DNA from: an uncultured Flavobacteriales bacterium
GTDB lineage: Bacteria > Bacteroidota > Bacteroidia > Flavobacteriales_F > PHOS-HE28
Length of the DNA: 64,000 bases
NCBI GenBank assembly: GCA_937872175.1
Contig: CALMPI010000037.1
Coordinates: forward strand, 62,001 to 126,000
Reading direction: 5' to 3'
How positions within the stretch are numbered: the first letter of the stretch is position 1; each line of letters starts with the position of its first letter. Made by a program: the position numbers and the translations under genes. The notes beneath the pieces were generated by a model, which made no database searches, was not told the origin of the DNA, and saw only the letters and a list, made by a program, of their open reading frames with translations. Positions 1-64,000 of this stretch are shown here, in pieces.

Positions 1-170
1 AACGGGATTTGAGGGGGTGTCCAAGCGCCCAGCGGTCCGTTGCCTGCACGGCCGGAGCGGCGGCCATGCGGGGCAAAGATGACCGATGAACACACCCCTT
101 GTCAAGACGAATACCCGTTTTTCATCGACAAATCCCCCCTCCTCGCGACGAAGGAAAATCCCCGGGTTCG

Positions 171-178
171 CATCTTCG
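171..178 (+). promoter_or_regulatory. -7 promoter box (CATCTTCG)
   Basis: CATCTTCG resembles the TAnnTTTG-type -7 box and lies 5 nt before the ATG at 184. It supports that ATG as the start of the outer-membrane protein and implies a transcript with almost no leader. Confidence 0.35.
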
Positions 179-183
179 CGGCG

Positions 184-867
184 ATGCCACGCGCTCCTCT
201 CCTCCTTCTGACCGCGATCTGCGCGAGTGCGGTACAGGCCCAGACCTGGCATGGCCCGCGGCTGGGCCTGGGCATGGCCACGGTGAACGCCGGGCAGTTC
301 CTCGCGTGGACCGGCCTGCCCAAGTTCGGTCCCATCGGCGGCTACAGCTTCGACTTCAAGATGAACGGGCAGGTGAGCCTGATGGTGGAGCCGATGTACG
401 TGGCCAAGGGCAGCCTGGTGCAGGCCGCGCAGTTCCGGCAGACCACCCGCACCACGCTGCACTATGTGGAGCTGCCCTTCGTGCTCAAGGTGTCGGTGAA
501 CAAGAACCCGCAGGGCCTCTTCCTGGGTGGCGGCCTGGTGCCGGGCTACCTGCTCAGCGGGCGCGAACAGGTGACGCAGGATGGCCAGGAGCTGATCGAC
601 CGCGGCATCAACACGGAGAACATCCGGCGCACGCAGTTCAGCATCTGCCTGGGCTTGGGCTGGGAGAAGGGGCCCTTTGAGCTCGAGGTGCGCGGCACCA
701 ACAGCATCACGCCGTTCGACACGGTGGTGCGGCGCCAGAACCTGGTGATCGGCCTGCACGCCACCTTCCGCTTCCGCCCCAAACCGAAGGACGAGGCCCC
801 GGAGGACGAGGAGGAGGAACCCAGTGAGGACGACTACTACGAGAAGGATGGCGGCAGGCGCAAGTGA
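184..867 (+). CDS. Outer-membrane beta-barrel protein (PorT-like)
   Basis: The 227-residue product starts with a clear Sec signal peptide (MPRAPLLLLTAICASAVQA, cut before QTW). Alternating hydrophobic and polar strands with Gly-rich turns (LFLGGGLVPGYLL) follow, as in the small outer-membrane barrels called PorT or OMP_b-brl in Bacteroidota. The last 25 or so residues are a highly acidic Glu/Asp tail, which is not typical of these barrels and may face the periplasm. An upstream in-frame ATG at 40 is disfavoured because it would bury the signal peptide. The family fold is inferred; the specific function is unknown. Confidence 0.7.
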   Translation: MPRAPLLLLTAICASAVQAQTWHGPRLGLGMATVNAGQFLAWTGLPKFGPIGGYSFDFKMNGQVSLMVEPMYVAKGSLVQAAQFRQTTRTTLHYVELPFVLKVSVNKNPQGLFLGGGLVPGYLLSGREQVTQDGQELIDRGINTENIRRTQFSICLGLGWEKGPFELEVRGTNSITPFDTVVRRQNLVIGLHATFRFRPKPKDEAPEDEEEEPSEDDYYEKDGGRRK

Positions 868-886
868 CGCGCGTCCTTCTTCCGGA

Positions 887-894
887 TACCTTGC
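887..894 (+). promoter_or_regulatory. -7 promoter box (TACCTTGC)
   Basis: TACCTTGC lies 4 nt before the ATG at 899 and separates this gene from the barrel gene ending at 867. It decides the start of the YjdF-like gene. Confidence 0.4.
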
Positions 895-898
895 CGCG

Positions 899-1537
899 AT
901 GCCCTTCACCACCGCCTCCTCCCCCACGCGCGTCCCCTTCGCCGAGAACCCGCTGCTCAAGGCCTTCGCCGGTGCGTTCGTGCTGATCTGGGCGTGGACC
1001 TTCATCGGCACCACCGACCGCGCCAACTGGATCACGGAGAACGCGCTGACGATCCTCTTCGTGGGTGGCCTGGTCCTCACCCACCGCCGCTTCCGCTTCA
1101 GCGACCTCAGCTACACGCTGATGTTCGTGTACATCCTGCTGCACGTGTACGGGGCCATGTACACCTATGCGGAGAACCCGCTGGGCTACTGGCTGCAGGA
1201 CCTCTTCGGCAGCGCGCGGAACCACTACGACCGCATCGTGCACTTCAGCTTCGGCTTCCTGCTGGCCTACCCGATGCGCGACCACTTCAGGAACCACTTC
1301 CAGTGGCCGACCTGGGTGTGCTGGGTGCTGCCGGTGGAGATCACCATGAGCTTCAGCGCCGCCTACGAGCTGATCGAGTGGGCCGTGGCCGATGTGTTCT
1401 TCCCCACGCAGGGCCACGCCTACCTGGGTTCGCAGGGCGACATCTGGGATGCGCAGAAGGACATGGCGCTGGCCTTCAGCGGCGCGGTGCTGGCGATGGT
1501 GCTGTGGAGCACGGTGAAGCGGGTGATGCGGCGGTGA
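899..1537 (+). CDS. DUF2238 (YjdF-like) inner-membrane protein
   Basis: This 212-residue protein has about six hydrophobic segments and matches the YjdF/DUF2238 family in layout: a first helix near residues 20-40, the motif HYDRIVHFSFGFLLAYP near residue 110, and the conserved acidic segment AAYELIEWAVADVFF followed by GSQGDIWDAQKDM near the C-terminus. The last motif carries conserved Asp and Trp residues of the family. The function of YjdF proteins is not known. An upstream in-frame ATG at 824 lies inside the previous gene and was not used, because the -7 box at 887 points to 899. Confidence 0.75.
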   Translation: MPFTTASSPTRVPFAENPLLKAFAGAFVLIWAWTFIGTTDRANWITENALTILFVGGLVLTHRRFRFSDLSYTLMFVYILLHVYGAMYTYAENPLGYWLQDLFGSARNHYDRIVHFSFGFLLAYPMRDHFRNHFQWPTWVCWVLPVEITMSFSAAYELIEWAVADVFFPTQGHAYLGSQGDIWDAQKDMALAFSGAVLAMVLWSTVKRVMRR

Positions 1538-1544
1538 GCGGGGC

Positions 1545-2051
1545 TCACACCTTCGTCCGCACCTGGTCCCAGCGTTTCACCTGCCACACCACGGTGCCGG
1601 TGGCCAGGTGGTTGCCACTGCGGTCATGGAGTTCCACGGTGCTGCTGTGCTCCACGGCCGCCTGCTCCTGGAGCGGTCGCACCACCTCGTCGGCGATGGC
1701 TTCGGCGCTCGGCGCACAGCGGGCCACCGCGGCCTGCTTCGCCTGGTAGTGGTACTGCATGTGCAGGCTGCGCATGATCAGGCGGTACTGCCGGGGATCG
1801 AGCTGCTCCAGCACGCTAAGCCCGCTGCACATCTCGGCGGCCGTGGCCAGGCAGCAGGCGTGGATGCCCTTGATGTGGTTGCGGTTGATGCGCCAGTACG
1901 GGATGCGCACGCTGATCCCGCCTTCCGGCAGCGGCACCACCCTGAAGCCGTGCGGCCGGTTGAAGGGGATCATCCACGGCAGCAGGGCATTGAGCTTCCA
2001 CCGCGTGAAGGCGGAGGTGCGGGCCTGGGCGAGGAGCGTGGGCAGGTGCAT
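1545..2051 (-). CDS. DUF4442 / YiiD-type thioesterase-like protein
   Basis: A 168-residue soluble protein. Residues 60-110 (YWRINRNHIKGIHACCLATAAEM) resemble the central helix region of DUF4442 hotdog-fold proteins, where N-H-x-G-I/T-x-x-A-A is typical. The C-terminal strand (VVWQVKRWDQVRTKV) also fits a hotdog sheet. Acyl-CoA or acyl-carrier thioesterase activity is inferred from the fold family; no substrate can be read from the sequence. It converges with the YjdF-like gene, with 7 nt between their ends. Confidence 0.6.
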   Translation of the reverse strand: MHLPTLLAQARTSAFTRWKLNALLPWMIPFNRPHGFRVVPLPEGGISVRIPYWRINRNHIKGIHACCLATAAEMCSGLSVLEQLDPRQYRLIMRSLHMQYHYQAKQAAVARCAPSAEAIADEVVRPLQEQAAVEHSSTVELHDRSGNHLATGTVVWQVKRWDQVRTKV

Positions 2052-2056
2052 CGGAC

Positions 2057-2064
2057 GGAAGATA
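2057..2064 (-). promoter_or_regulatory. -7 promoter box (TATCTTCC)
   Basis: On the minus strand TATCTTCC ends 5 nt before the ATG at 2051. It matches the spacing seen at other genes in the window. Confidence 0.35.
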
Positions 2065-2082
2065 CGTGGATGTGTTCCCGGG

Positions 2083-2505
2083 TCAGTGTTCGCTCTCCGT
2101 CAGGATCCGCGCGATATCCGGAGGAAAATAGGCCGGTCCCTTCATCACCTTGCCATCGTCACGGCGAATGGGCCGGCCGTCGGCGCCGAGCTTGCTCATG
2201 TTGCTGCGTTGGATCTCGCGGAACACCTCGTCGATCTTGTGCTCCAGCCCATGCTTGAGCAAGGTGCCGCAGAGGATGTAGAGGATGTCGCCGAGGGCAT
2301 CGGCCACCTCCACCAGATCGCCGCGCAGGGCCGCCTCCAGGTACTCCTCGTTCTCCTCGCGGATCAGCTTGTAGCGCAACAGGGCGTCGCGGTCTCCGAT
2401 GGCCGCCGTGGGCGCCTCGGCATTCGGAATGCCGAAGGCATCGTGGAAGCTGCGCACGTGGCCGATGGCCTCGGCGAGGGTGAGGGGAACGGGAGGGGTG
2501 CTCAT
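2083..2505 (-). CDS. MazG-like nucleoside triphosphate pyrophosphohydrolase
   Basis: This 140-residue all-alpha protein carries the metal-binding pattern of the MazG/phosphoribosyl-ATP pyrophosphohydrolase superfamily: LIREENEEYLEAALRGD followed by LVEVADALGDILYIL (ExxE then ExxD). Such enzymes hydrolyse NTPs or modified nucleotides to the monophosphate and pyrophosphate. A second region (GRPIRRDDGKVMKGPAYFPPDI) matches the C-terminal tail seen in stand-alone HisE-like or house-cleaning versions. The start at 2505 follows a TACCTTCG box by 5 nt. A longer frame up to 2622 runs into repeat sequence and is unlikely to be translated. Confidence 0.8.
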   Translation of the reverse strand: MSTPPVPLTLAEAIGHVRSFHDAFGIPNAEAPTAAIGDRDALLRYKLIREENEEYLEAALRGDLVEVADALGDILYILCGTLLKHGLEHKIDEVFREIQRSNMSKLGADGRPIRRDDGKVMKGPAYFPPDIARILTESEH

Positions 2506-2510
2506 GCGAT

Positions 2511-2518
2511 CGAAGGTA
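2511..2518 (-). promoter_or_regulatory. -7 promoter box (TACCTTCG)
   Basis: TACCTTCG on the minus strand is 5 nt from the ATG at 2505. Transcription from it would begin at or next to the start codon. Confidence 0.45.
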
Positions 2519-2591
2519 GAGGCTCCGGCAGGACGGGTTCTTCGCGAAAGCGGAAACCACCCCGTACCCCTCCTTGATGGGAGCAGCGAGC

Positions 2592-2616
2592 GATCGCTGC
2601 TCAGGAGGGGGCTTGA
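2592..2616 (+). repeat. Dispersed intergenic repeat, copy 1
   Basis: The segment beginning GATCGCTGCTCAGGAGGGGG is nearly identical to 6788-6812 in a distant intergenic region, with one substitution in about 25 nt. It lies upstream of the pyrophosphohydrolase gene. It is probably one copy of a short dispersed repeat. Confidence 0.45.
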
Positions 2617-2703
2617 TGGCATGTGCTCTTGTGCGCATGTGCCCGAACGCCAAGGGCCGCCCCGCGATCGCGAAGCGGCCCCTGACCCATGTTGTGCACA
2701 AGC

Positions 2704-4911
2704 CTATCGCGCCACCTTCACCGCCTTCTTCACCACGAAGCTGTCGTTGAGGAACTGTGTCACGTGGTAGGTGCCGGGCGCCAGGTCCGTGGTGGTCCAG
2801 TCGTGGGTGTAGGCACCCGCTTCACGCACGGCCTCCTCCAGCACCTCCAACCGCTTGCCACTGGCATCGCTCACCTCCAGCCGCGTGCGGCCGGGCGTGG
2901 CCACCGTGTAGCGCAGCTGCGTGTGGTCCGCCACCGGGTTGGGCACGATGAACAGGTCGGTGCGCAGGGCCTCACCTGCTCCTGCGCCCGGGATCGAACC
3001 TCGCTGTTCGGACCCACTGCGGTCTGCGCAGCAGCTCGCCAGGTCTTGCTGCACGGCCGCCAGCTGATCCTGCAGGGTTGTGATGGTGGCTTGCTGCTCT
3101 TGAAACGCCGCCATCAGGTATGGAATGAAACCCGTATAGCTGACCGCCTTCAGGTCCTTACCCGGATGGAGCACGTTACCAGCTTGATCATAAGCTGCAG
3201 GCTGATGAACATCACGGACCATCTGCGGCATAAGCGCCTCCAGTTCGGGTGCCATCACACCCAGCTGAGTACCGGTGGGCAGGTTCATCTGCGGGCATGC
3301 GCTCGGATCGAACTCGTATGTGTACAGCGGGATCGCGTTCATCAGATCGACGGCCGTCTGCCTATCCGCTGGCTGAATGTTGGTCTTCAAGGAAGGGTCT
3401 GAGGTGGAGAAAATGTTCGAGGTCGTACTGAACTGGGTTCCGTTCACGAAGAGTGCCCATGCTGTGCTCCCTCCACTCGCCATGGTATATAACCCGTAAT
3501 TGTTCGCCGAGTTGCTGCTCGTCCACGCATCGAAGAAGCCGCCAAAATTGTTGGTGACGCTGCCTGTGTTCCACATCCTGGAGTGTACGCCGAAGTTGTT
3601 CGTGGTCGTCCCGGCGACCGAGCCCGCGGCGCGGAGCGAGATGTTGTCCGTTACAGTACTGCCGGAGGCCACGTTGGTAAGGCCTTCCACCCCGATGTTC
3701 AGATCGAACGAACTGGCGTTGGTCAGCTCGCCCCAGAAACGACCACCCGTGTTGACTTCCGCACCGTTGTAGCATCGAGCTTGCACACCATAGTGCTCCA
3801 GCCCTGTGCCGTCGGTGTAGAAGCCGCCACCGATCTTACTGTCCGCCCCTCCGTCAGCATCGGCACGGATCACCGTCATCCCGGCCCCGCTTGCAGGGTC
3901 GAACTCCACGCTCAATTTCGCTGATGGCGCATTGGTCCCGATCCCCACGAACTCCTCCTCATCCGGGCAGTCCGGGTCCGCCGCACCCACCGCCGTCCAC
4001 ACGTGGTTGGGGTTCGGATTGGCGCCCATGGTCCATTCGCAATTGTCGGGCGGCGCGGGCAGGCTGCTCACATCCCGCCAATGCAAACGTCCGTTGGCGT
4101 CCGTCACCACCAAGCGGTCCAGCTGATCGTCCTCGTAATCGGGCACCAGCCTGCGGATGCGGATCGTTTGATCCAGGATGTCCAGCCGCTCGCTGGGCTC
4201 TGGATCCGGAGAGATCCCTGGTTGGGCGAAATTGCCGATGCCCACGAAGCCCTGGTTCTGGTTCACCGGGTACATGCGCATGAACTCCAGGCCCTCCTGG
4301 CTGCGCGAACCCTGGGTCGCGCCCGTGTTGTCCGTGGTGAAGATGAACCGCAGCCGGTCCGGTCCGAAGGGGCTCTTCTCGGCGTTATCGCTCCAGTGGA
4401 TCACCAGGTCCGTGCTGTCGTGCCCGTAGTAGCGCTGGCCGATGTACGCGTGGTCGTGGTTGCCAGTCAGGGTCATCCCGTTCTTCATCCAACTGCGGTA
4501 GCCCCACGGCTGGTTGTAGTGGTTCTGGCCCTCGCTATTGGGATCCAGGTCGGCCAGATGCAGCCGCGAGAACGGCCCATACCCGTTCGTGGCGAAGAAC
4601 CCGGGCGTGCCGCTCAGGCCCAGGTATCCATCCTGCTGCACATTGATGGTTCCACCGCCCAGCAACGGCAAGGTGCCCGTCCGCGTGTGGTACAGCTGCA
4701 TCCGCTGGATGCTGTCCGTCCACCATTGGATCGGTTGGTTGCCGTTGTGGCGGACCATCAGCGGCACCGTCGTGTTGTTGTCCCAGCCCACGTAGTCCGT
4801 GCCTGGGAAGATCGGACTATTCTGGTCCACACTCACTTGGGCCTGTCCGTTCACTAGTACGAACACGGCCATGGCCAGCAGCGCTGACCTGAAGACTTCA
4901 TTTCGTTCCAT
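2704..4911 (-). CDS. T9SS cargo protein with peptidase S74 (tail-fibre chaperone) domain
   Basis: The 735-residue product has a signal peptide (LLAMAVFVLVNGQA). A low-similarity central part (about residues 30-500) is rich in Gly/Asn/Thr as in fibre-like surface proteins. A peptidase S74 intramolecular chaperone domain follows near 505-620 (SDPSLKTNIQPADRQTAVDL and GVMAPELEALMPQMV). A coiled stretch (about 620-645) precedes a type A sorting domain at 652-735 (LFIVPNP ... LAPGTYHV ... KKAVKVAR). S74 domains normally self-cleave after helping fibres trimerise; T9SS domains direct export across the outer membrane. It lies 42 nt downstream of another T9SS gene, with a stem-loop between them. Confidence 0.8.
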   Translation of the reverse strand: MERNEVFRSALLAMAVFVLVNGQAQVSVDQNSPIFPGTDYVGWDNNTTVPLMVRHNGNQPIQWWTDSIQRMQLYHTRTGTLPLLGGGTINVQQDGYLGLSGTPGFFATNGYGPFSRLHLADLDPNSEGQNHYNQPWGYRSWMKNGMTLTGNHDHAYIGQRYYGHDSTDLVIHWSDNAEKSPFGPDRLRFIFTTDNTGATQGSRSQEGLEFMRMYPVNQNQGFVGIGNFAQPGISPDPEPSERLDILDQTIRIRRLVPDYEDDQLDRLVVTDANGRLHWRDVSSLPAPPDNCEWTMGANPNPNHVWTAVGAADPDCPDEEEFVGIGTNAPSAKLSVEFDPASGAGMTVIRADADGGADSKIGGGFYTDGTGLEHYGVQARCYNGAEVNTGGRFWGELTNASSFDLNIGVEGLTNVASGSTVTDNISLRAAGSVAGTTTNNFGVHSRMWNTGSVTNNFGGFFDAWTSSNSANNYGLYTMASGGSTAWALFVNGTQFSTTSNIFSTSDPSLKTNIQPADRQTAVDLMNAIPLYTYEFDPSACPQMNLPTGTQLGVMAPELEALMPQMVRDVHQPAAYDQAGNVLHPGKDLKAVSYTGFIPYLMAAFQEQQATITTLQDQLAAVQQDLASCCADRSGSEQRGSIPGAGAGEALRTDLFIVPNPVADHTQLRYTVATPGRTRLEVSDASGKRLEVLEEAVREAGAYTHDWTTTDLAPGTYHVTQFLNDSFVVKKAVKVAR

Positions 4912-4943
4912 GGTCTTTCGTGTTTGTTTCTCCTTCGAAAGAC
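4912..4943 (-). promoter_or_regulatory. Stem-loop carrying a Shine-Dalgarno-like loop before the S74 gene
   Basis: A perfect 9-bp inverted repeat (GGTCTTTCG / CGAAAGACC) ends directly at the ATG at 4911. Its 14-nt loop reads, on the minus strand, AAGGAGAAACAAAC, which includes the Shine-Dalgarno-like AAGGAG. Folding would bring the loop close to the start codon. Confidence 0.5.
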
Positions 4944-4953
4944 CGGACCAGTG

Positions 4954-5979
4954 CTATTCGATTAACACGAACTTGAACGACCTCCGCTTTCCTCTGTTCA
5001 CTCCATGCCCTATGTACATACCTCTGGCCCAATTACCCACCTCGATCCGATGAAGATCACCAGTGCCTGTCCCTTGCCAAAGCACCCTGCCCGCCGCATC
5101 ATGGATCATGACACCAGAACCCCTGTCGATCCCCTGCAGCGCGATATGATCCCGTGCAGGGTTCGGGAACAGCCTTAGCCCTTCGCTCTGAAGCGCGTCG
5201 ATGCCGACGGCCATGGGGCATCCTTCGGGATCAGTGGACACGCACACGTTGTCGATCAGCACATAGCCGATCTGCGCACCAGTTGTATCAGACACGATCT
5301 GTGCGGTATCTGTATTCACATTGTCGAAGTGGTTGCCCATCATCAGGTAGTGGTAGGCACTGTCCGCTACGAAACTGCCGCTCACCAAGGTCCAGCCCAC
5401 TGTATCGGTGATCATCACGGAAGAGAATACATGTGCGTCGTTGCCCGGCGCAGGGTATGGGTCGTTCAGCTCCCATTGGCGCGGTTGCGTGGTGAACAGC
5501 ATACCGATACCATTGGTGTACAACCATGCTGGGGGGTTCATGGGGTACCCTCCCCACCCCACACCTGCGTAGAAGCTCGCGAAGTACTGCTGCCCGATCA
5601 CCAGTGGTGATAGCAGCTCTACCATGAAATACTCGCGGACGTTCGGTGGAACAGCCCTGTAGGTGGCGACCCCAGCATAGCACTCTCCCTCCTGTGGGTA
5701 TTGGAAAGCCAAAAAGCTGAAGGGAGAACTGTTGAAGGTACCATAGGGCAGGCAACCCAGAAAGTGATCGGGTGTTCCAGCTCCGGAGAACCAACCCAAA
5801 GGGCCCGTCTCCGGATAGTACACATCGTTCACCACGCGGCAGGTGTCGTACTCCTCAAAGGACGGGTTGGGCACCAGGTTCTGCGCTTCGCAGCGCGGAG
5901 GAGCAATGAACAACAAGCAGCCCAACAGCAAGCTGGCGCCTCTGCCGGGCCACCTGTCGTTCATCGCGTGAGGAAGCAT
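4954..5979 (-). CDS. Secreted T9SS type A protein of unknown function
   Basis: This protein (341 residues from the chosen ATG) begins with a signal peptide ending CEA before QNLVPNPSFEEYDTC. That motif opens many Bacteroidota secreted proteins with a galactose-binding-like fold. The middle (about 60-260) is rich in Trp/Tyr/Gly and likely beta. The C-terminus (LRLFPNPARDHIALQG ... ARGMYIGHGVNRGKR) is a type A T9SS sorting domain. ATG at 5964 is an equally good start; ATG at 6084 would place 35 non-hydrophobic residues before the signal. It probably shares a transcript with the S74 gene. Confidence 0.7.
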   Translation of the reverse strand: MLPHAMNDRWPGRGASLLLGCLLFIAPPRCEAQNLVPNPSFEEYDTCRVVNDVYYPETGPLGWFSGAGTPDHFLGCLPYGTFNSSPFSFLAFQYPQEGECYAGVATYRAVPPNVREYFMVELLSPLVIGQQYFASFYAGVGWGGYPMNPPAWLYTNGIGMLFTTQPRQWELNDPYPAPGNDAHVFSSVMITDTVGWTLVSGSFVADSAYHYLMMGNHFDNVNTDTAQIVSDTTGAQIGYVLIDNVCVSTDPEGCPMAVGIDALQSEGLRLFPNPARDHIALQGIDRGSGVMIHDAAGRVLWQGTGTGDLHRIEVGNWARGMYIGHGVNRGKRRSFKFVLIE

Positions 5980-6353
5980 CGTTCGTCTCTGGGTCTTGGC
6001 CCAGAGCAGGTCTTGTTCGTTGTCGGTGAAGCGCCGGGCGCCACGCTGTGGTGGCCTTGTTCCCCGGTGCATCGGTCCGGTCACCGCTGTGAGAGGTACG
6101 CCCCAGCGTTGCGGCCCCGCTGGCGTACCCCGCCGTATCCCTGGCGGGTGGGCCCATTGTCAAGACCGCCGATCTGCGGCCGGTGCTGCCTACATGGCCA
6201 TGGGGCACCTTACCTTCGCGCTGCTCTGTTTCGTTTACCTATTCACCTGGGTTGAGTGGGACATGAGCGACCAAAGCCCTCGGTGTTCGCCCGCCGGGGG
6301 CTTCTTCATTGCGGCAGTGGCGGGGCCACATCCCTTCATTGATCCATGTTTGG

Positions 6354-6480
6354 GCGGCCTCCAGCCTCCAGCCTCCAGCCACAGGCCTCCAGCCGCCAGC
6401 CTCCTGCCACAGGCCTCCAGCCACCAGCCTCCAGCTTCCAGCCTCCAGCCGCAGGCCGCCAGCTTCCGGCCACAAGCGGC
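6354..6480. repeat. CCTCCAGCC minisatellite
   Basis: About 125 bp made of 9-14-bp variants of CCTCCAGCC interspersed with CACAGG, GCCGC and CACCAG steps. One strand is strongly pyrimidine-rich. Copies are imperfect and unit length varies, unlike a CRISPR array. Confidence 0.8.
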
Positions 6481-6737
6481 CAATCCCACCCATGCAGCCC
6501 GCCATGCGGTCTGCGATGATGCGGGTTGGAAGGAGAGGATGCATGGCGGAACCAATGTAATTCAAGTTCGACGCTTTGGTGCATGCTGTTGAAAATTTGC
6601 GGTTTTCGACGGTGCTCGATTTACTAGCAGAAGGGCCATGATCAGCAAGGTCCACGTTCACCTTTTCCCGCAGACCTCTGTGCTCGAGGTTCGCTGAATT
6701 TCGGAATGATCCGCAGGAGAGCGTGCGTGGATCAGGG

Positions 6738-6775
6738 GGATCGCCACGCATCCCTTCGGGCTGCTCGCGATGACG
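6738..6775 (+). repeat. Degenerate 38-bp element, copy A
   Basis: Begins GGATCGCCACGCATCCC and ends CTCGCGATGACG. It aligns with 6928-6967 and 6977-7013 through the pattern GATCrCC..C ... GGG ... CGCGAkGACG. Confidence 0.5.
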
Positions 6776-6787
6776 GCGAGGGAAGGG

Positions 6788-6812
6788 GATCGCTGCTCAC
6801 GAGGGGGCTTGA
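6788..6812 (+). repeat. Dispersed intergenic repeat, copy 2
   Basis: Shares about 24 of 25 bases with 2592-2616. Both sit in non-coding DNA on the same strand. Confidence 0.45.
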
Positions 6813-6927
6813 CCCGTGAACAACCCTCCTGGCGTGGAACGTTGCGCAGCTTCCCAACTCGTCTTCGCGAGACGGGCTTTGGCGCCGAAGCGATCTCCCT
6901 GGAAGTGCGCCGATCATTGGCCCGGGA

Positions 6928-6967
6928 GATCGCCACGGCGGCCCTGCGGGACCGGATCGCGAGGACG
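6928..6967 (+). repeat. Degenerate 40-bp element, copy C
   Basis: Begins GATCGCCACGGCGGCCCTG and ends GATCGCGAGGACG. It is the most diverged member of the local family. Confidence 0.4.
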
Positions 6968-6976
6968 GTCAGGGAT

Positions 6977-7013
6977 GGATCACCCACATCCCATCGGGAT
7001 GCTCGCGAGGACG
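6977..7013 (+). repeat. Degenerate 37-bp element, copy B
   Basis: Begins GGATCACCCACATCCC and ends GCTCGCGAGGACG. It is close to copy A, and further similarity continues past its end (GGGGAAGGAGACCGCCACGG). Confidence 0.5.
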
Positions 7014-7235
7014 TTGGGGAAGGAGACCGCCACGGCGCTCCACACACCACCTTCATCAGCGCATCGCAGAGGCGGACTGGTGTCGATCATCGCGCTTGGC
7101 AGCATCCTCCTTCACGATTCCACTTGACGCGTCCGGAGGCTGTCTGGCCAGGCCCGGGATCCCGGGCCGAACGGTTAACACTCTTTAACTGCGGGTCGTC
7201 CCTGATGCCCAAGGGCTCCGGTGAATTTTGCGGCA

Positions 7236-7243
7236 CACCTTTG
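7236..7243 (+). promoter_or_regulatory. -7 promoter box of the moxR-bat operon (CACCTTTG)
   Basis: CACCTTTG followed by CGGCCC lies 20 nt before the ATG at 7264. It is the only such box near the start of the eight-gene operon. Confidence 0.45.
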
Positions 7244-7263
7244 CGGCCCACGCCCACGACCCC

Positions 7264-8289
7264 ATGGATACCCTGAGCACCTCCCCCGCGCCGGTGACGG
7301 CCGAGAGCATCCGCCAGTTGAACGACCGCATCCAGCATGCCAGCGCCTTCGTGGACCTGGTGGAGCGCGAACTGGAGAAGGTGATCGTGGGCCAGAAGGA
7401 CATGGTGCAGAAGCTGCTGGTGGCGCTGCTTGCCGACGGCCACATCCTGCTGGAAGGCGTGCCCGGCCTGGCGAAGACGCTGGCCATCAAATCCCTCGCC
7501 CGCACCATCGACGTGGGCTTCAGCCGCATCCAGTTCACCCCGGACCTGCTGCCGGCCGACCTCATCGGCACCCTGATCTACAGCCAGAAGAACGAGGAGT
7601 TCAGCGTGAAGAAGGGGCCGATCTTCAGCAACTTCATCCTGGCCGACGAGATCAACCGCGCGCCGGCCAAGGTGCAGAGCGCCCTGCTGGAGGCGATGCA
7701 GGAAAGGCAGGTCACCATCGGCCAGCAGACCTTCACACTGCCGGAGCCCTTCCTGGTGCTGGCCACCATGAACCCGATCGAACAGGAAGGCACCTACCCC
7801 CTGCCGGAGGCGCAGACCGACCGCTTCATGCTGAAGGTGGTGCTGGACTATCCGCACAAGGAGGAGGAGAAGCTGATCATCCGCCAGAACGTGCGGCCCG
7901 GCGCGCAGCCCGAACTGCACAAGGTGGTGCGGCCCGACGAGATCCTCACCGCCCGCCAGCTGGTGCGCGAGGTGTACATGGACGAGAAGATCGAGCAGTA
8001 CATCGTGGACATCGTGCACGCCACGCGCAAGCCCGACCAGCACAAGCTGAGCGACCTGGTGAGCCTGATCGGCTTCGGTGCCAGCCCGCGCGCCAGCATC
8101 TACATGGCCCTCGCCGCCAAGGCCCTGGCCTTCACCAAGCGCCGCGGCTATGTGATCCCCGAGGACGTGCGCGCCGTGTGCCCCGATGTGCTGCGCCATC
8201 GCGTGGGGCTCACCTACGAGGCCGAGGCCGAGAACATCACGGTCGGCGAGCTCATCGACCGCGTGCTGAACACCGTGGAGGTCCCGTGA
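7264..8289 (+). CDS. moxR: MoxR family AAA+ ATPase
   Basis: A 341-residue ATPase with a MoxR-type Walker A variant (LLEGVPGLAKTLAIKSLA), Walker B (FILADEINRAPAKVQSALLEAM) and sensor/Arg-finger segments (LATMNPIEQEGTYPLPEAQTDRFM). MoxR proteins act as chaperone-like ATPases on von Willebrand factor A (VWA) proteins encoded beside them, here DUF58, BatA and BatB. The start at 7264 (MDTLSTS) is preferred to the in-frame ATG at 7228, which overlaps the promoter box. It opens the operon, and DUF58 follows after 68 nt containing a GC-rich hairpin. Confidence 0.92.
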   Translation: MDTLSTSPAPVTAESIRQLNDRIQHASAFVDLVERELEKVIVGQKDMVQKLLVALLADGHILLEGVPGLAKTLAIKSLARTIDVGFSRIQFTPDLLPADLIGTLIYSQKNEEFSVKKGPIFSNFILADEINRAPAKVQSALLEAMQERQVTIGQQTFTLPEPFLVLATMNPIEQEGTYPLPEAQTDRFMLKVVLDYPHKEEEKLIIRQNVRPGAQPELHKVVRPDEILTARQLVREVYMDEKIEQYIVDIVHATRKPDQHKLSDLVSLIGFGASPRASIYMALAAKALAFTKRRGYVIPEDVRAVCPDVLRHRVGLTYEAEAENITVGELIDRVLNTVEVP

Positions 8290-8293
8290 GCCG

Positions 8294-8352
8294 CAGGAGC
8301 AGGGGCAGGTGCAGGACGCAAAGCCCCTGCCCCTGCCCCTGCTCCTGCCCCT
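8294..8352 (+). repeat. Pyrimidine/purine inverted repeat between moxR and DUF58
   Basis: A GGAGCAGGGGCAGG arm is followed 14 nt later by tandem CCCCTGC units ending in CTGCTCCTGCC. It can fold into a very stable RNA hairpin inside the operon. It may reduce or process the transcript between moxR and the downstream bat genes. Confidence 0.55.
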
Positions 8353-8357
8353 GAGCC

Positions 8358-9242
8358 ATGAACACCGCCCAACACACCAAGGAGCTCCTGAAGAAGGTTC
8401 GGCTGATCGAGCTGAAGACGCGCGGTCTCACCGACCACATCTTCAGCGGCGAGTACCACAGCGCCTTCAAGGGGCGGGGCATGGCCTTCAGCGAAGTGCG
8501 CGAGTACATGCCGGGCGATGAGGTGCGCACGATCGACTGGAACGTCACCGCGCGCCTGGACCATCCGTTCGTGAAGGTGTTCGAGGAGGAGCGTGAGCTG
8601 ACGGTGATGCTCGTGGCCGATGTGAGCGGTTCGGCCGACTTCGGCAGCACCGAGCGCACCAAACGCGAGCTGATCACCGAGGTGTGCGCCACCCTCGCCT
8701 TCAGCGCGATCAAGAACAACGACAAGGTGGGCCTCATCCTCTTCAGCGGCACGGTGGAGCGCTACATCCCGCCCAAGAAGGGCCGCAGCCACATCCTGCG
8801 CCTGGTGCGCGAGCTGATCGAGTTCAACCCGCAGCAGCGCGGCACCGACATCGCAGGCGCCTTGCGCTTCCTGAACAGCGTGATCAAGAAGCGCAGCATC
8901 GCCTTCCTGATCAGCGACCTGATGGGCAGCGGCTACGAGGATGCGCTGAAGATCGCCGACCGGCGCCACGACCTGGTGGTGCTGCGCACCGCCGACCCGC
9001 GCGAGGGCGAGCTGCCCGACCTGGGCCTGGTGCTGGTGCAGGATCCCGAGACCGGTGAACGCCACTGGGTGGATACCGGCAGTGCCCGTGTGCGCAAGGC
9101 CTACCGCACCGAGGCGCTGAAACATGCCGCCCGCACCCGCGACCTGCTGCGCCGCTCCGGCATCGACCACGCCGTGATCGGCACGCGCGAGGGCTACGTG
9201 CGGCCGCTGATGGACCTCTTCCGCCAACGCGAACGCGCATGA
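8358..9242 (+). CDS. DUF58 domain protein (Bat operon)
   Basis: 294 residues. Residues 40-70 hold the DUF58 signature (GRGMAFSEVREYMPGDEVRTIDWN). The rest is a VWA-like fold with the metal-site motif DVSGSADF near residue 92. In Bacteroidota it always sits between moxR and batA. Its exact biochemical role is unknown; the family is thought to cooperate with the MoxR ATPase. Its stop overlaps the next gene by 4 nt (ATGA), indicating translational coupling. Confidence 0.9.
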   Translation: MNTAQHTKELLKKVRLIELKTRGLTDHIFSGEYHSAFKGRGMAFSEVREYMPGDEVRTIDWNVTARLDHPFVKVFEEERELTVMLVADVSGSADFGSTERTKRELITEVCATLAFSAIKNNDKVGLILFSGTVERYIPPKKGRSHILRLVRELIEFNPQQRGTDIAGALRFLNSVIKKRSIAFLISDLMGSGYEDALKIADRRHDLVVLRTADPREGELPDLGLVLVQDPETGERHWVDTGSARVRKAYRTEALKHAARTRDLLRRSGIDHAVIGTREGYVRPLMDLFRQRERA

Positions 9243-10210
9243 GAGGCCCGCTCTTCACCCTGCTGCTGCTGATCGGCCTGCCCGGCGCCACCGCCCAGGC
9301 CCCGGCCGTGCGCGCCACGCTGGACAGCGCGGTGATCCGCATCGGCGAGCAGGTGGTGATCGACCTCGAAGCGTACTACCGCACCCAGCGGGACGGTGCC
9401 CCGGAGGTGCTGTGGCCCGCGATCGGCGACACGCTGACCCGGCAGGTGGAGGTGGTGTGGGACAGCGGTGTGGACACCGCACGCGCCGACGAGGCCGACC
9501 CCACCCTGCTGGTGCAGCGCCGCCACATCACCGTCACGGCCTGGGACAGCGGCTTCTGGGCCATCCCGCCCTTCCGCTTCCGCATCGGCACGGACACCCT
9601 GGAGACCGCGCCGCTGCTGCTGGAGGTGCGCACCGTGGCCGTGGACACCACGCAGGCCTTCCGCGACATCAAGGACATCTACGAGGCCCAGCCATCGCTG
9701 CTGGCCTGGCTGGAGGAGCACTGGCCCTGGTTGGTGGGCCTCTGGGCCGCCTTCGGCCTGATCGGCGGTGGTGCCGCCCTGCTGCAGCGCTTGCGCCGCA
9801 AACGCGTGCTGGATGATGCCCCGCCTCCACCGCTGCCCCTGCACGAGGCCATGCTGGCGCGACTGGACGAACTGGAGCGACAACGCCTGTGGCAGCAGGG
9901 CGAGGTGAAGGCGCATTACATCGCCCTCACCGACATCCTGCGCAGCTATGTGGAGGCCCGCCTGGAAGTGCCCGCGATGGAACGCACCACCGACGAGCTG
10001 GTGCAGGCCCTGCGCGTAACGGCCCTGCCCGCTGCGCACCGCGAGCAGCTGGCGAACGTGCTGCGGCTGGCCGATCTGGTGAAGTTCGCCAAGCTGGCCC
10101 CGGCCCCGGCGGAGAACGAGACCGCCGTGCCCGCCGCCCGTCGGTTCATCCTGGACAGCACCGCGGCCCTGTCCGTCACCACCGAACCCGCCCATGCGCA
10201 GACCCGGTGA
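9239..10210 (+). CDS. Bat-operon membrane protein with periplasmic N-terminal domain
   Basis: 323 residues: a signal peptide (LFTLLLLIGLPGATA), a beta-rich periplasmic domain of about 130 residues (RIGEQVVIDLEAYYRTQ is similar in style to BatD immunoglobulin-like domains), one transmembrane helix (WPWLVGLWAAFGLIGGGAALL), then a cytoplasmic helical domain (residues 195-310). Proteins of this layout occupy the slot between DUF58 and BatA in Bacteroidota. I do not know a specific function. It overlaps DUF58 by 4 nt and BatA by 17 nt. Confidence 0.75.
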   Translation: MRGPLFTLLLLIGLPGATAQAPAVRATLDSAVIRIGEQVVIDLEAYYRTQRDGAPEVLWPAIGDTLTRQVEVVWDSGVDTARADEADPTLLVQRRHITVTAWDSGFWAIPPFRFRIGTDTLETAPLLLEVRTVAVDTTQAFRDIKDIYEAQPSLLAWLEEHWPWLVGLWAAFGLIGGGAALLQRLRRKRVLDDAPPPPLPLHEAMLARLDELERQRLWQQGEVKAHYIALTDILRSYVEARLEVPAMERTTDELVQALRVTALPAAHREQLANVLRLADLVKFAKLAPAPAENETAVPAARRFILDSTAALSVTTEPAHAQTR

Positions 10211-11276
10211 CCTGAACAGCGGCCTGGCGTGGAGCCTGCTCGCGATGGGCGGCACGGCAGTGGCCGTGTACACCATGCTCCAGCGCTTCGAACCCGCCCG
10301 GCCCGAGCTGCGCTGGCTGCTGCTGCTGCTGCCCGTGATCGCCGCCGTGCACCTGTGGCGGCGCAATGCCCAGCGCGCCAGCCTCACCCTCAGCACCGCG
10401 CATGCCTTCCGCGCGCTGCCCACCGGATGGACCGTTCCCCTGCGCCACCTTCCCTTCGCGGCCTCGCTGCTCGGCCTGGGCCTGCTCCTCACCGCCCTCA
10501 CCCGACCGCAGAGCAGCGATGCCTGGCAGGACGTCGAGACCGAGGGCATCGACATCGTGATGGCGGTGGACATCTCGGCGAGCATGCTGGCCCGCGACCT
10601 GAAGCCCGACCGCCTGGAGGCCGCCAAACGCGTGGCCGCCGACTTCATCGATGCACGGCCCAACGACCGGATCGGGCTGGTGGTGTATGAGGGCGAGGCC
10701 TTCACGCAGTGCCCGCTCACCAGCGACCACGACGTGCTGAAGGACCTCTTCAAGCAGGCGCGCTCCGGCCTGATCGATGGCGGCACGGCCGTGGGCATGG
10801 GCCTGGCCACCGCCGTGAACCGCCTGCGCGAGAGCGACGCCCGCAGCCGCGTGGTGATCCTGCTCACCGACGGGGTGAACAACGCCGGCACCGTGCAGCC
10901 CGAGGACGCCGCACAGATCGCCGCCGAGCTGGGCGTGCGCGTGTACACCATCGGCGTGGGCACGCGCGGGAAGGCCCTCAGCCCGGTGGCCATCTACCCC
11001 AACGGCCAGTACAAGTACGACCTCGTGGACGTGGAGATCGACGAGCGGATGCTGGAGCGGGTGGCCACCCTCACCGGAGGCCGCTACTTCAGGGCCACGG
11101 ACGAGAAGTCGCTCGCCCGCATCTACAGCGAGATCGACACGCTGGAGAAGACCCGCATCAAGGTGACCGAGCACAACCGCCGCAACGAGGAGTACTTCCC
11201 TTACGCGCTGGCCGGTGCCTGCCTGCTGCTCTTCGCCTTCATCACCGACCGCCACCTGCTGCGCACCACGCCATGA
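10194..11276 (+). CDS. batA: BatA, VWA-domain aerotolerance protein
   Basis: 360 residues with two N-terminal membrane helices (10-55), a third near residue 90, a periplasm-facing VWA domain and a C-terminal helix (YALAGACLLLFAFI). The metal-ion-dependent adhesion site is complete: DISAS at about 126-130, the Thr of GGTAVG and the Asp of LLTDGVNN. Bat proteins form membrane complexes that aid survival under oxygen stress in Bacteroides, though the mechanism is unsettled. It overlaps the preceding gene by 17 nt and batB by 4 nt. Confidence 0.92.
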   Translation: MRRPGDLNSGLAWSLLAMGGTAVAVYTMLQRFEPARPELRWLLLLLPVIAAVHLWRRNAQRASLTLSTAHAFRALPTGWTVPLRHLPFAASLLGLGLLLTALTRPQSSDAWQDVETEGIDIVMAVDISASMLARDLKPDRLEAAKRVAADFIDARPNDRIGLVVYEGEAFTQCPLTSDHDVLKDLFKQARSGLIDGGTAVGMGLATAVNRLRESDARSRVVILLTDGVNNAGTVQPEDAAQIAAELGVRVYTIGVGTRGKALSPVAIYPNGQYKYDLVDVEIDERMLERVATLTGGRYFRATDEKSLARIYSEIDTLEKTRIKVTEHNRRNEEYFPYALAGACLLLFAFITDRHLLRTTP

Positions 11277-12409
11277 ACCGCCTGCGTCTCTGGCCCGCCC
11301 TGCTGACGGTGCTCCTGCTGGAGCTGCTGCTCGCCGGTCTTCTGGCGCTGCTGTGGTTCACCGTGCTGCATGGCGAGCCCGCCTTCCGCTTCGGGCGGCC
11401 ACAGCTGTTGTGGGGCCTGGCCGTGGGCCCTGTGCTCGTGCTGCTCTTCGCGCTCGATCTCTGGCGCCGCCGCCGCGCGCTGCGGCGCTTCGCCCAGGGG
11501 CCCACCCTGCACCGCATGGTGCCGGCCGTGAGCTTCGGCCACGCCACCGTGCGCTTCCTGGCCTTCCGCCACGGCCTCGGCCTGGTGGCCCTTGCCCTCG
11601 CCGCGCCCCAGTTCGGCACCCGATTGGAGGAGGTGCGCGCGAAAGGCGTGGATGTGATGGTGGCGCTCGACGTGAGCAACAGCATGCTGTGCGAGGACCT
11701 GCGCCCGGACCGCATGGAGGCCGCGCGGCGCGCGCTCAGCCAGCTGGTGGACCGCCTGCGCGGCGACCGCTTGGGCATCGTGGTCTTCGCTGGGGAGGCC
11801 TTCGTGCAGCTGCCCCTCACCTCGGACAAGAGCGCCGCCAAGCTCTTCCTCGCGAGCCTTGGGCCCGACCTCGTCCCCACACAGGGCACCGCCATCGGCG
11901 CGGCGATCGAACTGGCCCGCAAAGGCTTCGGCGAGGAGGAGGGCGGCAGCCGCACCATCATCGTCATCACCGATGGCGAGAACCATGAGGACGACGCCGA
12001 AGGAGCGGCGCGCGCGGCCGCCGAAGCGGGCATCACCGTGCACACCATCGGCATGGGCACTCCTCAGGGCGGGCCGCTGCCCATCCGGCGGCGCGGCCAG
12101 CTGGTGGGCTTCCGCAAGGACAAGGACGGCAGCACCGTGGTGAGCCGCCTCAATGAACCCATGCTGAAGGCCATCGCCGCCGAGGGCAAGGGGGCGTATG
12201 TGCGCGCCACCAGCGCATCGGCCGGCATCACCGAGCTCGTCGACGAACTTCGCACCATGGACCAGCGCGACATCGGCACCTACCGCTTCGCCGGCCACGA
12301 GGACCGTTTCCAGATCCCTCTGGCGGCGGGATGCCTGCTGCTGGTGATCGGCATGCTGTGGCCCGAGCGGCGCCGCGTCCGCAACAGCCTCATCGAACCC
12401 CGCCCATGA
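11273..12409 (+). CDS. batB: BatB, VWA-domain aerotolerance protein
   Basis: 378 residues, laid out like BatA: N-terminal helices (LLTVLLLELLLAGLLALLWF and a second near residue 55), a VWA domain with DVSNS, GTAIG and ITDGENHEDD as metal-site motifs, and a C-terminal helix (IPLAAGCLLLVIGMLW). The ATG at 11273 overlaps the batA stop (ATGA). BatA and BatB are paralogues and are expected to interact with each other and with BatC. Confidence 0.92.
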   Translation: MNRLRLWPALLTVLLLELLLAGLLALLWFTVLHGEPAFRFGRPQLLWGLAVGPVLVLLFALDLWRRRRALRRFAQGPTLHRMVPAVSFGHATVRFLAFRHGLGLVALALAAPQFGTRLEEVRAKGVDVMVALDVSNSMLCEDLRPDRMEAARRALSQLVDRLRGDRLGIVVFAGEAFVQLPLTSDKSAAKLFLASLGPDLVPTQGTAIGAAIELARKGFGEEEGGSRTIIVITDGENHEDDAEGAARAAAEAGITVHTIGMGTPQGGPLPIRRRGQLVGFRKDKDGSTVVSRLNEPMLKAIAAEGKGAYVRATSASAGITELVDELRTMDQRDIGTYRFAGHEDRFQIPLAAGCLLLVIGMLWPERRRVRNSLIEPRP

Positions 12410-13158
12410 ACCCGCGCACCCTCGTCCTCCTGCTGGCCGCTTCGGCCGCCGGTGCCCAGGCCCAGGACCGCAAGGCCGACGCCGCGTTGAGCGAAGGCAA
12501 CGCGCTTTACCGCCAGGGCGATCATGCCGGAGCTGCGGCCGCTTACCAGCGTGCCGGCACTCTGGCACCCGCCGACCTGCGCCCCACCTTCAACTTGGGC
12601 GATGCGCTCTACCGGCAGGGCGACCCCGCCGCCGCGCAGCAACAGTTCGAGCGTAGTGCGCAGGAGTCCCGCGATCCGGCCGACCAGGCGCGCGCCTACC
12701 ACAACCTGGGCAACAGCCACCTCGCCCAGCAGCGGCCGCAACAGGCCATCGAGGCCTATCGGCAGGCGCTGCGCCGCGACCCCAGCGATGAGGACACCCG
12801 CTACAACCTGGCCTATGCGCAACGGCTGCTGAAGCAGCAGCAACAGCAGCAGAACAAGGACCAGCAGAAGCAGGAGGACCAGGAGAACAAGGACCAGGAG
12901 CAGCAACAGGGGCAGGACAAGAAAGACCAGGACCAGCAGCAGGACCAGGAGCAGCAGCAACAGGACCAGCAGCAACAGAAGTCCGGTGAGGAAGGCCGCC
13001 AGGAGCAGCAACAGCAGGCGCAGCAGCCCCAGCGGATGAGCCGCGAGGAGGCCGAGCGCCTGCTGGATGCGCTGGACCGGCAGGAGCGCGATGTGCAGGA
13101 CAAGGTGCGGCAGAAGCTGCGTGTACCCGTGCGTGTACCGATCGAAAAGGACTGGTGA
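12406..13158 (+). CDS. batC: BatC, TPR protein with Gln/Lys/Asp-rich linker
   Basis: 250 residues with a signal peptide (TLVLLLAASAAGAQA) and three TPR repeats (residues 22-135, for example ALYRQGDHAGAAAAYQRAG and AYHNLGNSHLAQQRPQQAIE). A roughly 65-residue Gln/Lys/Asp/Glu low-complexity stretch (about 145-210) follows, then a short C-terminal helix with MSREEAERLLDALDRQE. The last motif is typical of BatC. The start overlaps the batB stop by 4 nt. The TPRs presumably bind partner Bat proteins on the periplasmic side. Confidence 0.88.
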   Translation: MNPRTLVLLLAASAAGAQAQDRKADAALSEGNALYRQGDHAGAAAAYQRAGTLAPADLRPTFNLGDALYRQGDPAAAQQQFERSAQESRDPADQARAYHNLGNSHLAQQRPQQAIEAYRQALRRDPSDEDTRYNLAYAQRLLKQQQQQQNKDQQKQEDQENKDQEQQQGQDKKDQDQQQDQEQQQQDQQQQKSGEEGRQEQQQQAQQPQRMSREEAERLLDALDRQERDVQDKVRQKLRVPVRVPIEKDW

Positions 13159-14894
13159 TGATGCGACGCACCCTGCTCCTCGTCATTGCTGCCCTGGCCT
13201 GGCCGTTGCTCGCGGCCGCCCAGGAGATCACCTTCGAAGCCCGCGTGGACCGCAGCACCTTCGAGGTGGGCGCGTCGATCCGCCTCACCATCACCCTGGC
13301 CAACGCACAGGGCAGCTTCTCCAACCCCGACCTGGGCGGGCTCACCGTGGTGCAGGGGCCCTTCGAGAGCAGCAGCTTCAACTACGTGAACGGGCGGATG
13401 AGCAGCACGGTGAGCCGCACCTACGTGGTCACCGCCACGAAGCCGGGCACCTACACCATCGGACCGGCCAGCGCACGCGTGGGCGGCGGCACCCTGCAGA
13501 CCCAGCCCATCACCGTGAAGGTGGAGAAGGGCTCGGGCGCCACGAGCGACCGCCTGTTGAACGAAGGCCAGCAGCGCGACCGCGACCTCTTCGTCACCAT
13601 CAGCCTCAACAAGAGCAGGGTGCATGTGGGCGAGCAGGTGGTGGCCACCTACACCCTCTTTTCCCGCTACCCCAACCTGGAGCTGAGCAAGTACGACCTG
13701 CCCGCCCTGAACGGCTTCTGGGCCGAGGAGATCGACCAGGGCGAGACCACCTGGCAGGACCAGCTGCGCACGGTGAACGGCCTGCAGTACCGTGTGGCCG
13801 TGCTCAAGAAGCAGCTCCTGTTCCCGCAACGTGCCGGCACCCTGAAGATCGAGCCGCTGCGCATCACCTGCGTCGTGAACCGCTCCTTTTTCAACCGGGG
13901 CAGCCAGGTGGAGGCCATGAGCAACGCCACCGAGCTGCAGGTGCGGCCCCTACCGCCCAACGCTCCGCCGGGCCTGCAGGGCGCCGTGGGCTCCTTCACC
14001 CTCACCGGCACGCTGGACCGGGACCAGCTGCGCGCCGATGAAGCGATGGAGCTCACGCTGACGGTGAACGGCAGCGGCAACCTGAAGCTCATCGAGGCAC
14101 CCGAGCTGGACCTGCCACCGGACGTGGAGCGGTACGACCCGAAGATCAACGACCGCATCAGCATCACCGGCAGCGGCATGAGCGGCAGCCGCAGCTTCAC
14201 CTACCTCCTGATCCCCCGCCATGCCGGCGACCTGGTGCTGGGCCCCTTCGCCCTGCCGTATTTCGATGTGGAGGCCGGCGAATACCGCACCCTACAGGCC
14301 GGTCCCTTCACCGTACAGGTGGCCCCGGGCAGTGGTGGCGGACAGGCGCAGCTCTCGCGCCCCAGCAAGGCCGATGTGGAGGTGCTGGACACGGACATCC
14401 GCTTCCTGCGCACCGGCGATCTGCACCTGCGCCGCAAGGGCCATCACCTGCTGGGTTCGTGGGCCTGGTGGTCGGGCATCGCAGCGCCCATGGTGGCCTT
14501 CGGCCTGTTCGTGGCCTGGCGTCGGCGCGAGGAGCGCCTCGCTTCCGATCCCGCTGGTCGACGCCGTCGCGAAGCCGACAAGGTGGCCCGGCGGCGCTTC
14601 AAGGAGGCGCATGACGCGCTGCAGCGGAACGCACGCGAGCCCTTCTACACGGCGATGAACAAGGCACTGCATGGCTACCTCGCGGACCGGTTCGGCCTGG
14701 GCGCCGCAGAAGTGAACGCGATCACCCTGGCAAACGCCCTTGGAGACCGCCCCGATGCGGCCGCCCTCGCCCAACAGGCCACGGACCTCATCGCCGCCTG
14801 CGACATGGCCCGCTACGCCCCGCTCGAGGTGAAACCCCGCCAGGCCATGTATGAGGAGGCCCTCACCTTGGTGCAACGTCTCGAACGCCCCTGA
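13158..14894 (+). CDS. batD: BatD family protein
   Basis: 578 residues: a signal peptide (LLLVIAALAWPLLAAA), tandem immunoglobulin-like periplasmic domains (residues 20-410), one transmembrane helix (SGIAAPMVAFGLFVAW, about 440) and a cytoplasmic helical region (470-578). The motif ITFEARVDRSTFEVGASIRLTI is characteristic of BatD N-termini. Three start codons are in a row (GTG-ATG-ATG at 13155, 13158, 13161); the ATG at 13158 shares one base with the batC stop. Confidence 0.9.
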   Translation: MMRRTLLLVIAALAWPLLAAAQEITFEARVDRSTFEVGASIRLTITLANAQGSFSNPDLGGLTVVQGPFESSSFNYVNGRMSSTVSRTYVVTATKPGTYTIGPASARVGGGTLQTQPITVKVEKGSGATSDRLLNEGQQRDRDLFVTISLNKSRVHVGEQVVATYTLFSRYPNLELSKYDLPALNGFWAEEIDQGETTWQDQLRTVNGLQYRVAVLKKQLLFPQRAGTLKIEPLRITCVVNRSFFNRGSQVEAMSNATELQVRPLPPNAPPGLQGAVGSFTLTGTLDRDQLRADEAMELTLTVNGSGNLKLIEAPELDLPPDVERYDPKINDRISITGSGMSGSRSFTYLLIPRHAGDLVLGPFALPYFDVEAGEYRTLQAGPFTVQVAPGSGGGQAQLSRPSKADVEVLDTDIRFLRTGDLHLRRKGHHLLGSWAWWSGIAAPMVAFGLFVAWRRREERLASDPAGRRRREADKVARRRFKEAHDALQRNAREPFYTAMNKALHGYLADRFGLGAAEVNAITLANALGDRPDAAALAQQATDLIAACDMARYAPLEVKPRQAMYEEALTLVQRLERP

Positions 14895-14896
14895 CC

Positions 14897-15652
14897 ATGC
14901 GCGCCAACGCACTATCCCTCTGCCTGCTCGCAGCAACGGCCCTGCCCGCGATGGACCGCACCACGGCGGATACGCTCGTGGCGCGTGCCACTTCGGCCTA
15001 CACGCAGGGCGACCATGCCGGTGCGCTCGTACTGTTCGACTCGGTGTATCACCATTGGCGGAGCGCCGGCCTCGCCTATGCCATCGGCAACTGCCACTTC
15101 AAGCTGGACCATGTGCCGGAGGCCATCGTGTACTACGAGCGTGCGCTCCTGCTGGAACCCGGTGCCGAGGACGTGAAGGCGAACCTCGAGCTGGCGCGGC
15201 AACGCACGATGGACCGGGTGAACGAGCTGCCGACCTTCCGGCTCGGCGGCTCCTGGGACCGCTGGCTCGGGGGTCGCGATGTGGACCAGTGGTCCCGGCG
15301 CGCGCTTTGGGGCTGGAGCCTGGCCTTCTTGATCGCCGCCCTCGCCCTGTTGCTGCGCGGCACGCTGCGTGCAGCGGGCATCTCGCTCGCCGGCGTTTGC
15401 GCCGTGTTCGCCCTGTTGTCCGTGGGGCTTGCCGTGCGCAGGCTTCGCGCCGTGGAGCACCCTGCGGCGGCCATCGTGATGCAGCCGCGGGTCGATGTGC
15501 GAAGCGAACCGCGCGACGGTGCGACCACCCTGTTCATGCTGCACTCGGGCACCAAGGTGGGCCTGGGCGCCGAGCGTTCCGGCTGGGTGGAGGTGACCCT
15601 GGCCAACGGCAATGTGGGCTGGATGCCGACCTCCGCCCTTCAGGCCCTCTGA
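14897..15652 (+). CDS. batE: BatE, TPR and SH3-type aerotolerance protein
   Basis: 251 residues: a signal sequence, two TPR repeats (about 25-105: AYTQGDHAGALVLFDSVYHH, AIVYYERALLLEPGAEDVK), two membrane helices (about 138-175) and a C-terminal bacterial SH3 domain (VDVRSEPRDGATTLFMLHSG ... GWVEVTLANGNVGWMPTSAL). This is the usual BatE architecture and ends the operon. It starts 2 nt after batD and converges with the beta-helix gene. Confidence 0.88.
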   Translation: MRANALSLCLLAATALPAMDRTTADTLVARATSAYTQGDHAGALVLFDSVYHHWRSAGLAYAIGNCHFKLDHVPEAIVYYERALLLEPGAEDVKANLELARQRTMDRVNELPTFRLGGSWDRWLGGRDVDQWSRRALWGWSLAFLIAALALLLRGTLRAAGISLAGVCAVFALLSVGLAVRRLRAVEHPAAAIVMQPRVDVRSEPRDGATTLFMLHSGTKVGLGAERSGWVEVTLANGNVGWMPTSALQAL

Positions 15653-15659
15653 GCCCTTC

Positions 15660-18600
15660 TCAAGGCACCTGCGCCACGCGCACGGCCGTGGGCACCGTGC
15701 CGCCCACCGTGGTCAGGATCAGGTCGCGGTCGTTGCCGCCACCCACGTACTTCACGATGCCGTCGAGGTTGACGTCCTCGATCCGGTAGCCGCTCACCGT
15801 GGCCGTCGGCACCGTGCTGCCCACCGCCACCAGCACCGGGTCGCGGTCGTTGCTCGAGCCCGCGTAGCTCACCGTGCCGTTGCGCGACACATCGCCGGCC
15901 CAGAGGGCCCGCACATTGCCGTTCACCCGCATGCCATTGGTGCCGTACAGGCCGACACTGGTGAGCGTGAAGTCCATCACCTGGCCGTTCGTGGCGATCG
16001 TGCTGTTGATCATGGCCGACAGGTGGTTCCGGTGGCGGATGACGAGCCGCTTGCCCACCGTGGTGCTGCCGAAGGTCACCTGCGTTCCCCCGTTCACGTC
16101 CACCACATTGCCGTCAGCCCGCAGCAGGGCGGCACGCCGCTCGGCCAGCGAATAGGAGCCGTCCGCGTTACGCAGTTCGAGCACCACCCAGTCCACCACG
16201 GCACTGCCGCCCGTGGCGTTCCACACGGCCGTGCTGGCGCTGGCACCGGCATTGGCCACCGAAAGACCGAGCGCCGTGTACGGCTCGGTCTGCGGCAGCA
16301 CTCCCTGCGTGCGCAATGTCGTGGCCATGGTGCCGGCCGTGTAGTTCATCGGACCGTCGAGAAAGACCTTGGCACCCACCGTGCCGGCGGTGCCGCCCGT
16401 GGTGCTGGTGCGGTACACCACCTTGGACGTGTAGGGTTGAAGGGTCACCGTGGAGGCCTGCACCGTGCCGGTGACGTCCTTCCAGGTGCCGCTGAGCGGA
16501 AAGGCCTGCGCCGTGGCCTGGTCGTTGACGAGCAGCTTGTGCTCCACGGTCGGGTCGATGGCGCCGACGCTCACGCGGTGCAGCTGCACGTTGTCCATGT
16601 AGTAGAGCGGCTCGGTGTAGTGGTTCACGAAGCGCACCAGCGCCTGGTCCGTCAGGTTGCTCTGGAAGTAGAATTCCACCTCGCGCCGCTCGGGGCTGAA
16701 GGGGAAGTCGCGCCCGTAGATCTGGTTGGCGCTCGTCATCTGCGACATGCCCTTCACGCCGGCGAACACCTCACCGTGGGCCGTGCTCTGGAGGCTGAAC
16801 CGCATGCGGTACCACTGGCCGTTCGTCACCGCGAACTGGTCCGGGTTCTGGATGCTGTACTCCCAATAGACGCTGTTGTTGGGGATGTAGGCCTTCAGGC
16901 AGCCGTTGTCGAGCCGGGTGAGATCGTGGGTGGCCGTGGCGTTGGTGGGCCAGCCTCCCCAGCCCGTCACGTTGTTCGTGAAGGTGCCGTTCACCACCAG
17001 GTTGCCCGACAGCTCGGCCGTGGTGCTCCACGCGTTCAGGCGGAGCGGACTGCGCAGCGAGGTCGCGTCCTCCGCACGTTCCGTCTGCCACCGTTCCAGC
17101 GTGTAGAACTTGCGGACGCCGCCGCTGGTGTTGAACTGCTCGATGCTCAGCTCATTGAAGGGGTTGTAGTAGTAGTTGTTGCTGAACGCCCCGTAGTCCA
17201 CCCAGCTGTTCGCGTTGTACACATGCAGCTGGCTCATGCACAACTGGTCCTTGGTGAGGCAGTACAGCGTGTTGCCGGAGTACACCGTGTTGAAGGCAGG
17301 CACATGGTAGGGGGCGGTCGCGCCGGGGCCGTTGTAGTTGCTGTAGTCCGAGATGGAGAGCTGCACCCCGTTGTTGTAAAGCACGTTGTCCTTGATCTGG
17401 TTCCCCGTGCTCACCATGGTGTGGTCCACATGGATGCCGCTGCTGGCGCAGTTGGCCACGGTGTTCTTCTCGATCAGGGTGTTCTTGATGCTGATGTTGC
17501 CGAAGTAGATGCCGTGGCAGATGGGGAAGAAGCTCGTGTGCTCCGGAGCGACGCTCTCGGTGTTGCCCACCATGTTCATCACCAGGTTGTTGCGCATGAT
17601 GAGACCATCCGCATTGTCGATCGCGATGCCGCCGCCGTCATTGAGGATCGCCAGGGGCTGGGTCACCACGTTGCGTTCGATCAGGGCGTTCTGCTCGATC
17701 ACCATGCCGATGTATCCGACGTTGGAGACGACGTTGTCCGAGAACACCATGCCGCTGCCCGTGGAGCGGATGCCGAAGTAGCCCCAGTTGCTTTCGCCCA
17801 ATCCGGGTTGAAGGGCCACATCGGTGATGGTGCTGTTGGAGAAGGTGCTGTTGTTGTCCAGGAGCATCACGGCCGTGCCGTACGTGCGCGTGATGGTGAG
17901 GTCGTGGAAGTTCTGCTGCGAACCGGTGCTGCGGATGGTCTGGTAGGTGTCGCTGAACGCGCAGTTGGCCACCTCCACGTTGTAGGTGCCGCTCATGCGC
18001 AGGGACGCATCCGTGTGGTGCCGGAACTGGATGTTCTGGATCCGCCAGTTGTTCCGCTGCCAACCCATGTAAATGCCGTTGTCCAGCACGGCGGCCTCCA
18101 CCAGGTTGCTGTTCGGGTTGGCATTGGAGGGGCACCACATGTACAGCTTGTTCGTGGCCTGATCGTAGAACCACTCACCCGCCGCATCCAGCAGGCTCAG
18201 TTTGTTCCGGAGGAAGTAGCCCCACTGCTGGGCGCCCATGGTGTTCCCCGTGCTCGTGTGCGTGAGGGTGGTGCCCGTGTGCGCGGTCACCCGCGCGGTG
18301 TCGTAGCTCCAATTGGTGGTGCGCAGCACCATGGTGGCACCCGTGAAGTACCCGCTCCCCTGCGTAAGGGCGGCATCCACCGTACTGGTGCTGGCCGCGT
18401 TATCGGTACGCAGCCAACCCGTGTTCGGATAACGCGCGAGCGTCTGCAGGGCTCCGTTGAAGTACACGTACTTCACGTCCTGGCTTACCGTGGCCTGCCA
18501 GATGTTGCCGCTGTGTACGGTCCACGCGGTCACCGCCACGCTGCCCGTGATCACCGGATCGGCCCCGGTCCCGTAAGCCCCGACCACCATCGGGTTGCCG

Positions 18601-18848
18601 GACACCCCGCTGTCCGATATGGTGAGCTTGCCGCGGTACACGCCGCCGCGCTGGAAGAGGACCTGATCACCCGGGTTCAGGCCGGTGCCGAGCTGGTTCA
18701 CCCGGTCGATCGTGCGCCACGCGGCCGTGGTGGACGTTCCCGCGTTGGCGTCGTTGCCGGAGGGCGACACGTAGTAGGTGACGGCCACGGCGTCCGCGGA
18801 GAAGGCGATGGCGATCGCCACGGCGATGGAGGTCAGGGTGCTGCGCAT
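15660..18848 (-). CDS. Large secreted right-handed beta-helix protein with dockerin-like C-terminal repeats
   Basis: 1,062 residues with a signal peptide ending ADAVA. The N-terminal part (YYVSPSGNDANAGTSTTAAW) is the typical opening of secreted beta-helix proteins and polysaccharide lyases. Parallel beta-helix coils run from about 250 to 500 (RNNLVMNMVGN, IEKNTVANCASSGIHVDHT). A carbohydrate-binding-like domain follows near 600-740. The C-terminal 180 residues hold a VDWVVLELR / IRHRNHLSAM module and two loops, GDVSRNGTVSYAG..NDRD and EDVNLDGIVKYVG..NDRD, that look like calcium-binding dockerin repeats and end in VPTAVRVAQVP. The same module occurs in the hydrolase at 61205-62854. A glycan-related surface role is inferred. 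Confidence 0.75.
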   Translation of the reverse strand: MRSTLTSIAVAIAIAFSADAVAVTYYVSPSGNDANAGTSTTAAWRTIDRVNQLGTGLNPGDQVLFQRGGVYRGKLTISDSGVSGNPMVVGAYGTGADPVITGSVAVTAWTVHSGNIWQATVSQDVKYVYFNGALQTLARYPNTGWLRTDNAASTSTVDAALTQGSGYFTGATMVLRTTNWSYDTARVTAHTGTTLTHTSTGNTMGAQQWGYFLRNKLSLLDAAGEWFYDQATNKLYMWCPSNANPNSNLVEAAVLDNGIYMGWQRNNWRIQNIQFRHHTDASLRMSGTYNVEVANCAFSDTYQTIRSTGSQQNFHDLTITRTYGTAVMLLDNNSTFSNSTITDVALQPGLGESNWGYFGIRSTGSGMVFSDNVVSNVGYIGMVIEQNALIERNVVTQPLAILNDGGGIAIDNADGLIMRNNLVMNMVGNTESVAPEHTSFFPICHGIYFGNISIKNTLIEKNTVANCASSGIHVDHTMVSTGNQIKDNVLYNNGVQLSISDYSNYNGPGATAPYHVPAFNTVYSGNTLYCLTKDQLCMSQLHVYNANSWVDYGAFSNNYYYNPFNELSIEQFNTSGGVRKFYTLERWQTERAEDATSLRSPLRLNAWSTTAELSGNLVVNGTFTNNVTGWGGWPTNATATHDLTRLDNGCLKAYIPNNSVYWEYSIQNPDQFAVTNGQWYRMRFSLQSTAHGEVFAGVKGMSQMTSANQIYGRDFPFSPERREVEFYFQSNLTDQALVRFVNHYTEPLYYMDNVQLHRVSVGAIDPTVEHKLLVNDQATAQAFPLSGTWKDVTGTVQASTVTLQPYTSKVVYRTSTTGGTAGTVGAKVFLDGPMNYTAGTMATTLRTQGVLPQTEPYTALGLSVANAGASASTAVWNATGGSAVVDWVVLELRNADGSYSLAERRAALLRADGNVVDVNGGTQVTFGSTTVGKRLVIRHRNHLSAMINSTIATNGQVMDFTLTSVGLYGTNGMRVNGNVRALWAGDVSRNGTVSYAGSSNDRDPVLVAVGSTVPTATVSGYRIEDVNLDGIVKYVGGGNDRDLILTTVGGTVPTAVRVAQVP

Positions 18849-19044
18849 GGTTCCCGGCTGGGTTTTGGTGGCGCGAAATTGCCCACCACCAGGCTTGCCT
18901 ACGCCCCTGAAAGTCCCTCAGGATCTAACAATTCGACCAGTCACCCCTGGCAACCGACCGACCCGGGGTGGGCCCTGTTGAGCGGACCGGTGTTAAGCGC
19001 ATGTGAAGCGCCCGACCGGGCGGCAGGACGTCCGGATCGATCCA
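18849..19044. other. Intergenic DNA between the beta-helix gene and tRNA-Arg
   Basis: About 200 bp with no open frame of interest. It should contain the beta-helix gene promoter, but I see no clear -7 box close to 18848. Confidence 0.4.
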
Positions 19045-19062
19045 CCGGGCCTGCCGGCCCGG
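19045..19062 (-). terminator. Hairpin downstream of tRNA-Arg
   Basis: CCGGGCC-TGCC-GGCCCGG forms a 7-bp GC stem 8 nt past the tRNA 3' end. No T-tract follows, so it may be a processing or rho-assisted signal rather than a classical terminator. Confidence 0.45.
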
Positions 19063-19069
19063 GTTGCTG

Positions 19070-19143
19070 CGATCCCGGTTGGATTCGAACCAACGACCAC
19101 CAGCTTAGAAGGCAGGTGCTCTATCCAACTGAGCTACGGGACC
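19070..19143 (-). tRNA. tRNA-Arg (TCT)
   Basis: The minus strand folds as a cloverleaf: acceptor GGTCCCG/CGGGATC (one G-T pair), D-arm GCTC..GAGC, anticodon loop CTTCTAA and T-arm GTTGG-TTCGAAT-CCAAC. Position 29:41 of the anticodon stem is a T-T mismatch (CCTGC/GCTGG). CCA is not encoded. A GACCTTTGC box lies just upstream. Confidence 0.92.
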
Positions 19144-19190
19144 GGAGGCTGCAAAGGTCGCATTCCTCTTGAGGTCGGTCAGCAGGGCGC

Positions 19191-19246
19191 ACCAACGAAA
19201 AGATCCCGCCTCACGGCGGGATCGTCCCTTGTCGGGGTGGTGGATT
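19191..19246 (-). repeat. Extra copy of the tRNA-Pro 3' end plus its terminator
   Basis: About 51 nt nearly identical to 19362-19413: the hairpin GATCCCGCC-TCAC-GGCGGGATC, the linker GTCCCTTG and the tRNA-Pro acceptor segment TCGGGGTGGTG. Similarity stops where the T-arm of the real tRNA continues, so this is a partial duplicate and not a gene. Confidence 0.75.
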
Positions 19247-19281
19247 GCCACCTGCGGCGGCTTTCACGGGAGGAGGGCGTT

Positions 19282-19401
19282 ACAAGGGACGATCCCGGCG
19301 GCGCTGCGCTCCGCGGATCTTTCGTCGGTCCCGGTCCGGCGAGCGAGCTCGCATCCCGGTCCCAACGAAAGATCCCGCCTCACGGCGGGATCGTCCCTTG
19401 T
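19282..19401. repeat. 120-bp palindromic element abutting tRNA-Pro
   Basis: It is bounded by perfect 16-bp terminal inverted repeats, ACAAGGGACGATCCCG and CGGGATCGTCCCTTGT. Further symmetry lies inside: GATCTTTCGT / ACGAAAGATC, then TCCCGG repeats around a GCGAGC-GA-GCTCGC core. The right end reaches the discriminator base of tRNA-Pro and includes its terminator. It carries no coding capacity. The layout is like a small non-autonomous element or a long bidirectional terminator. Confidence 0.7.
19371..19392 (-). terminator. tRNA-Pro terminator
   Basis: 9-bp stem GATCCCGCC/GGCGGGATC with loop GTGA on the minus strand, followed by TTTCGTT. It starts 8 nt after the tRNA 3' end. Confidence 0.7.
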
Positions 19402-19475
19402 CGGGGTGGTGTGATTCGAACACACGACCCCCTGGTCCCAAACCAGGTGCGCTAACCGGGCTGCGCTACACCCCG
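19401..19475 (-). tRNA. tRNA-Pro (TGG)
   Basis: Cloverleaf with acceptor CGGGGTG/CACCCCG, anticodon stem CCTGG/CCAGG around TTTGGGA, and T-arm GTGTG-TTCGAAT-CACAC. CCA is not encoded. A perfect TACCTTTGG promoter box ends 7 nt before the 5' end. Confidence 0.95.
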
Positions 19476-19482
19476 AGGGGCG

Positions 19483-19491
19483 CCAAAGGTA
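19483..19491 (-). promoter_or_regulatory. -7 box of tRNA-Pro (TACCTTTGG)
   Basis: A perfect TAnnTTTG match on the minus strand, ending 7 nt before the mature 5' end. It anchors the box-to-start distance for this genome. Confidence 0.65.
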
Positions 19492-19640
19492 GCCGCCCAT
19501 GCCGTCCCAAGCGGTGGATCACGGAATAAAGCCACACGCCCCCGGCCGATCGGGCCGTCATGATGACGCCTCGCTGTCCGCCTTGGGGCGAGGCGGGTGT
19601 TCATCCGTGACGCTCGGCCCAGCAGGCCCGCTTCCCCGTG

Positions 19641-19690
19641 GAGCGAACACGCCCCGCCTTCGCAGGGCGGCCTGGCGGAGAAGGGGGTTC
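19641..19690 (-). repeat. Degenerate copy of the tRNA-Ser 3' end plus terminator
   Basis: About 85% identical over 50 nt to 19788-19838: hairpin GCCCCGC-CTTC-GCAGGGC, linker, then CGGAGAAGGGGGTTCG, which mimics the tRNA-Ser acceptor and T-arm. The rest of the tRNA is missing. Confidence 0.65.
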
Positions 19691-19736
19691 GCCCGAGGCG
19701 GGCCATTCCATGGGTGAGGCTTCAAGCCGCGCCCGC

Positions 19737-19798
19737 GCGTTCTCGTCCCGGTCCGCTCCGGTGAGCGGGCTCACCTTGCTTCCCGGAACGAGAACGCC
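19737..19798. repeat. Palindromic segment between the two tRNA-Ser 3' copies
   Basis: Outer arms GCGTTCTCGTCCCGG / CCGGAACGAGAACGC (one mismatch) surround GGTCCG and an inner hairpin GGTGAGC-GG-GCTCACC. The order of blocks parallels the centre of the element at 19282-19401. Confidence 0.6.
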
Positions 19799-19813
19799 CC
19801 GCTTTCGCGGGGC
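19796..19813 (-). terminator. tRNA-Ser terminator
   Basis: GCCCCGC-GAAA-GCGGGGC on the minus strand (GNRA tetraloop), followed by GTTCTCGTTCC. It begins 7 nt after the tRNA. Confidence 0.65.
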
Positions 19814-19817
19814 GGCT

Positions 19818-19910
<93 letters not shown>

Positions 19911-19948
19911 TGGTGGCCCGGAACGATCACCCGGCCGGGACCGGGGCG

Positions 19949-19957
19949 GCAAAGATA
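19949..19957 (-). promoter_or_regulatory. -7 box of tRNA-Ser (TATCTTTGC)
   Basis: Lies 38 nt before the tRNA 5' end, so the precursor should carry a leader of roughly 30 nt. It is back-to-back with the thiolase promoter. Confidence 0.55.
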
Positions 19958-19988
19958 GAAGCCCGACCCGTTCCACCACGCCCCCGGT

Positions 19989-19996
19989 TACCTTTG
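19989..19996 (+). promoter_or_regulatory. -7 box of the thiolase gene (TACCTTTG)
   Basis: TACCTTTG followed by CCGCCCC, 22 nt before the ATG at 20019. Confidence 0.55.
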
Positions 19997-20018
19997 CCGC
20001 CCCAAACGCATCCCATCC

Positions 20019-21197
20019 ATGGCCCGTGAAGTCGTCATCGTTTCCGCAGTGCGCACCCCCATCGGCAGCTTCGGCGGCTCCCTGGCCGACGTGCCCGCCA
20101 CACAGCTTGGCGCCACGGCCGTGAAGGCCGCGGTGGAGAAGGCCGGCATCAAACCCGAGGACGTGAACGAGGTGATCATGGGCAGCGTGCTCCAGGCCAA
20201 CCTGGGCCAGGCCCCCGCCCGCCAGGCCGCACGCTTCGCCGGACTGCCCAACGAGGTGGCCTGCACCACCGTGAACAAGGTGTGCGCCAGCGGCATGAAG
20301 GCGATCATGATGGCCGCCCAGGACATCGCGCTGGGTGATGCCGATATCGTGGTGGCCGGCGGGATGGAGAGCATGAGCCAGACCCCCTACTATGTGGAGA
20401 AGGGCCGCTACGGCCACCGCTATGGCCATGGGCAGCTGATCGATGGCATCGTGAAGGACGGCCTCACGGACGTGTACCACCAGACCGCCATGGGCGTGAG
20501 CGCCGAGCTCTGCGCCAAGGAGCACAACATCAGCCGCGAGGAGCAGGACGCCTTCGCCATCGAAAGCTACACGCGCAGCGCCGCCGCCTGGGCCGCGGGC
20601 AAGTTCAAGGACGAGGTGGTGCCTGTGACCGTGAAGACCCGCAAGGGCGACGTGGTGGTGAGCGAGGACGAGGAGTACAAGAACGTGAGCTTCGACAAGA
20701 TCCCCGGCCTGAAGCCCGTGTTCCAGAAGGACGGTACGGTGACGGCGGCCAACGCCAGCACCATCAACGACGGTGCGGCCGCCCTGGTGCTCATGAGCGC
20801 CGACAAGGCCAAGGCCCTCGGCCTGAAGCCCCTGGCCCGCATCCTCAGCTACGCCGATGCCGAGCAGGCCCCCGAGTGGTTCACCACCACCCCCGCCAAG
20901 GCCCTGCCCCGCGCCGTGGAGAAGGCCGGCCTGAAGATGGGCGACCTGCAGTTCGTGGAGCTCAACGAGGCCTTCAGCGTGGTGGGCATCGCCAATACCA
21001 AGTTGATGGGCCTCGACCCTGCCAAGGTGAACGTGAACGGCGGCGCGGTGAGCCTGGGCCACCCCCTGGGCTGCAGCGGCGCCCGCATCATTGTGACGCT
21101 GATCAACGTGCTGCGCCAGAACGGAGCGAAGGTCGGCGGTGCCGGCATCTGCAACGGCGGCGGCGGTGCGAGCGCGATGGTGATCGAGGCGATCTAA
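20019..21197 (+). CDS. Thiolase (acetyl-CoA C-acetyltransferase)
   Basis: 392 residues, full thiolase length. The acyl-binding Cys sits in [12 protein letters not shown] (about residue 89). [18 protein letters not shown] (about 337-354) supplies the catalytic His and the second Cys. The enzyme condenses two acetyl-CoA to acetoacetyl-CoA or cleaves 3-ketoacyl-CoA. The length and the [13 protein letters not shown] context fit the biosynthetic/AtoB type. It has its own -7 box and stands alone. Confidence 0.93.
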
Positions 21198-21214
21198 GCC
21201 ATCCACCGGCCCAC

Positions 21215-21289
21215 GTTGCGTGTTGGGGCGTTACGTGTTGCGCGTTGACGACGCCCCAACATGGAACGTGCAACCTCCCAACACGCAAC
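21215..21289. repeat. Mutually exclusive inverted repeats between thiolase and NlpC genes
   Basis: GTTGCGTGTTGGG (21215-21227) is the exact reverse complement of 21277-21289. The overlapping TGTTGGGGCGT (21221-21231) is the exact reverse complement of 21251-21261. The two pairings cannot form together. The segment ends 4 nt before the ATG at 21294. Confidence 0.6.
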
Positions 21290-21293
21290 ACCC

Positions 21294-22055
21294 ATGGTCT
21301 CCGTCATCTGCCCCCTCTCGATCGTTCCGGTGCGCAGGGACCCGAGCGACCGTGCCGAGATGGTGACCCAGTGGCTCTTCGGTGAAACGGCCGAGGTGCT
21401 GGAGCGCACGGAGAAGTGGAGCCGCCTCTGCTTCGACCATGATGGGTACGAGGGCTGGGTGGACAACAAGCAGCTCCTCTCCTGCGACACGCCCAACACC
21501 GAGCCCGACCTGCGGGTGCTGGACAGCACCTCCATCGTGGACCTCGGTGAGCGACAGGTGATGCTGCCCTACGGCGCCGTGCTCCCCTTCTACCAGAACG
21601 GCAGCATCCTCTTTCAGGACCGACGCGTGCCGGTGAACGCGGTGACCAACACCCTCGATGGCAGCGGTGACCGTGGTGAACTGGTGGAGACCTACATGCA
21701 CCCCTTCCTGGGCGCACCCTACCTCTGGGGCGGCCGCACGCCCTGGGGCGTGGATTGCAGCGGCTTCACGCAGGCCATCTTCATGTTCATGGGCATCTAC
21801 CTGCAGCGCGATGCCCACCAACAGGCCGAGGAGGGCGATCCCGTGGAGTTCGTGGCACTGGCCGAGCCCGGCGACCTCGCGTTCTTCGACAACGACGAGG
21901 GCCGCATCATCCACGTGGGCATCGTGCTCAGCGACCGCCGCATCGTGCACGCCAGCGGCCGCGTGCGCATCGACACCCTCGACCAGGAAGGCATCTTCAA
22001 CGCCGAGGAGAAGCGCTACACGCACAAGCTGCGGCTGGTGAAGCGTGTGGCGTGA
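21294..22055 (+). CDS. NlpC/P60 endopeptidase with SH3 domain
   Basis: 253 residues without an obvious signal peptide. An N-terminal bacterial SH3 domain (about 1-75: VPVRRDPSDRAEMVTQWLFGE ... GYEGWVDNKQL) precedes an NlpC/P60 cysteine peptidase domain with WGVDCSGFTQAIF (nucleophile Cys), HVGIVLSDRRIVHASG (catalytic His) and a downstream polar residue. Such enzymes cut the gamma-D-Glu-diamino acid bond of peptidoglycan stem peptides. The in-frame ATG at 21261 lies inside the inverted repeats and was not used. Confidence 0.88.
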   Translation: MVSVICPLSIVPVRRDPSDRAEMVTQWLFGETAEVLERTEKWSRLCFDHDGYEGWVDNKQLLSCDTPNTEPDLRVLDSTSIVDLGERQVMLPYGAVLPFYQNGSILFQDRRVPVNAVTNTLDGSGDRGELVETYMHPFLGAPYLWGGRTPWGVDCSGFTQAIFMFMGIYLQRDAHQQAEEGDPVEFVALAEPGDLAFFDNDEGRIIHVGIVLSDRRIVHASGRVRIDTLDQEGIFNAEEKRYTHKLRLVKRVA

Positions 22056-22096
22056 CCCATCCGACCAGCAAGCACCCACTTCTGAACACCGTTCCC

Positions 22097-22543
22097 ATGA
22101 ACCGCATCCTCCTCCCCCTCCTTCTTGTCCTCATCACCACGCTCGACCTTTCCGCACAGCAGTTCAAGGTCATCACCATCGTGGAGAGCATCATCCCGAT
22201 GGGCATCGGCCGGTCGCGCATGATCGAAAGCACCACGGACATGGACGCCGACGCCGCGACCACCGAGCGCACGGATGGCAAGAAGAGCGACCAGGGCGAG
22301 GTCGACCGCGGCGACCTGAAGATCGACCGCTTCAAGGAGACCAAGCTCCTGAACTTCTTCAGCGCCGGGGGCATCAACTTCCAGAACATCGCCAGCAACG
22401 ATGCGCTGATCACCGACCGCATCAACAAGCTCGCCGCGGAAGGCTGGGTGCTGATGCACGTGGCCAGCGGCGTGGAGAGCGATGCCGGCGACAAGGACGG
22501 CCAGGGCATCTTCATCACCCGGCTGTTCTTCCGGAAGAGCTGA
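22097..22543 (+). CDS. Small secreted protein of unknown function
   Basis: 148 residues with a signal peptide (ILLPLLLVLITTLDLSA, cut before QQF). The mature protein is polar with a central Asp/Thr/Lys-rich stretch. Its C-terminal segment (ITDRINKLAAEGWVLMHVASGVES ... IFITRLFFRKS) recalls the DUF4177-like fold in which a helix ending in AxxGW precedes a strand. I do not recognise a function. It lies 41 nt after the NlpC gene and may share its transcript. Confidence 0.6.
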   Translation: MNRILLPLLLVLITTLDLSAQQFKVITIVESIIPMGIGRSRMIESTTDMDADAATTERTDGKKSDQGEVDRGDLKIDRFKETKLLNFFSAGGINFQNIASNDALITDRINKLAAEGWVLMHVASGVESDAGDKDGQGIFITRLFFRKS

Positions 22544-22552
22544 TCGCGGGCC

Positions 22553-25500
22553 TCAGCGCAGCAGCTGCATGGTGCCTTGCAGGTCGCGTCGCTCGCCCGT
22601 GAAGCCGGCCACTTCCAGGAGGTAGAAGTATGTTCCCTCCGGGACCGGCTCACCACTGAACCCGCTGCGTCCGTTCCATTCCACGTGCGCCGCGCTGCCC
22701 ACGTACACGCGCTGCCCCCACCTGTTGAAGACCTGGAAGGTCAGCGTACCGCCCCACGGCGCGTCCAGCACCACCGCATCGTTGATCCCGTCGCCATTGG
22801 GGCTGAAGACGTTCGGAACGATGAGGTCGCACAGGTCGAAGTTCACCTGCACGGAACCGCTGGTCCTGCAACCGTCGCTCCCGATCGCCTGCATGCTGTA
22901 GGTCCCCGGAGCGCTCACCAGCAGGCTGTCCCCTTCGGGGCCGTGGGCCCAGGTGATCTCGTTGAAGCCTGGTCCCAGCACGATCCACACCGGAGCGCCC
23001 GAACAGCCTGTGAGCGGTGCGAGGTCGATGATGCTGCCGGGGATCACCACCAGCTCACCGGAAGCTGCAGGTCCAGAGCATCCGTTCGCGGTGAGCACAC
23101 AGGTGTACAGGCCAGCGTCCTCCATGGCCACGGGATCGATCAGGATGCCGGGCCCGGTCGCAGAGCCCCCCGGGGTCGTCCAGCCATAGGTGGCGCCGGC
23201 CGGACCCGAAGCGTTCAGCGCGGCGGTATCCCCGGCACAGAAGACCCACGGAGTGTCCAGCAGGGCTGGAGGCGGAACGCTCAGTGCCTGCACCGATACG
23301 GGCACCGGGGCCGTTGCGCAGCCGCCCTCTTCCTGTGCCACGTACACCACGACACCACCGGTGGGGACGGTGACCGTGAGGGAGGGGCCGGTACCCAGCA
23401 CCTGCTGGCCCGAGGCATCCGCGAACCAAGTGATCACGCCGGACCCTTGCGCCAGGAGGTCGACGACATCGCCTGGACAGGCCGCCGTATCCGCGGCGCC
23501 CACCGGATCCGTGATGGTCGCGGCCACCACCACCACCGTATCGGAGGTGGCCGAGCACCCACCCGCATCGAAGACCACGGCCGACCAGCTGCCGGGCTGG
23601 TTCACCCAGATGTTCTCGCCGATGAGACCTCCGGGCCACCACACCGCACCTCCGCCCAAGGGGACCACAGCGAGCTGCACGCTGTCGCCAGGGCAGAGCG
23701 TGAACGGGCCCGGCGTGAGCACTTGCGCCACGGGCGGCACCCCGCTGATCTCGACCTGCAGGACGGTGGTGATGCCGCACGAGGTGACCTCCACGCTGTA
23801 GAGGCCGGGCTGATGGACCACCTGCAGCGGATCGTTCCCGCTCAAGGGCGCCCCCCAGGTGATGCTGTTCACGGCGTCCGCGGCCACCTGCAGAAGCACA
23901 CTGTCCGCGGGACCGCATAGCGTGGAGTCCGGAAGCAGGTTGAGGAAGGGGGGGGCGTAAGGGAAGACCTCCGCCGGGGGCGATTGGACCGCACATCCCT
24001 GGTCCGTCATCACATCACAGTAGTAAAGCCCGGGATCGGTCGCATAGGCGATCATGGTGGTGTCCGGAAGCGCGCCGTTGGGGCCGAACCAGCTGTACAC
24101 CCCGGGCACGGTGCCGATGAGCGTCACCCCGCTGTCGGGGCAGAGCACTTCAGGCACCACAAGGATCTCCGGCAAGGGAGGGCCATCGAGGAACACATCG
24201 GCGTAGGCCTGGCTCGGGCATCCATTGCTGTCCACGGCCGTCACCTGCACCGCGTAGTACCCGAGCTGCGACACCTGCGCACTGTCCTGATCGATCGCCA
24301 GGAACTGCTGGCCGATCCACAGCCAATCGAAGCAGGTGGGGCAATCGGCCACCAGCCACGCCGATTGGCCGGGGCACAGGAAGGGCGGTGCCGTCAGGGT
24401 CAATGGTGGCGGCCCCGGATCGGCGAAGGTGAGGTGGATGCTGTCGGTGAACAGGAAGGCCAGGGTGTCCGGGCACGGATAGTTCGTGACGAGCACGCTG
24501 GTGTGCAGCACGAACCAACCGTTCTGCTGCGGTGGGAAGAGCCCGGTGCTCACATCCATGGTGTCCAACAGCTCCAACTGCAGGAAACCGAGCGTGGACA
24601 AGGTGTAGTTCAGCGTTGGATCGTAGGGGAACGGCTGGCCGTTCTCCGTCCATGTGAAGTTCAGCCCGAGGTCGAGCAGCCCGACCCCACAGAGCACCAG
24701 GCTGTCGTTGCCGTCCAGGTCCTGCGGGAACTCGTGCAGCAGGTCCAGCACCAGCGCCGGCAGCGGATCGTAGGGCACGACGACCACGTTCACCGAGTTC
24801 TCCGCCTCGCACCCGTTCGGCAGCTCCACATGAAAGGTCCATATGCCGGCCGTATCGGTGACGAAGGATTGCTGCTGGATCACCGTGTCCCCATCGGTCC
24901 AGTAGCTGAAGGGTCCGCCGGTATAGTTGTCGCAGGTGATCGTGGCACTATCGCCCGGGCACAGTTCCACGTCGTTATCGGCAGGAAAGGCCGTTATGTT
25001 GTACCCCTGCGAATCCGTGATCAGCGGGGCATCCGGAGAGACCAGCACCTCGGCGAACACGGTCTCACCCAGCGTGAAGCAGCCGTTGGCGAAGCTCACC
25101 GACAGGGACACCGGGCCCGATGTGCCGACGGAGGTGCTGTCCGCATTGCTGCCCGTGCTCCATTGGAACTGCACTGACGGGCCGATGTCGTAGGTCCCAT
25201 CACCATCCTCCACGGTGAAGCTGAAGGTGGTGTCGATGCCCAACCAGAACTTCCCGCATTGCGTGTGCGCCGTGAAGCAGGTGTCCGACATCCGGGCGTA
25301 CAACGGATCGAAGTCGCCCACGCACAACGCCCCCGCGCTGCGGTCGCAGCCCGCACCGACCCGTTCCCAGATGTCATACGGCGATCGGCCGCTGACGAAG
25401 CCCCGGGTGATGAACCCGTCCAACAGCCCGGCACTGGCCTCGCCCGCATACAGGTCATAATGGATATCCCCGCAATATCCCGGAGTTTGCGGAGAAACGA

Positions 25501-26881
25501 CCAGCGCTGTGGGCGAGGTGAGCGAGGCATCGAACGTGGAGTCTCCAGGGATGACCAGCACCTGGTCGAAGGACCCGCTGAAGACCAGCTCTCCATCGGG
25601 CTGGGCCACGATCCCGCCCGCGCGCTTCTCCCCTGCCCCACCGAACTGCTGGGCGTCGATGAAGGAGAGGTCGCTCACCCGATGCCGCGCGATGAAGAGG
25701 TCCGGTGCGCCCACGGCGAGGAACACCCCGCTTCCATAAGCCTGGGCCAGATCGGTGAACTGGCAGGTGAACGTGCCGTACGCGGCGATGGTATCGGCCG
25801 AGAGCGTCAACCGCGCGGGCTCCACATTGCTCTGCGACCCCCTGCTCGCGGCCCCGATGAACTGGCCTTGATCATCCGCGCGCAGGATGAAGTAGCTCTC
25901 CGGATCAAGCTCGGTCACCTGGTCCGGGCTTCCATCCTCGAAGCTCATCACGCCCTGCAGCTCGCCCAGCAGGAAGAGACCATCGCCCGCCCGCCAGCGC
26001 AGGTCCGCACCGCGGTTCACCGCCGCTCCTCCACAGCGCCGGAACCATTGGTCCTGCCCGGCACCGTCCACCTTCAACAGGAAGATCGCATCATCCCAGG
26101 TGTTCAGGTACGACTGATCGAAGGCGATGGTGTCGCTGAACTGGCCGAGGAGATACGCTGCGCCCGCCGCATCATGCACCACGGCCGTGGCCGCATCATC
26201 CGCCGGGGCCACCCCCTGCTTGGTCCACAGCGGCGTCCCTGCGGCGGTCATCGCCGCGATGAACACGTCGGTGCCGGGCAGCAGGGTGTTCGGATCGATG
26301 GCGCTCTGCAGCACGGTCCCATTGAACGTGAACGCCTCCCGGAACTCTCCCGCCACGACCACATCGCCGTTCGGCGCCACCGACACGCCCGCCGGCCGGT
26401 CGAAACCCGTGAGCCCTCCACCCTGTGCCACCCATTGCTGCTGGCCTGTGCCCGCATCCAGGCTGGCCACGAACAGGTCCACCGAACCGCCCTGCGAGCT
26501 CAGCTGCGTTCCCTGGAACTCGGCCGTGGCCATGAACTGCCCCACCACGATCAGCCGGCCGTTCGCCCCCAAGGCCAACCGGAGCCCGCGGTCCAGGCCC
26601 GGACCGCCCGCCTGCTGCACCCAGATCGGGTTGCCCGCCGCGTTCAACCGCGCCACGAACGCATCGGTCGACCCCGTCGCGAGCAGGATCTGTCCGCCCA
26701 AGGTGGCCGCACCGCTGAACTCACCGGTGACGAACAGGTCGCCGTTCGGCGCCACCACCACGTCCGCCACGTGCTCCACGCTGGGCGACGCGATCGTGCG
26801 CGACCAATGCGACTGTGCGCCGGACCGGATGTGCAGCACGCACACTGCGCAGGTGATCAGGACCCGCTGAATGCACATCAT
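22553..26881 (-). CDS. Giant T9SS type B surface protein (CHU_C domain)
   Basis: 1,442 residues. A signal peptide (VLITCAVCVLHIRSGAQS) is followed by about 450 residues of repeated strands like those of SBBP/beta-propeller proteins (VAPNGDLFVTGEFSGAATLGG, VSVAPNGDVVVAGEFREAFTF). Then come many immunoglobulin/PKD-like repeats with the pattern LCPGDSxxLxA. The C-terminus (about 1355-1442) is the gliding-motility-associated CHU_C domain: VPNVFSPNGDGINDAVVL ... FNRWGQRVY ... PEGTYFYLLEV. Type B domains route cargo through T9SS to the cell surface or medium. ATG at 26881 follows a TACCTTCG box by 5 nt; a longer frame to 27073 is not supported. Confidence 0.85.
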   Translation of the reverse strand: MMCIQRVLITCAVCVLHIRSGAQSHWSRTIASPSVEHVADVVVAPNGDLFVTGEFSGAATLGGQILLATGSTDAFVARLNAAGNPIWVQQAGGPGLDRGLRLALGANGRLIVVGQFMATAEFQGTQLSSQGGSVDLFVASLDAGTGQQQWVAQGGGLTGFDRPAGVSVAPNGDVVVAGEFREAFTFNGTVLQSAIDPNTLLPGTDVFIAAMTAAGTPLWTKQGVAPADDAATAVVHDAAGAAYLLGQFSDTIAFDQSYLNTWDDAIFLLKVDGAGQDQWFRRCGGAAVNRGADLRWRAGDGLFLLGELQGVMSFEDGSPDQVTELDPESYFILRADDQGQFIGAASRGSQSNVEPARLTLSADTIAAYGTFTCQFTDLAQAYGSGVFLAVGAPDLFIARHRVSDLSFIDAQQFGGAGEKRAGGIVAQPDGELVFSGSFDQVLVIPGDSTFDASLTSPTALVVSPQTPGYCGDIHYDLYAGEASAGLLDGFITRGFVSGRSPYDIWERVGAGCDRSAGALCVGDFDPLYARMSDTCFTAHTQCGKFWLGIDTTFSFTVEDGDGTYDIGPSVQFQWSTGSNADSTSVGTSGPVSLSVSFANGCFTLGETVFAEVLVSPDAPLITDSQGYNITAFPADNDVELCPGDSATITCDNYTGGPFSYWTDGDTVIQQQSFVTDTAGIWTFHVELPNGCEAENSVNVVVVPYDPLPALVLDLLHEFPQDLDGNDSLVLCGVGLLDLGLNFTWTENGQPFPYDPTLNYTLSTLGFLQLELLDTMDVSTGLFPPQQNGWFVLHTSVLVTNYPCPDTLAFLFTDSIHLTFADPGPPPLTLTAPPFLCPGQSAWLVADCPTCFDWLWIGQQFLAIDQDSAQVSQLGYYAVQVTAVDSNGCPSQAYADVFLDGPPLPEILVVPEVLCPDSGVTLIGTVPGVYSWFGPNGALPDTTMIAYATDPGLYYCDVMTDQGCAVQSPPAEVFPYAPPFLNLLPDSTLCGPADSVLLQVAADAVNSITWGAPLSGNDPLQVVHQPGLYSVEVTSCGITTVLQVEISGVPPVAQVLTPGPFTLCPGDSVQLAVVPLGGGAVWWPGGLIGENIWVNQPGSWSAVVFDAGGCSATSDTVVVVAATITDPVGAADTAACPGDVVDLLAQGSGVITWFADASGQQVLGTGPSLTVTVPTGGVVVYVAQEEGGCATAPVPVSVQALSVPPPALLDTPWVFCAGDTAALNASGPAGATYGWTTPGGSATGPGILIDPVAMEDAGLYTCVLTANGCSGPAASGELVVIPGSIIDLAPLTGCSGAPVWIVLGPGFNEITWAHGPEGDSLLVSAPGTYSMQAIGSDGCRTSGSVQVNFDLCDLIVPNVFSPNGDGINDAVVLDAPWGGTLTFQVFNRWGQRVYVGSAAHVEWNGRSGFSGEPVPEGTYFYLLEVAGFTGERRDLQGTMQLLR

Positions 26882-27397
26882 CCGCTCGAAGGTACTCCTG
26901 GCGTTCAAGCTGACCAAGGCGAACCAGCCGACCGAGGAAGCCCGGGGGCACAGGGAACGAACCCGATGAAGGTCTCGGAAGCAGCTCTGCGGCTCCATCG
27001 CGACCTGCCGTGCCCCCGTGCACACGGCGAGGATGGCGCCGGAGGCGCATGGACCGTTCGGTTGCCGAAGCAACGGACACCTTGGATGTGATCGCGCAGG
27101 ACGGACATGGCACGATGGTGCGGTCCGGACACGCCTACAGCAGCACCGGTGTAGCGTGCGCGCTGCTTCTCACGTGGGCCAGGCTGGGGCTCTATGGCAC
27201 CAGCGGACGGGTGTACCTGGAGCCACAGGGCATTCCGGTCAAGACCTGCTGAAGACCTTGCTGGACCTGCTCCCACACCTGAACGGCCCACCACCACGCG
27301 CACTCGACCCACGATCGACCTGGCCGGACCAGGGGTGGGCAACCTTGCCGGGTTGTTCGCCGTACGAAGGCCACCTGTCATTGCTTCAGTGCGACCC
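26882..27397. other. Intergenic region without a supported gene
   Basis: About 515 bp between two divergent genes. Besides the -7 box at 26887 I see no promoter, RNA or repeat. Short frames (for example 27010-27252, 80 codons) lack family motifs and a signal peptide. Confidence 0.5.
26887..26894 (-). promoter_or_regulatory. -7 box of the type B surface protein (TACCTTCG)
   Basis: TACCTTCG on the minus strand, 5 nt before the ATG at 26881. It decides that start. Confidence 0.45.
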
Positions 27398-28105
27398 ATG
27401 AACCTGCTTGGACGACCGTATTCCGTGATGCTGCTTGCCGTTGCCCTTTTGGGCAACGGCTGCAGCCGGAACCTGCTCGAGGAGCGTGTGGCGGAAGGGG
27501 TCATCGAGTACGCATTGACCTTTCCGGACTACGACCCCAACGGCCTGATGGCCGGCATGCTACCGGAAAGGACGACCGTGACCTTCACCCAGGACAGGCA
27601 GCTGGCCGAGCTCAGCGCCGGCATGGGCGTGTTCCGCACGGCCATTGTGACGGACAACAGCCGGAAGCAGATGGACTACCACCTGAGCCTGTTGAGCAAG
27701 AAGCTGGTCAGCCGGTTGCAGCCTCGCGACATGCTGACCTTCAACAAGGAGAAGCCGGCCCTCACGATCCTTTACACCAATGAGGTGGATACGATCGCCG
27801 GTTACCCGTGCAAGAAGGCCGTGGCCGTGTTCGGGGGCATCGACAAGCCGGAGATCGAGCTGTACTATACCGACCGCATCCGCATCGAGGACCCCAACTG
27901 GTACGGTCCGTTCCAGGAGGTACCTGGTGTGCTGCTCCGCTACGAGATGGTGCAGTACGGCATGCGCATGCGGCTGGATGCCGTGGCCGTGACCCCCGGC
28001 AAGGTGGACGCTGCGCGCTTCGCCCAGAAAGAGGGCTACCAGGAGGTGCCCCCGGCCGTGCTGGACCACGAGCTGCAGGAGGTGCTGGGCACCTTCAGCC
28101 TCTGA
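27398..28105 (+). CDS. Lipoprotein of unknown function
   Basis: 235 residues with a lipoprotein signal (VMLLAVALLGNGC, lipobox LGNGC, Cys about residue 22). The mature part (VIEYALTFPDYDPNG ... TVTFTQDRQLAELSAGMGVFRT ... EVDTIAGYPCKKAVAVF) resembles the DUF4412/GLPGLI style of Bacteroidota envelope proteins, in which a strand-rich domain contains IAGYxCKKA. Function unknown. The start at 27398 is the first ATG giving a normal signal sequence. Confidence 0.65.
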   Translation: MNLLGRPYSVMLLAVALLGNGCSRNLLEERVAEGVIEYALTFPDYDPNGLMAGMLPERTTVTFTQDRQLAELSAGMGVFRTAIVTDNSRKQMDYHLSLLSKKLVSRLQPRDMLTFNKEKPALTILYTNEVDTIAGYPCKKAVAVFGGIDKPEIELYYTDRIRIEDPNWYGPFQEVPGVLLRYEMVQYGMRMRLDAVAVTPGKVDAARFAQKEGYQEVPPAVLDHELQEVLGTFSL

Positions 28106-28167
28106 GGCCCAGCGGCTTCGGGTTTTCCTTCGGAACTGTTGATAATAGCCGGACGCCGCGGTCCGTT

Positions 28168-28183
28168 GGGGGGTATACCCCCC
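28168..28183. promoter_or_regulatory. Perfect palindrome upstream of ftsK (G6-TATA-C6)
   Basis: GGGGGGTATACCCCCC ends 2 nt before the TACTTTTG -7 box at 28186. Its position is that of an operator or of a structural promoter element. Confidence 0.45.
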
Positions 28184-28185
28184 GG

Positions 28186-28193
28186 TACTTTTG
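28186..28193 (+). promoter_or_regulatory. -7 box of ftsK (TACTTTTG)
   Basis: Located 31 nt before the ATG at 28225, giving a leader of about 25 nt. Confidence 0.5.
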
Positions 28194-28224
28194 AACGACC
28201 CGCGCTCCAGCCCGCGCGGGCCCG

Positions 28225-30840
28225 ATGCCCGTGGCCAACGAACGCAAGAACAGGGTGAGGTCCACCGAGGACGATGCTCCTGTGGAGACCCCGAAACGCG
28301 CCACCAAGCGCAATAGGCCGCGCGATGGCGGACCGGGCTGGTGGTCCCGCACAAAAGCCTTTGTCGCCGACCGGCGCACCCACAAGGTGTTCGGTCTCTT
28401 CCTGGTGCTGCTGAGCGGCTACCTGCTGGTGGCCTTCGTCAGTTACCTGTTCACCTGGCGGGCGGACCAGGACCTGACCAACCGGTCATGGGGCGCCCTG
28501 TTGAGCCGCGACCTGGAAGCGGACAATTGGTTGGGGAAATTGGGGGCGCTGGTCAGCCACCAGTTCATCCGCAGTTGGTTCGGCGTGGCCGCCTTCGTCT
28601 TCGTGCTGTGGAGCTTCCTGGGCGGTCTGCGGATCCTGGTGGGCAGCTGGCTGCTGCCGGTGCGTCGCACCCTCACCTGGAGCGCGGTGACCCTGTTCTG
28701 GCTGCCCGCCGCCCTGGCCTTCGCGTTCCGTAGTGGCGAGCTCGCGTTCCTGGGCGGTGCGCTGGGCTACACGGTGAACGGTCACCTCTCCGGCCTGCTG
28801 GGCAATTTCGGCGCCGCGGCGCTGCTGGTCTTCAGTTTGGGGGCCGTGCTCACCGCAGTGTTCGATCCCAACTTCACCTGGCTCGCCGACCTGATGCAGC
28901 GCCGGACCGCAGATCCGGAGGAGCGTGCGGTGGCCGAGGAGCCGGTGGAGATCAAAGCCAACCGCGTGCGGATGGAGACCGTGTCGGAGCCGGCCACCCC
29001 GGCCATGGAACCGGTGGCCGAGGTCACGGGGACGGATCGACCGGACGATGCCGAAGTCAAGGAATTGGAAGAGGCCGTGGAGGAGCCCGTGCCGATGCAG
29101 GAGGAGGAGATCGGGATGGAGGTGGAGGGGCTGGAGCCCGCGCCCGGCCTGGATCTGGATGTGACCCCGCCCCCACCGGATGAGCTGCCTGCCGACCCCA
29201 TCCTGCCCGCCGTGCCCATCGCGGTGGACGGCATGAGCGTGGTGGCCGCGGCCGAGGACAAGGTGCTCACCGAGGACCAGATCGAGGCCAAGCTGCAGGA
29301 GTTCGGCGAGTACGACCCCACCTTGGACCTCAGCAGCTACGAGCTACCGCCGCTGGACCTGCTGGTGGACCATGGCACGGGTGAGGTGACGGTGACCAAG
29401 GAGGAGCTCGAGGCCAACAAGGACCGGATCGTCGCCACCCTCGGGCATTACAACATCGGCATCGACAAGATCAAGGCGACCATCGGTCCCACAGTGACGT
29501 TGTACGAGATCATCCCACAGGCCGGGGTGCGCATCAGCAAGATCAAGAACCTGGAGGACGACATCGCGCTGAGCCTGGCCGCGCTGGGCATCCGCATCAT
29601 CGCGCCGATCCCCGGCAAGGGCACCATCGGCATCGAGGTGCCCAACAGCAGGCCGCAGGTGGTGGGCATGCGTGCGGTGGTGGCCAGCGAAAAGTTCCAG
29701 AACACCAGCATGGACCTGCCGATCGTGCTGGGCAAGACCATCAGCAACGAGACCTTCGTCACGGACCTCAGCAAGATGCCGCACCTGCTGATGGCCGGTG
29801 CAACGGGCCAGGGCAAGTCGGTGGGCCTGAACGCGATCCTGGTGAGCCTGCTGTACAAGAAGCACCCCAGCCAGATCAAGTTCGTGCTGGTGGACCCCAA
29901 GAAGGTGGAGCTCACGCTCTTCAACAAGATCGAGCGCCACTTCCTGGCCAAGCTGCCGGGCGAGGGCGAGGCCATCATCACCGACACCAAGAAGGTGGTG
30001 GCCACGCTGAACAGCCTGTGCATCGAGATGGACGAGCGCTACGAGCTGTTGAAGGATGCGCAGGTCCGCAACATCAAGGAGTACAACAGCAAGTTCATCC
30101 AGCGCCGGCTGAACCCCGAGAACGGCCACCGCTACCTCCCCTACATCGTGCTGGTGGTGGACGAGTTCGCGGACCTGATCATGACCGCGGGCCGCGAGGT
30201 GGAGACGCCCATCGCGCGCCTGGCCCAGCTGGCGCGCGCCATCGGCATCCACCTGATCATCGCCACGCAGCGACCGAGCGTCAACATCATCACCGGCACC
30301 ATCAAGGCCAACTTCCCGGCGCGCATCGCCTTCCGCGTGACGAGCAAGGTGGACAGCCGCACGATCCTCGACAGCGGCGGCGCCGAGCAGCTCATCGGCC
30401 GCGGCGACATGCTGCTGAGCACGGGCAACGACCTCATCCGCATCCAGTGCGCCTTCGTGGACACGCCGGAGGTGGACAAGATCTGCGACTTCATCGGTGC
30501 GCAGCGCGGCTACCCGGATGCGCTCATCCTGCCCGAGGTGCCCACCGAGGAGGGCGGCGAGCTGGATGTGGACGACGGCGAGCGCGACAGCATGTTCGAG
30601 GAGGCGGCACGCCTGGTGGTGCAGACCCAGCAGGGCAGCACCAGCCTGATCCAACGCAAGCTGAAGCTGGGCTACAACCGCGCCGGCCGCATCGTGGACC
30701 AACTGGAGGCCGCCGGTGTGCTCGGGCCCTTCGAGGGCAGCAAGGCCCGCCGCGTGATGATCCCCAACGAGGCCGCGCTGGCCGCGCACCTGAACCAGGG
30801 TGTGGCGGCAGGGCCTGGCATCGCCGGAGGCTTTGCGTAG
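28225..30840 (+). CDS. ftsK: FtsK/SpoIIIE DNA translocase
   Basis: 871 residues: four N-terminal membrane helices (about 55-215), an acidic Glu/Pro-rich linker (about 230-370), the beta/alpha RecA-like motor with Walker A GATGQGKSVGLN (about 525-535) and Walker B YIVLVVDEFADLIM, and a C-terminal winged-helix gamma domain (ILPEVPTEEGG ... STSLIQRKLKLGYNRAGRIVDQLE) that reads KOPS-type sites. It pumps chromosome termini through the closing division septum. The acidic linker replaces the Pro/Gln-rich linker of E. coli FtsK. Confidence 0.95.
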   Translation: MPVANERKNRVRSTEDDAPVETPKRATKRNRPRDGGPGWWSRTKAFVADRRTHKVFGLFLVLLSGYLLVAFVSYLFTWRADQDLTNRSWGALLSRDLEADNWLGKLGALVSHQFIRSWFGVAAFVFVLWSFLGGLRILVGSWLLPVRRTLTWSAVTLFWLPAALAFAFRSGELAFLGGALGYTVNGHLSGLLGNFGAAALLVFSLGAVLTAVFDPNFTWLADLMQRRTADPEERAVAEEPVEIKANRVRMETVSEPATPAMEPVAEVTGTDRPDDAEVKELEEAVEEPVPMQEEEIGMEVEGLEPAPGLDLDVTPPPPDELPADPILPAVPIAVDGMSVVAAAEDKVLTEDQIEAKLQEFGEYDPTLDLSSYELPPLDLLVDHGTGEVTVTKEELEANKDRIVATLGHYNIGIDKIKATIGPTVTLYEIIPQAGVRISKIKNLEDDIALSLAALGIRIIAPIPGKGTIGIEVPNSRPQVVGMRAVVASEKFQNTSMDLPIVLGKTISNETFVTDLSKMPHLLMAGATGQGKSVGLNAILVSLLYKKHPSQIKFVLVDPKKVELTLFNKIERHFLAKLPGEGEAIITDTKKVVATLNSLCIEMDERYELLKDAQVRNIKEYNSKFIQRRLNPENGHRYLPYIVLVVDEFADLIMTAGREVETPIARLAQLARAIGIHLIIATQRPSVNIITGTIKANFPARIAFRVTSKVDSRTILDSGGAEQLIGRGDMLLSTGNDLIRIQCAFVDTPEVDKICDFIGAQRGYPDALILPEVPTEEGGELDVDDGERDSMFEEAARLVVQTQQGSTSLIQRKLKLGYNRAGRIVDQLEAAGVLGPFEGSKARRVMIPNEAALAAHLNQGVAAGPGIAGGFA

Positions 30841-30971
30841 GCGTGGCCGGGGGTGGGGGGATTCAGTAATTGGCCGCAGAGGCGTCGAGGCGCAGAGAAT
30901 GCCTGCGCAACCGACTCCCCTACCCCACCAAGCGCCACACCAGGCTTAGCAGTAGCGCCCATCTTACGCGC

Positions 30972-32498
30972 TCACACCTTCACGAGCCGGACGACCTGGC
31001 GGTGGTCGCCCTGCGTGAGTTGCAGGAGATAGGCTCCGGGCTTGAGGTCGGACAGGTCCATGCTGTCCGCGATCCGCACGGCACGCACCAAGGCCCCTGC
31101 GACATCACGGATGCGCACCTCGATCGGCCCCGAGGCAGGGGCTCGCACGGTCACCAGTCCCATGGACGGGTTCGGGATCAGGGTGAAGGTGGATGGACCA
31201 GCCTGTTCCGGCACGTTGGTCGCTGACTGACAGGTGGCCTGGAGCGCGTCGTAGGCCTGTTGCTCGGTCGTGTTCAGTCCTCCGAGCAGCAGGTCGGTGC
31301 TCTCCCAGGGGTCGTTCAGCAGGTCGAAGAACAGTTGGGTGCCATCGTCGAGGTCGATCAGTTTCCAGCGCGCATCGCGGATGGCATGGCCGCTCACCGC
31401 ACCCTGGGATACGTTGGCGAAGAGGCAGCTGCGCACGGTCTGACCCGTTTGGGTGAACAGCGGCACAAGGCTCCGGCTGTCCTCATAGGCGGGAAGCGCA
31501 TGGCCCGTCAGCTCCACGATGGTGGCGAAGAGGTCCGTGGTGTTCACCAAGGCCGCTTCGCGTTCGCCTGTCCTGGTGATCCCGGGACCGGCGATGATCA
31601 GCGGCACCCGGACCCCGCCTTCGTAGAGCGTACCCTTGGCGTGGTTCGGCGGGTAAGGCACTTGGATCACGTCCTGGCTGGTGCCATTGTCGCCAATGAA
31701 GATCACGACCGTGTTGGCCAGCTCCGCGGCCGTCAGGGACGCAAGCAGCCGGCCCACTTCATGGTCCACGCTCTCCACCATGGCGAGGTAATAGGGCAAG
31801 GGGTTCGCCGCGATGCTGTCCGGGTGGACGGGCAAAGGGCCCTGCTGATGCATGAACAGCGGTGGCCGATGCAGCGGGGTGTGCGGTGCATTGTAGGCCA
31901 GCCAGCAGAACCAAGGCGTGGTCTGCTGGTCGATCCAGTCGATGGCGCGGTCGGTGAGCACCGTGGTCACGTAGTCCGTGGAGGGCGATGTGACCCCGTC
32001 CACGGTCAGCGACCAGGACGTGTAGCTGCTCACCGCACCGCTCAGGATCCCTGCGAAGTGCGGCACCCCCATGGTGTTCGGGTAGGTGGGATCGGGCTGC
32101 AGGCCGCCCAGATGCCACTTGCCGATGATGCAGGAGGCATAACCGCTGTTCAGGTCCGAGAGGTGCCGATGAAGCGTGGTCTCTCCTGCCGGCAGCAGCG
32201 AGAGGTCGCCCGGGTTGAGCACGCCGGTGCGGAAGCCGTATCGGCCGGTGATGATCGTGCTGCGTGTGGGCGAGCACAGCGGATCGGCCCACACGTTGTC
32301 GAAGGTGAGCCCTTGTGCCATCAAGGCCTCCAGGTTGGGCATGGCGGCCTTCTCCATCCAGGGAACATAGGACGGCACGGGATCAAGCCCCAGGTCATCC
32401 GCGATCACCAACAGGATATTGGGTTGCTGGGCGTTGACGGACAGGACAACGGCCCAGAGCATGCTCGCAAGGAGGTGGCGCATCGCAGGGAAGGACAT
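30972..32498 (-). CDS. Secreted sulfatase with T9SS type A sorting domain
   Basis: 508 residues. A signal peptide (LLASMLWAVVLSVNA) precedes the sulfatase opening QPNILLVIADDLGLDPVPSY (metal-binding Asp pair). The signature CSPTRSTIITGRYGFRTG near 74-91 carries the Cys that is converted to formylglycine. FIGDNGTSQDV gives the second metal site. The C-terminal 70 residues (FTLIPNPSMGLVTVRAPASG ... LKPGAYLLQLTQGDHRQV) are a T9SS sorting domain. It should remove sulfate esters from glycans or small molecules outside the cell; an anaerobic or FGE maturase must be encoded elsewhere. A second ATG at 32483 is possible. Confidence 0.9.
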   Translation of the reverse strand: MSFPAMRHLLASMLWAVVLSVNAQQPNILLVIADDLGLDPVPSYVPWMEKAAMPNLEALMAQGLTFDNVWADPLCSPTRSTIITGRYGFRTGVLNPGDLSLLPAGETTLHRHLSDLNSGYASCIIGKWHLGGLQPDPTYPNTMGVPHFAGILSGAVSSYTSWSLTVDGVTSPSTDYVTTVLTDRAIDWIDQQTTPWFCWLAYNAPHTPLHRPPLFMHQQGPLPVHPDSIAANPLPYYLAMVESVDHEVGRLLASLTAAELANTVVIFIGDNGTSQDVIQVPYPPNHAKGTLYEGGVRVPLIIAGPGITRTGEREAALVNTTDLFATIVELTGHALPAYEDSRSLVPLFTQTGQTVRSCLFANVSQGAVSGHAIRDARWKLIDLDDGTQLFFDLLNDPWESTDLLLGGLNTTEQQAYDALQATCQSATNVPEQAGPSTFTLIPNPSMGLVTVRAPASGPIEVRIRDVAGALVRAVRIADSMDLSDLKPGAYLLQLTQGDHRQVVRLVKV

Positions 32499-32550
32499 GC
32501 GAACAAGGTCGGGGTTTGATCCGTGGGTGCCATCCTGCCCGTGCGCTCCC

Positions 32551-32889
32551 CTACCCCACCAACCGCCACACCATGCCCACGAGCACCACGCTCATGATCA
32601 CCGAGTAGATGGTCTTGTTGTGGCGGGCGAGCCATTCGGGCAGGTAGATGTCGAAGTTTGCGCGCTGGGAGTCGGAGTAACGACGGGCCACCACGGTGAG
32701 CGGGCAGCTCATGCGGAAGAGGAGCAGCGCGACGATCTCGAGCCCCACCAGCCCCAGGCCGATCCAGAACCAGCGGTCGATGCGGTCGGCGATGACGGCG
32801 TAGAGGAGATAGTAGATGACCGCACTGAGCACGACCCAGATGACGGTGTGTACGGCCTTGATCGCGATCAACGCTGTCCGTGCTTGCAT
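32551..32889 (-). CDS. Small membrane protein of unknown function
   Basis: 112 residues with three hydrophobic segments (ALIAIKAVHTVIWVVLSAVIYYLL; FWIGLGLVGLEIVALLLF; IYSVIMSVVLVGMVWRLVG). Between them lies a polar segment with FRMSCPLTVVARRYSDSQRANFDIYLPEWLARHNK. That CPLT.. and LPxWLARxNK pattern recurs in small DUF-type membrane proteins of Bacteroidota. I assign no function. The start follows CACCTTCG by 4 nt. Confidence 0.65.
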   Translation of the reverse strand: MQARTALIAIKAVHTVIWVVLSAVIYYLLYAVIADRIDRWFWIGLGLVGLEIVALLLFRMSCPLTVVARRYSDSQRANFDIYLPEWLARHNKTIYSVIMSVVLVGMVWRLVG

Positions 32890-32893
32890 GGTT

Positions 32894-32901
32894 CGAAGGT
32901 G
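32894..32901 (-). promoter_or_regulatory. -7 box (CACCTTCG)
   Basis: 4 nt before the ATG at 32889 on the minus strand. Confidence 0.4.
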
Positions 32902-32997
32902 GGCACGGGTGGCCCCCACGGCCCTGATGACCATCACCCACCAACGCCAGCGGCCCCCGAGCAGATCGGAGGCCGCTGACCCTGGGTCGCCATTCGA

Positions 32998-33501
32998 TCA
33001 GAACACCACGGCCTTGCTGCGACGGGCGGGCGTCAATCGGCGGGTATGCTCCACGGCCACACATCCGCCCTGCGCATCAAAGGCCAGGCGCCCCACGGGA
33101 CCGGCATAGGCCAGGCCGCCCATGCGCTTCTCGAGTTCGAGCACCACGCCCATGCGGAGCTGCCGCGGTCCTTTTCCATCGGGTCCGAGCTCGGCATGAT
33201 GGGTGTCCACCACCACCTCCTTGCTGAGGTGGCCGGGATGCTCGAAGCGCACCAGCACCTCCGCATCGGCAGGCAGCAGCACATCGAAACGGCCGGTGCG
33301 CGACACGGGGGCGGTACGCACGGAGCCTCCGACCTGCACCTCCACGGTGGCCTGATCGAAACTGAGGGCCTCCACGTGGAGCCAGCCGATCAGCTCCACC
33401 GTGCTGCTCGCGAGCGGAGCCGGGGGCGGACCGGCCTGTGTGGCGGAGAAGGGCAGCAGGCAGGCGGCGAGCGCGGGCAGGAGGTGGTTGAGGTGTTGCA
33501 T
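32998..33501 (-). CDS. Small secreted beta-sandwich protein
   Basis: 167 residues with a signal peptide (LLPALAACLLPFSATQA). The mature domain (VELIGWLHVEALSFDQATVEVQVGG ... GRFDVLLPADAEVLVRFEHPGHLSKEVVVDTHHA) has the rhythm of a carboxypeptidase-regulatory-like or SusC-plug fold, in which a decorated strand is followed by G.F.v.lP and fe.pGh.sk. No enzymatic motif is seen. It is downstream of and co-directional with the OmpA lipoprotein gene, with a hairpin between them. Confidence 0.6.
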   Translation of the reverse strand: MQHLNHLLPALAACLLPFSATQAGPPPAPLASSTVELIGWLHVEALSFDQATVEVQVGGSVRTAPVSRTGRFDVLLPADAEVLVRFEHPGHLSKEVVVDTHHAELGPDGKGPRQLRMGVVLELEKRMGGLAYAGPVGRLAFDAQGGCVAVEHTRRLTPARRSKAVVF

Positions 33502-33648
33502 GAGGCTGGGTGTGTTGGGGGCGATACGGGCGGCCCGCCGCGCGGTGACGTTGCTTCGACCAACGGCGGCCGGGTATCGACGGGGCGGACGAACGCCCGT
33601 GCGGAGGATGGGCGACCCGCAACCGGCGGAGCGCCCGCATGAACGCGC

Positions 33649-33673
33649 GTACGGCGCCGTGGAGGCGCCGTAC
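33649..33673 (-). terminator. Hairpin after the OmpA-family gene
   Basis: A perfect 10-bp stem GTACGGCGCC/GGCGCCGTAC with a 5-nt loop, about 20 nt past the stop of the OmpA gene. No T-tract follows, so termination is inferred from position and stability. Confidence 0.45.
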
Positions 33674-33694
33674 ACAAGCGAAGGATGGACCCGG

Positions 33695-34585
33695 TCACTG
33701 GCCGGAAGCCTTCTTCAGGCCGTCCTCGATCATGCCGAAGAACTGGTCCATCTTGGGCAGGATGACGATGCGGATGCGGCGGTTGCGTGAGCGCCCATCG
33801 GGCGTGTCGTTGCCCACCAGCGGCAGGTACTCACTGCGGCCGGCGGCGGTGATGCGGGCCGGGTCCACCTTGTAGTCGTTCTGCAGCACCCGGGTGATGG
33901 TGACCGCACGGGACACGCTGAGGTCCCAATTATCCTTGAAACACTCGCGGCTGATGGGCACATTGTCGGTGTGACCCTCCACCAGCACCTCCTGGTCGGG
34001 CTTGTCGTTGAGCACCGTGGCCACCTTGCCGAGCACCTCGCGGGCACGGGCCGAGAGCTCGGTGCTGCCGGTGCGGAACATCATCTTGTCGCTGAGCTCG
34101 ATGAAGACGACGCTCTTCTCCACGTTCACCACCACATCCGTGTCGTTGAGGTTGCCCAGGGAGCTCTTGAGGCTGACGACCAGGGCCAGGGTGACGCTAT
34201 CCTTCTTGGTCAGTGCGTCCTGCAGCGTGCGGATGCGGAGATCCTGCTCGCGGATCTGCTCCAGCGATCTCTCCAGGTTGGCGGCCTCCTGCTTGGTGAG
34301 CGTGGCCATCTGGTCCACGTTGTTGAGCAGGGCGGCGTTGGTGTTGTTCAGCTGGGCCACCTGGTCCTTGAGGTGCTCGTTCTTGTTCTGCAGCTCGGCG
34401 AGGCGCGCTTCCAGCACGGCCTTCTCGCTCCGGCACCCGTCGAGCCCGCGGTTGCACTCGTCCAGCTTGTTCTTGAGGGTCTCGTTGGAGAGGGTGAGGG
34501 CGGTGTACTTCTTCTTGGACACGCAGCTGGTGGAGCCCAGCAGGAGCGCGCCGAGGGCGGCGGTGATGAGGGTGGCTCGCGTCAT
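33695..34585 (-). CDS. OmpA-family peptidoglycan-binding lipoprotein
   Basis: 296 residues: a lipoprotein signal (ITAALGALLLGSTSC, Cys about 21), a coiled coil of about 100 residues (LKNKLDECNRGLDGC ... QEAANLERSLEQIREQDL), then a C-terminal OmpA domain with VFIELSDKMMFRTGSTEL and the diaminopimelate-contact motif VLVEGHTDNVPI, ending in NRRIRIVILPK. It anchors the outer membrane to peptidoglycan. It resembles the coiled-coil OmpA lipoproteins common in Flavobacteriales. Confidence 0.88.
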   Translation of the reverse strand: MTRATLITAALGALLLGSTSCVSKKKYTALTLSNETLKNKLDECNRGLDGCRSEKAVLEARLAELQNKNEHLKDQVAQLNNTNAALLNNVDQMATLTKQEAANLERSLEQIREQDLRIRTLQDALTKKDSVTLALVVSLKSSLGNLNDTDVVVNVEKSVVFIELSDKMMFRTGSTELSARAREVLGKVATVLNDKPDQEVLVEGHTDNVPISRECFKDNWDLSVSRAVTITRVLQNDYKVDPARITAAGRSEYLPLVGNDTPDGRSRNRRIRIVILPKMDQFFGMIEDGLKKASGQ

Positions 34586-34726
34586 GGTGAAGGGGTGAAT
34601 GGGTCAAAGCTAGAGGGCGCGCGATGAAGGATCCGTGAAAAGGCCACGCCCCTTCCACAGGCACCTGTTCACGGTCCGGCGCAGGGGCCGCAGCAACGGA
34701 GGGTCGGGGTGCCCTTCTTTGCGACC

Positions 34727-36157
34727 ATGGCCTTGAGCCGCTTCTGGACCTGGATGCTGCTGCTGAGCATCGCCTACATCATGGCCATGCTGTTCAGCGG
34801 CCGGCAATACGGGCTGGGCGCACTGGTGAACGGCAGGCAGGGCGAGCCGATGCTGGTGAACGAGCTGGACACCACTATGCTCGCAGGCACGGCGCTGCTG
34901 GTGGAGCTGCGAGCCGCCGGTACCACCGGCGTGCAGCGGGGCGACACCCTGTACACCGTGAACGGTGCGGGCGTGGTGAAGGTGAGCGTAGGCACGGTGC
35001 CGGCGGACGGCCTCTTCCCCACCTGCCGCAACACGCTCACCGACCTGTGGCTGCCACTGATCGGTTACCTCACCTTCTTCTGCGGACTGCTGAACCTGTT
35101 GGTGGACGCCCGGGCCATGGAGAAGGTGGCGCGGGTGCTGTCGCCCGTGTTCCACCGCATCTTCCCCGACCTGCGCAAGGACCACCCGGCCTACGGGTTC
35201 ATGACCTTGAACTTCGCGGCCAACTTCCTGGGCCTGGACAGCGCGGCCACGCCTTTCGGACTGAAGGCGATGGAGAGCATGCAGGCGGACAACCCCGACA
35301 AGGACAGGGCGACCAACGGCCAGATCATGTTCCTGTGCCTGCATGCGGCGGGCCTCACGCTGCTGCCCACGAGCATCATCGGCTACCGGGCGGCCATGGG
35401 CGCGGCCAACCCGGCGGACATCATGATCCCGCTGATCATCACCTCGTTCGTGGGCACGCTGGCCGCGCTGTTCCTCGTGGCCTTCAAGCAGCGGATCAAC
35501 CTGTTCAACCTGCCGGTGATGGCCTTCGTGCTGGGCATCAGCATCATCATCGGTGTGCTGATGGCCTACATCACCGGCCTGCAGGGCGTGCACAAGTTCC
35601 ACTTCACCGACAACCTCAGCAACGGCATGCTGCTGGGCATCATCGGCCTGATCGTGGGCTTCGCCCTGTGGAAGGAGAACGCGTTCACCGAGAAGGGCAC
35701 GAACATGTTCGATTCCTTCGTGCATGGCGCGAAGGACGGCTTCACCACGGGCCTGCGGGTGCTGCCGTACATGATCGCCATGCTGGCGGCGCTGAGCATC
35801 TTCCGCAACAGCGGGCTGATGGGCATCGTGATGGACGGGCTCTCGGCCGCGATGGCCGCAGTGGGCGTGGACAAGGCGGTGATCGACGCGGTGCCCGTGG
35901 CGCTGATGCGTCCCTTCAGCGCGGGGGGCTCACGCGGCTTCCTGCTGGACGCCATGAAGACCTACGGACCGGACAGCCTCACGGGCCAGCTGGTGTGCCT
36001 GTTCCAAGGCGCCGCCGAGACCACCTTCTACGTGGTGGCCCTGTACTTCGGCAGCGTGAGCGTGAAGGACAGCCGGTACACGCTGTGGGTGATGCTGCTG
36101 GCCGACCTGGTCTGCGTGGTGACGGCGGTGTTCGTGTGCAGCATCTACTTCGGGTGA
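34727..36157 (+). CDS. Nucleoside-recognition (SpmA/SpmB-like) membrane protein
   Basis: 476 residues with about ten membrane helices in two related halves, each containing a nucleoside-recognition (Gate) domain: residues about 110-260 (GYLTFFCGLLNLLVDARAMEKVARVLSP) and 330-476 (ALSIFRNSGLMGIVMDGLSAAM). PFSAGGSRGFLLDAM and FQGAAETTFYVVALYFG match the SpmA-SpmB fusion of Bacteroidota. The transported substrate is not known. CTTCTTTGCG directly precedes ATG 34727, favouring it over ATG 34709. Confidence 0.82.
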   Translation: MALSRFWTWMLLLSIAYIMAMLFSGRQYGLGALVNGRQGEPMLVNELDTTMLAGTALLVELRAAGTTGVQRGDTLYTVNGAGVVKVSVGTVPADGLFPTCRNTLTDLWLPLIGYLTFFCGLLNLLVDARAMEKVARVLSPVFHRIFPDLRKDHPAYGFMTLNFAANFLGLDSAATPFGLKAMESMQADNPDKDRATNGQIMFLCLHAAGLTLLPTSIIGYRAAMGAANPADIMIPLIITSFVGTLAALFLVAFKQRINLFNLPVMAFVLGISIIIGVLMAYITGLQGVHKFHFTDNLSNGMLLGIIGLIVGFALWKENAFTEKGTNMFDSFVHGAKDGFTTGLRVLPYMIAMLAALSIFRNSGLMGIVMDGLSAAMAAVGVDKAVIDAVPVALMRPFSAGGSRGFLLDAMKTYGPDSLTGQLVCLFQGAAETTFYVVALYFGSVSVKDSRYTLWVMLLADLVCVVTAVFVCSIYFG

Positions 36158-36201
36158 CGGCGGAGCCGGTGAAGCGCTTTCTTTGCGGCCCACTCACACT
36201 C

Positions 36202-36684
36202 ATGGGCAAGCCATACGCAGAGGACAAGATCGAGCGTCGCCGTTCCAAGATCCACGGCAACGGCGTGTTCGCCATCGCCCCCATCCGCAAGGGGGAGCTG
36301 ATCGTGCAGTACAAGGGCAGGATGGTGACGCACGCGGAGGCCGACCGGCAGCACGGCGGGGATGTGACGAGCGGCCACACCTTCCTGTTCACGCTGAACG
36401 AGAAGTACATCCTGGACGCGAACGTGCGCGGCAACATCGCGCGTTGGCTGAACCACAGCTGTGCGCCCAACTGCGAGGCGTTGGTGCACGAGGATGAGGG
36501 CGGCGACCCGAAGAAGGACAAGGTGATCATCGAGGCGCTCCGGGCGATCAAACCCGGCGAGGAGCTCACCTACGACTACGGCATCGTGCTGGACGAGCGG
36601 CACACCAACGCGTTGAAGCGGATCTGGGCCTGTCGATGCGGCTCGCCGAAGTGCACCGGCACCATGCTGAAGCCCAAGCGCTGA
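36202..36684 (+). CDS. SET-domain protein (putative protein lysine methyltransferase)
   Basis: 160 residues covering a compact SET domain: KIHGNGVFAIAPIRKGELIVQY (SET-N), RWLNHSCAPNCEA at about 81-93 (the NHSC cofactor motif), LTYDYG at about 122-127 (catalytic Tyr), and a post-SET zinc site CRCGSPKCTG at about 144-153. All key residues are present, so it should be active. The protein target in bacteria of this kind is unknown. It begins 45 nt after the nucleoside-recognition gene with a TTTCTTTG sequence just upstream. Confidence 0.88.
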   Translation: MGKPYAEDKIERRRSKIHGNGVFAIAPIRKGELIVQYKGRMVTHAEADRQHGGDVTSGHTFLFTLNEKYILDANVRGNIARWLNHSCAPNCEALVHEDEGGDPKKDKVIIEALRAIKPGEELTYDYGIVLDERHTNALKRIWACRCGSPKCTGTMLKPKR

Positions 36685-36730
36685 CCGGAACGGGACCGCT
36701 GTGGCACGGCGCTTGCCAAGGGGGGCGGCG

Positions 36731-36738
36731 TACCTTCG
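36731..36738 (+). promoter_or_regulatory. -7 box of lolA (TACCTTCG)
   Basis: 6 nt before the ATG at 36745. Confidence 0.45.
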
Positions 36739-36744
36739 CGCCCC

Positions 36745-37395
36745 ATGAGAACCCTGCTATCCCTGCTGACCATCGGCCTGCTGGCCGCCTCCCCTGCCAA
36801 CGCCCAGGACGACCCCCGCAGCAAGGCGGTGATGGACCGCCTGATCGCCAAGAACAAGGGGTACACGAGCTTCGAGGCCGACTTCAGCAGCCGCCTGGTG
36901 AACAAGGCCGGCAAGCTGGATGTGAAGCAGGAGGGCACCGTGAAGGTGAAGGGCAGGAAGTTCAACCTGGTGCTGGACAAGAACACGGTGATCAGCGACG
37001 GCGTCACCCTCTGGACCTACAACAAGGAGGCGAACGAAGTATCGCTGAACACCGCTGCGGAGATGGACCAGGAGCTCGATCCCAGCAAGCTGTTCACGAT
37101 GTACGAAACCGGCTTCAAGAGCCAGTACGTCAGTGAAGCCCCCGACGCGGCCGGTGTGGTGGTGCAGACCGTGAAGCTGTTCCCCATCGACCCGACGAAG
37201 AAGCCGTTCCACACCGTGGTGCTGGTGGTGGACAAGGCGAAGGTGGAGCCCCGCAGTGTGCAGGTGCTCTACAAGGACGGCAATGAGGTCACCTACGTGT
37301 TAAAGCGGTTCGCGCCGAACGTGGACCTGGCCGACGCCCTGTTCACCTTCGACAAGGCCAAGCACCCCGGCGTGGAGGTGAACGACCTGCGTTGA
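36745..37395 (+). CDS. lolA: LolA-like outer-membrane lipoprotein carrier
   Basis: 216 residues with a signal peptide (TLLSLLTIGLLAASPANA). The half-barrel follows: MDRLIAKNKGYTSFEADFSSRL, EGTVKVKGRKFNLVLDKNTVISDGVTLWTYNKEANEVSLN, and a C-terminal strand set ending FTFDKAKHPGVEVNDLR, as in LolA/LolA-like proteins of Bacteroidota. It ferries lipoproteins across the periplasm. In Flavobacteriales it usually lies close to ftsK; here the two are about 6 kb apart. Confidence 0.88.
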   Translation: MRTLLSLLTIGLLAASPANAQDDPRSKAVMDRLIAKNKGYTSFEADFSSRLVNKAGKLDVKQEGTVKVKGRKFNLVLDKNTVISDGVTLWTYNKEANEVSLNTAAEMDQELDPSKLFTMYETGFKSQYVSEAPDAAGVVVQTVKLFPIDPTKKPFHTVVLVVDKAKVEPRSVQVLYKDGNEVTYVLKRFAPNVDLADALFTFDKAKHPGVEVNDLR

Positions 37396-37398
37396 TCC

Positions 37399-38832
37399 TC
37401 AGCGCCTGCGGACCTGTCGTCGGACGGGGATGGCGGCCTCACGCCGGATGCGCTCCAGCTCGGAGGCCGGGACCCTGTGCTCAAGCCCGGGTTCAAGCGG
37501 GGGTACCCAGCGCTCCGGATGACGCAGGTCGGGTTGGATGGCCGCAAGGTCTTGATCCGGCGGGAACAGGTAGCGAGGAGGCCGTCCATTGTGGCGGATG
37601 ATGATCTCCGATGTGATGCGCACGTTGGGAAAGCCGCGCCTGGCCATCTCCTCCTTCATCCAACGGGCGAAGCGCACGGTCACCCTGGGGTCGTAGGCGC
37701 TCACGTTCGCCTGCATGTTGTTGATGAAACGCTCAAGCGCCACCGGTCGCTTGTTGCCCTGCTCGTCGTGGACGAAGTAGGCGATGCGTAAGGGGTCTCG
37801 GGTGGACACCTTCATCCGCCAGCTGAACCGCTGGCCGATGCTCGTCCAGTCCACATCTCCCGGCAGCAGCAGCCAGCGCAGCGGGAACAGCAACTGGAAG
37901 GCGAAGTACCCCGCGAACAGCGCGAGCACGGTCCCACGGGCCGCAGAAGATCCTGGAGCGGAAGGCGCGCCGCCCGAGCGTCGTCCCCTGCGGTCCATGA
38001 AGGCGGCCACCTCCTCGGGGTCGAAGAACAGGATGGTGGCGGCGATCATGAAGAAGGGGAAGACCCCGATGTCGTCGAAGAGCAGGTGGTTGGTGAGGTT
38101 GAAGAGCAGCACGAAGGGCAGGATGTACCGACGGGAGCGCTTCCACCAGAGCAGGGGGCCGACGGCCAGGTCGAACAGGAGTCCGCCGTAGGTGAAGAAG
38201 GCCACGACCGGCATGGAGGTGAGCAGGCCCTCCAACGCCCCACCGCGGGCGGCGGCCTCCAGAGCCGTGCGCATGGGCTGCATGTGAGCGAGCCAATCCG
38301 GGTTCAGTTTGGCGATGCCGCCATAGAAGTACACGATGACCACCTGCAGCCGGAGGGCCCACCAGCACCATCGGGGCACGGTCGTGCTGGTCATCCTTGC
38401 CTTGAAGAGCAGGCGGTCCAGGCTCCACGCGCGATGCGCGGGGATCAACGTGAACAGGAACGCGAGCAGGGCGAAGAGGTAGAAGTGGTTGTTGTAGATG
38501 CAGCGATCGAGCAGCAGCACATAGGTGAAGCCCGCGAAGAACAGCATGGTGGCCATCCGATAGAGGAGACCGGCTGCGATCGCGAGCGTGCTGAACGCCA
38601 TGGTGGCCAGGATGGCGTCCATGGCGGCCTTGCCCAAGGGCCGCACCCACGTGAACCCCTCGTACGGGAACAACAGTTTCGGACCCACGAGCCCCATGTC
38701 CACCAAGCGGATACTGTGGTAGTAGGACATCTCGTAGAAGAGCAGTCCGCCCAGCAGGATGCGGAGCACGGCGAGCGCGCGGGCATCCGTGTGCTCGAAA
38801 AGCCGGTCGGTCCAGCGGGGACTGGCGGTCAT
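37399..38832 (-). CDS. HTTM / vitamin K gamma-carboxylase-like membrane protein
   Basis: 477 residues with about seven hydrophobic segments. RILLGGLLFYEMSYYHSIRLVD, DRCIYNNHFYLFALLAFLFTLIPAHRAWSLD and VIVYFYGGIAKLNPDWLAHMQPMR match the HTTM domain. The Lys in GGIAKLNPDW corresponds to the catalytic-base region of vitamin K-dependent carboxylase. The C-terminal hydrophilic domain (about 330-477) includes RFSWRMKVSTRDP. In animals this family carboxylates Glu using vitamin K; bacterial substrates are mostly unknown. It converges with lolA, 3 nt apart, and diverges from the OsmC gene. Confidence 0.85.
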   Translation of the reverse strand: MTASPRWTDRLFEHTDARALAVLRILLGGLLFYEMSYYHSIRLVDMGLVGPKLLFPYEGFTWVRPLGKAAMDAILATMAFSTLAIAAGLLYRMATMLFFAGFTYVLLLDRCIYNNHFYLFALLAFLFTLIPAHRAWSLDRLLFKARMTSTTVPRWCWWALRLQVVIVYFYGGIAKLNPDWLAHMQPMRTALEAAARGGALEGLLTSMPVVAFFTYGGLLFDLAVGPLLWWKRSRRYILPFVLLFNLTNHLLFDDIGVFPFFMIAATILFFDPEEVAAFMDRRGRRSGGAPSAPGSSAARGTVLALFAGYFAFQLLFPLRWLLLPGDVDWTSIGQRFSWRMKVSTRDPLRIAYFVHDEQGNKRPVALERFINNMQANVSAYDPRVTVRFARWMKEEMARRGFPNVRITSEIIIRHNGRPPRYLFPPDQDLAAIQPDLRHPERWVPPLEPGLEHRVPASELERIRREAAIPVRRQVRRR

Positions 38833-38888
38833 GGCGCATCCAAGATGCACGATCCGTCCCGTTGGCGCGATATCCATGCGGGAACGCA

Positions 38889-38896
38889 CACCTTTG
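38889..38896 (+). promoter_or_regulatory. -7 box of the OsmC operon (CACCTTTG)
   Basis: 4 nt before the ATG at 38901, upstream of OsmC-CDGSH-NAT. Confidence 0.45.
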
Positions 38897-38900
38897 CGGG

Positions 38901-39317
38901 ATGGAGGAAGGAAGGCACCTGACCATCGGAGCTCGGCTGGACGGAGCCCCTTACGCCACCCGCCTGACCATGCGGGGCCACACGCTGGTGGCCGACGAAC
39001 CGCGGGAGGACGGCGGGCTGGACGAAGGACCCCGGCCGCATGAGCTGCTCTGCAGCGCACTGGCCAGCTGCACGCTGATCACCATGCGGATGTACGCCGA
39101 CCGCAAGGGTTGGCCGCTCACGGCTTTGAGCGTCGAAACGCGGATGGACCGCACCTCGGCGCAGGGCGCGGTGGACACGCAGCTGCACATGGACATCCGC
39201 ATCGATGGCGGGCTGGACCCGGACCAACGCGCGCGGCTGATGCAGATCGCCACCCGATGCCCGGTGCATCGCACCCTGTTGAACCCGATCCACATCCACA
39301 TCGCCGAACGACCATGA
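38901..39317 (+). CDS. OsmC/Ohr family peroxidase
   Basis: 138 residues. The family Cys are recognisable in HELLCSALASCTLITMRMYADRKGW (second-domain helix; one peroxidatic Cys) and in ATRCPVHRTLL (C-terminal Cys). The first half carries a DEPREDGGLDEGP loop typical of the YhfA/OsmC subgroup. It reduces organic hydroperoxides. The start follows the -7 box by 4 nt, and its stop overlaps the next ATG by 4 nt, making a three-gene operon with the CDGSH protein and the acetyltransferase. Confidence 0.88.
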   Translation: MEEGRHLTIGARLDGAPYATRLTMRGHTLVADEPREDGGLDEGPRPHELLCSALASCTLITMRMYADRKGWPLTALSVETRMDRTSAQGAVDTQLHMDIRIDGGLDPDQRARLMQIATRCPVHRTLLNPIHIHIAERP

Positions 39318-39742
39318 GCGACAAGGAGCACACCTACACCAACGGCGAGGTCACCATCGTGTGGAAGGCATCGTTGTGCACGCATTCGCGCCGCTGCTGG
39401 ACCGGCCTGCCAGAGGTCTTCAAACCCGGGGAGCGGCCGTGGATCCGGCCCGACGGCGCGGAGACCGCGCGCATCATCGCCCAGGTGGGTCAGTGCCCCA
39501 GCGGAGCCCTGAGCCTGCGCGGCGAGGCCCCGACGGCGACACCGGCCGCAGCGGCCGCATCCGGGGTCGCCATCGAGGTGAGCCCGAACGGTCCATTGCT
39601 GGTGCACGGCCAGGTGGTGGTGAAGCATCCGGACGGTCGCACGGAGGAGCGCGCCGAACGCTGTGCGCTGTGCCGGTGCGGTCACTCGGGCAACAAGCCG
39701 TGGTGCGACGGGTCGCACCGTGCGCAGGGCTTCATCGGTTGA
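39314..39742 (+). CDS. Two-domain iron-sulfur protein (Fer4_19 plus CDGSH)
   Basis: 142 residues. The N-terminal half (about 10-70) is a Fer4_19 divergent ferredoxin-like domain (VTIVWKASLCTHSRRCWTGLP ... VGQCPSGALS). The C-terminal part (about 95-142) is a CDGSH domain with the three Cys and one His of the cluster, RCALCRCGHSGNKPWCDGSH. Such proteins bind 2Fe-2S and act in redox or Fe-S traffic. ATGA overlap with the OsmC gene suggests a shared oxidative-stress role. Confidence 0.88.
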   Translation: MSDKEHTYTNGEVTIVWKASLCTHSRRCWTGLPEVFKPGERPWIRPDGAETARIIAQVGQCPSGALSLRGEAPTATPAAAAASGVAIEVSPNGPLLVHGQVVVKHPDGRTEERAERCALCRCGHSGNKPWCDGSHRAQGFIG

Positions 39743-39744
39743 GG

Positions 39745-40512
39745 ATGGACGAGCGTCACTACCTGGAACGCATCGGATCACGCGGGATCGACCGGCCCGA
39801 TCTGGAGAACCTGCGGCACCTGCACCGGGCGCACCTGCTGGCGGTGCCCTTCGAGAACCTGCACATCCGGGCGCGGATCCCGATCGAGCTCGATGTGGAG
39901 CGCCTCTTCGACAAGGTGGTGCGGCAGCGCCGGGGCGGCTTCTGCTACGAGCTGAACGGGCTCTTCGCCGAGCTGCTGGAACGGCTCGGTTACACGCTTG
40001 CCCGGGTGCAGGGCCAGGTGTACGAGCAGCGCCGCCAGCGCTTCGGGCCACCGTTCGACCACATGGCGCTGCTGGTGACCGTGGGCGAGGACCGCTACCT
40101 GGCCGACGTGGGCTTCGGCGACCTGTTCCTGGACCCCTTGCCGCTGCGGGTCGATGAGCCGCTGGTGGACAACGGGCGCACGTTCCGCTTCCACCACGAT
40201 GGCTCGGGCCAGCTGGTGCTGAAGCGCACGAACGGCCGCGGTGATGTGCCGGTGTACCGATTCAGCACGGACGACCATCCCTTCGCGGACTTCGCCCCGA
40301 TGTGCCGGCACCACCAGACCTCGCCGCACAGCCACTTCACCCAGCGCACGGTGGTGAGCCTGGCCTTGGACGACGGGCGCGTCACCCTCACGGAGCGACG
40401 CACCATCCTCACCCGCAACGGTTCGCGCGAGGAACGGAGCCACGACGAGGTCGGCTTCCGCGAGGCGCTGTGGGCGCACTTCGGGATGACGGTGCCGGAG
40501 GCCTTCCATTGA
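39745..40512 (+). CDS. nat: Arylamine N-acetyltransferase
   Basis: 255 residues with a full catalytic triad: Cys67 in RRGGFCYELN, His106 in FDHMALLV and Asp121 in LADVGFGD. The N-terminal helices (LENLRHLHRAHLLAVPFENLHI) are characteristic. It transfers acetyl (or other acyl) groups from CoA to arylamines and hydrazines. It begins 2 nt after the CDGSH gene and ends the operon. Confidence 0.92.
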   Translation: MDERHYLERIGSRGIDRPDLENLRHLHRAHLLAVPFENLHIRARIPIELDVERLFDKVVRQRRGGFCYELNGLFAELLERLGYTLARVQGQVYEQRRQRFGPPFDHMALLVTVGEDRYLADVGFGDLFLDPLPLRVDEPLVDNGRTFRFHHDGSGQLVLKRTNGRGDVPVYRFSTDDHPFADFAPMCRHHQTSPHSHFTQRTVVSLALDDGRVTLTERRTILTRNGSREERSHDEVGFREALWAHFGMTVPEAFH

Positions 40513-40529
40513 GCGGGCCAGGGGACGGC

Positions 40530-40537
40530 TACTTTTA
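40530..40537 (+). promoter_or_regulatory. -7 box of the DedA gene (TACTTTTA)
   Basis: 18 nt before the ATG at 40556. Confidence 0.4.
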
Positions 40538-40555
40538 CCCGCCTCATCCCACCCC

Positions 40556-41212
40556 ATGGAGATCATCCAGGAGTTCTGGTATTTCATCACGCACCTCAAC
40601 GAGACCCTGCCGGTCTTCATCCACGATCACGGCGCCTGGATCTACGCACTGCTGTTCGCCATCATCTTCGTGGAGACCGGCCTGGTGGTGATGCCCTTCC
40701 TGCCGGGCGATTCGCTCCTCTTCGTGGCCGGCACGCTGGCCGCCGGCGGCATGCTGGACCTGGGCCTGCTCATCGCCCTGCTCTTCGTGGCGGCGGTGCT
40801 GGGCGACAACATCAACTACGCGGTGGGCCGCTGGTTCGGTGAACACGTGGTGGGCTGGAAGCTCTTCGGCCGGGCCCTGGTGCGGCGCAAGGACCTGGAC
40901 AAGACGCACGCCTACTTCGAGAAGTACGGGGTGAAGACGATCATCATCGCCCGCTTCATCCCCATCGTGCGCACCATCACCCCCTTCGTGGCCGGCGTGG
41001 GTGCCATGGACTACCGGCGAAAATTCCTCCCCTACGACGTCCTGGGCGGCGCGCTGTGGATCGGTCTGCTGACGCTGCTGGGTTACCTCTTCGGCAACCT
41101 GCCCTTCGTGCAGAAGCACTACGAAACGGTGATCCTGGGCATCATTGGGTTGAGCGTGCTGCCGATGGTGGTGGAACTTGTCCGCCAGCGGCTCAATAAC
41201 CCGGCCGGTTGA
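40556..41212 (+). CDS. DedA family membrane protein
   Basis: 218 residues. LLFAIIFVETGLVVMPFLPGDSLLF, GDNINYAVGRWFGEHVVG and TIIIARFIPIVRTITPFVAGVGAMDYRRKF are the DedA/VTT signatures, including the conserved E, the FxPG motif and the R-x3-P..RT loop. Members act in phospholipid scrambling and in envelope proton homeostasis. The stop overlaps the AroE start region by 4 nt (TTGA). Confidence 0.92.
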   Translation: MEIIQEFWYFITHLNETLPVFIHDHGAWIYALLFAIIFVETGLVVMPFLPGDSLLFVAGTLAAGGMLDLGLLIALLFVAAVLGDNINYAVGRWFGEHVVGWKLFGRALVRRKDLDKTHAYFEKYGVKTIIIARFIPIVRTITPFVAGVGAMDYRRKFLPYDVLGGALWIGLLTLLGYLFGNLPFVQKHYETVILGIIGLSVLPMVVELVRQRLNNPAG

Positions 41213-41982
41213 GCGTTGAGCACCGCGTGGCACAGTATGGGTTGATCGGCCGGTCGCTCGGCCACTCGCGCTCCCCGGAGCTCTTCGCCTCCATCTTCGC
41301 CCGCGAGGGCCTTTCCGGCGCTCGGTATGAGCTGTTCGAGCTGGACCATGTGGATGAGCTGCCCGGCCTCATCGCCGCGCGGCCCGCGCTCCGCGGATTG
41401 AACGTCACCATCCCGTACAAACAGAACGTGATCCCGCTCCTGCACGGGCTGAGCCCCGAGGCGGCGGCCGTGGGCGCGGTGAACTGCATCCGGATCCGGG
41501 ATGGACGATGGATCGGCCACAACACCGACATCGACGGGTTCCGGGCCCTGATCGGTCCGCACTTGGGCACGGTGCTGGGACAAGGCGGCACCGTACGGCC
41601 GCGTGCATTGGTGCTGGGCAGCGGCGGAGCGAGCCGGGCCGTGGCCTACGTGCTGCGCGAACTCGGTCTGCGGTTCCGGGTGGTGAGCCGCAGCCGCGAG
41701 CGCGGTGATCTGACGTGGGACCAGGTGGACCGCACCGTGGTGGGCGTGTGCCGGTTGATCATCCACACCACGCCGCTGGGCATGTGGCCGAAGGTGGATG
41801 AATCCCCCGCCCTGCCCTATGCGGCGCTCACCGACCAGCACCACCTCATCGATCTGGTGTACAATCCGGAGGAGACGCTCTTCCTGCGACAGGGCCGGGA
41901 TGCCGGGGCTGTGGTGGAGAACGGCATGGTGATGTTGAAGGAACAGGCGGAGGCGGCGTGGCGGTTCTGGGGGGTGGATTGA
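41209..41982 (+). CDS. aroE: Shikimate dehydrogenase
   Basis: 257 residues. YGLIGRSLGHSRSPELF is the shikimate-binding N-terminal motif, GLNVTIPYKQNVIP holds the catalytic Lys, IGHNTDIDGF the Asp, and VLGSGGASRAVAYVL the NADP-binding loop. It reduces 3-dehydroshikimate in aromatic amino acid synthesis. No ATG fits; a TTG at 41209 overlaps the DedA stop. GTG at 41227 is an alternative start that would shorten the protein by six residues. Confidence 0.9.
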   Translation: MSVEHRVAQYGLIGRSLGHSRSPELFASIFAREGLSGARYELFELDHVDELPGLIAARPALRGLNVTIPYKQNVIPLLHGLSPEAAAVGAVNCIRIRDGRWIGHNTDIDGFRALIGPHLGTVLGQGGTVRPRALVLGSGGASRAVAYVLRELGLRFRVVSRSRERGDLTWDQVDRTVVGVCRLIIHTTPLGMWPKVDESPALPYAALTDQHHLIDLVYNPEETLFLRQGRDAGAVVENGMVMLKEQAEAAWRFWGVD

Positions 41983-41987
41983 GCACC

Positions 41988-42013
41988 AACATATGCATGG
42001 CCATACATATGTT
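41988..42013. promoter_or_regulatory. NsrR-like palindrome 1
   Basis: 26-bp palindrome with 12 of 13 pairs matching (AACATATG ... CATATGTT). Its core ATGCAT-GGCC-ATACAT keeps the ATGYAT/ATRCAT half-sites of the NsrR consensus with a 4-nt instead of a 5-nt spacer. Confidence 0.55.
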
Positions 42014-42123
42014 CGGATGATGAATATCATAAGTCCCTCACATTCAGATAATTGCAAAATAGGCCCATCGGTCGGCGTGGCCGACTCCTGCTCTATTCAT
42101 CTGATAATCAAAGGCTTGAATGC

Positions 42124-42139
42124 ATGTATGGCCATACAT
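42124..42139. promoter_or_regulatory. NsrR-like palindrome 2
   Basis: Perfect 16-bp palindrome ATGTATGGCCATACAT. It shares 14 nt (ATGGCCATACATAT) with palindrome 1, 131 bp away. Confidence 0.55.
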
Positions 42140-42319
42140 ATTTCATTCACCTTCCACTCCATATCTCATCTGGAACCAACACGTGGCCATCGCCAACCAG
42201 GCAACTGACCTGTTGCCGGGCCATCCCAACATCGCCAAGGCGCATGGACCGGACACACCTCATGGCGTGTCGGTTCCCATACCCTGACCGCACGCATTTC
42301 CACCCCGCGCTCCCACACC

Positions 42320-42327
42320 TACTTTCG
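42320..42327 (+). promoter_or_regulatory. -7 box of the Rrf2 gene (TACTTTCG)
   Basis: 6 nt before the ATG at 42334. Confidence 0.45.
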
Positions 42328-42333
42328 CGCCCG

Positions 42334-42768
42334 ATGTTCTCAAAGGCCTGTGAATACGGCATCCGCGCCGCAGTATGCATCGCAGGATGCGGCCGGGATG
42401 GCGAGCGGTTGAGCCTCAAGGCCATCGCAGAACACACTGACAGTCCCGAGGCCTTCACGGCCAAGATCCTTCAGAAGCTTGTGCATGCCGGGCTGGTTCG
42501 GTCCGTCAAAGGACCTGGTGGCGGCTTCAGCATCTCGGAACCCGATGCACGCCGCATCCGATTGAGCCAGATCGTCGCCTGCATCGACGGTGATGCGATC
42601 TACCGGGGTTGCGCCCTCGGGCTTCCCCAGTGCAACGCCCGGAAACCCTGTCCGCTGCACGACAGCTTCCTGCAGGTGCGCGAGGATCTGCGGCTCATGC
42701 TGGAGCGCACCACCCTGCATGACCTGGTGATCGGTCTGCGGGAGGGACGCACCGTGCTCAAGCGCTGA
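42334..42768 (+). CDS. Rrf2 family transcriptional regulator (NsrR-like)
   Basis: 144 residues: an N-terminal winged helix (SKACEYGIRAAVCIA ... LSLKAIAEHTDSPEAFTAKILQKLVHAGLVRSVKGPGGGFSI) and a C-terminal three-Cys cluster site CALGLPQCNARKPCPLHD, as in Fe-S sensing NsrR/IscR proteins. NsrR loses its cluster on NO exposure and derepresses NO-detoxification genes. Its neighbours (norCB convergent 3' of it, RIC and nos genes beyond) and the two NsrR-like palindromes upstream make an NO-sensor role likely and suggest autoregulation. Identity as NsrR rather than another Rrf2 member is inference. Confidence 0.82.
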   Translation: MFSKACEYGIRAAVCIAGCGRDGERLSLKAIAEHTDSPEAFTAKILQKLVHAGLVRSVKGPGGGFSISEPDARRIRLSQIVACIDGDAIYRGCALGLPQCNARKPCPLHDSFLQVREDLRLMLERTTLHDLVIGLREGRTVLKR

Positions 42769-44086
42769 CGCGCGGATCGGTGGGTGCCTCCTGCCCGGCG
42801 ATGACCACCTGCCGCATCAGGGGGATCACCACCAACATCAGCCCACCGGCAACAGCCGCACCGGCCAGCACGAACACGACGAGCACTGACATCACCGGCC
42901 GCATGACCTCCGCGTGGTCCGTCATGCCCAGTCCCACGGAACGCCAGCCCTTCAGCAGACCGGCCACGATCAGCGCCGACCACAGGACGTGGAGGGCGAT
43001 GACCGCGATGCGCAGCCCGGCCCTGGGCCAGCGTCCGGCACGAGCACCTTCGAATCCCGACCAATAGGCGATGCAGCCCAGCAGGATGAACGTATTGATG
43101 CCGATCGTGGCGCCCATGGCGTGGGCCACAGTGATGTGCGTGCCGTGGGTGTACCGGTTGATCGCCGGCACCGACATCAGCAGCGCCAGCATCAGGTTCA
43201 GCAGCACCCAGCGCTCGGCGGCGCGCAGACAGCGCTGACTGAAGGTCGTACCGGTGGGACCGGCTTGCGACCTCCGCAGGCCGCGCAGGATGTCGAACAG
43301 GATCAGCCACTCGGCCATGCTGATGGCATAGGCGGCATGCCGCACCCAACCGGCCGTGGGCGCATTGTAAAGGTGGTGCCCCCAGTTGAACATCAGGTTG
43401 GCCAGGCCCAGGAACCAGAACGCGTGCGCCTTCCCGCTGCGCGCCAGGGCCTCGTTGCCCGAGACGCGCACGGCGAGATAGAGCGAGGTGCCGTAGATGA
43501 GCTGGTTCCAGGCCCCGACCATGCTGCCATTGCTCTTCCATTGCACGATGAGGTCACGCAGGTAGCTGGTGCGGACCGAAGGCAGGAGCCACAGGTTCTG
43601 CTCGATGAAGGTGAACAGAAAGAAGACCGCTCCGGTGGTCCACATCCAGAGGTGGATCGGAGCCCCATGGCCATGTCCCCGCAGCGCCCGGAGATGATCC
43701 ACCAGCACCAGCAGCCACGCCAGTCCGATAGGCAGGGCGAGCCACGGTGGGAACTCCCAGTACTCGCGACCACCGAACCTCCCGAGCACATAGGAAAGGA
43801 GGGCTGAGAGCAGTGCTCCGGCCCAGAGGATCAGGAACCCGCACAGGAGCCTGCGATCGGGCGTCGCGCCGACCACCTCCGAGCGTGCGATGAGCATCAC
43901 GGCCAGCGCCCCCGTGACGATCCAGAACAGGGCCGTGGTGGTGTGCAGCGGCCTCAACCGTACGAACGGCAGCACGTCGGCGAGCTCGGGCACGACGAAC
44001 GCCAAGCCCGCCAGCACGCCCAGCAACAATGCGGCGATCAACAGGCCGAGCGCGATGGCCGTGATGCAGCGGACGGGCCCGTTCAT
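42758..44086 (-). CDS. norB: Divergent NorB-like nitric oxide reductase / heme-copper subunit I
   Basis: 442 residues, about 12 membrane helices. Low-spin heme ligand His48 (RPLHTTTALFW), the two FeB ligands GHH at 236-238, and INRYTHGTH / VAHAMGATIG at 310-330 identify the NorB fold. Three key positions differ. The FeB-ligand His of helix VI is Asn186 and the catalytic Glu is Val190 (SNGSMVGAW; spacing of 51 residues to GHH is kept). The HxH pair of helix X reads H322-A-M324, so the second low-spin heme ligand would be Met. Its ATG overlaps the norC stop by 4 nt. It is either a divergent NO reductase or another NO-handling enzyme. Confidence 0.72.
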   Translation of the reverse strand: MNGPVRCITAIALGLLIAALLLGVLAGLAFVVPELADVLPFVRLRPLHTTTALFWIVTGALAVMLIARSEVVGATPDRRLLCGFLILWAGALLSALLSYVLGRFGGREYWEFPPWLALPIGLAWLLVLVDHLRALRGHGHGAPIHLWMWTTGAVFFLFTFIEQNLWLLPSVRTSYLRDLIVQWKSNGSMVGAWNQLIYGTSLYLAVRVSGNEALARSGKAHAFWFLGLANLMFNWGHHLYNAPTAGWVRHAAYAISMAEWLILFDILRGLRRSQAGPTGTTFSQRCLRAAERWVLLNLMLALLMSVPAINRYTHGTHITVAHAMGATIGINTFILLGCIAYWSGFEGARAGRWPRAGLRIAVIALHVLWSALIVAGLLKGWRSVGLGMTDHAEVMRPVMSVLVVFVLAGAAVAGGLMLVVIPLMRQVVIAGQEAPTDPRVSA

Positions 44087-44520
44087 GGTCGATCGATGGG
44101 GATCACGTACGTCCCGGTCCAATGCACCGCCTCCGCCTGCACCTGCGAAGTACCATGACGGTCCACCCAGCGCAGATAGGCCATGAGGTCGGTGATGGCA
44201 CTGTCCTGGAGCGCATGCGCGGGCATGCGGCCGGTGCCGTACCGGATGAAGGTCCTCAACCGGGCGTCATCGCGAACGCGAACGATGTTGGTGAGGTCCG
44301 GTCCCATGTACCCTCCAAGACCGAACAATTGATGGCAGGCCTGGCAGTTGTGCGCCTGCCAAAGACCTCGTCCACGCATCGCCGCCTGATCCGGAACGCT
44401 TCGGCGTCCATCGAAGAGCCCGGCGTAGATCGCCACCGTGTTCGCCACGAAGGCGAGCACCAACAGCACGAGCACCCCGGAGCGCCAGTGCGGAGCGGGT
44501 GCTTCGGATCTGCCCTGCAT
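44083..44520 (-). CDS. norC: NorC-like membrane-anchored cytochrome c
   Basis: 145 residues. One N-terminal membrane anchor ([21 protein letters not shown]) is followed by a single c-type heme domain, HNCQACHQLFGLGGYMGPDLTNI, with a distal Met in GRMPAH. That heme motif closely follows NorC of NO reductases. It passes electrons to the NorB-like subunit. The start at 44520 has TGCCTTCG 8 nt upstream; an ATG at 44571 would add 17 residues. Confidence 0.82.
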   Translation of the reverse strand: MQGRSEAPAPHWRSGVLVLLVLAFVANTVAIYAGLFDGRRSVPDQAAMRGRGLWQAHNCQACHQLFGLGGYMGPDLTNIVRVRDDARLRTFIRYGTGRMPAHALQDSAITDLMAYLRWVDRHGTSQVQAEAVHWTGTYVIPIDRP

Positions 44521-44578
44521 CACCCTGCGAAGGCACGGTTCATGCTCCTTGGAATGAATGATGCCGGTCATGATATTC

Positions 44579-44592
44579 GGACTTTTTTGTCT
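44579..44592. promoter_or_regulatory. Shared palindrome at the norC / multicopper oxidase promoter region
   Basis: GGACTTTTTTGTCT matches GGACAAnTTTGTCC-like sites at 51990 and 58418 (flanking inverted arms GGAC/GTCT). It lies between divergent norCB and the multicopper oxidase gene. Confidence 0.45.
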
Positions 44593-44594
44593 GT

Positions 44595-44602
44595 TATTTT
44601 GG
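44595..44602 (+). promoter_or_regulatory. -7 box of the multicopper oxidase operon (TATTTTGG)
   Basis: 18 nt before the ATG at 44621 and immediately downstream of the palindrome at 44579. Confidence 0.45.
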
Positions 44603-44620
44603 CACCACTGATCATCTCCC

Positions 44621-46273
44621 ATGCTGCGTCCGTCGCTCCTGCTTTCCACCGCGCTCCCGATCGTCCTCTTCGCCCAAGTGATGAACCCCATGGCCGTTCC
44701 ACCCGCCTTGGAACTGGACACCTTCGATCTGGACGTGGATGAGCATGTGGTGAACTTCTATCCCGGGGTCAACACCAGCACCTACGGCGCCAGCGCACCC
44801 TATCTGGGCCCCACGCTGATCCTGCACCAAGGCGACTCCGCACGCATCCGAGTTCACAACCACCTCAGCCAGGTGACCAGCATGCACTGGCATGGCATGC
44901 GTGTGCCCGGCTGGGCCGATGGGGGGCCGCCCCGCGAGGTCCTTCCGGGCGAGACCTGGTCCGTGGAATTCCCGGTCCGTCATCCGGCAGCCACGTTCTG
45001 GTACCACCCGCATCCGGACGGGCTCACCGCCGAGCAGGCCAACCTTGGCGTGGCCGGGACCATCGTGGTGCGGGACACCGTCGAAGCGGCCCTGGACCTA
45101 CCACGCAACTACGGAGTGGATGACCTACCGGTGGTGATCCAGGACAGGCGGTTCGCCCCCAACGGCAACTTCGTCTTTGCCGCTTACGGTGACTCGGTGT
45201 TGGTGAACGGAACCCCGCACGCGTATGTGGACTGCCCGGCGCAGGTGGTGCGGCTGCGGCTGCTGAACGGCAGCAATGCCCGGGTCTACCAGCTCGGGTT
45301 CGATGACGGGCGCACGTTCCATGTGATCGCCGGTGACGGCGGCTTGCTGAGCGCACCGGTGCCGACGGACCGCCTACCGTTGAGCAACGGTGAGCGGGCC
45401 GAAGTGCTGCTGGACCTCACCGGCATGGAGGGCGACAGTCTGCACCTGATGAGCTTCGGCAGCGAACTACCCGTCACCGTACCGGGTGCCAACAACCCGA
45501 TCTGGGAATCCAGTGTGCTGAACGGCGTGGACTTCCAAGTGCTTCGGATCCGCGTGGGCCCGCCCACACCGGGCGCGGTGACCGCGATCCCCGGTACGCT
45601 GGTGACGTTGTCACCGCCTGACGAGGCCGATGCGGTGCGCACACGAACAAAGATCCTCGCGGGCATGGGCATGGTGGGCATGGGCATGTTCACCATCAAC
45701 GGGCTCATGTTCGATCCGGCGGTGGTGAACGACACCATGCTCCTTGGCACCGCCGAGGTCTGGGAGATCGAGAACATCAGCAACATGGCGCATCCCATGC
45801 ACCTCCACGGTGGGTCCTTTTTCATCCTGGACCGTGACGGGGCCCCTCCTGCGGCTTGGGAGGCAGGCCCGAAGGACGTGGTGCTGGTGGACGCCGGGGC
45901 CAGTGTACGCATCATCATGCGGTTCGAGGACCTGAGCGACGGTTGGCCGTACATGTACCACTGCCACAACCTGATGCACGAGGACAACATGATGATGCTG
46001 CAGTACATCGTGGTGGACACCCCTACGGGAATGCCCGCCATGGATGCGGCCGAAGCCTCGCTCTTTCCGGTGCCGAGCACGGGCCAGGTCAACTACGCAT
46101 GCACTTTCGTGCCCGCGGACCTGCGCATCACCGACGGTACCGGCCGCATCGTGCACCAGGAGGGGCCGGTGCTCATGCATGGCAGCTTGCACCTCTCTCT
46201 GCCGAGGGGTAGCTACATCGCCACCTTCAGCTCGCACCACGCACGGACCTCCGCCAAACTGATCATCCAATGA
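44621..46273 (+). CDS. Multicopper oxidase with T9SS-like C-terminal domain
   Basis: 550 residues: a signal peptide (LLLSTALPIVLFA) and three cupredoxin domains. All four copper motifs are present: HWHG (89-92), YHPHPDG, HPMHLHG and the C-terminal HCHNLMHEDNMMM. It belongs to the CueO/SufI laccase-like group, not to two-domain NirK. A Met-rich insertion (GMGMVGMGM) may bind Cu(I). The last 75 residues (ASLFPVPSTGQVNYACTF ... LSLPRGSYIATFSSHHARTS) look like a T9SS type A sorting domain. It overlaps the RIC gene by 4 nt. A role in copper or NO-related oxidation at the surface is inferred. Confidence 0.85.
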   Translation: MLRPSLLLSTALPIVLFAQVMNPMAVPPALELDTFDLDVDEHVVNFYPGVNTSTYGASAPYLGPTLILHQGDSARIRVHNHLSQVTSMHWHGMRVPGWADGGPPREVLPGETWSVEFPVRHPAATFWYHPHPDGLTAEQANLGVAGTIVVRDTVEAALDLPRNYGVDDLPVVIQDRRFAPNGNFVFAAYGDSVLVNGTPHAYVDCPAQVVRLRLLNGSNARVYQLGFDDGRTFHVIAGDGGLLSAPVPTDRLPLSNGERAEVLLDLTGMEGDSLHLMSFGSELPVTVPGANNPIWESSVLNGVDFQVLRIRVGPPTPGAVTAIPGTLVTLSPPDEADAVRTRTKILAGMGMVGMGMFTINGLMFDPAVVNDTMLLGTAEVWEIENISNMAHPMHLHGGSFFILDRDGAPPAAWEAGPKDVVLVDAGASVRIIMRFEDLSDGWPYMYHCHNLMHEDNMMMLQYIVVDTPTGMPAMDAAEASLFPVPSTGQVNYACTFVPADLRITDGTGRIVHQEGPVLMHGSLHLSLPRGSYIATFSSHHARTSAKLIIQ

Positions 46274-47040
46274 GCATCCCCGCCACACCGGCCTCCATGA
46301 CCCAACGGACCGTAGGCTCCATCGTGGCCGATGACTACCGCACCGCCGCCGTCTTCAACGCCCATGGCATCGACTTCTGCTGCAAGGGCGGCCGCACCAT
46401 TGCCGAGGTGTGCCGGGCCAAGGCCATCGAACCGGACACCTTGGAGGCCGAGATCCGCCAGGCCATTGAGCGCGATGGCGGCACGGGGGACGATGTGAGG
46501 CAATGGCCCCTGAGCCGCTTGATCGGGCACATCGAGCGCGTGCATCACCGCTATGTGGAGGCCCGCTCCACCACCCTGAAGCAGTTCCTCAACAAGCTCT
46601 GCAGCGTGCATGGCGATCGCCACCCGGAGCTCCTTGCGATCCGCGAGGAGTTCGAGACCTGCACCCATGCCATGGCCACGCACATGAAGAAGGAGGAACT
46701 GGTCCTCTTCCCCTTCATCAACCAACTGGAGAGGTCCCTGCGGCACGACCTTACCGCTCCGACCCCACATTTCGGCACCGTGGACAACCCGATCGCGATG
46801 ATGGAGCGGGAGCATGACGCCGAGGGAGAGCGCTTCCGTCGCATCGCCATACTGAGCCGGGACTACACCAGCCCGCCCGATGGCTGCACCACCTATGCGA
46901 CGGCCTATGCCATGCTGCGCGAGTTCGAAGAGGACCTGCACCGCCACATCCACCTGGAGAACAACATCCTGTTCCCCAAGGCGAAGGCGTTGGAGAAGGA
47001 ACTGCGCCGCGCCCAAGGGTGCGATGCGGCAGCCTGTTGA
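46270..47040 (+). CDS. ric: RIC/ScdA iron-sulfur cluster repair di-iron protein
   Basis: 256 residues: an N-terminal ScdA_N domain (VGSIVADDYRTAAVFNAHGIDFCCKGG, with the CC pair) and a C-terminal hemerythrin-like HHE domain with its His/Glu ligands (LIGHIERVHHRYVE, HMKKEELVLFPF, EREHDAEGERFR, HRHIHLENNILFPKA). It repairs Fe-S clusters damaged by NO or oxidants and is a classic member of NsrR regulons. The ATG overlaps the multicopper oxidase stop. Confidence 0.93.
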   Translation: MSIPATPASMTQRTVGSIVADDYRTAAVFNAHGIDFCCKGGRTIAEVCRAKAIEPDTLEAEIRQAIERDGGTGDDVRQWPLSRLIGHIERVHHRYVEARSTTLKQFLNKLCSVHGDRHPELLAIREEFETCTHAMATHMKKEELVLFPFINQLERSLRHDLTAPTPHFGTVDNPIAMMEREHDAEGERFRRIAILSRDYTSPPDGCTTYATAYAMLREFEEDLHRHIHLENNILFPKAKALEKELRRAQGCDAAAC

Positions 47041-47191
47041 ACGGGCGACCGGGCAGCCACATGCAGCGAGGAGGCTCCGACGATGGAGCTGCCTCCGGAG
47101 CGTCATGGACGCCCGCCGGCCCGAAGCAGCTGCGCTGGAGCGCTCGGCCCGCGCGTTGGTCTTCGCGCGCGGCCATGGGACACGCCCTCCC

Positions 47192-48565
47192 TTAGAGCTG
47201 CTCGAAATGCGCCGTGAAGTGCCGGAGGAACCGTGGCTCCTTGACGATGCGGTAGCCCCGTACCAGTTCGCGCGTGCGCATCACCTCCTCGAAGGTCTCG
47301 GCCACGTACTCCATGTGGCTCTGTGTGTAGACCCGGCGCGGGATGGCAAGTCGCACGAGCTCCATTGCAGATGCGATCAAAGCTCCGGATGCGTCGTACT
47401 TGCCGAACATCACCGAGCCGATCTCCACGCTGCGGATGCCTGCGAGGCGGTACAGTTCGCACACCAGCGCCTGACCAGGGTATTGCTGTGGCGGTATGTG
47501 CGGGTATAGCTCCTTCGCATCGATGTACACCGCATGCCCGCCTATGGGGCGCATGAGCGGCACACCCAGCGCGTGCAGCCTCTCGCCAAGGAATGTGGTG
47601 CTGCGGATGCGGTAGTCGAGGTAGTGCGGGTCGAACACCTCTTCCAGCCCGGTAGCGATGGCCTCCATGTCCCGCCCGCTGAGGCCGCCGTACGTGGTGA
47701 AGCCCTCGGTGATGATCAGCGCGCTGGTGCAGGCCTCCGCGAGCTCGCCATCGCGCAGGGCGAGGAACCCGCCCATGTTCACCAGTGCATCCTTCTTCGC
47801 GCTCATCACCGCACCATCCGCAAGGGCGAACATGCGATGTGCGATCTGACGGTATGTAAGGCCTTCCATGCCGGCCTCGCGGTGCTTCACGAACCAGCTG
47901 TTCTCCGCGATGCGGCAGCAATCGAGCAGGAAGAGCACGCCGTTGCGCTTGCAAATGGCTGACACATCCTCCGCATTGCCCATGCTCACGGGTTGCCCAC
48001 CACCGCTGTTGTTGGTCACCGTAAGGATCACAGCGCCGACGTGACCGGCATGCCGCATCAGCAGAGCATCCAATGCGGCCACGTCCATGTTGCCCTTGAA
48101 CGGATGCTCAAGCCCGGGATCCTTTCCCTCGGCGATGGGGATGTCGATGGCGATGGCTCCGGTGAACTCGATGTTGGCGCGTGTGGTATCAAAGTGGGTG
48201 TTGCTGATGAAGACCTTGCCAGGCCCGCCCAGGTGGCCGTAGATGATGCGCTCGGCCGCGCGCCCCTGATGGGTGGGCAGCACATGGTCCATGCCCGTAA
48301 GCTCCTTCACCGCCTCTTGCATGCGCTCCCACGAGCGCGAGCCCGCATAGGCCTCGTCGCCCTCCATCACCCCGGCCCATTGGTGCGCGCTCATCGCACT
48401 GGTTCCGCTGTCGGTCATCAGGTCGATGATCACGTCGCGCGAGCGGAGCAGAAACGGGTTGTAGCGGGCCGCTTTCAGTTGTCGGATGCGCTCCTCCTCG
48501 GTACTGATGCCGATGGGCTCCACGCTCTTGATCCGGAACGGCTCGATGATGGTTCGGTGCTGCAT
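47192..48565 (-). CDS. tnaA: Tryptophanase family beta-eliminating lyase
   Basis: 457 residues, normal length. The PLP lysine lies in MSAKKDALVNMGGFLAL (Lys258 region). LTVTNNSGGGQPVSM and FLLDCCRIAENSWFVKHRE match the tryptophanase/tyrosine phenol-lyase fold. It should cleave L-tryptophan (or L-tyrosine) to indole (or phenol), pyruvate and ammonia; the sequence alone does not settle which, though the motif order favours tryptophanase. It follows nrdJ on the same strand and has TTCCTTGG 5 nt before its ATG. Confidence 0.85.
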   Translation of the reverse strand: MQHRTIIEPFRIKSVEPIGISTEEERIRQLKAARYNPFLLRSRDVIIDLMTDSGTSAMSAHQWAGVMEGDEAYAGSRSWERMQEAVKELTGMDHVLPTHQGRAAERIIYGHLGGPGKVFISNTHFDTTRANIEFTGAIAIDIPIAEGKDPGLEHPFKGNMDVAALDALLMRHAGHVGAVILTVTNNSGGGQPVSMGNAEDVSAICKRNGVLFLLDCCRIAENSWFVKHREAGMEGLTYRQIAHRMFALADGAVMSAKKDALVNMGGFLALRDGELAEACTSALIITEGFTTYGGLSGRDMEAIATGLEEVFDPHYLDYRIRSTTFLGERLHALGVPLMRPIGGHAVYIDAKELYPHIPPQQYPGQALVCELYRLAGIRSVEIGSVMFGKYDASGALIASAMELVRLAIPRRVYTQSHMEYVAETFEEVMRTRELVRGYRIVKEPRFLRHFTAHFEQL

Positions 48566-48620
48566 GGCCCCAAGGAACCGGACAACCGATGATCACGACC
48601 TGATCGACATCACCACTGTT

Positions 48621-51200
48621 CTACCCGCACTTCGTCCCGCCGCAGCTCCGGCATTTGAGGCAGCCCTCCTCGTAGTACAGCCCTTCGGCATCGCCGCACT
48701 CGGGGCACCTGCGGCCCAGGGCCCGGGTGCCATCGGGGATGTAGCGTGAGAGGGCGCGCACCACACCGTTCTTCCAGGTGTTGAGCGTGGCGTCGTAGAG
48801 GTGCAGGTTGGCCACCACGTCCACCACCTGCGGCACGGGCATGCCCTGGCGCAGCATGCCGCTGATGAGGATCGCGTAGTTCCAGAACTCCTTGTTGAAG
48901 GTGCGGCTGAGGCCCTGCACCGTGACGCGGTACCCCTCGTCGTCGGCGTACTCCAGGTCGTAGCGGTTCTTGCCGAGCTTCTCATCGCGTCGCTTCACCA
49001 CCCAGCCCTTGGTGACCCACCTGGGCAGCTCGAAGCCGCCGTTGGCCTTGCCGGTGAAGATCTCGTAAGGCTTGCTGTCCAGCAGTCCCACCACCGCCAG
49101 CCAGGGCTCGGTCTCGTTGTGGAACCGCAGCACGTCAGCCTCCAACGTTCCGGGGCGCGGCGCATGGTGGCCAGGCGTGTCGACCCTCCGGGTCGAGGCT
49201 GCCTCCGTGGCCACCAGTACGCCGCTGCGGCTGCCGTCGCGGTACACGGTGATGCCCTTCAACCCGTGGTGCCAGGCCTCCAGGTAGATGCCGCCCACCT
49301 CGTCCACCGTGGCGGTGCCGGGCAGGTTGATGGTGCTGCTGATGCTGTGGGTGGTGTACTTCTGCACCACGGCCTGCATGCGGATGCGCTTATGCCGGTC
49401 GATGTCGTTGGCGGTGGCGCCGGCGTAGGGGCTCTCGGCGGGGTCGCTCTTGGCGGTGGCCTGCATCCAGTCCAGAATGCGCGGGTGGTGTACGGTGAAC
49501 TCCTCCCACTGGTCGCCCAGGTCGTCGGTGAAGGTGACGGTGGCGTTGGGGTCGCCGGGCACCACCTTGCGGCGGCGCGTGTAGCCCAGCATGTACACGG
49601 GCTCGATGCCGCTGCTGGTGCGCGTGAGCAGGCTGAGGGTGCCGGTGGGTGCCACGGTGCTGAGGCTGATGTTGCGGCGGCCGTGCCGCATCATGCGGTC
49701 GTGCACTTCGGGCAGTTCCTGCTCCAGCATGGCGGTGAACGCGCTGGTCCGCTCCACGGCGGGTGCGAAGCCCTCGAAGGCGCCACGCTCGATGGCCATG
49801 TCGATGCTGCTGTCGAACTCCGCGCGGCACTTCGTCCTCAGGATGTCCTCGGCGGCGGTGATGGCGGCGTCACTGTCATACTTCAGGTTGAGGCCGGCGA
49901 GGGCATCGGCGAGGCCGGTGAAGCCCAGGCCCGTGCGGCGGCCCTTCCGCCCGGTGTCACGCAGCAGCTCCCAGGTCTCGCGCTCGGTGCGCTTCAGCTC
50001 GTCGGGCTCGGGGTCGGCGTTCACCTTGGTCAGGATGCGGTCCACGGCCTCCAGCTCCAGGTCCACCAGGTCGTCCATCAGGCGCTGCGCTTCATAGGTG
50101 ACCGCCGCGAAACGCTCGTGATCGAACCAGGCCTTGGGCGTGAAAGGCTCGTCGACGAAGCTGTAAAGGTTGATGGCGATCAGGCGGCAGCTGTCCCCGC
50201 CCTGCATGGCGATCTCGCTGCAGGGGTTGGTGCTTTCGTTGCGGAAGCCGGGGTACACGCTGCTGGTGCTGTACAGGTGCTGGCGGTCCCAGAAGATCAC
50301 GCCCGGCTCGGCGGTGGCGTGGGCGCAGGAGATGAGCGTGTTCCATAGCTGGCGGGCCTTCACCACTTTCGTCACGCTCGGCTTCTTCGCATCAATGGGC
50401 CAGCGCAGGGTGAAGTCGGCATCGGCCTCCACGGCCTTGAGGAATTCGTCGCTCACGCGCACGCTCACGTTGGCACCGGTCACTTTGGTGAGGTCCTGCT
50501 TGATGGTGATGAACTTCTCCACGTCGGGGTGGGCGATGTCCATGGTGAGCATCAGCGCGCCACGCCGGCCTTTCTGGGCCACTTCACGCGTGGTGTTGCT
50601 GAAGCGCTCCATGAAGCTGACGGCGCCGGTGCTGGTGCGCGCGGCGTTGCTCACGGGCGCGCCTTCGGGACGCAGCGTGCTGAGGTCGAAGCCCACGCCG
50701 CAGCGGCGCTTGAAGAGCTGCGCGAGTTGTTGGTCGTTGCGGAAGATGCCTCCGTAGCTGTCCAACGGCGAGGGGATCACCACGCAGTTGCTCAGGGAGG
50801 CCAGGCGGTAGGGATCGCCCAGGGAGGCCATCACGCTGCCCTGCGGCACCACGTCGCGGAAGCCGTCGAAGAGCTGGAAGATGCGCTCCTCATCCAGCGC
50901 CGCGCGCTCCTTTCCGTAGGCGGAGAGAAGCGCACGTTTCTCCGCGGGCAGCGGCGCGTAGCGTGCCTCGATGCGTGCGAACTCGCGGGCCATGCGCCGG
51001 TGCATGTCGGCCGGCGAGGCTTCCACCAGGTGCCCATCGGCATCGCGCAGGGCGTACTTGTTCATCCACGTGGTGGCGGCCAGGTCGTCGCCCGTGAAAT
51101 ACGCCAAGGCGTTCTTCAGGACCTCCTCCGTGGTGCAGGGTCCGGTCTGATCGGGAAGGGTCACGGCTGGGGAGGACAAGGTGGCGGTGATCGATGGCAT
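48621..51200 (-). CDS. nrdJ: Adenosylcobalamin-dependent (class II) ribonucleotide reductase
   Basis: 859 residues. SNCVVIPSPLDSYGGIF and ESTNPCSEIAM carry active-site Cys residues, GRRGALMLTMDIAHPDVEKFI lies in the barrel, and VAPTGTLSLLTRTSSGIEPVY is a conserved finger segment. The C-terminus ends in Cys pairs (CPECGDAEGLYYEEGCLKCRSCGG). It makes deoxynucleotides without oxygen, using B12 to generate the radical, which suits low-oxygen growth near the denitrification genes. ATG 51200 is chosen; GAGTTTTGCC upstream is its likely promoter. Confidence 0.93.
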   Translation of the reverse strand: MPSITATLSSPAVTLPDQTGPCTTEEVLKNALAYFTGDDLAATTWMNKYALRDADGHLVEASPADMHRRMAREFARIEARYAPLPAEKRALLSAYGKERAALDEERIFQLFDGFRDVVPQGSVMASLGDPYRLASLSNCVVIPSPLDSYGGIFRNDQQLAQLFKRRCGVGFDLSTLRPEGAPVSNAARTSTGAVSFMERFSNTTREVAQKGRRGALMLTMDIAHPDVEKFITIKQDLTKVTGANVSVRVSDEFLKAVEADADFTLRWPIDAKKPSVTKVVKARQLWNTLISCAHATAEPGVIFWDRQHLYSTSSVYPGFRNESTNPCSEIAMQGGDSCRLIAINLYSFVDEPFTPKAWFDHERFAAVTYEAQRLMDDLVDLELEAVDRILTKVNADPEPDELKRTERETWELLRDTGRKGRRTGLGFTGLADALAGLNLKYDSDAAITAAEDILRTKCRAEFDSSIDMAIERGAFEGFAPAVERTSAFTAMLEQELPEVHDRMMRHGRRNISLSTVAPTGTLSLLTRTSSGIEPVYMLGYTRRRKVVPGDPNATVTFTDDLGDQWEEFTVHHPRILDWMQATAKSDPAESPYAGATANDIDRHKRIRMQAVVQKYTTHSISSTINLPGTATVDEVGGIYLEAWHHGLKGITVYRDGSRSGVLVATEAASTRRVDTPGHHAPRPGTLEADVLRFHNETEPWLAVVGLLDSKPYEIFTGKANGGFELPRWVTKGWVVKRRDEKLGKNRYDLEYADDEGYRVTVQGLSRTFNKEFWNYAILISGMLRQGMPVPQVVDVVANLHLYDATLNTWKNGVVRALSRYIPDGTRALGRRCPECGDAEGLYYEEGCLKCRSCGGTKCG

Positions 51201-51221
51201 GGAGCGGTGGGATGAGGGCGG

Positions 51222-51229
51222 CAAAACTC
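51222..51229 (-). promoter_or_regulatory. -7 box of nrdJ (GAGTTTTG)
   Basis: 21 nt before the ATG at 51200, followed by CCGCCC as at the thiolase and tRNA-Ser promoters. Confidence 0.4.
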
Positions 51230-51340
51230 ACGGCGGTGGCATGCCGCTGTACTGATGCGCATCATCCATGAACGATGGATCTTCAACAGGGTTGTGAACG
51301 ATCCAAGGTACGGTCGAACGGTCGGCCATGAACGACATGA

Positions 51341-51357
51341 GCGCCCTTGCGGGGCGC
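51341..51357 (-). terminator. Hairpin downstream of the fasciclin gene
   Basis: GCGCCC-TTGCG-GGGCGC, about 50 nt past the fasciclin stop. There is no T-tract. Confidence 0.35.
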
Positions 51358-51407
51358 CCATGCCGACTTTCACCAACACACCTGCGCGAGGTGGTGCTGA
51401 TGCTCGT

Positions 51408-51971
51408 TCAACCCGGCAGCAGCACCTTGTCGATCACGTGGATGATGCCATTGCTCGTGGGCACGCTGGCCACGACCGTGGCATCGTTGATCATGAGCTT
51501 GCCGTCCTTGTTGGAGATCGTGGCGTTCTTGAGGTTCACCATGTTCAGCACCTTGCCGTCGGTGAGCTGCTCGGGTTTGAGGACGCCCACCCACACATGG
51601 TACTCGAGGATGTCCTGAAGGTCGGCCTTCTTCTCGGGCTTCAACAGGCCCTCGACCGTTCCGGCGGGGAGCGCTGCGAAGGCGGCGTTCACCGGAGCGA
51701 AGACGGTGAACGGACCGGCGTTGCTCAGCACGTCCACATACTCGGCGGCCTTCACCGCCGCTACAAGGGTGCTGTGGTCCTTGGAACCGACCGCAACGGC
51801 CACGATGTTCTTCTGGGACTGTTCATCCACCACGGTGGACTGCCCTCCGCCCGGGGCTTCCGTTGTGCTCGTGGCGGGGCTGCCTGGTTCGGCGGTCGGT
51901 CCGCCACAGGCGGTGATCAATGACGTGGCCATGAAGGCCATCATGGTGCTGGACGATAGGGAGCGGGTCAT
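51408..51971 (-). CDS. Fasciclin (FAS1) domain lipoprotein
   Basis: 187 residues: a lipoprotein signal (MAFMATSLITACGG), a Ser/Thr/Gly/Pro linker (about 25-50) and one complete FAS1 domain (about 55-187) with the H1/H2 boxes FTVFAPVNAAFAALPAGTV and NGIIHVIDKVLLP. FAS1 genes often flank nos clusters in Bacteroidota, and a role in NosZ maturation or adhesion has been suggested only by context. It lies 100 nt downstream of nosY and has its own palindrome-bearing promoter. Confidence 0.9.
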   Translation of the reverse strand: MTRSLSSSTMMAFMATSLITACGGPTAEPGSPATSTTEAPGGGQSTVVDEQSQKNIVAVAVGSKDHSTLVAAVKAAEYVDVLSNAGPFTVFAPVNAAFAALPAGTVEGLLKPEKKADLQDILEYHVWVGVLKPEQLTDGKVLNMVNLKNATISNKDGKLMINDATVVASVPTSNGIIHVIDKVLLPG

Positions 51972-51989
51972 GGTCCGGGTTTTGGTGTC

Positions 51990-52003
51990 GGACAAACTTG
52001 TCC
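51990..52003. promoter_or_regulatory. Shared palindrome at the fasciclin promoter
   Basis: GGACAAACTTGTCC (6 of 7 pairs). On the minus strand its GTTTG overlaps the expected -7 box, 18 nt before the ATG at 51971. Confidence 0.5.
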
Positions 52004-52071
52004 TTTTTGGTGCGCGTGGGAACTGATGGAAGTCCCGGATCGGTCTGACCCTCGTCATCCCGCCGGGCGGA

Positions 52072-52845
52072 TCACAGGTCCTTGCGGCGGAAGACGCGGA
52101 AGGCCGCGATCGTAGGCCAGGCGATCCAGAGCATCATGAGCGAGAGGGCCAGGCCGATGCCGGGCCCGGAGCCCAGAAGGTCCTTGTAGACCGCACCGCT
52201 GTAGCCCAGCATGGCGGCCAGGTCCACCTGGATGGTGACGGCGATGCGCGCCAGGTCGATGGGGTTCAAGGCCGCCACGGGAAGAACGAACGGCTCGATG
52301 GGGCGGTCGCTGAAGGCGAAGAGCAGGGCCATGAGCAGGGCGTCGTACACCAGCACCAGGCACGCCCAGGTGGCCAGGGCCACGCCCACCCCGCGGGCCT
52401 TGTCACGGTTCACCAGGGCCACGAGCGTGCCCAGCGCCATGAACGCCCAGGCGAGCAGCACGGTGGACGCCAGCAGCACCGTGGAGGTGGCCCCGGCCGC
52501 GTGTGCGGTGAGCGGCAGGCCGAGCCCGAAGAGCAAGGCCACCAGGAAGGCCAGGCCGAGGGCCGCCATGCGCCCGCCCAGGATCGCCCCGCGCCCGATG
52601 GGTTGCACGGCCAGCAATTGCGTGAACTCCTGCGTGGCGTAGGTATGGACCACCGTGAACACCAGGCTCACCAGCGGGATCAGGGCCAGCATCACCTGCA
52701 CCAGGCTCAGCAACGCCTTCACGGGATCGGCCTCCACCAGGAACAGCCCCTCGGCCACCACGAAGAGCAGGGCCGCGAAGGCCAGCACGGAGCGGTTGCG
52801 CGCCAGGTCCACCAAGGTGTAGTAGAGCACTTTCCCCATGGTCAC
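52072..52845 (-). CDS. nosY: NosY ABC transporter permease
   Basis: 257 residues with six membrane helices (for example VLAFAALLFVVAEGLFLVEAD, AAGATSTVLLASTVLLAWAFMALG). FTQLLAVQPIGRGAILGGR is the ABC-2 coupling-helix motif. It forms the membrane part of the NosDFY complex that serves CuZ assembly of N2O reductase. Its start overlaps the nosF stop by 4 nt. Confidence 0.88.
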   Translation of the reverse strand: MTMGKVLYYTLVDLARNRSVLAFAALLFVVAEGLFLVEADPVKALLSLVQVMLALIPLVSLVFTVVHTYATQEFTQLLAVQPIGRGAILGGRMAALGLAFLVALLFGLGLPLTAHAAGATSTVLLASTVLLAWAFMALGTLVALVNRDKARGVGVALATWACLVLVYDALLMALLFAFSDRPIEPFVLPVAALNPIDLARIAVTIQVDLAAMLGYSGAVYKDLLGSGPGIGLALSLMMLWIAWPTIAAFRVFRRKDL

Positions 52846-53558
52846 GATGTTGGAGCCAGCATGCGGGGGAGCGCTGCCGCCAGACGGTCGGCGCCGGTGC
52901 GGGTCAGGACCTCCCGCAGGGGCAGCAGAAAGCGAAGCGACCCGTCCTGCAGGTAGGCGATGCGGTCGGCCAGGGCCTCCACCTCCTCCAGCAGGTGCGA
53001 GGTGATGAGCACGGTGCCCCCGCGTTCCCTCACCTTGGAGGCCTGCCTCAGCACCGTGCGCGCGCTCAGGGGATCGAGCCCTGCCGTGGGCTCATCCATC
53101 ACCAGGATGTGCGGTGAGGAGCGGAAGGCGAGCACCGCGCTCACCTTCTGCATGGTGCCACCGGAAAGGGTGCCCAACCGCTTGTCGAGCTGGGGCGCCA
53201 GACCGAGGTCCTCCACGAGGCCGTCATCCGTGTCGCCGGAGGCCAGGCCGCGCACGTCGCGCATCATGTCGAGCAGCTGGCCGATGGTGAGCGACGGCGG
53301 GAACTGGGAGATCTGCGGCATGTAGCCGATGGACCGGCGGTAGCTGGGATCCGGGCCGATGACCGTCCCGTTCACGCGGATGGTACCGGTGGTGGGCCGC
53401 ACAAGGCCCAGCAAGCACTTGATCAGGGTGGTCTTGCCCGAACCGTTCGGACCGATCACCATCACCACCTCTCCTGCACGGAACGATGCATCCACCTCCC
53501 TCAGCGCCCAGAGCGTGCGGTAGCGCTTTCCCACACCGCTGAAGATGACGTTATCCAT
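52842..53558 (-). CDS. nosF: NosF ABC transporter ATPase
   Basis: 238 residues with Walker A GPNGSGKTTLIK, signature LSGGTMQKVSAVLA, Walker B ILVMDEPTAGLDP and switch His in TSHLLEEVE. It energises NosDFY for copper-sulfur centre assembly in NosZ. Its ATG overlaps the nosD stop by 8 nt. Confidence 0.92.
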   Translation of the reverse strand: MDNVIFSGVGKRYRTLWALREVDASFRAGEVVMVIGPNGSGKTTLIKCLLGLVRPTTGTIRVNGTVIGPDPSYRRSIGYMPQISQFPPSLTIGQLLDMMRDVRGLASGDTDDGLVEDLGLAPQLDKRLGTLSGGTMQKVSAVLAFRSSPHILVMDEPTAGLDPLSARTVLRQASKVRERGGTVLITSHLLEEVEALADRIAYLQDGSLRFLLPLREVLTRTGADRLAAALPRMLAPTS

Positions 53559-54777
53559 GCGGGGGGCGCATCAGGGGCCTGTCGTCCTTCAGGGCGGCGG
53601 GCGAAAGGGAGGGGATCACGCGCTCGGCCCGGTCCAGCAGGGTGACGAACAGGCTGCGGGAGAAGACGATGGCGTACGGGACGCGCTCCACGAGCAGGGC
53701 GAAGAAACCGACCGGCCGGTAGGGCACATCGCCATGGCCGTCGCGGTCCAGGTCATAGCCCAGGTGGCGGTCCCAGTAGTTGGCCACGATGGTGTTCAGC
53801 ATCAGGTCGCCGTTGGTGCTCATGTCAAAGGTGTTCCCCGAGAACGCGTTGCCGCTGAAGGAACAACCCGTGGCGTTGGCGAACAGCCGCAGCGCCCATC
53901 CGTTGGCCCGGAAGGTGTTGTCTTCCGCCTTGATGCGGTTGCAGCCGTCCACCATCAGGCCCGTGGTGTTGTCCACGAACGTGTTCCCCGTGATCTCGCC
54001 ATCGTTGATCTCCTTCAGCAGCAGCCCGTAGGCACTGCCCCCCCGGTTGTGCATGAAGCGGTTCCGCCGCATGCCGATGTGGTGGCTGAACATCACCGCC
54101 ACGCCCGCACCATTGTCCACGAACACGTTCCGCTCGTACATGTCGCGATGGCTGAACATGAAATGCAGGCCGTAGCGCACATTGCCGTGCGTGAGGTTGT
54201 CCTCGATGCGTGAGTCGGTGACGAACTCGAAGTAGATGCCGTCGCGGTGATCACGGACCAGGTTGCGGCGGATGGTCGCCTTGGAGCACTTCCACAGGTG
54301 GATGCCGTTCCCCATCCGGTCCTTGTCGTCGGGCGCGCCTTCGATCACGTTGCCCTCCACCAAGGCGCCATCCACACCACTGAGGTAGATCGCGAAGAAG
54401 CAGCTGATGAACCGGTTGGCCCGGATCACGGGCCTGGCACCGCCGTTCACCTTGATGGCCGCATTATCATACAAGCTGCTGATCCGGGTGCCCGTAAAGG
54501 TGAGCCCCTGCAACGTGACATCATCCGCGGTGATGATCAGCACCTCCCCTTCCCCGCCTCCGTCGATCACGGCACCCGGCAGGCCCAGCAGGCAGATCGG
54601 GCGGTCGATGGAGATGGGACCTTCCCGCACCGGCCCGTCCACCACGATGGTGTCACCGACGGCCGTACGGGCCATGAGCGCCGCCAGCGTGCCATCACCG
54701 GCACGATGCAGATGGACGCGGGCGAGCGCCGGTAGCGACCACAGGACCAGCAGACCGAGGATGCACCGTGGCGCCAT
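53551..54777 (-). CDS. nosD: NosD periplasmic beta-helix protein
   Basis: 408 residues: a signal peptide (CILGLLVLWSLPALA), then a right-handed beta-helix built of coils such as IRANRFISCFFAIYLSGVDGALVEGNVIEG and GIYFEFVTDSRIEDNLTHGN. The C-terminal His/Met-rich segments (HFMFSHRDMYERN, VMFSHHIGMRRNRFMHN) suit copper contact. It works with NosFY to deliver sulfur or copper to apo-NosZ. It starts 3 nt after nosL. Confidence 0.92.
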   Translation of the reverse strand: MAPRCILGLLVLWSLPALARVHLHRAGDGTLAALMARTAVGDTIVVDGPVREGPISIDRPICLLGLPGAVIDGGGEGEVLIITADDVTLQGLTFTGTRISSLYDNAAIKVNGGARPVIRANRFISCFFAIYLSGVDGALVEGNVIEGAPDDKDRMGNGIHLWKCSKATIRRNLVRDHRDGIYFEFVTDSRIEDNLTHGNVRYGLHFMFSHRDMYERNVFVDNGAGVAVMFSHHIGMRRNRFMHNRGGSAYGLLLKEINDGEITGNTFVDNTTGLMVDGCNRIKAEDNTFRANGWALRLFANATGCSFSGNAFSGNTFDMSTNGDLMLNTIVANYWDRHLGYDLDRDGHGDVPYRPVGFFALLVERVPYAIVFSRSLFVTLLDRAERVIPSLSPAALKDDRPLMRPPHG

Positions 54778-54780
54778 GGG

Positions 54781-55221
54781 CTATTCGGCCAGACGTTGCC
54801 GTGCGGTGGACCAGTCCCAGGCCTCGCCACCGGAGGCCGCGATGGCCGAATCACGCTCATCGGCGGTGGCGAAGGCGGCCACATCCCCGCGCATCGGGCT
54901 GCGAAAGGCGTCGCCCCGGGCGTAGTGCGCCGCGGTGGCGTCGATCAGCCGGCCCGGGCGCACGATGTCGGTCACATACCACGCCTTGACCTGGGTCTCT
55001 GCGATCGTACCTCCGGCCACATGCGGCACCATGCACTCCGGTCCATCAAAACTGTACTGTCGCCCGCCCTTGGTGATCAACGCCGCGGCAAAGCGCGCGT
55101 CCACCACGTTCATGCGACAGTGGGCACATTCCACGCGCCCCAGTTCGATCGTGGGCGTCTCCGGGGCGCAGGCCGGGACCAGGACCGGAAGCAGGAGCAG
55201 CAGGTACCGGCGTGCGATCAT
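54781..55221 (-). CDS. nosL: NosL copper chaperone lipoprotein
   Basis: 146 residues with a lipoprotein signal (LLLLLPVLVPAC). The family copper site CAHCRMNV (CxxCxM) sits at about 31-37, followed by FAAALITKGGRQYSFDGPECMV, the second NosL motif. It supplies Cu(I) to NosZ. It overlaps the upstream membrane-protein gene by 4 nt (ATGA). Confidence 0.92.
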   Translation of the reverse strand: MIARRYLLLLLPVLVPACAPETPTIELGRVECAHCRMNVVDARFAAALITKGGRQYSFDGPECMVPHVAGGTIAETQVKAWYVTDIVRPGRLIDATAAHYARGDAFRSPMRGDVAAFATADERDSAIAASGGEAWDWSTARQRLAE

Positions 55222-55805
55222 GCGCGCGGTGCGGCGCGATGGGAGCGCCGCCATTCGAGGGTGAAGATGATCGCCGCGATCGTGCTTGAACAGAAGAGCG
55301 CCCAGCCGCCCACATCAGGTGTGCTCCAGGCGTCGAAGTTGAGCAGCTGCTTGTGACCGATGAGCGGTGGCTGATAGGCCATCCCCTCCACCTTGATGGC
55401 CGCGCGGGGGTCGAGGTCATGTCCGTATTTGTAGCCCCATGCGTACATGTCCCACACCGCCCAGATGATGAAGGCGGCGATGGCGAAAAGCCAGCTGAGC
55501 AGCACAGCGCGGCGGCCGACAAGGGCGGTGACCAGGCCCCAGGCGATGAGCAGGTAGAACGCGTACCTCATGATGCCGAACTCCGGGAACATCTCATCCT
55601 TGATGTGCGCCATGCCGATGTAGTGGTTCAGGCCGTTGATCTTGTCGATGTCGCCGGCGAAGCGGTCGTGGAAGATCTGCAGAAAGAGCCCCTCCGGGTA
55701 TTGCGGCGCCATCAGGTCGATGCGCCAGATGGGCATCACCAGGTTGATGCCAAGGGCGAGGGCGGCCAGGGCAAGGAGCAGGCGTGAAACGGGATGGAGG
55801 CGCAT
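55218..55805 (-). CDS. Nos-cluster membrane protein of unknown function
   Basis: 195 residues with about five hydrophobic segments. LVMPIWRIDLMAPQYPEGLFLQIFHDRFAGDIDKINGLNHYIGMAHI is the hallmark of a membrane protein that follows nosZ in clade II nos operons of Bacteroidota. The His-rich periplasmic loop (NHYIGMAHI) could bind metal or heme. The biochemical role is not established. Confidence 0.75.
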   Translation of the reverse strand: MRLHPVSRLLLALAALALGINLVMPIWRIDLMAPQYPEGLFLQIFHDRFAGDIDKINGLNHYIGMAHIKDEMFPEFGIMRYAFYLLIAWGLVTALVGRRAVLLSWLFAIAAFIIWAVWDMYAWGYKYGHDLDPRAAIKVEGMAYQPPLIGHKQLLNFDAWSTPDVGGWALFCSSTIAAIIFTLEWRRSHRAAPRA

Positions 55806-55890
55806 GGTTCGGCTGGAAATGGACCGCGCCACCCTTCCAGGCACCGCAGAGGACGGTGATGGAAGGGTGGCGCTGGTCATGGCGTTCGTA

Positions 55891-57885
55891 TCAGACCCCC
55901 GCGTCCACCGACACGGTCTCGCCCTTCAGCGGCACCGTGCTGTTGGCCGGCGACACCCGGACGTAGCCCTGCATCTCCTGGTGGAGGGCCGAGCAGAAAT
56001 CCGTGCAGTACATGGGCCACACGCCCACGCGCGTCGGAACCCACTTCAGGGTCTGGGTCTCCCCGGGCATGATGAGCAGTTCGGCATTGGCCGCACCCTT
56101 GATGGCGAAGCCGTGCGGCACGTCCCAGTCCTGTTCCAGGTTGGTCACGTGGAAGTAGACCTCGTCCCCGAGCTTGATGCCCTCGATGTTGTCGGGTGCG
56201 AAGTGCGAACGGATGCTCGTCATCCACACATGGACCTCGTTGCCTTTGCGTTCCACCCTCGATTCCTTCTCCCCCTTGGCGACATACGGGTGCTGGTTCT
56301 CCTCGATCTTGAAGAACTTCACTTCGCGGGGCTTCACCAGATCGGCCGGAATGGCCTGGGCGTAGTGGGGCTCGCCGGTCGTGGGGAAGTCCAGCAGGAG
56401 CTCCATCTTGTCCCCGTCGATGCTGTACAGCTGGGCGCTCTGGGTGAGCTCGGGGCCCGTGGGCAGGTAGCGGTCCTTGGTGATCTTGTTGTAGGCGATC
56501 ACATACTTGCCCCACGGTTGCTTGCTGTCGCCGCCCGGCACACAGAGGTGGCCGATGCTGTAGTAGGTGGGCACACGGTCCACCACCTCAAGCTTCTCCA
56601 CGTTCCACTTCACGATCTCGCTGCTGACGAAGAAGCTGGTGTAGGCATTGCCGTTCGCATCGAACTCGGTGTGGAGGGGCCCCAGGCCGGGCTTCTTCAC
56701 CTCCCCGTGCAGCACGCTCTCGTACTTCAACACGGGGATGCCGGCGAAATCGCCCTCCACCTCGTTCGCTGCGATGGCCTTCTGCATCTTCTCGAAACTG
56801 AACACCGGGATGAGCGCGGCCAGCTTGCCGCTGCCCACGATGTACTTGCCGGTCGGATCCACATCGCAGCCATGCGGGCTCTTGGGACAGGGCATGAAAT
56901 AAAGCAGCCCGGGGTGCTCCTTGGGATCGAGCTGCAGCACATCATCGATCACCGTGGTCTCACTGCTGTGGGTCTTGTCGTTCCACCAGTTGCTGTAGTG
57001 CTTGCCGGCCACACGCTTGCCCTTGCCCTCCTTGGCCAGCTGCTCGGCCATCTTCCAGTTCACGGCCATGATGAAGTCCTTGTCGCGCTGGCTGGCGTTC
57101 ACCTCCAACAGGCTGTAAGCCTGCTCGGTGTTGTAGCAGCTGAAGAAGAACCACCCCTCGCTGGGTCCCTTTCCCGCGTGGCTCAGGTCGAAGTCGACCG
57201 CCGGGGTCACGATCTGGAAGGCGATGCTCATCCTGCCGGTCTCCGGCTCCGGGTGGATGAAGCTCACGGTGCCTTTGAACGTCTCCTTGTAGGAACTGAT
57301 GGGCACGTCACGCTGGGCCTCTTCGCCCATGGGCACGCTGAACCGGGTGCCGGCCACCACGTACTCGCTGTTCCCGGTGGTGAACGGTGAGCTGTGGTTG
57401 CCCGCGCTGTTCGGGATCTCGATGATGCTGTGCGTCCTGAACGTGCCGAGATCGATCAAGGCGATGCGTGGTGTGTTGTTGCCATTGATGAAGCACCATT
57501 TGCCGTCCGGCACACCGTTGGTCTGGCTCATCTCCGGATGGTGGCTGTCATCCCACGGGATGAACCCATGGCTCGTCATCAGCATGCCCTTGCTCTCCTC
57601 GCTGTATCCGTAACCGCTCTCCGGATCCACGCTGAACACCGGCACTTCACGCAGGAGACGTCCGCTGGGCAGGCCGTACACGGCAAGCTGGCCGCTGAAG
57701 CCGCCGCTGACCAGGTTGTAGAACTCATCGTGGGTGCCGGGCTTCACGTAGACCTTGGAGGCCGCATCACCTGTCACCACGGTCTGCGTGGTGGTGGGAC
57801 GGCAGCCGGGCAGGGAATTGGCCAGGACGAACGCCAGCCCGGCCAGGGTCAGCGTTCCTGTGGTGAACAACAAGGGGCGTTTCAT
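55891..57885 (-). CDS. nosZ: Nitrous-oxide reductase NosZ, clade II
   Basis: 664 residues with a Sec lipoprotein-like signal (LTLAGLAFVLANSLPGC) and no twin-arginine, the mark of clade II. The N-terminal seven-bladed propeller carries CuZ ligands (DDSHHPEMSQ, GNHSSPF, DFDLSHAG, KSPHGCDVDPTG, LHTEFDANG, GHLCVPGG). The C-terminal cupredoxin holds CuA: YCTDFCSALHQEMQGY at about 620-640. It reduces N2O to N2. It lies 26 nt after the cytochrome c gene in the same operon. Confidence 0.96.
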   Translation of the reverse strand: MKRPLLFTTGTLTLAGLAFVLANSLPGCRPTTTQTVVTGDAASKVYVKPGTHDEFYNLVSGGFSGQLAVYGLPSGRLLREVPVFSVDPESGYGYSEESKGMLMTSHGFIPWDDSHHPEMSQTNGVPDGKWCFINGNNTPRIALIDLGTFRTHSIIEIPNSAGNHSSPFTTGNSEYVVAGTRFSVPMGEEAQRDVPISSYKETFKGTVSFIHPEPETGRMSIAFQIVTPAVDFDLSHAGKGPSEGWFFFSCYNTEQAYSLLEVNASQRDKDFIMAVNWKMAEQLAKEGKGKRVAGKHYSNWWNDKTHSSETTVIDDVLQLDPKEHPGLLYFMPCPKSPHGCDVDPTGKYIVGSGKLAALIPVFSFEKMQKAIAANEVEGDFAGIPVLKYESVLHGEVKKPGLGPLHTEFDANGNAYTSFFVSSEIVKWNVEKLEVVDRVPTYYSIGHLCVPGGDSKQPWGKYVIAYNKITKDRYLPTGPELTQSAQLYSIDGDKMELLLDFPTTGEPHYAQAIPADLVKPREVKFFKIEENQHPYVAKGEKESRVERKGNEVHVWMTSIRSHFAPDNIEGIKLGDEVYFHVTNLEQDWDVPHGFAIKGAANAELLIMPGETQTLKWVPTRVGVWPMYCTDFCSALHQEMQGYVRVSPANSTVPLKGETVSVDAGV

Positions 57886-57911
57886 GGGAACTGGTTGTGG
57901 TGGATGGTCGA

Positions 57912-58382
57912 TCAAAGGGTGCGCATGAACTCAAGGACCTGCCGGGCCTCCTCCATGCTGAGGTTCTGGTTGGGCATGCGCACCAGGCACTGCTCCAGTT
58001 GCCGCTGCGCCTCCGGGTCCTCGGCCAACATGGCGTCGGTGTTCACGATCATGTTCATGATCCACTCCGGCTTGCGCCGCGTGGTGACGCCCTTCCAACC
58101 CGGGCCCACCACCCGGTTCTCGCCCATGCTATGGCAGGCCTGACATTTGACATCGTAGGTGGTCTTGCCTTTCTCGGCCATGCCGGCGTCGATGTCGCCC
58201 AGCGTCACATCGGCTTCCGTCAGCAGCTTGGCCTTGGAGCCTTCCCCGCCTCCTGCGCTCTCCTTCTCGAGCGTGGGTGCCCCCGGCGGACCGGCGCTCG
58301 ATGCATCACTACCGCCGCCACAGGCGGCCATCAGGCTCAGGGCCATCATGGCGATGGCGATCCTCTTCGTGCTCGTGCTCAT
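57912..58382 (-). CDS. Nos-cluster lipoprotein cytochrome c
   Basis: 156 residues with a lipoprotein signal (IAIAMMALSLMAACGG), a disordered Gly/Ser/Pro linker (25-55) and a single-heme domain with KCQACHSMG near residue 80 and distal Met in MPNQNLS. It is the probable electron donor to NosZ and the first gene of the nos operon. ATG 58382 is preferred over an upstream TTG. Confidence 0.88.
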   Translation of the reverse strand: MSTSTKRIAIAMMALSLMAACGGGSDASSAGPPGAPTLEKESAGGGEGSKAKLLTEADVTLGDIDAGMAEKGKTTYDVKCQACHSMGENRVVGPGWKGVTTRRKPEWIMNMIVNTDAMLAEDPEAQRQLEQCLVRMPNQNLSMEEARQVLEFMRTL

Positions 58383-58401
58383 GTTCAAGGGTTCGTTGCG
58401 G

Positions 58402-58417
58402 GTTGACAAATCTCAAC
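58402..58417. promoter_or_regulatory. Second inverted repeat at the nos promoter
   Basis: GTTGACAAATCTCAAC, directly adjacent to the shared palindrome at 58418 and containing GATTTG on the minus strand. Confidence 0.4.
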
Positions 58418-58431
58418 GGACAAATCTATCC
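58418..58431. promoter_or_regulatory. Shared palindrome over the nos -7 box
   Basis: On the minus strand GGATAGATTTGTCC contains a perfect TAnnTTTG box (TAGATTTG) 36 nt before the cytochrome c ATG. It belongs to the same motif family as 44579 and 51990. Confidence 0.5.
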
Positions 58432-58491
58432 GCTATATGATATTCGTCACTCGGAACGCTGACCTCCATCGCTCCTTTCGCGGACCCGCCC

Positions 58492-59703
58492 ATGGACCAC
58501 ACCCGACACTGGTACCGCATCGCCCTGGCCGACCTGCTGGTGGCCGCCCTGATCGGCTGTGTGCTGCGCGCCATCTATCTGGTGGAGATCCCCTTCGTGC
58601 GCTTCAAGCCGCTGCTTCACGCCCACTCGCACGTGGCGCTCCTGGGCTGGGTCTTCATCGGCCTGATGGTCTTCCTGCTGGATGATGCTCCGGATGCGCG
58701 GACGTTGCGCAGGCGGCGTGTGCTCCTGTGGTGCGTGCAGGCCATGGTGCTCGGCATGCTGTTCAGCTTCCCGGTGCAGGGCTACGGACCGGTCTCCATC
58801 ACGGCCTCCGCGCTGCACATGATCATGAGCTACCTGATGGTCCGGGAGGCCTGGACGGCCACGCGCGGCTGGTCCGCGGCGGGGAGCCGAATGCTGGCGC
58901 GGCTCGCGCTGGCCGGCTTCGTGCTGTCCACCATCGGGGTCTGGGCCATCGCCCCCCTGCTCGCGGCCGGGCTGTTCGGCACGGAGGCCTATTACTGGAG
59001 CATCCAGTTCTTCCTGCACTTCCAGTTCAACGGGTGGGCCTGGTTCGCCGCGCTGGCGCTATGGTCGCGATGGGCCGAGCAGCAGGGATCGCCCACCCCG
59101 CTCGATCCGTTCACCGTGAGGCTGTGGGTGGTGTCCACCGTGCTGAGCTTCGCCCTGGCCATCGCTTGGAGCGAACGGCACTGGACCATCATCGCGGTCA
59201 ACTCCGCGGCCGTGCTGTTGCAACTGTGGGCCGGCTGGCGCACCGGCAGTGCCGTCCGCCGTGCCCAGGCGCTGCTGATGGACCGCGCTCCGCTGTGGGC
59301 CTGGCGTTGCGTCACCTACGCGCTCGTCGTCATGGGCATCAAGGTGTTGATGCAGGCCGTGGTGGCCTTCCCACCGGTGGCGATCATGGCCTTCACCATC
59401 CGCAACTACGTCATCGGCTTCATCCACCTCAACATGCTCGGGGCCATCACCCTGATGCTCTTTGCCATGGCGCTGCTGCGGGGCTGGTTCACCTCCACGG
59501 CCGTGCCGGTGCGCATCGGGCTGTCGCTCTTCACCTCGGGGCTCGTGCTCACCGAGGCGTTGCTCTTCCTGCAGGGCACGCTGTTCTGGGCGGGGCTTGG
59601 CATGCTGCCTGGATACCATGCGACACTGCTCGGCTTCAGCCTGCTGCTTCCGGCGGGCATCGCGGTGTTGTGGGCGCACCACCCCGCGCGCGCCCGCACC
59701 TGA
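58492..59703 (+). CDS. Heme-copper-like / NnrS-like multi-spanning membrane protein
   Basis: 403 residues with about 11 membrane helices. His residues cluster in membrane motifs: [13 protein letters not shown] (43-47), [11 protein letters not shown], and [15 protein letters not shown]. This is reminiscent of heme-binding subunit I-like or NnrS-type proteins encoded beside nor/nos clusters. The canonical CuB/FeB set is absent, so it is not a full terminal oxidase. It is divergent from the nos operon and shares its promoter region. A heme or NO-related role is inferred from context. Confidence 0.65.
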
Positions 59704-59716
59704 ACGCGCACCGGCC

Positions 59717-59724
59717 TACTTTTG
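59717..59724 (+). promoter_or_regulatory. -7 box of the CCA/poly(A) polymerase gene (TACTTTTG)
   Basis: 14 nt before the ATG at 59739 and followed by CCGCCC. Confidence 0.5.
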
Positions 59725-59738
59725 CCGCCCTTCGCGTC

Positions 59739-61208
59739 ATGGCCCACGCCCATCCCTTCACCGTGGACCCCGCCCGCCTTGACGGGGTGGTGGACGACCC
59801 CCTGTTCACGGCGGTGGCGGCGGAAGCGGCGGCCAGGGGCGTCCCCGCCTTCGCCATCGGCGGCTACGTGCGCGACCGGCTCATCGGCAGGCCCTGCAAG
59901 GACATCGACTTCGTCGTGGAGGGTGATGGCATCGCCTTCGCGGAAGCGGTGGCGCATCGGATGAAGGCCGAGCCCGTGCATGTGTTCAAGAACTTCGGCA
60001 CGGCCATGTTCATGTGCGGCGAGCTCCAGGTGGAGTTCGTGGGCGCCAGGAAGGAGAGCTACAGCCGGAACAGCCGCAAACCGGAGGTGGCCCCGGGCGC
60101 GATCAAGGACGATCAGGAGCGGCGCGACTTCACCATCAACGCGCTCGCCATCTCCTTGAACGCCGGCAGCCTGGGGGCGCTCGTGGACCCCTTCGGCGGG
60201 CTGCTGCATCTGGACCAGGGGCTGATCCGCACCCCGCTCGACCCCGACATCACCTTCAGCGACGATCCACTGCGGATGCTGCGCGCGGTGCGCTTCGCCA
60301 ACCAGTTGGGCTTCACCATCGACCCCGGGACCTTCGCGGCGATCGGCCGCAACGCGCACCGGTTGGAGATCATCAGCGCGGAGCGCATCCACACGGAGCT
60401 CAACAAGATCCTGGGCTGCGACAGGCCCAGCATCGGCTTCAACCTGATGCGCGACAGCGGGCTCCTGCAGCAGTTCTTCCCGGAGTTCGTGGCCCTCAGT
60501 GGCGCCGAGGAGAAATACGGCATCGGCCACAAGGACAACTTCCACCACACCCTGCAGGTGCTGGACAACGTGTGCGCCGTGAGCGACGACCTGTGGCTGC
60601 GCTGGGGAGCGGTGCTGCACGACATCGCCAAACCCCTCACCAAGCGCTTCGTGCCCGGCCTGGGCTGGACCTTCCACGGTCACGAGGACAAGGGGGCCCG
60701 GATGGTGCCGAAGATCTTCCGCCGCCTGAAGCTGCCCCTGGACGACAAGATGAGGTTCGTGCAGAAGCTCGTGGCCCTGCACCTGCGCCCCATCGCCCTC
60801 ACCAAGGAGGAGGTGACGGACAGCGCGGTGCGCCGCCTGCTCTTCGACGCCGGTGACGACATCGACGCGCTCATGATCCTGTGCCGCGCCGACATCACCA
60901 GCAAGAACGAACGGAAGAAGGAGCGCTACCTGCGCAACTACGAGCTGGTGATGCGCAAGCTGGCCGATGTGGAGGAGAAGGACCGGGTGCGCAACTTCCA
61001 GCCACCGGTCACCGGCGAGGACATCATGCAGGCCTTCGGGATCCCGCCCTGCAAGCTCATCGGCGACATCAAGACCGTGATCAAGGACGCGATCCTTGAC
61101 GGCGTGATCGCCAACGACCGTGCACAGGCCTGGGCGTTGATGCTGGAGGAAGGGCGCAGGCTCGGGCTCAGCGCCACCGCCTCGTCGACCGGGCCTTCCG
61201 TGGATTAG
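59739..61208 (+). CDS. CCA tRNA nucleotidyltransferase / poly(A) polymerase family with HD domain
   Basis: 489 residues. The nucleotidyltransferase head is intact: [23 protein letters not shown] (GG..RD..L and DxD) and [13 protein letters not shown] tRNA-binding neck ([22 protein letters not shown]) is followed by a C-terminal HD domain ([11 protein letters not shown] ... [12 protein letters not shown]) with the phosphohydrolase His-Asp pair. Since at least two tRNA genes here lack encoded CCA, CCA addition is the likely main role. Confidence 0.92.
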
Positions 61209-62854
61209 GGTAGCTGCTCGTTGCGCACCGCCGTGGGCACCGCACCGCCGATGGACCAGAGAAGCCGGTCGCGGTCGTTGCCCGCTCCGGCGTAGCGCAC
61301 GCGTCCGTCGAGCGTGGCATCCTCCGGCCAGTACCCTGTGACGGTCGCTGTGGGCACCGCGCCTCCGACGCGCAGCAGCATCGCATCACGATCGTTCTGT
61401 GCGCCGGTATACCGCAATTGCGCATCGCGTACAGCGTTCCCGCACCACAACAGGGCCTTCCCGTCGCGAATACGCCGCGCGTCCGCTCCGAACACGGCAA
61501 GGCCCGGGTCCGTGAGGTCCACCGCCACGGGCTCCCTGGTGAGGGCGATACCGGTGGCCGTGCAGGCGCCGAGGTGGTTGCGATGGCGCACGGCGATGCG
61601 GTGGCTGCCCGGTGCGGCGGCGAACGCGGGTGTTCCACCGTCCGGCGCCACGATGTCGCCATCCCGTTGCACCAGACCATTGGCCGTGGCCAGCACCGTG
61701 CTCCCCGTGGCCGCGTCGCGCAGCTCCATGAAGACCCAGTCCACCACCGCATCGGGGCCGACCACGGCGAGCAAGGCCGGGTCGAGGGACTGCCCTGCAC
61801 CACCGCCCACATGCACGAAACCTGCGGCCGAGTTCGGTTCCACTGCTGGGATCAGGCCCTGCGCGCGGAGGGCATCGTCCATCAGGTCGGTCACCTCGTC
61901 GTACGGTCCATCGAGCAGCGCACGCACCTGGGCCCGCACCGCGATCGGGGGGCAGTCCGTGAAGACGCTCTGTGCGGTGATCCGAGGCGACAGCGTGAGC
62001 GAGTCGGCGAAGGCGTCACCGGCCGCGGGATCATCCATCAGGTAGCGCTTCAACCAGAGCAGGGCCAGGTCCTGGGCGGCGTCCTGCTGCTGGGCACGCG
62101 TCAGGCTGCCCGGACCGCCACATGTGGTCTCGCCGAAGCTGCAGTTGAAGTTGCTGTTGGCGAAGAAGCAATGTCCACCGCCGGTGATGCTCACGTACGC
62201 CTTGCAGGCCGAGGCGCTCGCCGTGTACATGGGCAGCTGGTTCGAGGAGGGCGGGGTCACGCAGTCCTCGCTGCCGGCGAATACCAAGGTGGGCACGGTG
62301 ACCGCACCCGCGGCGGCGATGGCCGAGGGATTGGTCTCCGCCGGAGCGAAGTTCACCACCGTGGTCACCAGGCTGGAACCGGAGGCCCCCAGGAACGACG
62401 CCCCGCCACCCATGCTGTGGCCGAGCAGGGCCGAGGTCGGGAACACCCGGCCGAAGAAGGGTGAACCGGGATCGTCATCGAGCTGTTGCATCGCACCGAT
62501 CACGAAGGCCAGGTCGAGCCCGAAGTTGCCATGGCTCGGCAGGAACCCTCCTTCGGTGGTGGGCAGCACCAGGATGAAGCCCTCCGGCACGAAGGCATCA
62601 CGGAAGTTGGCATAGGCGCCCACGGTCATCACGAAGCCGTGGCCGAAGGCCAGCACCGGGAAGCGACCCGCGGCAACAGGAGCGTTGGCCCCTGCCGCAG
62701 TGGCCGGATAGTACACATCGCACGGGATCTGGCGTCCCCCGCGTGCGGGATCGGTGAAGGTGAGGGAGCGCGAGCCGATGGCGAAGGGCTGGGCGGCAAG
62801 CAGTGCCGGCAGCAGCAGCGCGAGGGTCGGGAGCAGGCGAAGAAGGTGGTGCAT
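61205..62854 (-). CDS. Secreted alpha/beta hydrolase (polyesterase-like) with shared C-terminal module
   Basis: 549 residues with a signal peptide ([18 protein letters not shown]). The hydrolase domain (about 25-270) has the oxyanion region [12 protein letters not shown], nucleophile elbow GHSMGG (Ser about 144), acid region [11 protein letters not shown] (about 196) and catalytic His in TGGGHCFF (about 227), an order seen in dienelactone-hydrolase and cutinase/polyesterase-like enzymes. The C-terminal 200 residues ([18 protein letters not shown], two YxGxxNDRD loops, [11 protein letters not shown]) match the tail of the beta-helix protein at 15660-18848. Its stop overlaps the preceding convergent gene by 4 nt. 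Confidence 0.8.
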
Positions 62855-62918
62855 GGGGCGGATGGAACGGCAACTTACGGCGAACAGCGGCGGCCGGTCC
62901 ACGGTTCGCGCAATGCGG

Positions 62919-62926
62919 TAGCTTCG
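62919..62926 (+). promoter_or_regulatory. -7 box (TAGCTTCG)
   Basis: 16 nt before the ATG at 62943. Confidence 0.35.
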
Positions 62927-62942
62927 TGCCTTCATTCCCGCC

Positions 62943-63533
62943 ATGCGCATCTACCGTTTCCGCGTGCTGCTCGACGATGCCAGCGAAGCCTTTCGCGACA
63001 TCGAGATCGGCAGTGAGCAGGACTTCCGGCAGCTCCATGAGGCCATCAAGCAGGCCTTCGGCTTCACCGGAAGTGAGATGGCGTGCTTCTATGTGAGCGA
63101 TGAGGAATGGAACAAAGGGGCCGAGATCCCGCTGGCGGACCTGGGCTTCGCCGAGGAAGGAACACCGCCGCCGGCCCTGATGGACCAGGTGACCATCAGC
63201 GACCACATGCGCAGCACCCGCCAGCGCTTCCTCTACGTGTACGACTTCCTGCACATGTGGGTCTTCATGGTGGAGCTGATCGGCGCCCATGCCCCGGAGA
63301 AGGGCGCTGAGTACCCGCGCATGGTGCTGAGCTTCGGCACGCCGCCGGCGGAGAACAGCCGCATGGACGCAGCGCTGCTCCCCCCCGAGGAGGACGACAG
63401 CTACGCAGAGGACACCACTGAGGTGTACGATCCGGACGAGGACATGGGCTTCGAGGACGATGAGGACCTGGGCCCTGGCGGCGAGGACGATGGGCTGAGC
63501 GGACACGAGCCGCTGCCCGACGAATACCACTGA
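62943..63533 (+). CDS. Plasmid pRiA4b ORF-3-like protein
   Basis: 196 residues. The first 130 residues (IYRFRVLLDDASEAFRDIEI ... FRQLHEAIKQAFGFTGSEMACFYVSDEEWNKG ... FLYVYDFLHMWVFMVELIG) match the pRiA4b ORF-3-like fold (YDFxxxW motif). The C-terminal 55 residues are an acidic Asp/Glu-rich tail. In Bacteroidota this gene often precedes miaA, as here (1-nt TGATG overlap). The function is unknown; database names mentioning IS1096 or TnpR do not mean it is a transposon. Confidence 0.82.
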   Translation: MRIYRFRVLLDDASEAFRDIEIGSEQDFRQLHEAIKQAFGFTGSEMACFYVSDEEWNKGAEIPLADLGFAEEGTPPPALMDQVTISDHMRSTRQRFLYVYDFLHMWVFMVELIGAHAPEKGAEYPRMVLSFGTPPAENSRMDAALLPPEEDDSYAEDTTEVYDPDEDMGFEDDEDLGPGGEDDGLSGHEPLPDEYH

Positions 63534-64000
63534 TGGTCCGGCGAACGCTCGTCGTGGTGGGCGGGCCCACGGCCTCGGGCAAGACGGCGCTGGCCGCCCG
63601 GCTCGCCGCGCACCTGCGCACTGAGGTGATCAGCGCGGACGCCCGGCAGTTCTACCGGCCGATGCGCATCGGCACGGCGCGGCCCACCGAAGCAGAACTG
63701 CGGGGCGTGCCGCACCACTTCCTGGGGCACCTTGAGCTGGAGACCACCTGGAGCGCCGGCCACTTCGCGAGGGCCGCGGAGCCCGTGCTGCAGCGCATCA
63801 TGGAGGAACATGGCCGCGCGGTGATCGTGGGCGGCAGCGGCCTTTACATCGACGCGGTGGTCACAGGGCTCGATCCGCTTCCCGAGGCCGACGAAGCGCT
63901 GCGGAGCCGGTTGCGCGAACGGCTGCAGCAGGAAGGGTTGGCGGTGCTGGTGACGCATCTCGGGCGGCTCGACCCGGTCACGGCGGCGCGCATCGACACG
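63533..64000 (+). CDS. miaA: tRNA dimethylallyltransferase MiaA (5' part, cut by the window end)
   Basis: The first 156 codons are visible. The P-loop GGPTASGKTALAARL, the substrate motif EVISADARQFYRPMRIGTARPT and the later IVGGSGLYIDAVVTGLDPLP are diagnostic of MiaA, which adds the isopentenyl group to A37 of tRNAs reading codons that begin with U. The gene is translationally coupled to the preceding one and runs past position 64000. Confidence 0.95.
   Translation, partial: MVRRTLVVVGGPTASGKTALAARLAAHLRTEVISADARQFYRPMRIGTARPTEAELRGVPHHFLGHLELETTWSAGHFARAAEPVLQRIMEEHGRAVIVGGSGLYIDAVVTGLDPLPEADEALRSRLRERLQQEGLAVLVTHLGRLDPVTAARIDT

Follow-up and report, generated by a model that had tools for sequence, protein, structure and literature searches.

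A conserved NorCB-like lineage of Bacteroidota with altered heme and FeB ligands, probably a distinct branch of the heme-copper/NO reductase superfamily

The gene pair norC'-norB', found in a stretch of 64,000 nucleotides from an uncultured Flavobacteriales bacterium (the window), is best read as a member of a distinct, previously undescribed lineage in the C-type branch of the heme-copper/NO reductase superfamily, a reading to which we give a probability of roughly 0.6. At about the same probability, NorC'B' is an NO-induced enzyme that is fed by cytochrome c and has a remodelled or FeB-free active site. The ligand pattern of NorB' is far beyond chance, and the loss of ligands is a trait of the lineage, not a quirk of a single gene. 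The lineage is widespread in Bacteroidota, from which its distinct members nearly all come. A literature search returned no description of the NorC'B' clade; the NOR survey of Murali et al. 2024, which lay outside that search, may mention it.

The norB' gene, which encodes a NorB-like catalytic subunit, occupies positions 42,758–44,086 on the minus strand, with its ATG at 44,086 and its stop ending at 42,758, whereas the plus-strand translation of the same positions is interrupted by stops and holds no frame. The frame and the residues H48, N186, V190, H237-H238, H322 and M324 named in the first-pass annotation are real, and the spacing of 51 residues from N186 to the GHH pair is as it had been counted (N186 to H237). 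The product of 442 aa has 12 predicted TM helices and matches Pfam COX1 (PF00115, 2.8e-20); a search of NCBIfam with the NorB' protein gave no matching model. A PDB search with the single NorB' sequence as the query found nothing. When a profile of 19 NorB' relatives was used, cNOR was the top match (4xyd_A, 1.6e-22; 3o0r_B, 2.5e-18), and cbb3 CcoN followed at 1e-13 or weaker. The AF2 model of NorB' (pLDDT 81, pTM 0.86) also has 12 TM helices and is weak at residues 237–241 and 315–322, which are the active-site turns. Its TM score is 0.82 to NorB (3o0r_B) and 0.84 to cbb3 CcoN. By fold and sequence homology, NorB' is a member of the heme-copper superfamily. Its motifs are RPLHTTT with H48, QWKSNGSMVGAWN with N186, V190 and N194, FNWGHH with H237 and H238, and the helix X motif YTHGTHITVAHAMG, which holds H314, H322 and M324.

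The first-pass annotation had stated that the FeB His, the FeB Glu and the second low-spin heme His are missing, and the alignments bear this out, as neither of them shows a His or Glu there. In the profile alignment to P. aeruginosa NorB, N186 (codon 43,529–43,531; all codons are on the minus strand) stands at the place of the helix VI FeB ligand H207, V190 (43,517–43,519) replaces the FeB ligand E211, and H322-x-M324 corresponds to H347-x-H349. In a 62-sequence alignment, the cNOR helix VI His falls on G187, not on N186; the register of helix VI is uncertain by one residue because the two alignments differ, and neither residue 186 nor residue 187 is ever His. Both alignments match H48 (43,943–43,945) with the low-spin heme b ligand His60 of cNOR. 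The 62-row alignment also identifies H237-H238 (43,373–43,378) as the kept FeB His pair, H322 (43,121–43,123) as the kept proximal ligand of heme b3, and M324 (43,115–43,117) as the replacement of the second low-spin heme b ligand. No other His or Glu is placed at the FeB site by sequence alignment. A fourth change, absent from the first-pass annotation, is that of cNOR E215 to invariant N194.

The family counts agree with each of these assignments. Among 111 distinct members of the lineage, position 186 is N in 61, Y in 37, M in 9, G in 2 and L in 1, and position 190 is V in 102, T in 6, S in 1 and I in 1. H237 and H238 are kept in 110/110, and H48 and H322 each in 109/109. The low-spin heme b of cNOR is bis-His (His60/His349); in the lineage, the corresponding pair is His48/Met324, with Met in 109 of 109 members. 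E162 (43,601–43,603), which lies in the sequence FIEQN, K184, G187 and N194 are invariant (110/110), and E162, K184 and N194 are not found at these positions in the cNOR, qNOR, Nod or cbb3 rows of the 62-row alignment. E259, the equivalent of cNOR E280, is also invariant, as are N310 and H314, which lie near a heme b3 propionate. Of the six signature histidines of heme-copper proteins (PMC3413370), the lineage keeps four, and of the cNOR FeB set of three His and one Glu, it keeps two His and no Glu. The retained and replaced ligands are invariant in members that share 33–99% pairwise identity, which indicates that they are selected and not decayed. A degenerate paralogue was dropped as an explanation for the same reason.

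The partner gene norC' (44,083–44,520, minus strand) encodes a NorC-like, membrane-anchored cytochrome c of 145 aa with a CQACH heme c motif and a GRMP Met ligand, and the PDB search matched its product to NorC of P. aeruginosa (3o0r_C, 7.3e-10). The stop of norC' and the start of norB' overlap as ATGA, and therefore the co-transcription proposed earlier is likely. NorC' adjoins norB' in 79 of 80 related loci; these are the best 80 of at least 539 relatives, to which all locus counts in this report refer. CxxCH and a downstream Met-Pro are present in 100/100 NorC' sequences. In cNOR, a calcium site (NorB E135, NorC Tyr73) links NorC with the two b hemes. Its Glu is kept as E108 of NorB' (109/109) and its Tyr as Tyr71 of NorC' (93/100), and NorC Glu70 is replaced by invariant Leu68, the loop that contains Tyr71 and Leu68 having been paired by eye. 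The Glu70-to-Gln variant of P. denitrificans NorC has no activity. Judging from the sequences, electron entry looks intact, and the distal metal site and the low-spin heme look altered. A short palindrome scan around norC' turned up a single exact repeat of 6 bases and nothing that resembles a regulator site.

The scan of GTDB species representatives yielded at least 539 NorB' relatives, and all but two of the best 80 carry Bacteroidota-type record titles. One exception is titled 'uncultured bacterium'; the other is a MAG under the name Azovibrio, which has the gene order of locus L030 and is probably misbinned. In two sister genomes, the NorB' copies are 84% and 77% identical and the gene order is conserved. 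A plasmid search for the NorB' family found no members. In a tree of 39 lineage, 4 cNOR, 6 qNOR, 5 Nod, 5 C-type oxidase and 3 A/B-type outgroup rows, the lineage forms one clade (100/100, stem 1.96) and is sister to cNOR, qNOR and Nod together with a support of 99/93, a placement for which the long stems call for caution. It lies outside every ordinary NOR clade sampled. The earlier suggestion of a divergent NO reductase clade thus holds as a statement of ancestry. Canonical cNORs, which keep every ligand (HLWVEGVW, GHHYY, MHGH), also occur in Bacteroidota, and therefore a sharp line separates the two types inside a single phylum.

With cNOR, the lineage shares the two subunits NorC and NorB, the 12-TM fold, the heme c motif, the calcium-site Glu and Tyr, the GHH pair, the proximal heme b3 His and the equivalents of E280, N335 and H339. 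However, it is without the helix VI FeB His and the FeB Glu, has Asn for E215, Met for His349 and Leu for NorC E70, is missing NorQD, and forms a separate clade. The qNORs belong to the same branch of the superfamily, but they keep HLWVE, HH and HxH, and are about 750 aa long with a fused N-terminal domain, which the 442-aa protein of the lineage does not have. The cbb3 subunit CcoN has the same fold, opens helix VI with VQW and carries RPLH in helix II, but keeps all six histidines. The B-family NORs (bNOR, eNOR, sNOR, gNOR and nNOR) likewise show variation at the NOR active site; however, they are relatives of the B-family oxidases with a cupredoxin-type subunit II, whereas the partner in the lineage is a cytochrome c, and the two B-type rows in the tree, the only ones included, fall far outside the lineage. 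Identity with nNOR was dropped, since published descriptions relate nNOR to the B-family oxidases.

In the window, an Rrf2-family regulator gene, NsrR/IscR-like by domain matches (42,334–42,768, plus strand), is convergent with norB'. A multicopper oxidase gene (44,621–46,273, plus strand), CueO/FtsP-like and not NirK by domain matches, is divergent from norC' and is common to the closest relatives only. It adjoins the gene for the RIC/YtfE/ScdA di-iron iron-sulfur repair protein of NO stress (46,270–47,040, plus strand; TIGR03652, 8.9e-67). Past RIC follow ribonucleotide reductase, fasciclin and then the nos cluster, in which homology identifies a clade II NosZ, the N2O reductase (55,891–57,915, minus strand), with nosL, nosD, nosF and nosY downstream (52,072–55,254, minus strand; nosF and nosY by sequence reading). 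The assembly of the window, which is 99.99% complete, encodes aa3, cbb3 and NorB' as its only heme-copper proteins, and hence no Nod, and the genome gave no NirK above the cut-off and no NirS.

Three other genes of this region were noted. A fasciclin-domain, lipoprotein-like gene (51,408–52,058, minus strand) separates nosY from the ribonucleotide reductase gene, and fasciclin genes occur in 14 of the best 80 loci. A conserved protein of 220 aa without a Pfam match is encoded between nosZ and nosL (55,218–55,880, minus strand). A polytopic membrane protein of about 400 residues (58,492–59,703, plus strand) has an invariant HAHSH and further conserved His, and matches nothing in Pfam or PDB. 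A HAHSH membrane protein of this size is found in 29 of the best 80 loci, often between Rrf2 and RIC (for example, L030–L062). Matches to the COX1 profile of 19–28 bits (24–41 with neighbours), from ORFs of 418–439 aa in several genomes, may belong to the same HAHSH family.

Across the best 80 loci, Rrf2 genes are present in 41, RIC in 24 and hemerythrin in 19. NorQ, which was looked for at the loci, is present in 2 of the 80, and 24 of the 25 lineage-bearing genomes lack NorD; the one genome that has it carries a canonical cNOR operon. In loci L097 and L102 (about 400–7,300), norC-norB-ric-norQ-norD-norC'-norB' form one same-strand run, in which the canonical cNOR operon comes first. Of 120 sampled genomes of Weeksellaceae, the family to which Chryseobacterium lacus belongs, 17 contain the lineage and 4 contain canonical cNOR, and all 4 also have the lineage (Fisher p 3e-4), which indicates that it is not simply a replacement of cNOR. 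On the Thermus thermophilus plasmid pAK1b (L189), a canonical norCB has Rrf2 and a DUF542 gene as neighbours; its regulatory setting resembles that of the lineage. A second C-type oxidase-like family of about 600 aa, with MHxGVGxW, GTHHF and AHSHxTMYG, was also seen (L146, L147, L173 and others). In the window's own genus, it occurs in several genomes that have nirK and nosZ and in which no other NOR was found, and also in genomes without nirK.

In the mechanism proposed for NorC'B', a periplasmic cytochrome c would donate electrons to the heme c of NorC', from which they would move to a high-potential low-spin heme b ligated by His48 and Met324, and finally to heme b3 on His322, where NO would bind. 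With His and Met as its ligands, heme b should have a raised potential. The distal site beside heme b3 would hold either no FeB or a metal on H237, H238 and a non-canonical third ligand. NorC'B' is probably made in response to NO, as its Rrf2 and RIC neighbours suggest, and by consuming NO or a product of NO it would protect NosZ downstream or supply it with substrate. The NO-linked neighbours make NO the probable substrate, and NO to N2O is predicted as the likeliest reaction, which is plausible. Because the His3-Glu FeB is missing, the canonical mechanism of cNOR cannot apply unchanged. Several points stand against this reading. The loss of FeB or of the FeB Glu is expected to abolish cNOR activity, the lineage accompanies canonical cNOR in Weeksellaceae, and in the window's own genus, nirK is found in 1 of 14 genomes with the lineage but in 7 of 16 without it (p 0.04). 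The minor NO reductase activity reported for a Cloacibacterium strain (see below) would also count against it if the 'cNor' of that strain is of the lineage. The lineage as the partner for NirK in this genus was dropped because nirK is rarer in the genomes with the gene.

An ordinary cNOR-type reductase, which converts 2 NO to N2O at an FeB rebuilt on H237 and H238 with E162, a K184-assisted water or N194, is the foremost rival, although we hold it only tentatively. The HH pair, E259, N310 and H314 are all invariant, and FeB coordination is reported to vary among NOR subfamilies (PMC10256718). FeB loading of cNOR needs NorQD, and NorCB without FeB is stable, fully hemylated and inactive; however, qNOR provides a precedent for FeB insertion without NorQD (PMC9976466). 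On the other hand, the helix VI ligands are all gone, and the AF2 model places E162 towards the periplasmic end of helix V (144–165), while its cNOR counterpart in the alignment is a Phe that is not a ligand. Moreover, the simultaneous change of the low-spin heme His to Met is not explained by a simple ligand swap. Somewhat less likely again is the FeB-free form of the enzyme, in which a single heme b3, fed by the His/Met heme b and cytochrome c, would either carry out NO chemistry different from that of cNOR or achieve the cNOR reaction by a mononuclear route.

The loss of FeB ligands with retention of the heme b3 ligand, together with the absence of NorQD, would also suit an NO-binding heme protein that is weakly catalytic or not catalytic at all, such as the NO sensor suggested in the first-pass annotation, or a buffer or scavenger; it would report on NO or keep it from the respiratory chain. 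Its place beside a complete canonical cNOR operon in L097 and L102 points the same way. An N2O-respiring Cloacibacterium strain with a 'cNor' that may be of the lineage is reported to have only minor NO reductase activity (PMC11168931), and this too would fit. However, the dedicated NorC', with its heme c ligands kept in all sequences and the calcium bridge retained, argues for electron throughput, and no signalling domain is fused to NorB'. We consider such a protein unlikely.

It is improbable that NorC'B' keeps a cNOR scaffold but works as a terminal oxidase or reductase on a different substrate (low-tension O2, hydroxylamine or nitrite). The model is as close to CcoN as to NorB; however, helix VI offers CuB no His, the canonical HxH is absent, the neighbours are NO-stress genes and not oxidase assembly genes, and the tree groups the lineage with the NORs.

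The first-pass annotation had also raised an NO dismutase-like enzyme with a cytochrome partner. In Nod as described by Ettwig et al., one coordinating His is changed to Asn and a nearby Glu to Gln (PMC3413370), and the Nod-type proteins of the sister genomes have GHH changed to SHN and E280 to Q, and keep the helix VI His/Glu (HMWVEAFFE) and HGH. The earlier statement that Nod carries a His-to-Asn change in the FeB region and keeps HxH was correct, but the Asn sits at a different His from that of the lineage. The lineage shows the complementary pattern, in which GHH and E280 are kept and the helix VI His/Glu and HxH are lost, and the resemblance is therefore superficial. In addition, Nod is of qNOR-like length, is without NorC, and forms its own clade within the qNOR group; the lineage is neither inside Nod nor sister to it. 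Nod-type genes were seen in the same high-GC genus and in other Bacteroidota (L137, L138, L139, L140, L153, L154 and L180), usually close to norC'B' and on the other strand, and the signature of SHN with E to Q was read in L137, L139, L140, L154 and L180. Eight loci have a Nod-type gene placed in this way, of which one is a fragment, and in the window's own genus, Nod is present in 5 of 14 genomes with the lineage and in 0 of 16 without it (p 0.014). In spite of this association, NO dismutation (2 NO to N2 + O2) by NorC'B' is very improbable, given the different substitutions, the reductant-delivering NorC' and the Nod-free genome of the window.

The heme-copper signature is one of six conserved histidines, and here a large, deeply branching and conserved lineage keeps four of them and appears to have a Met-ligated low-spin heme. 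The lineage is also a natural test of whether a NOR needs FeB. Bacteroidota are major N2O sinks, and surveys list 'cnorB' in members such as Cloacibacterium (PMC11879220); such calls feed predictions of N2O sources and sinks. If the lineage reduces NO poorly despite its NO reductase label, these N2O predictions would change.
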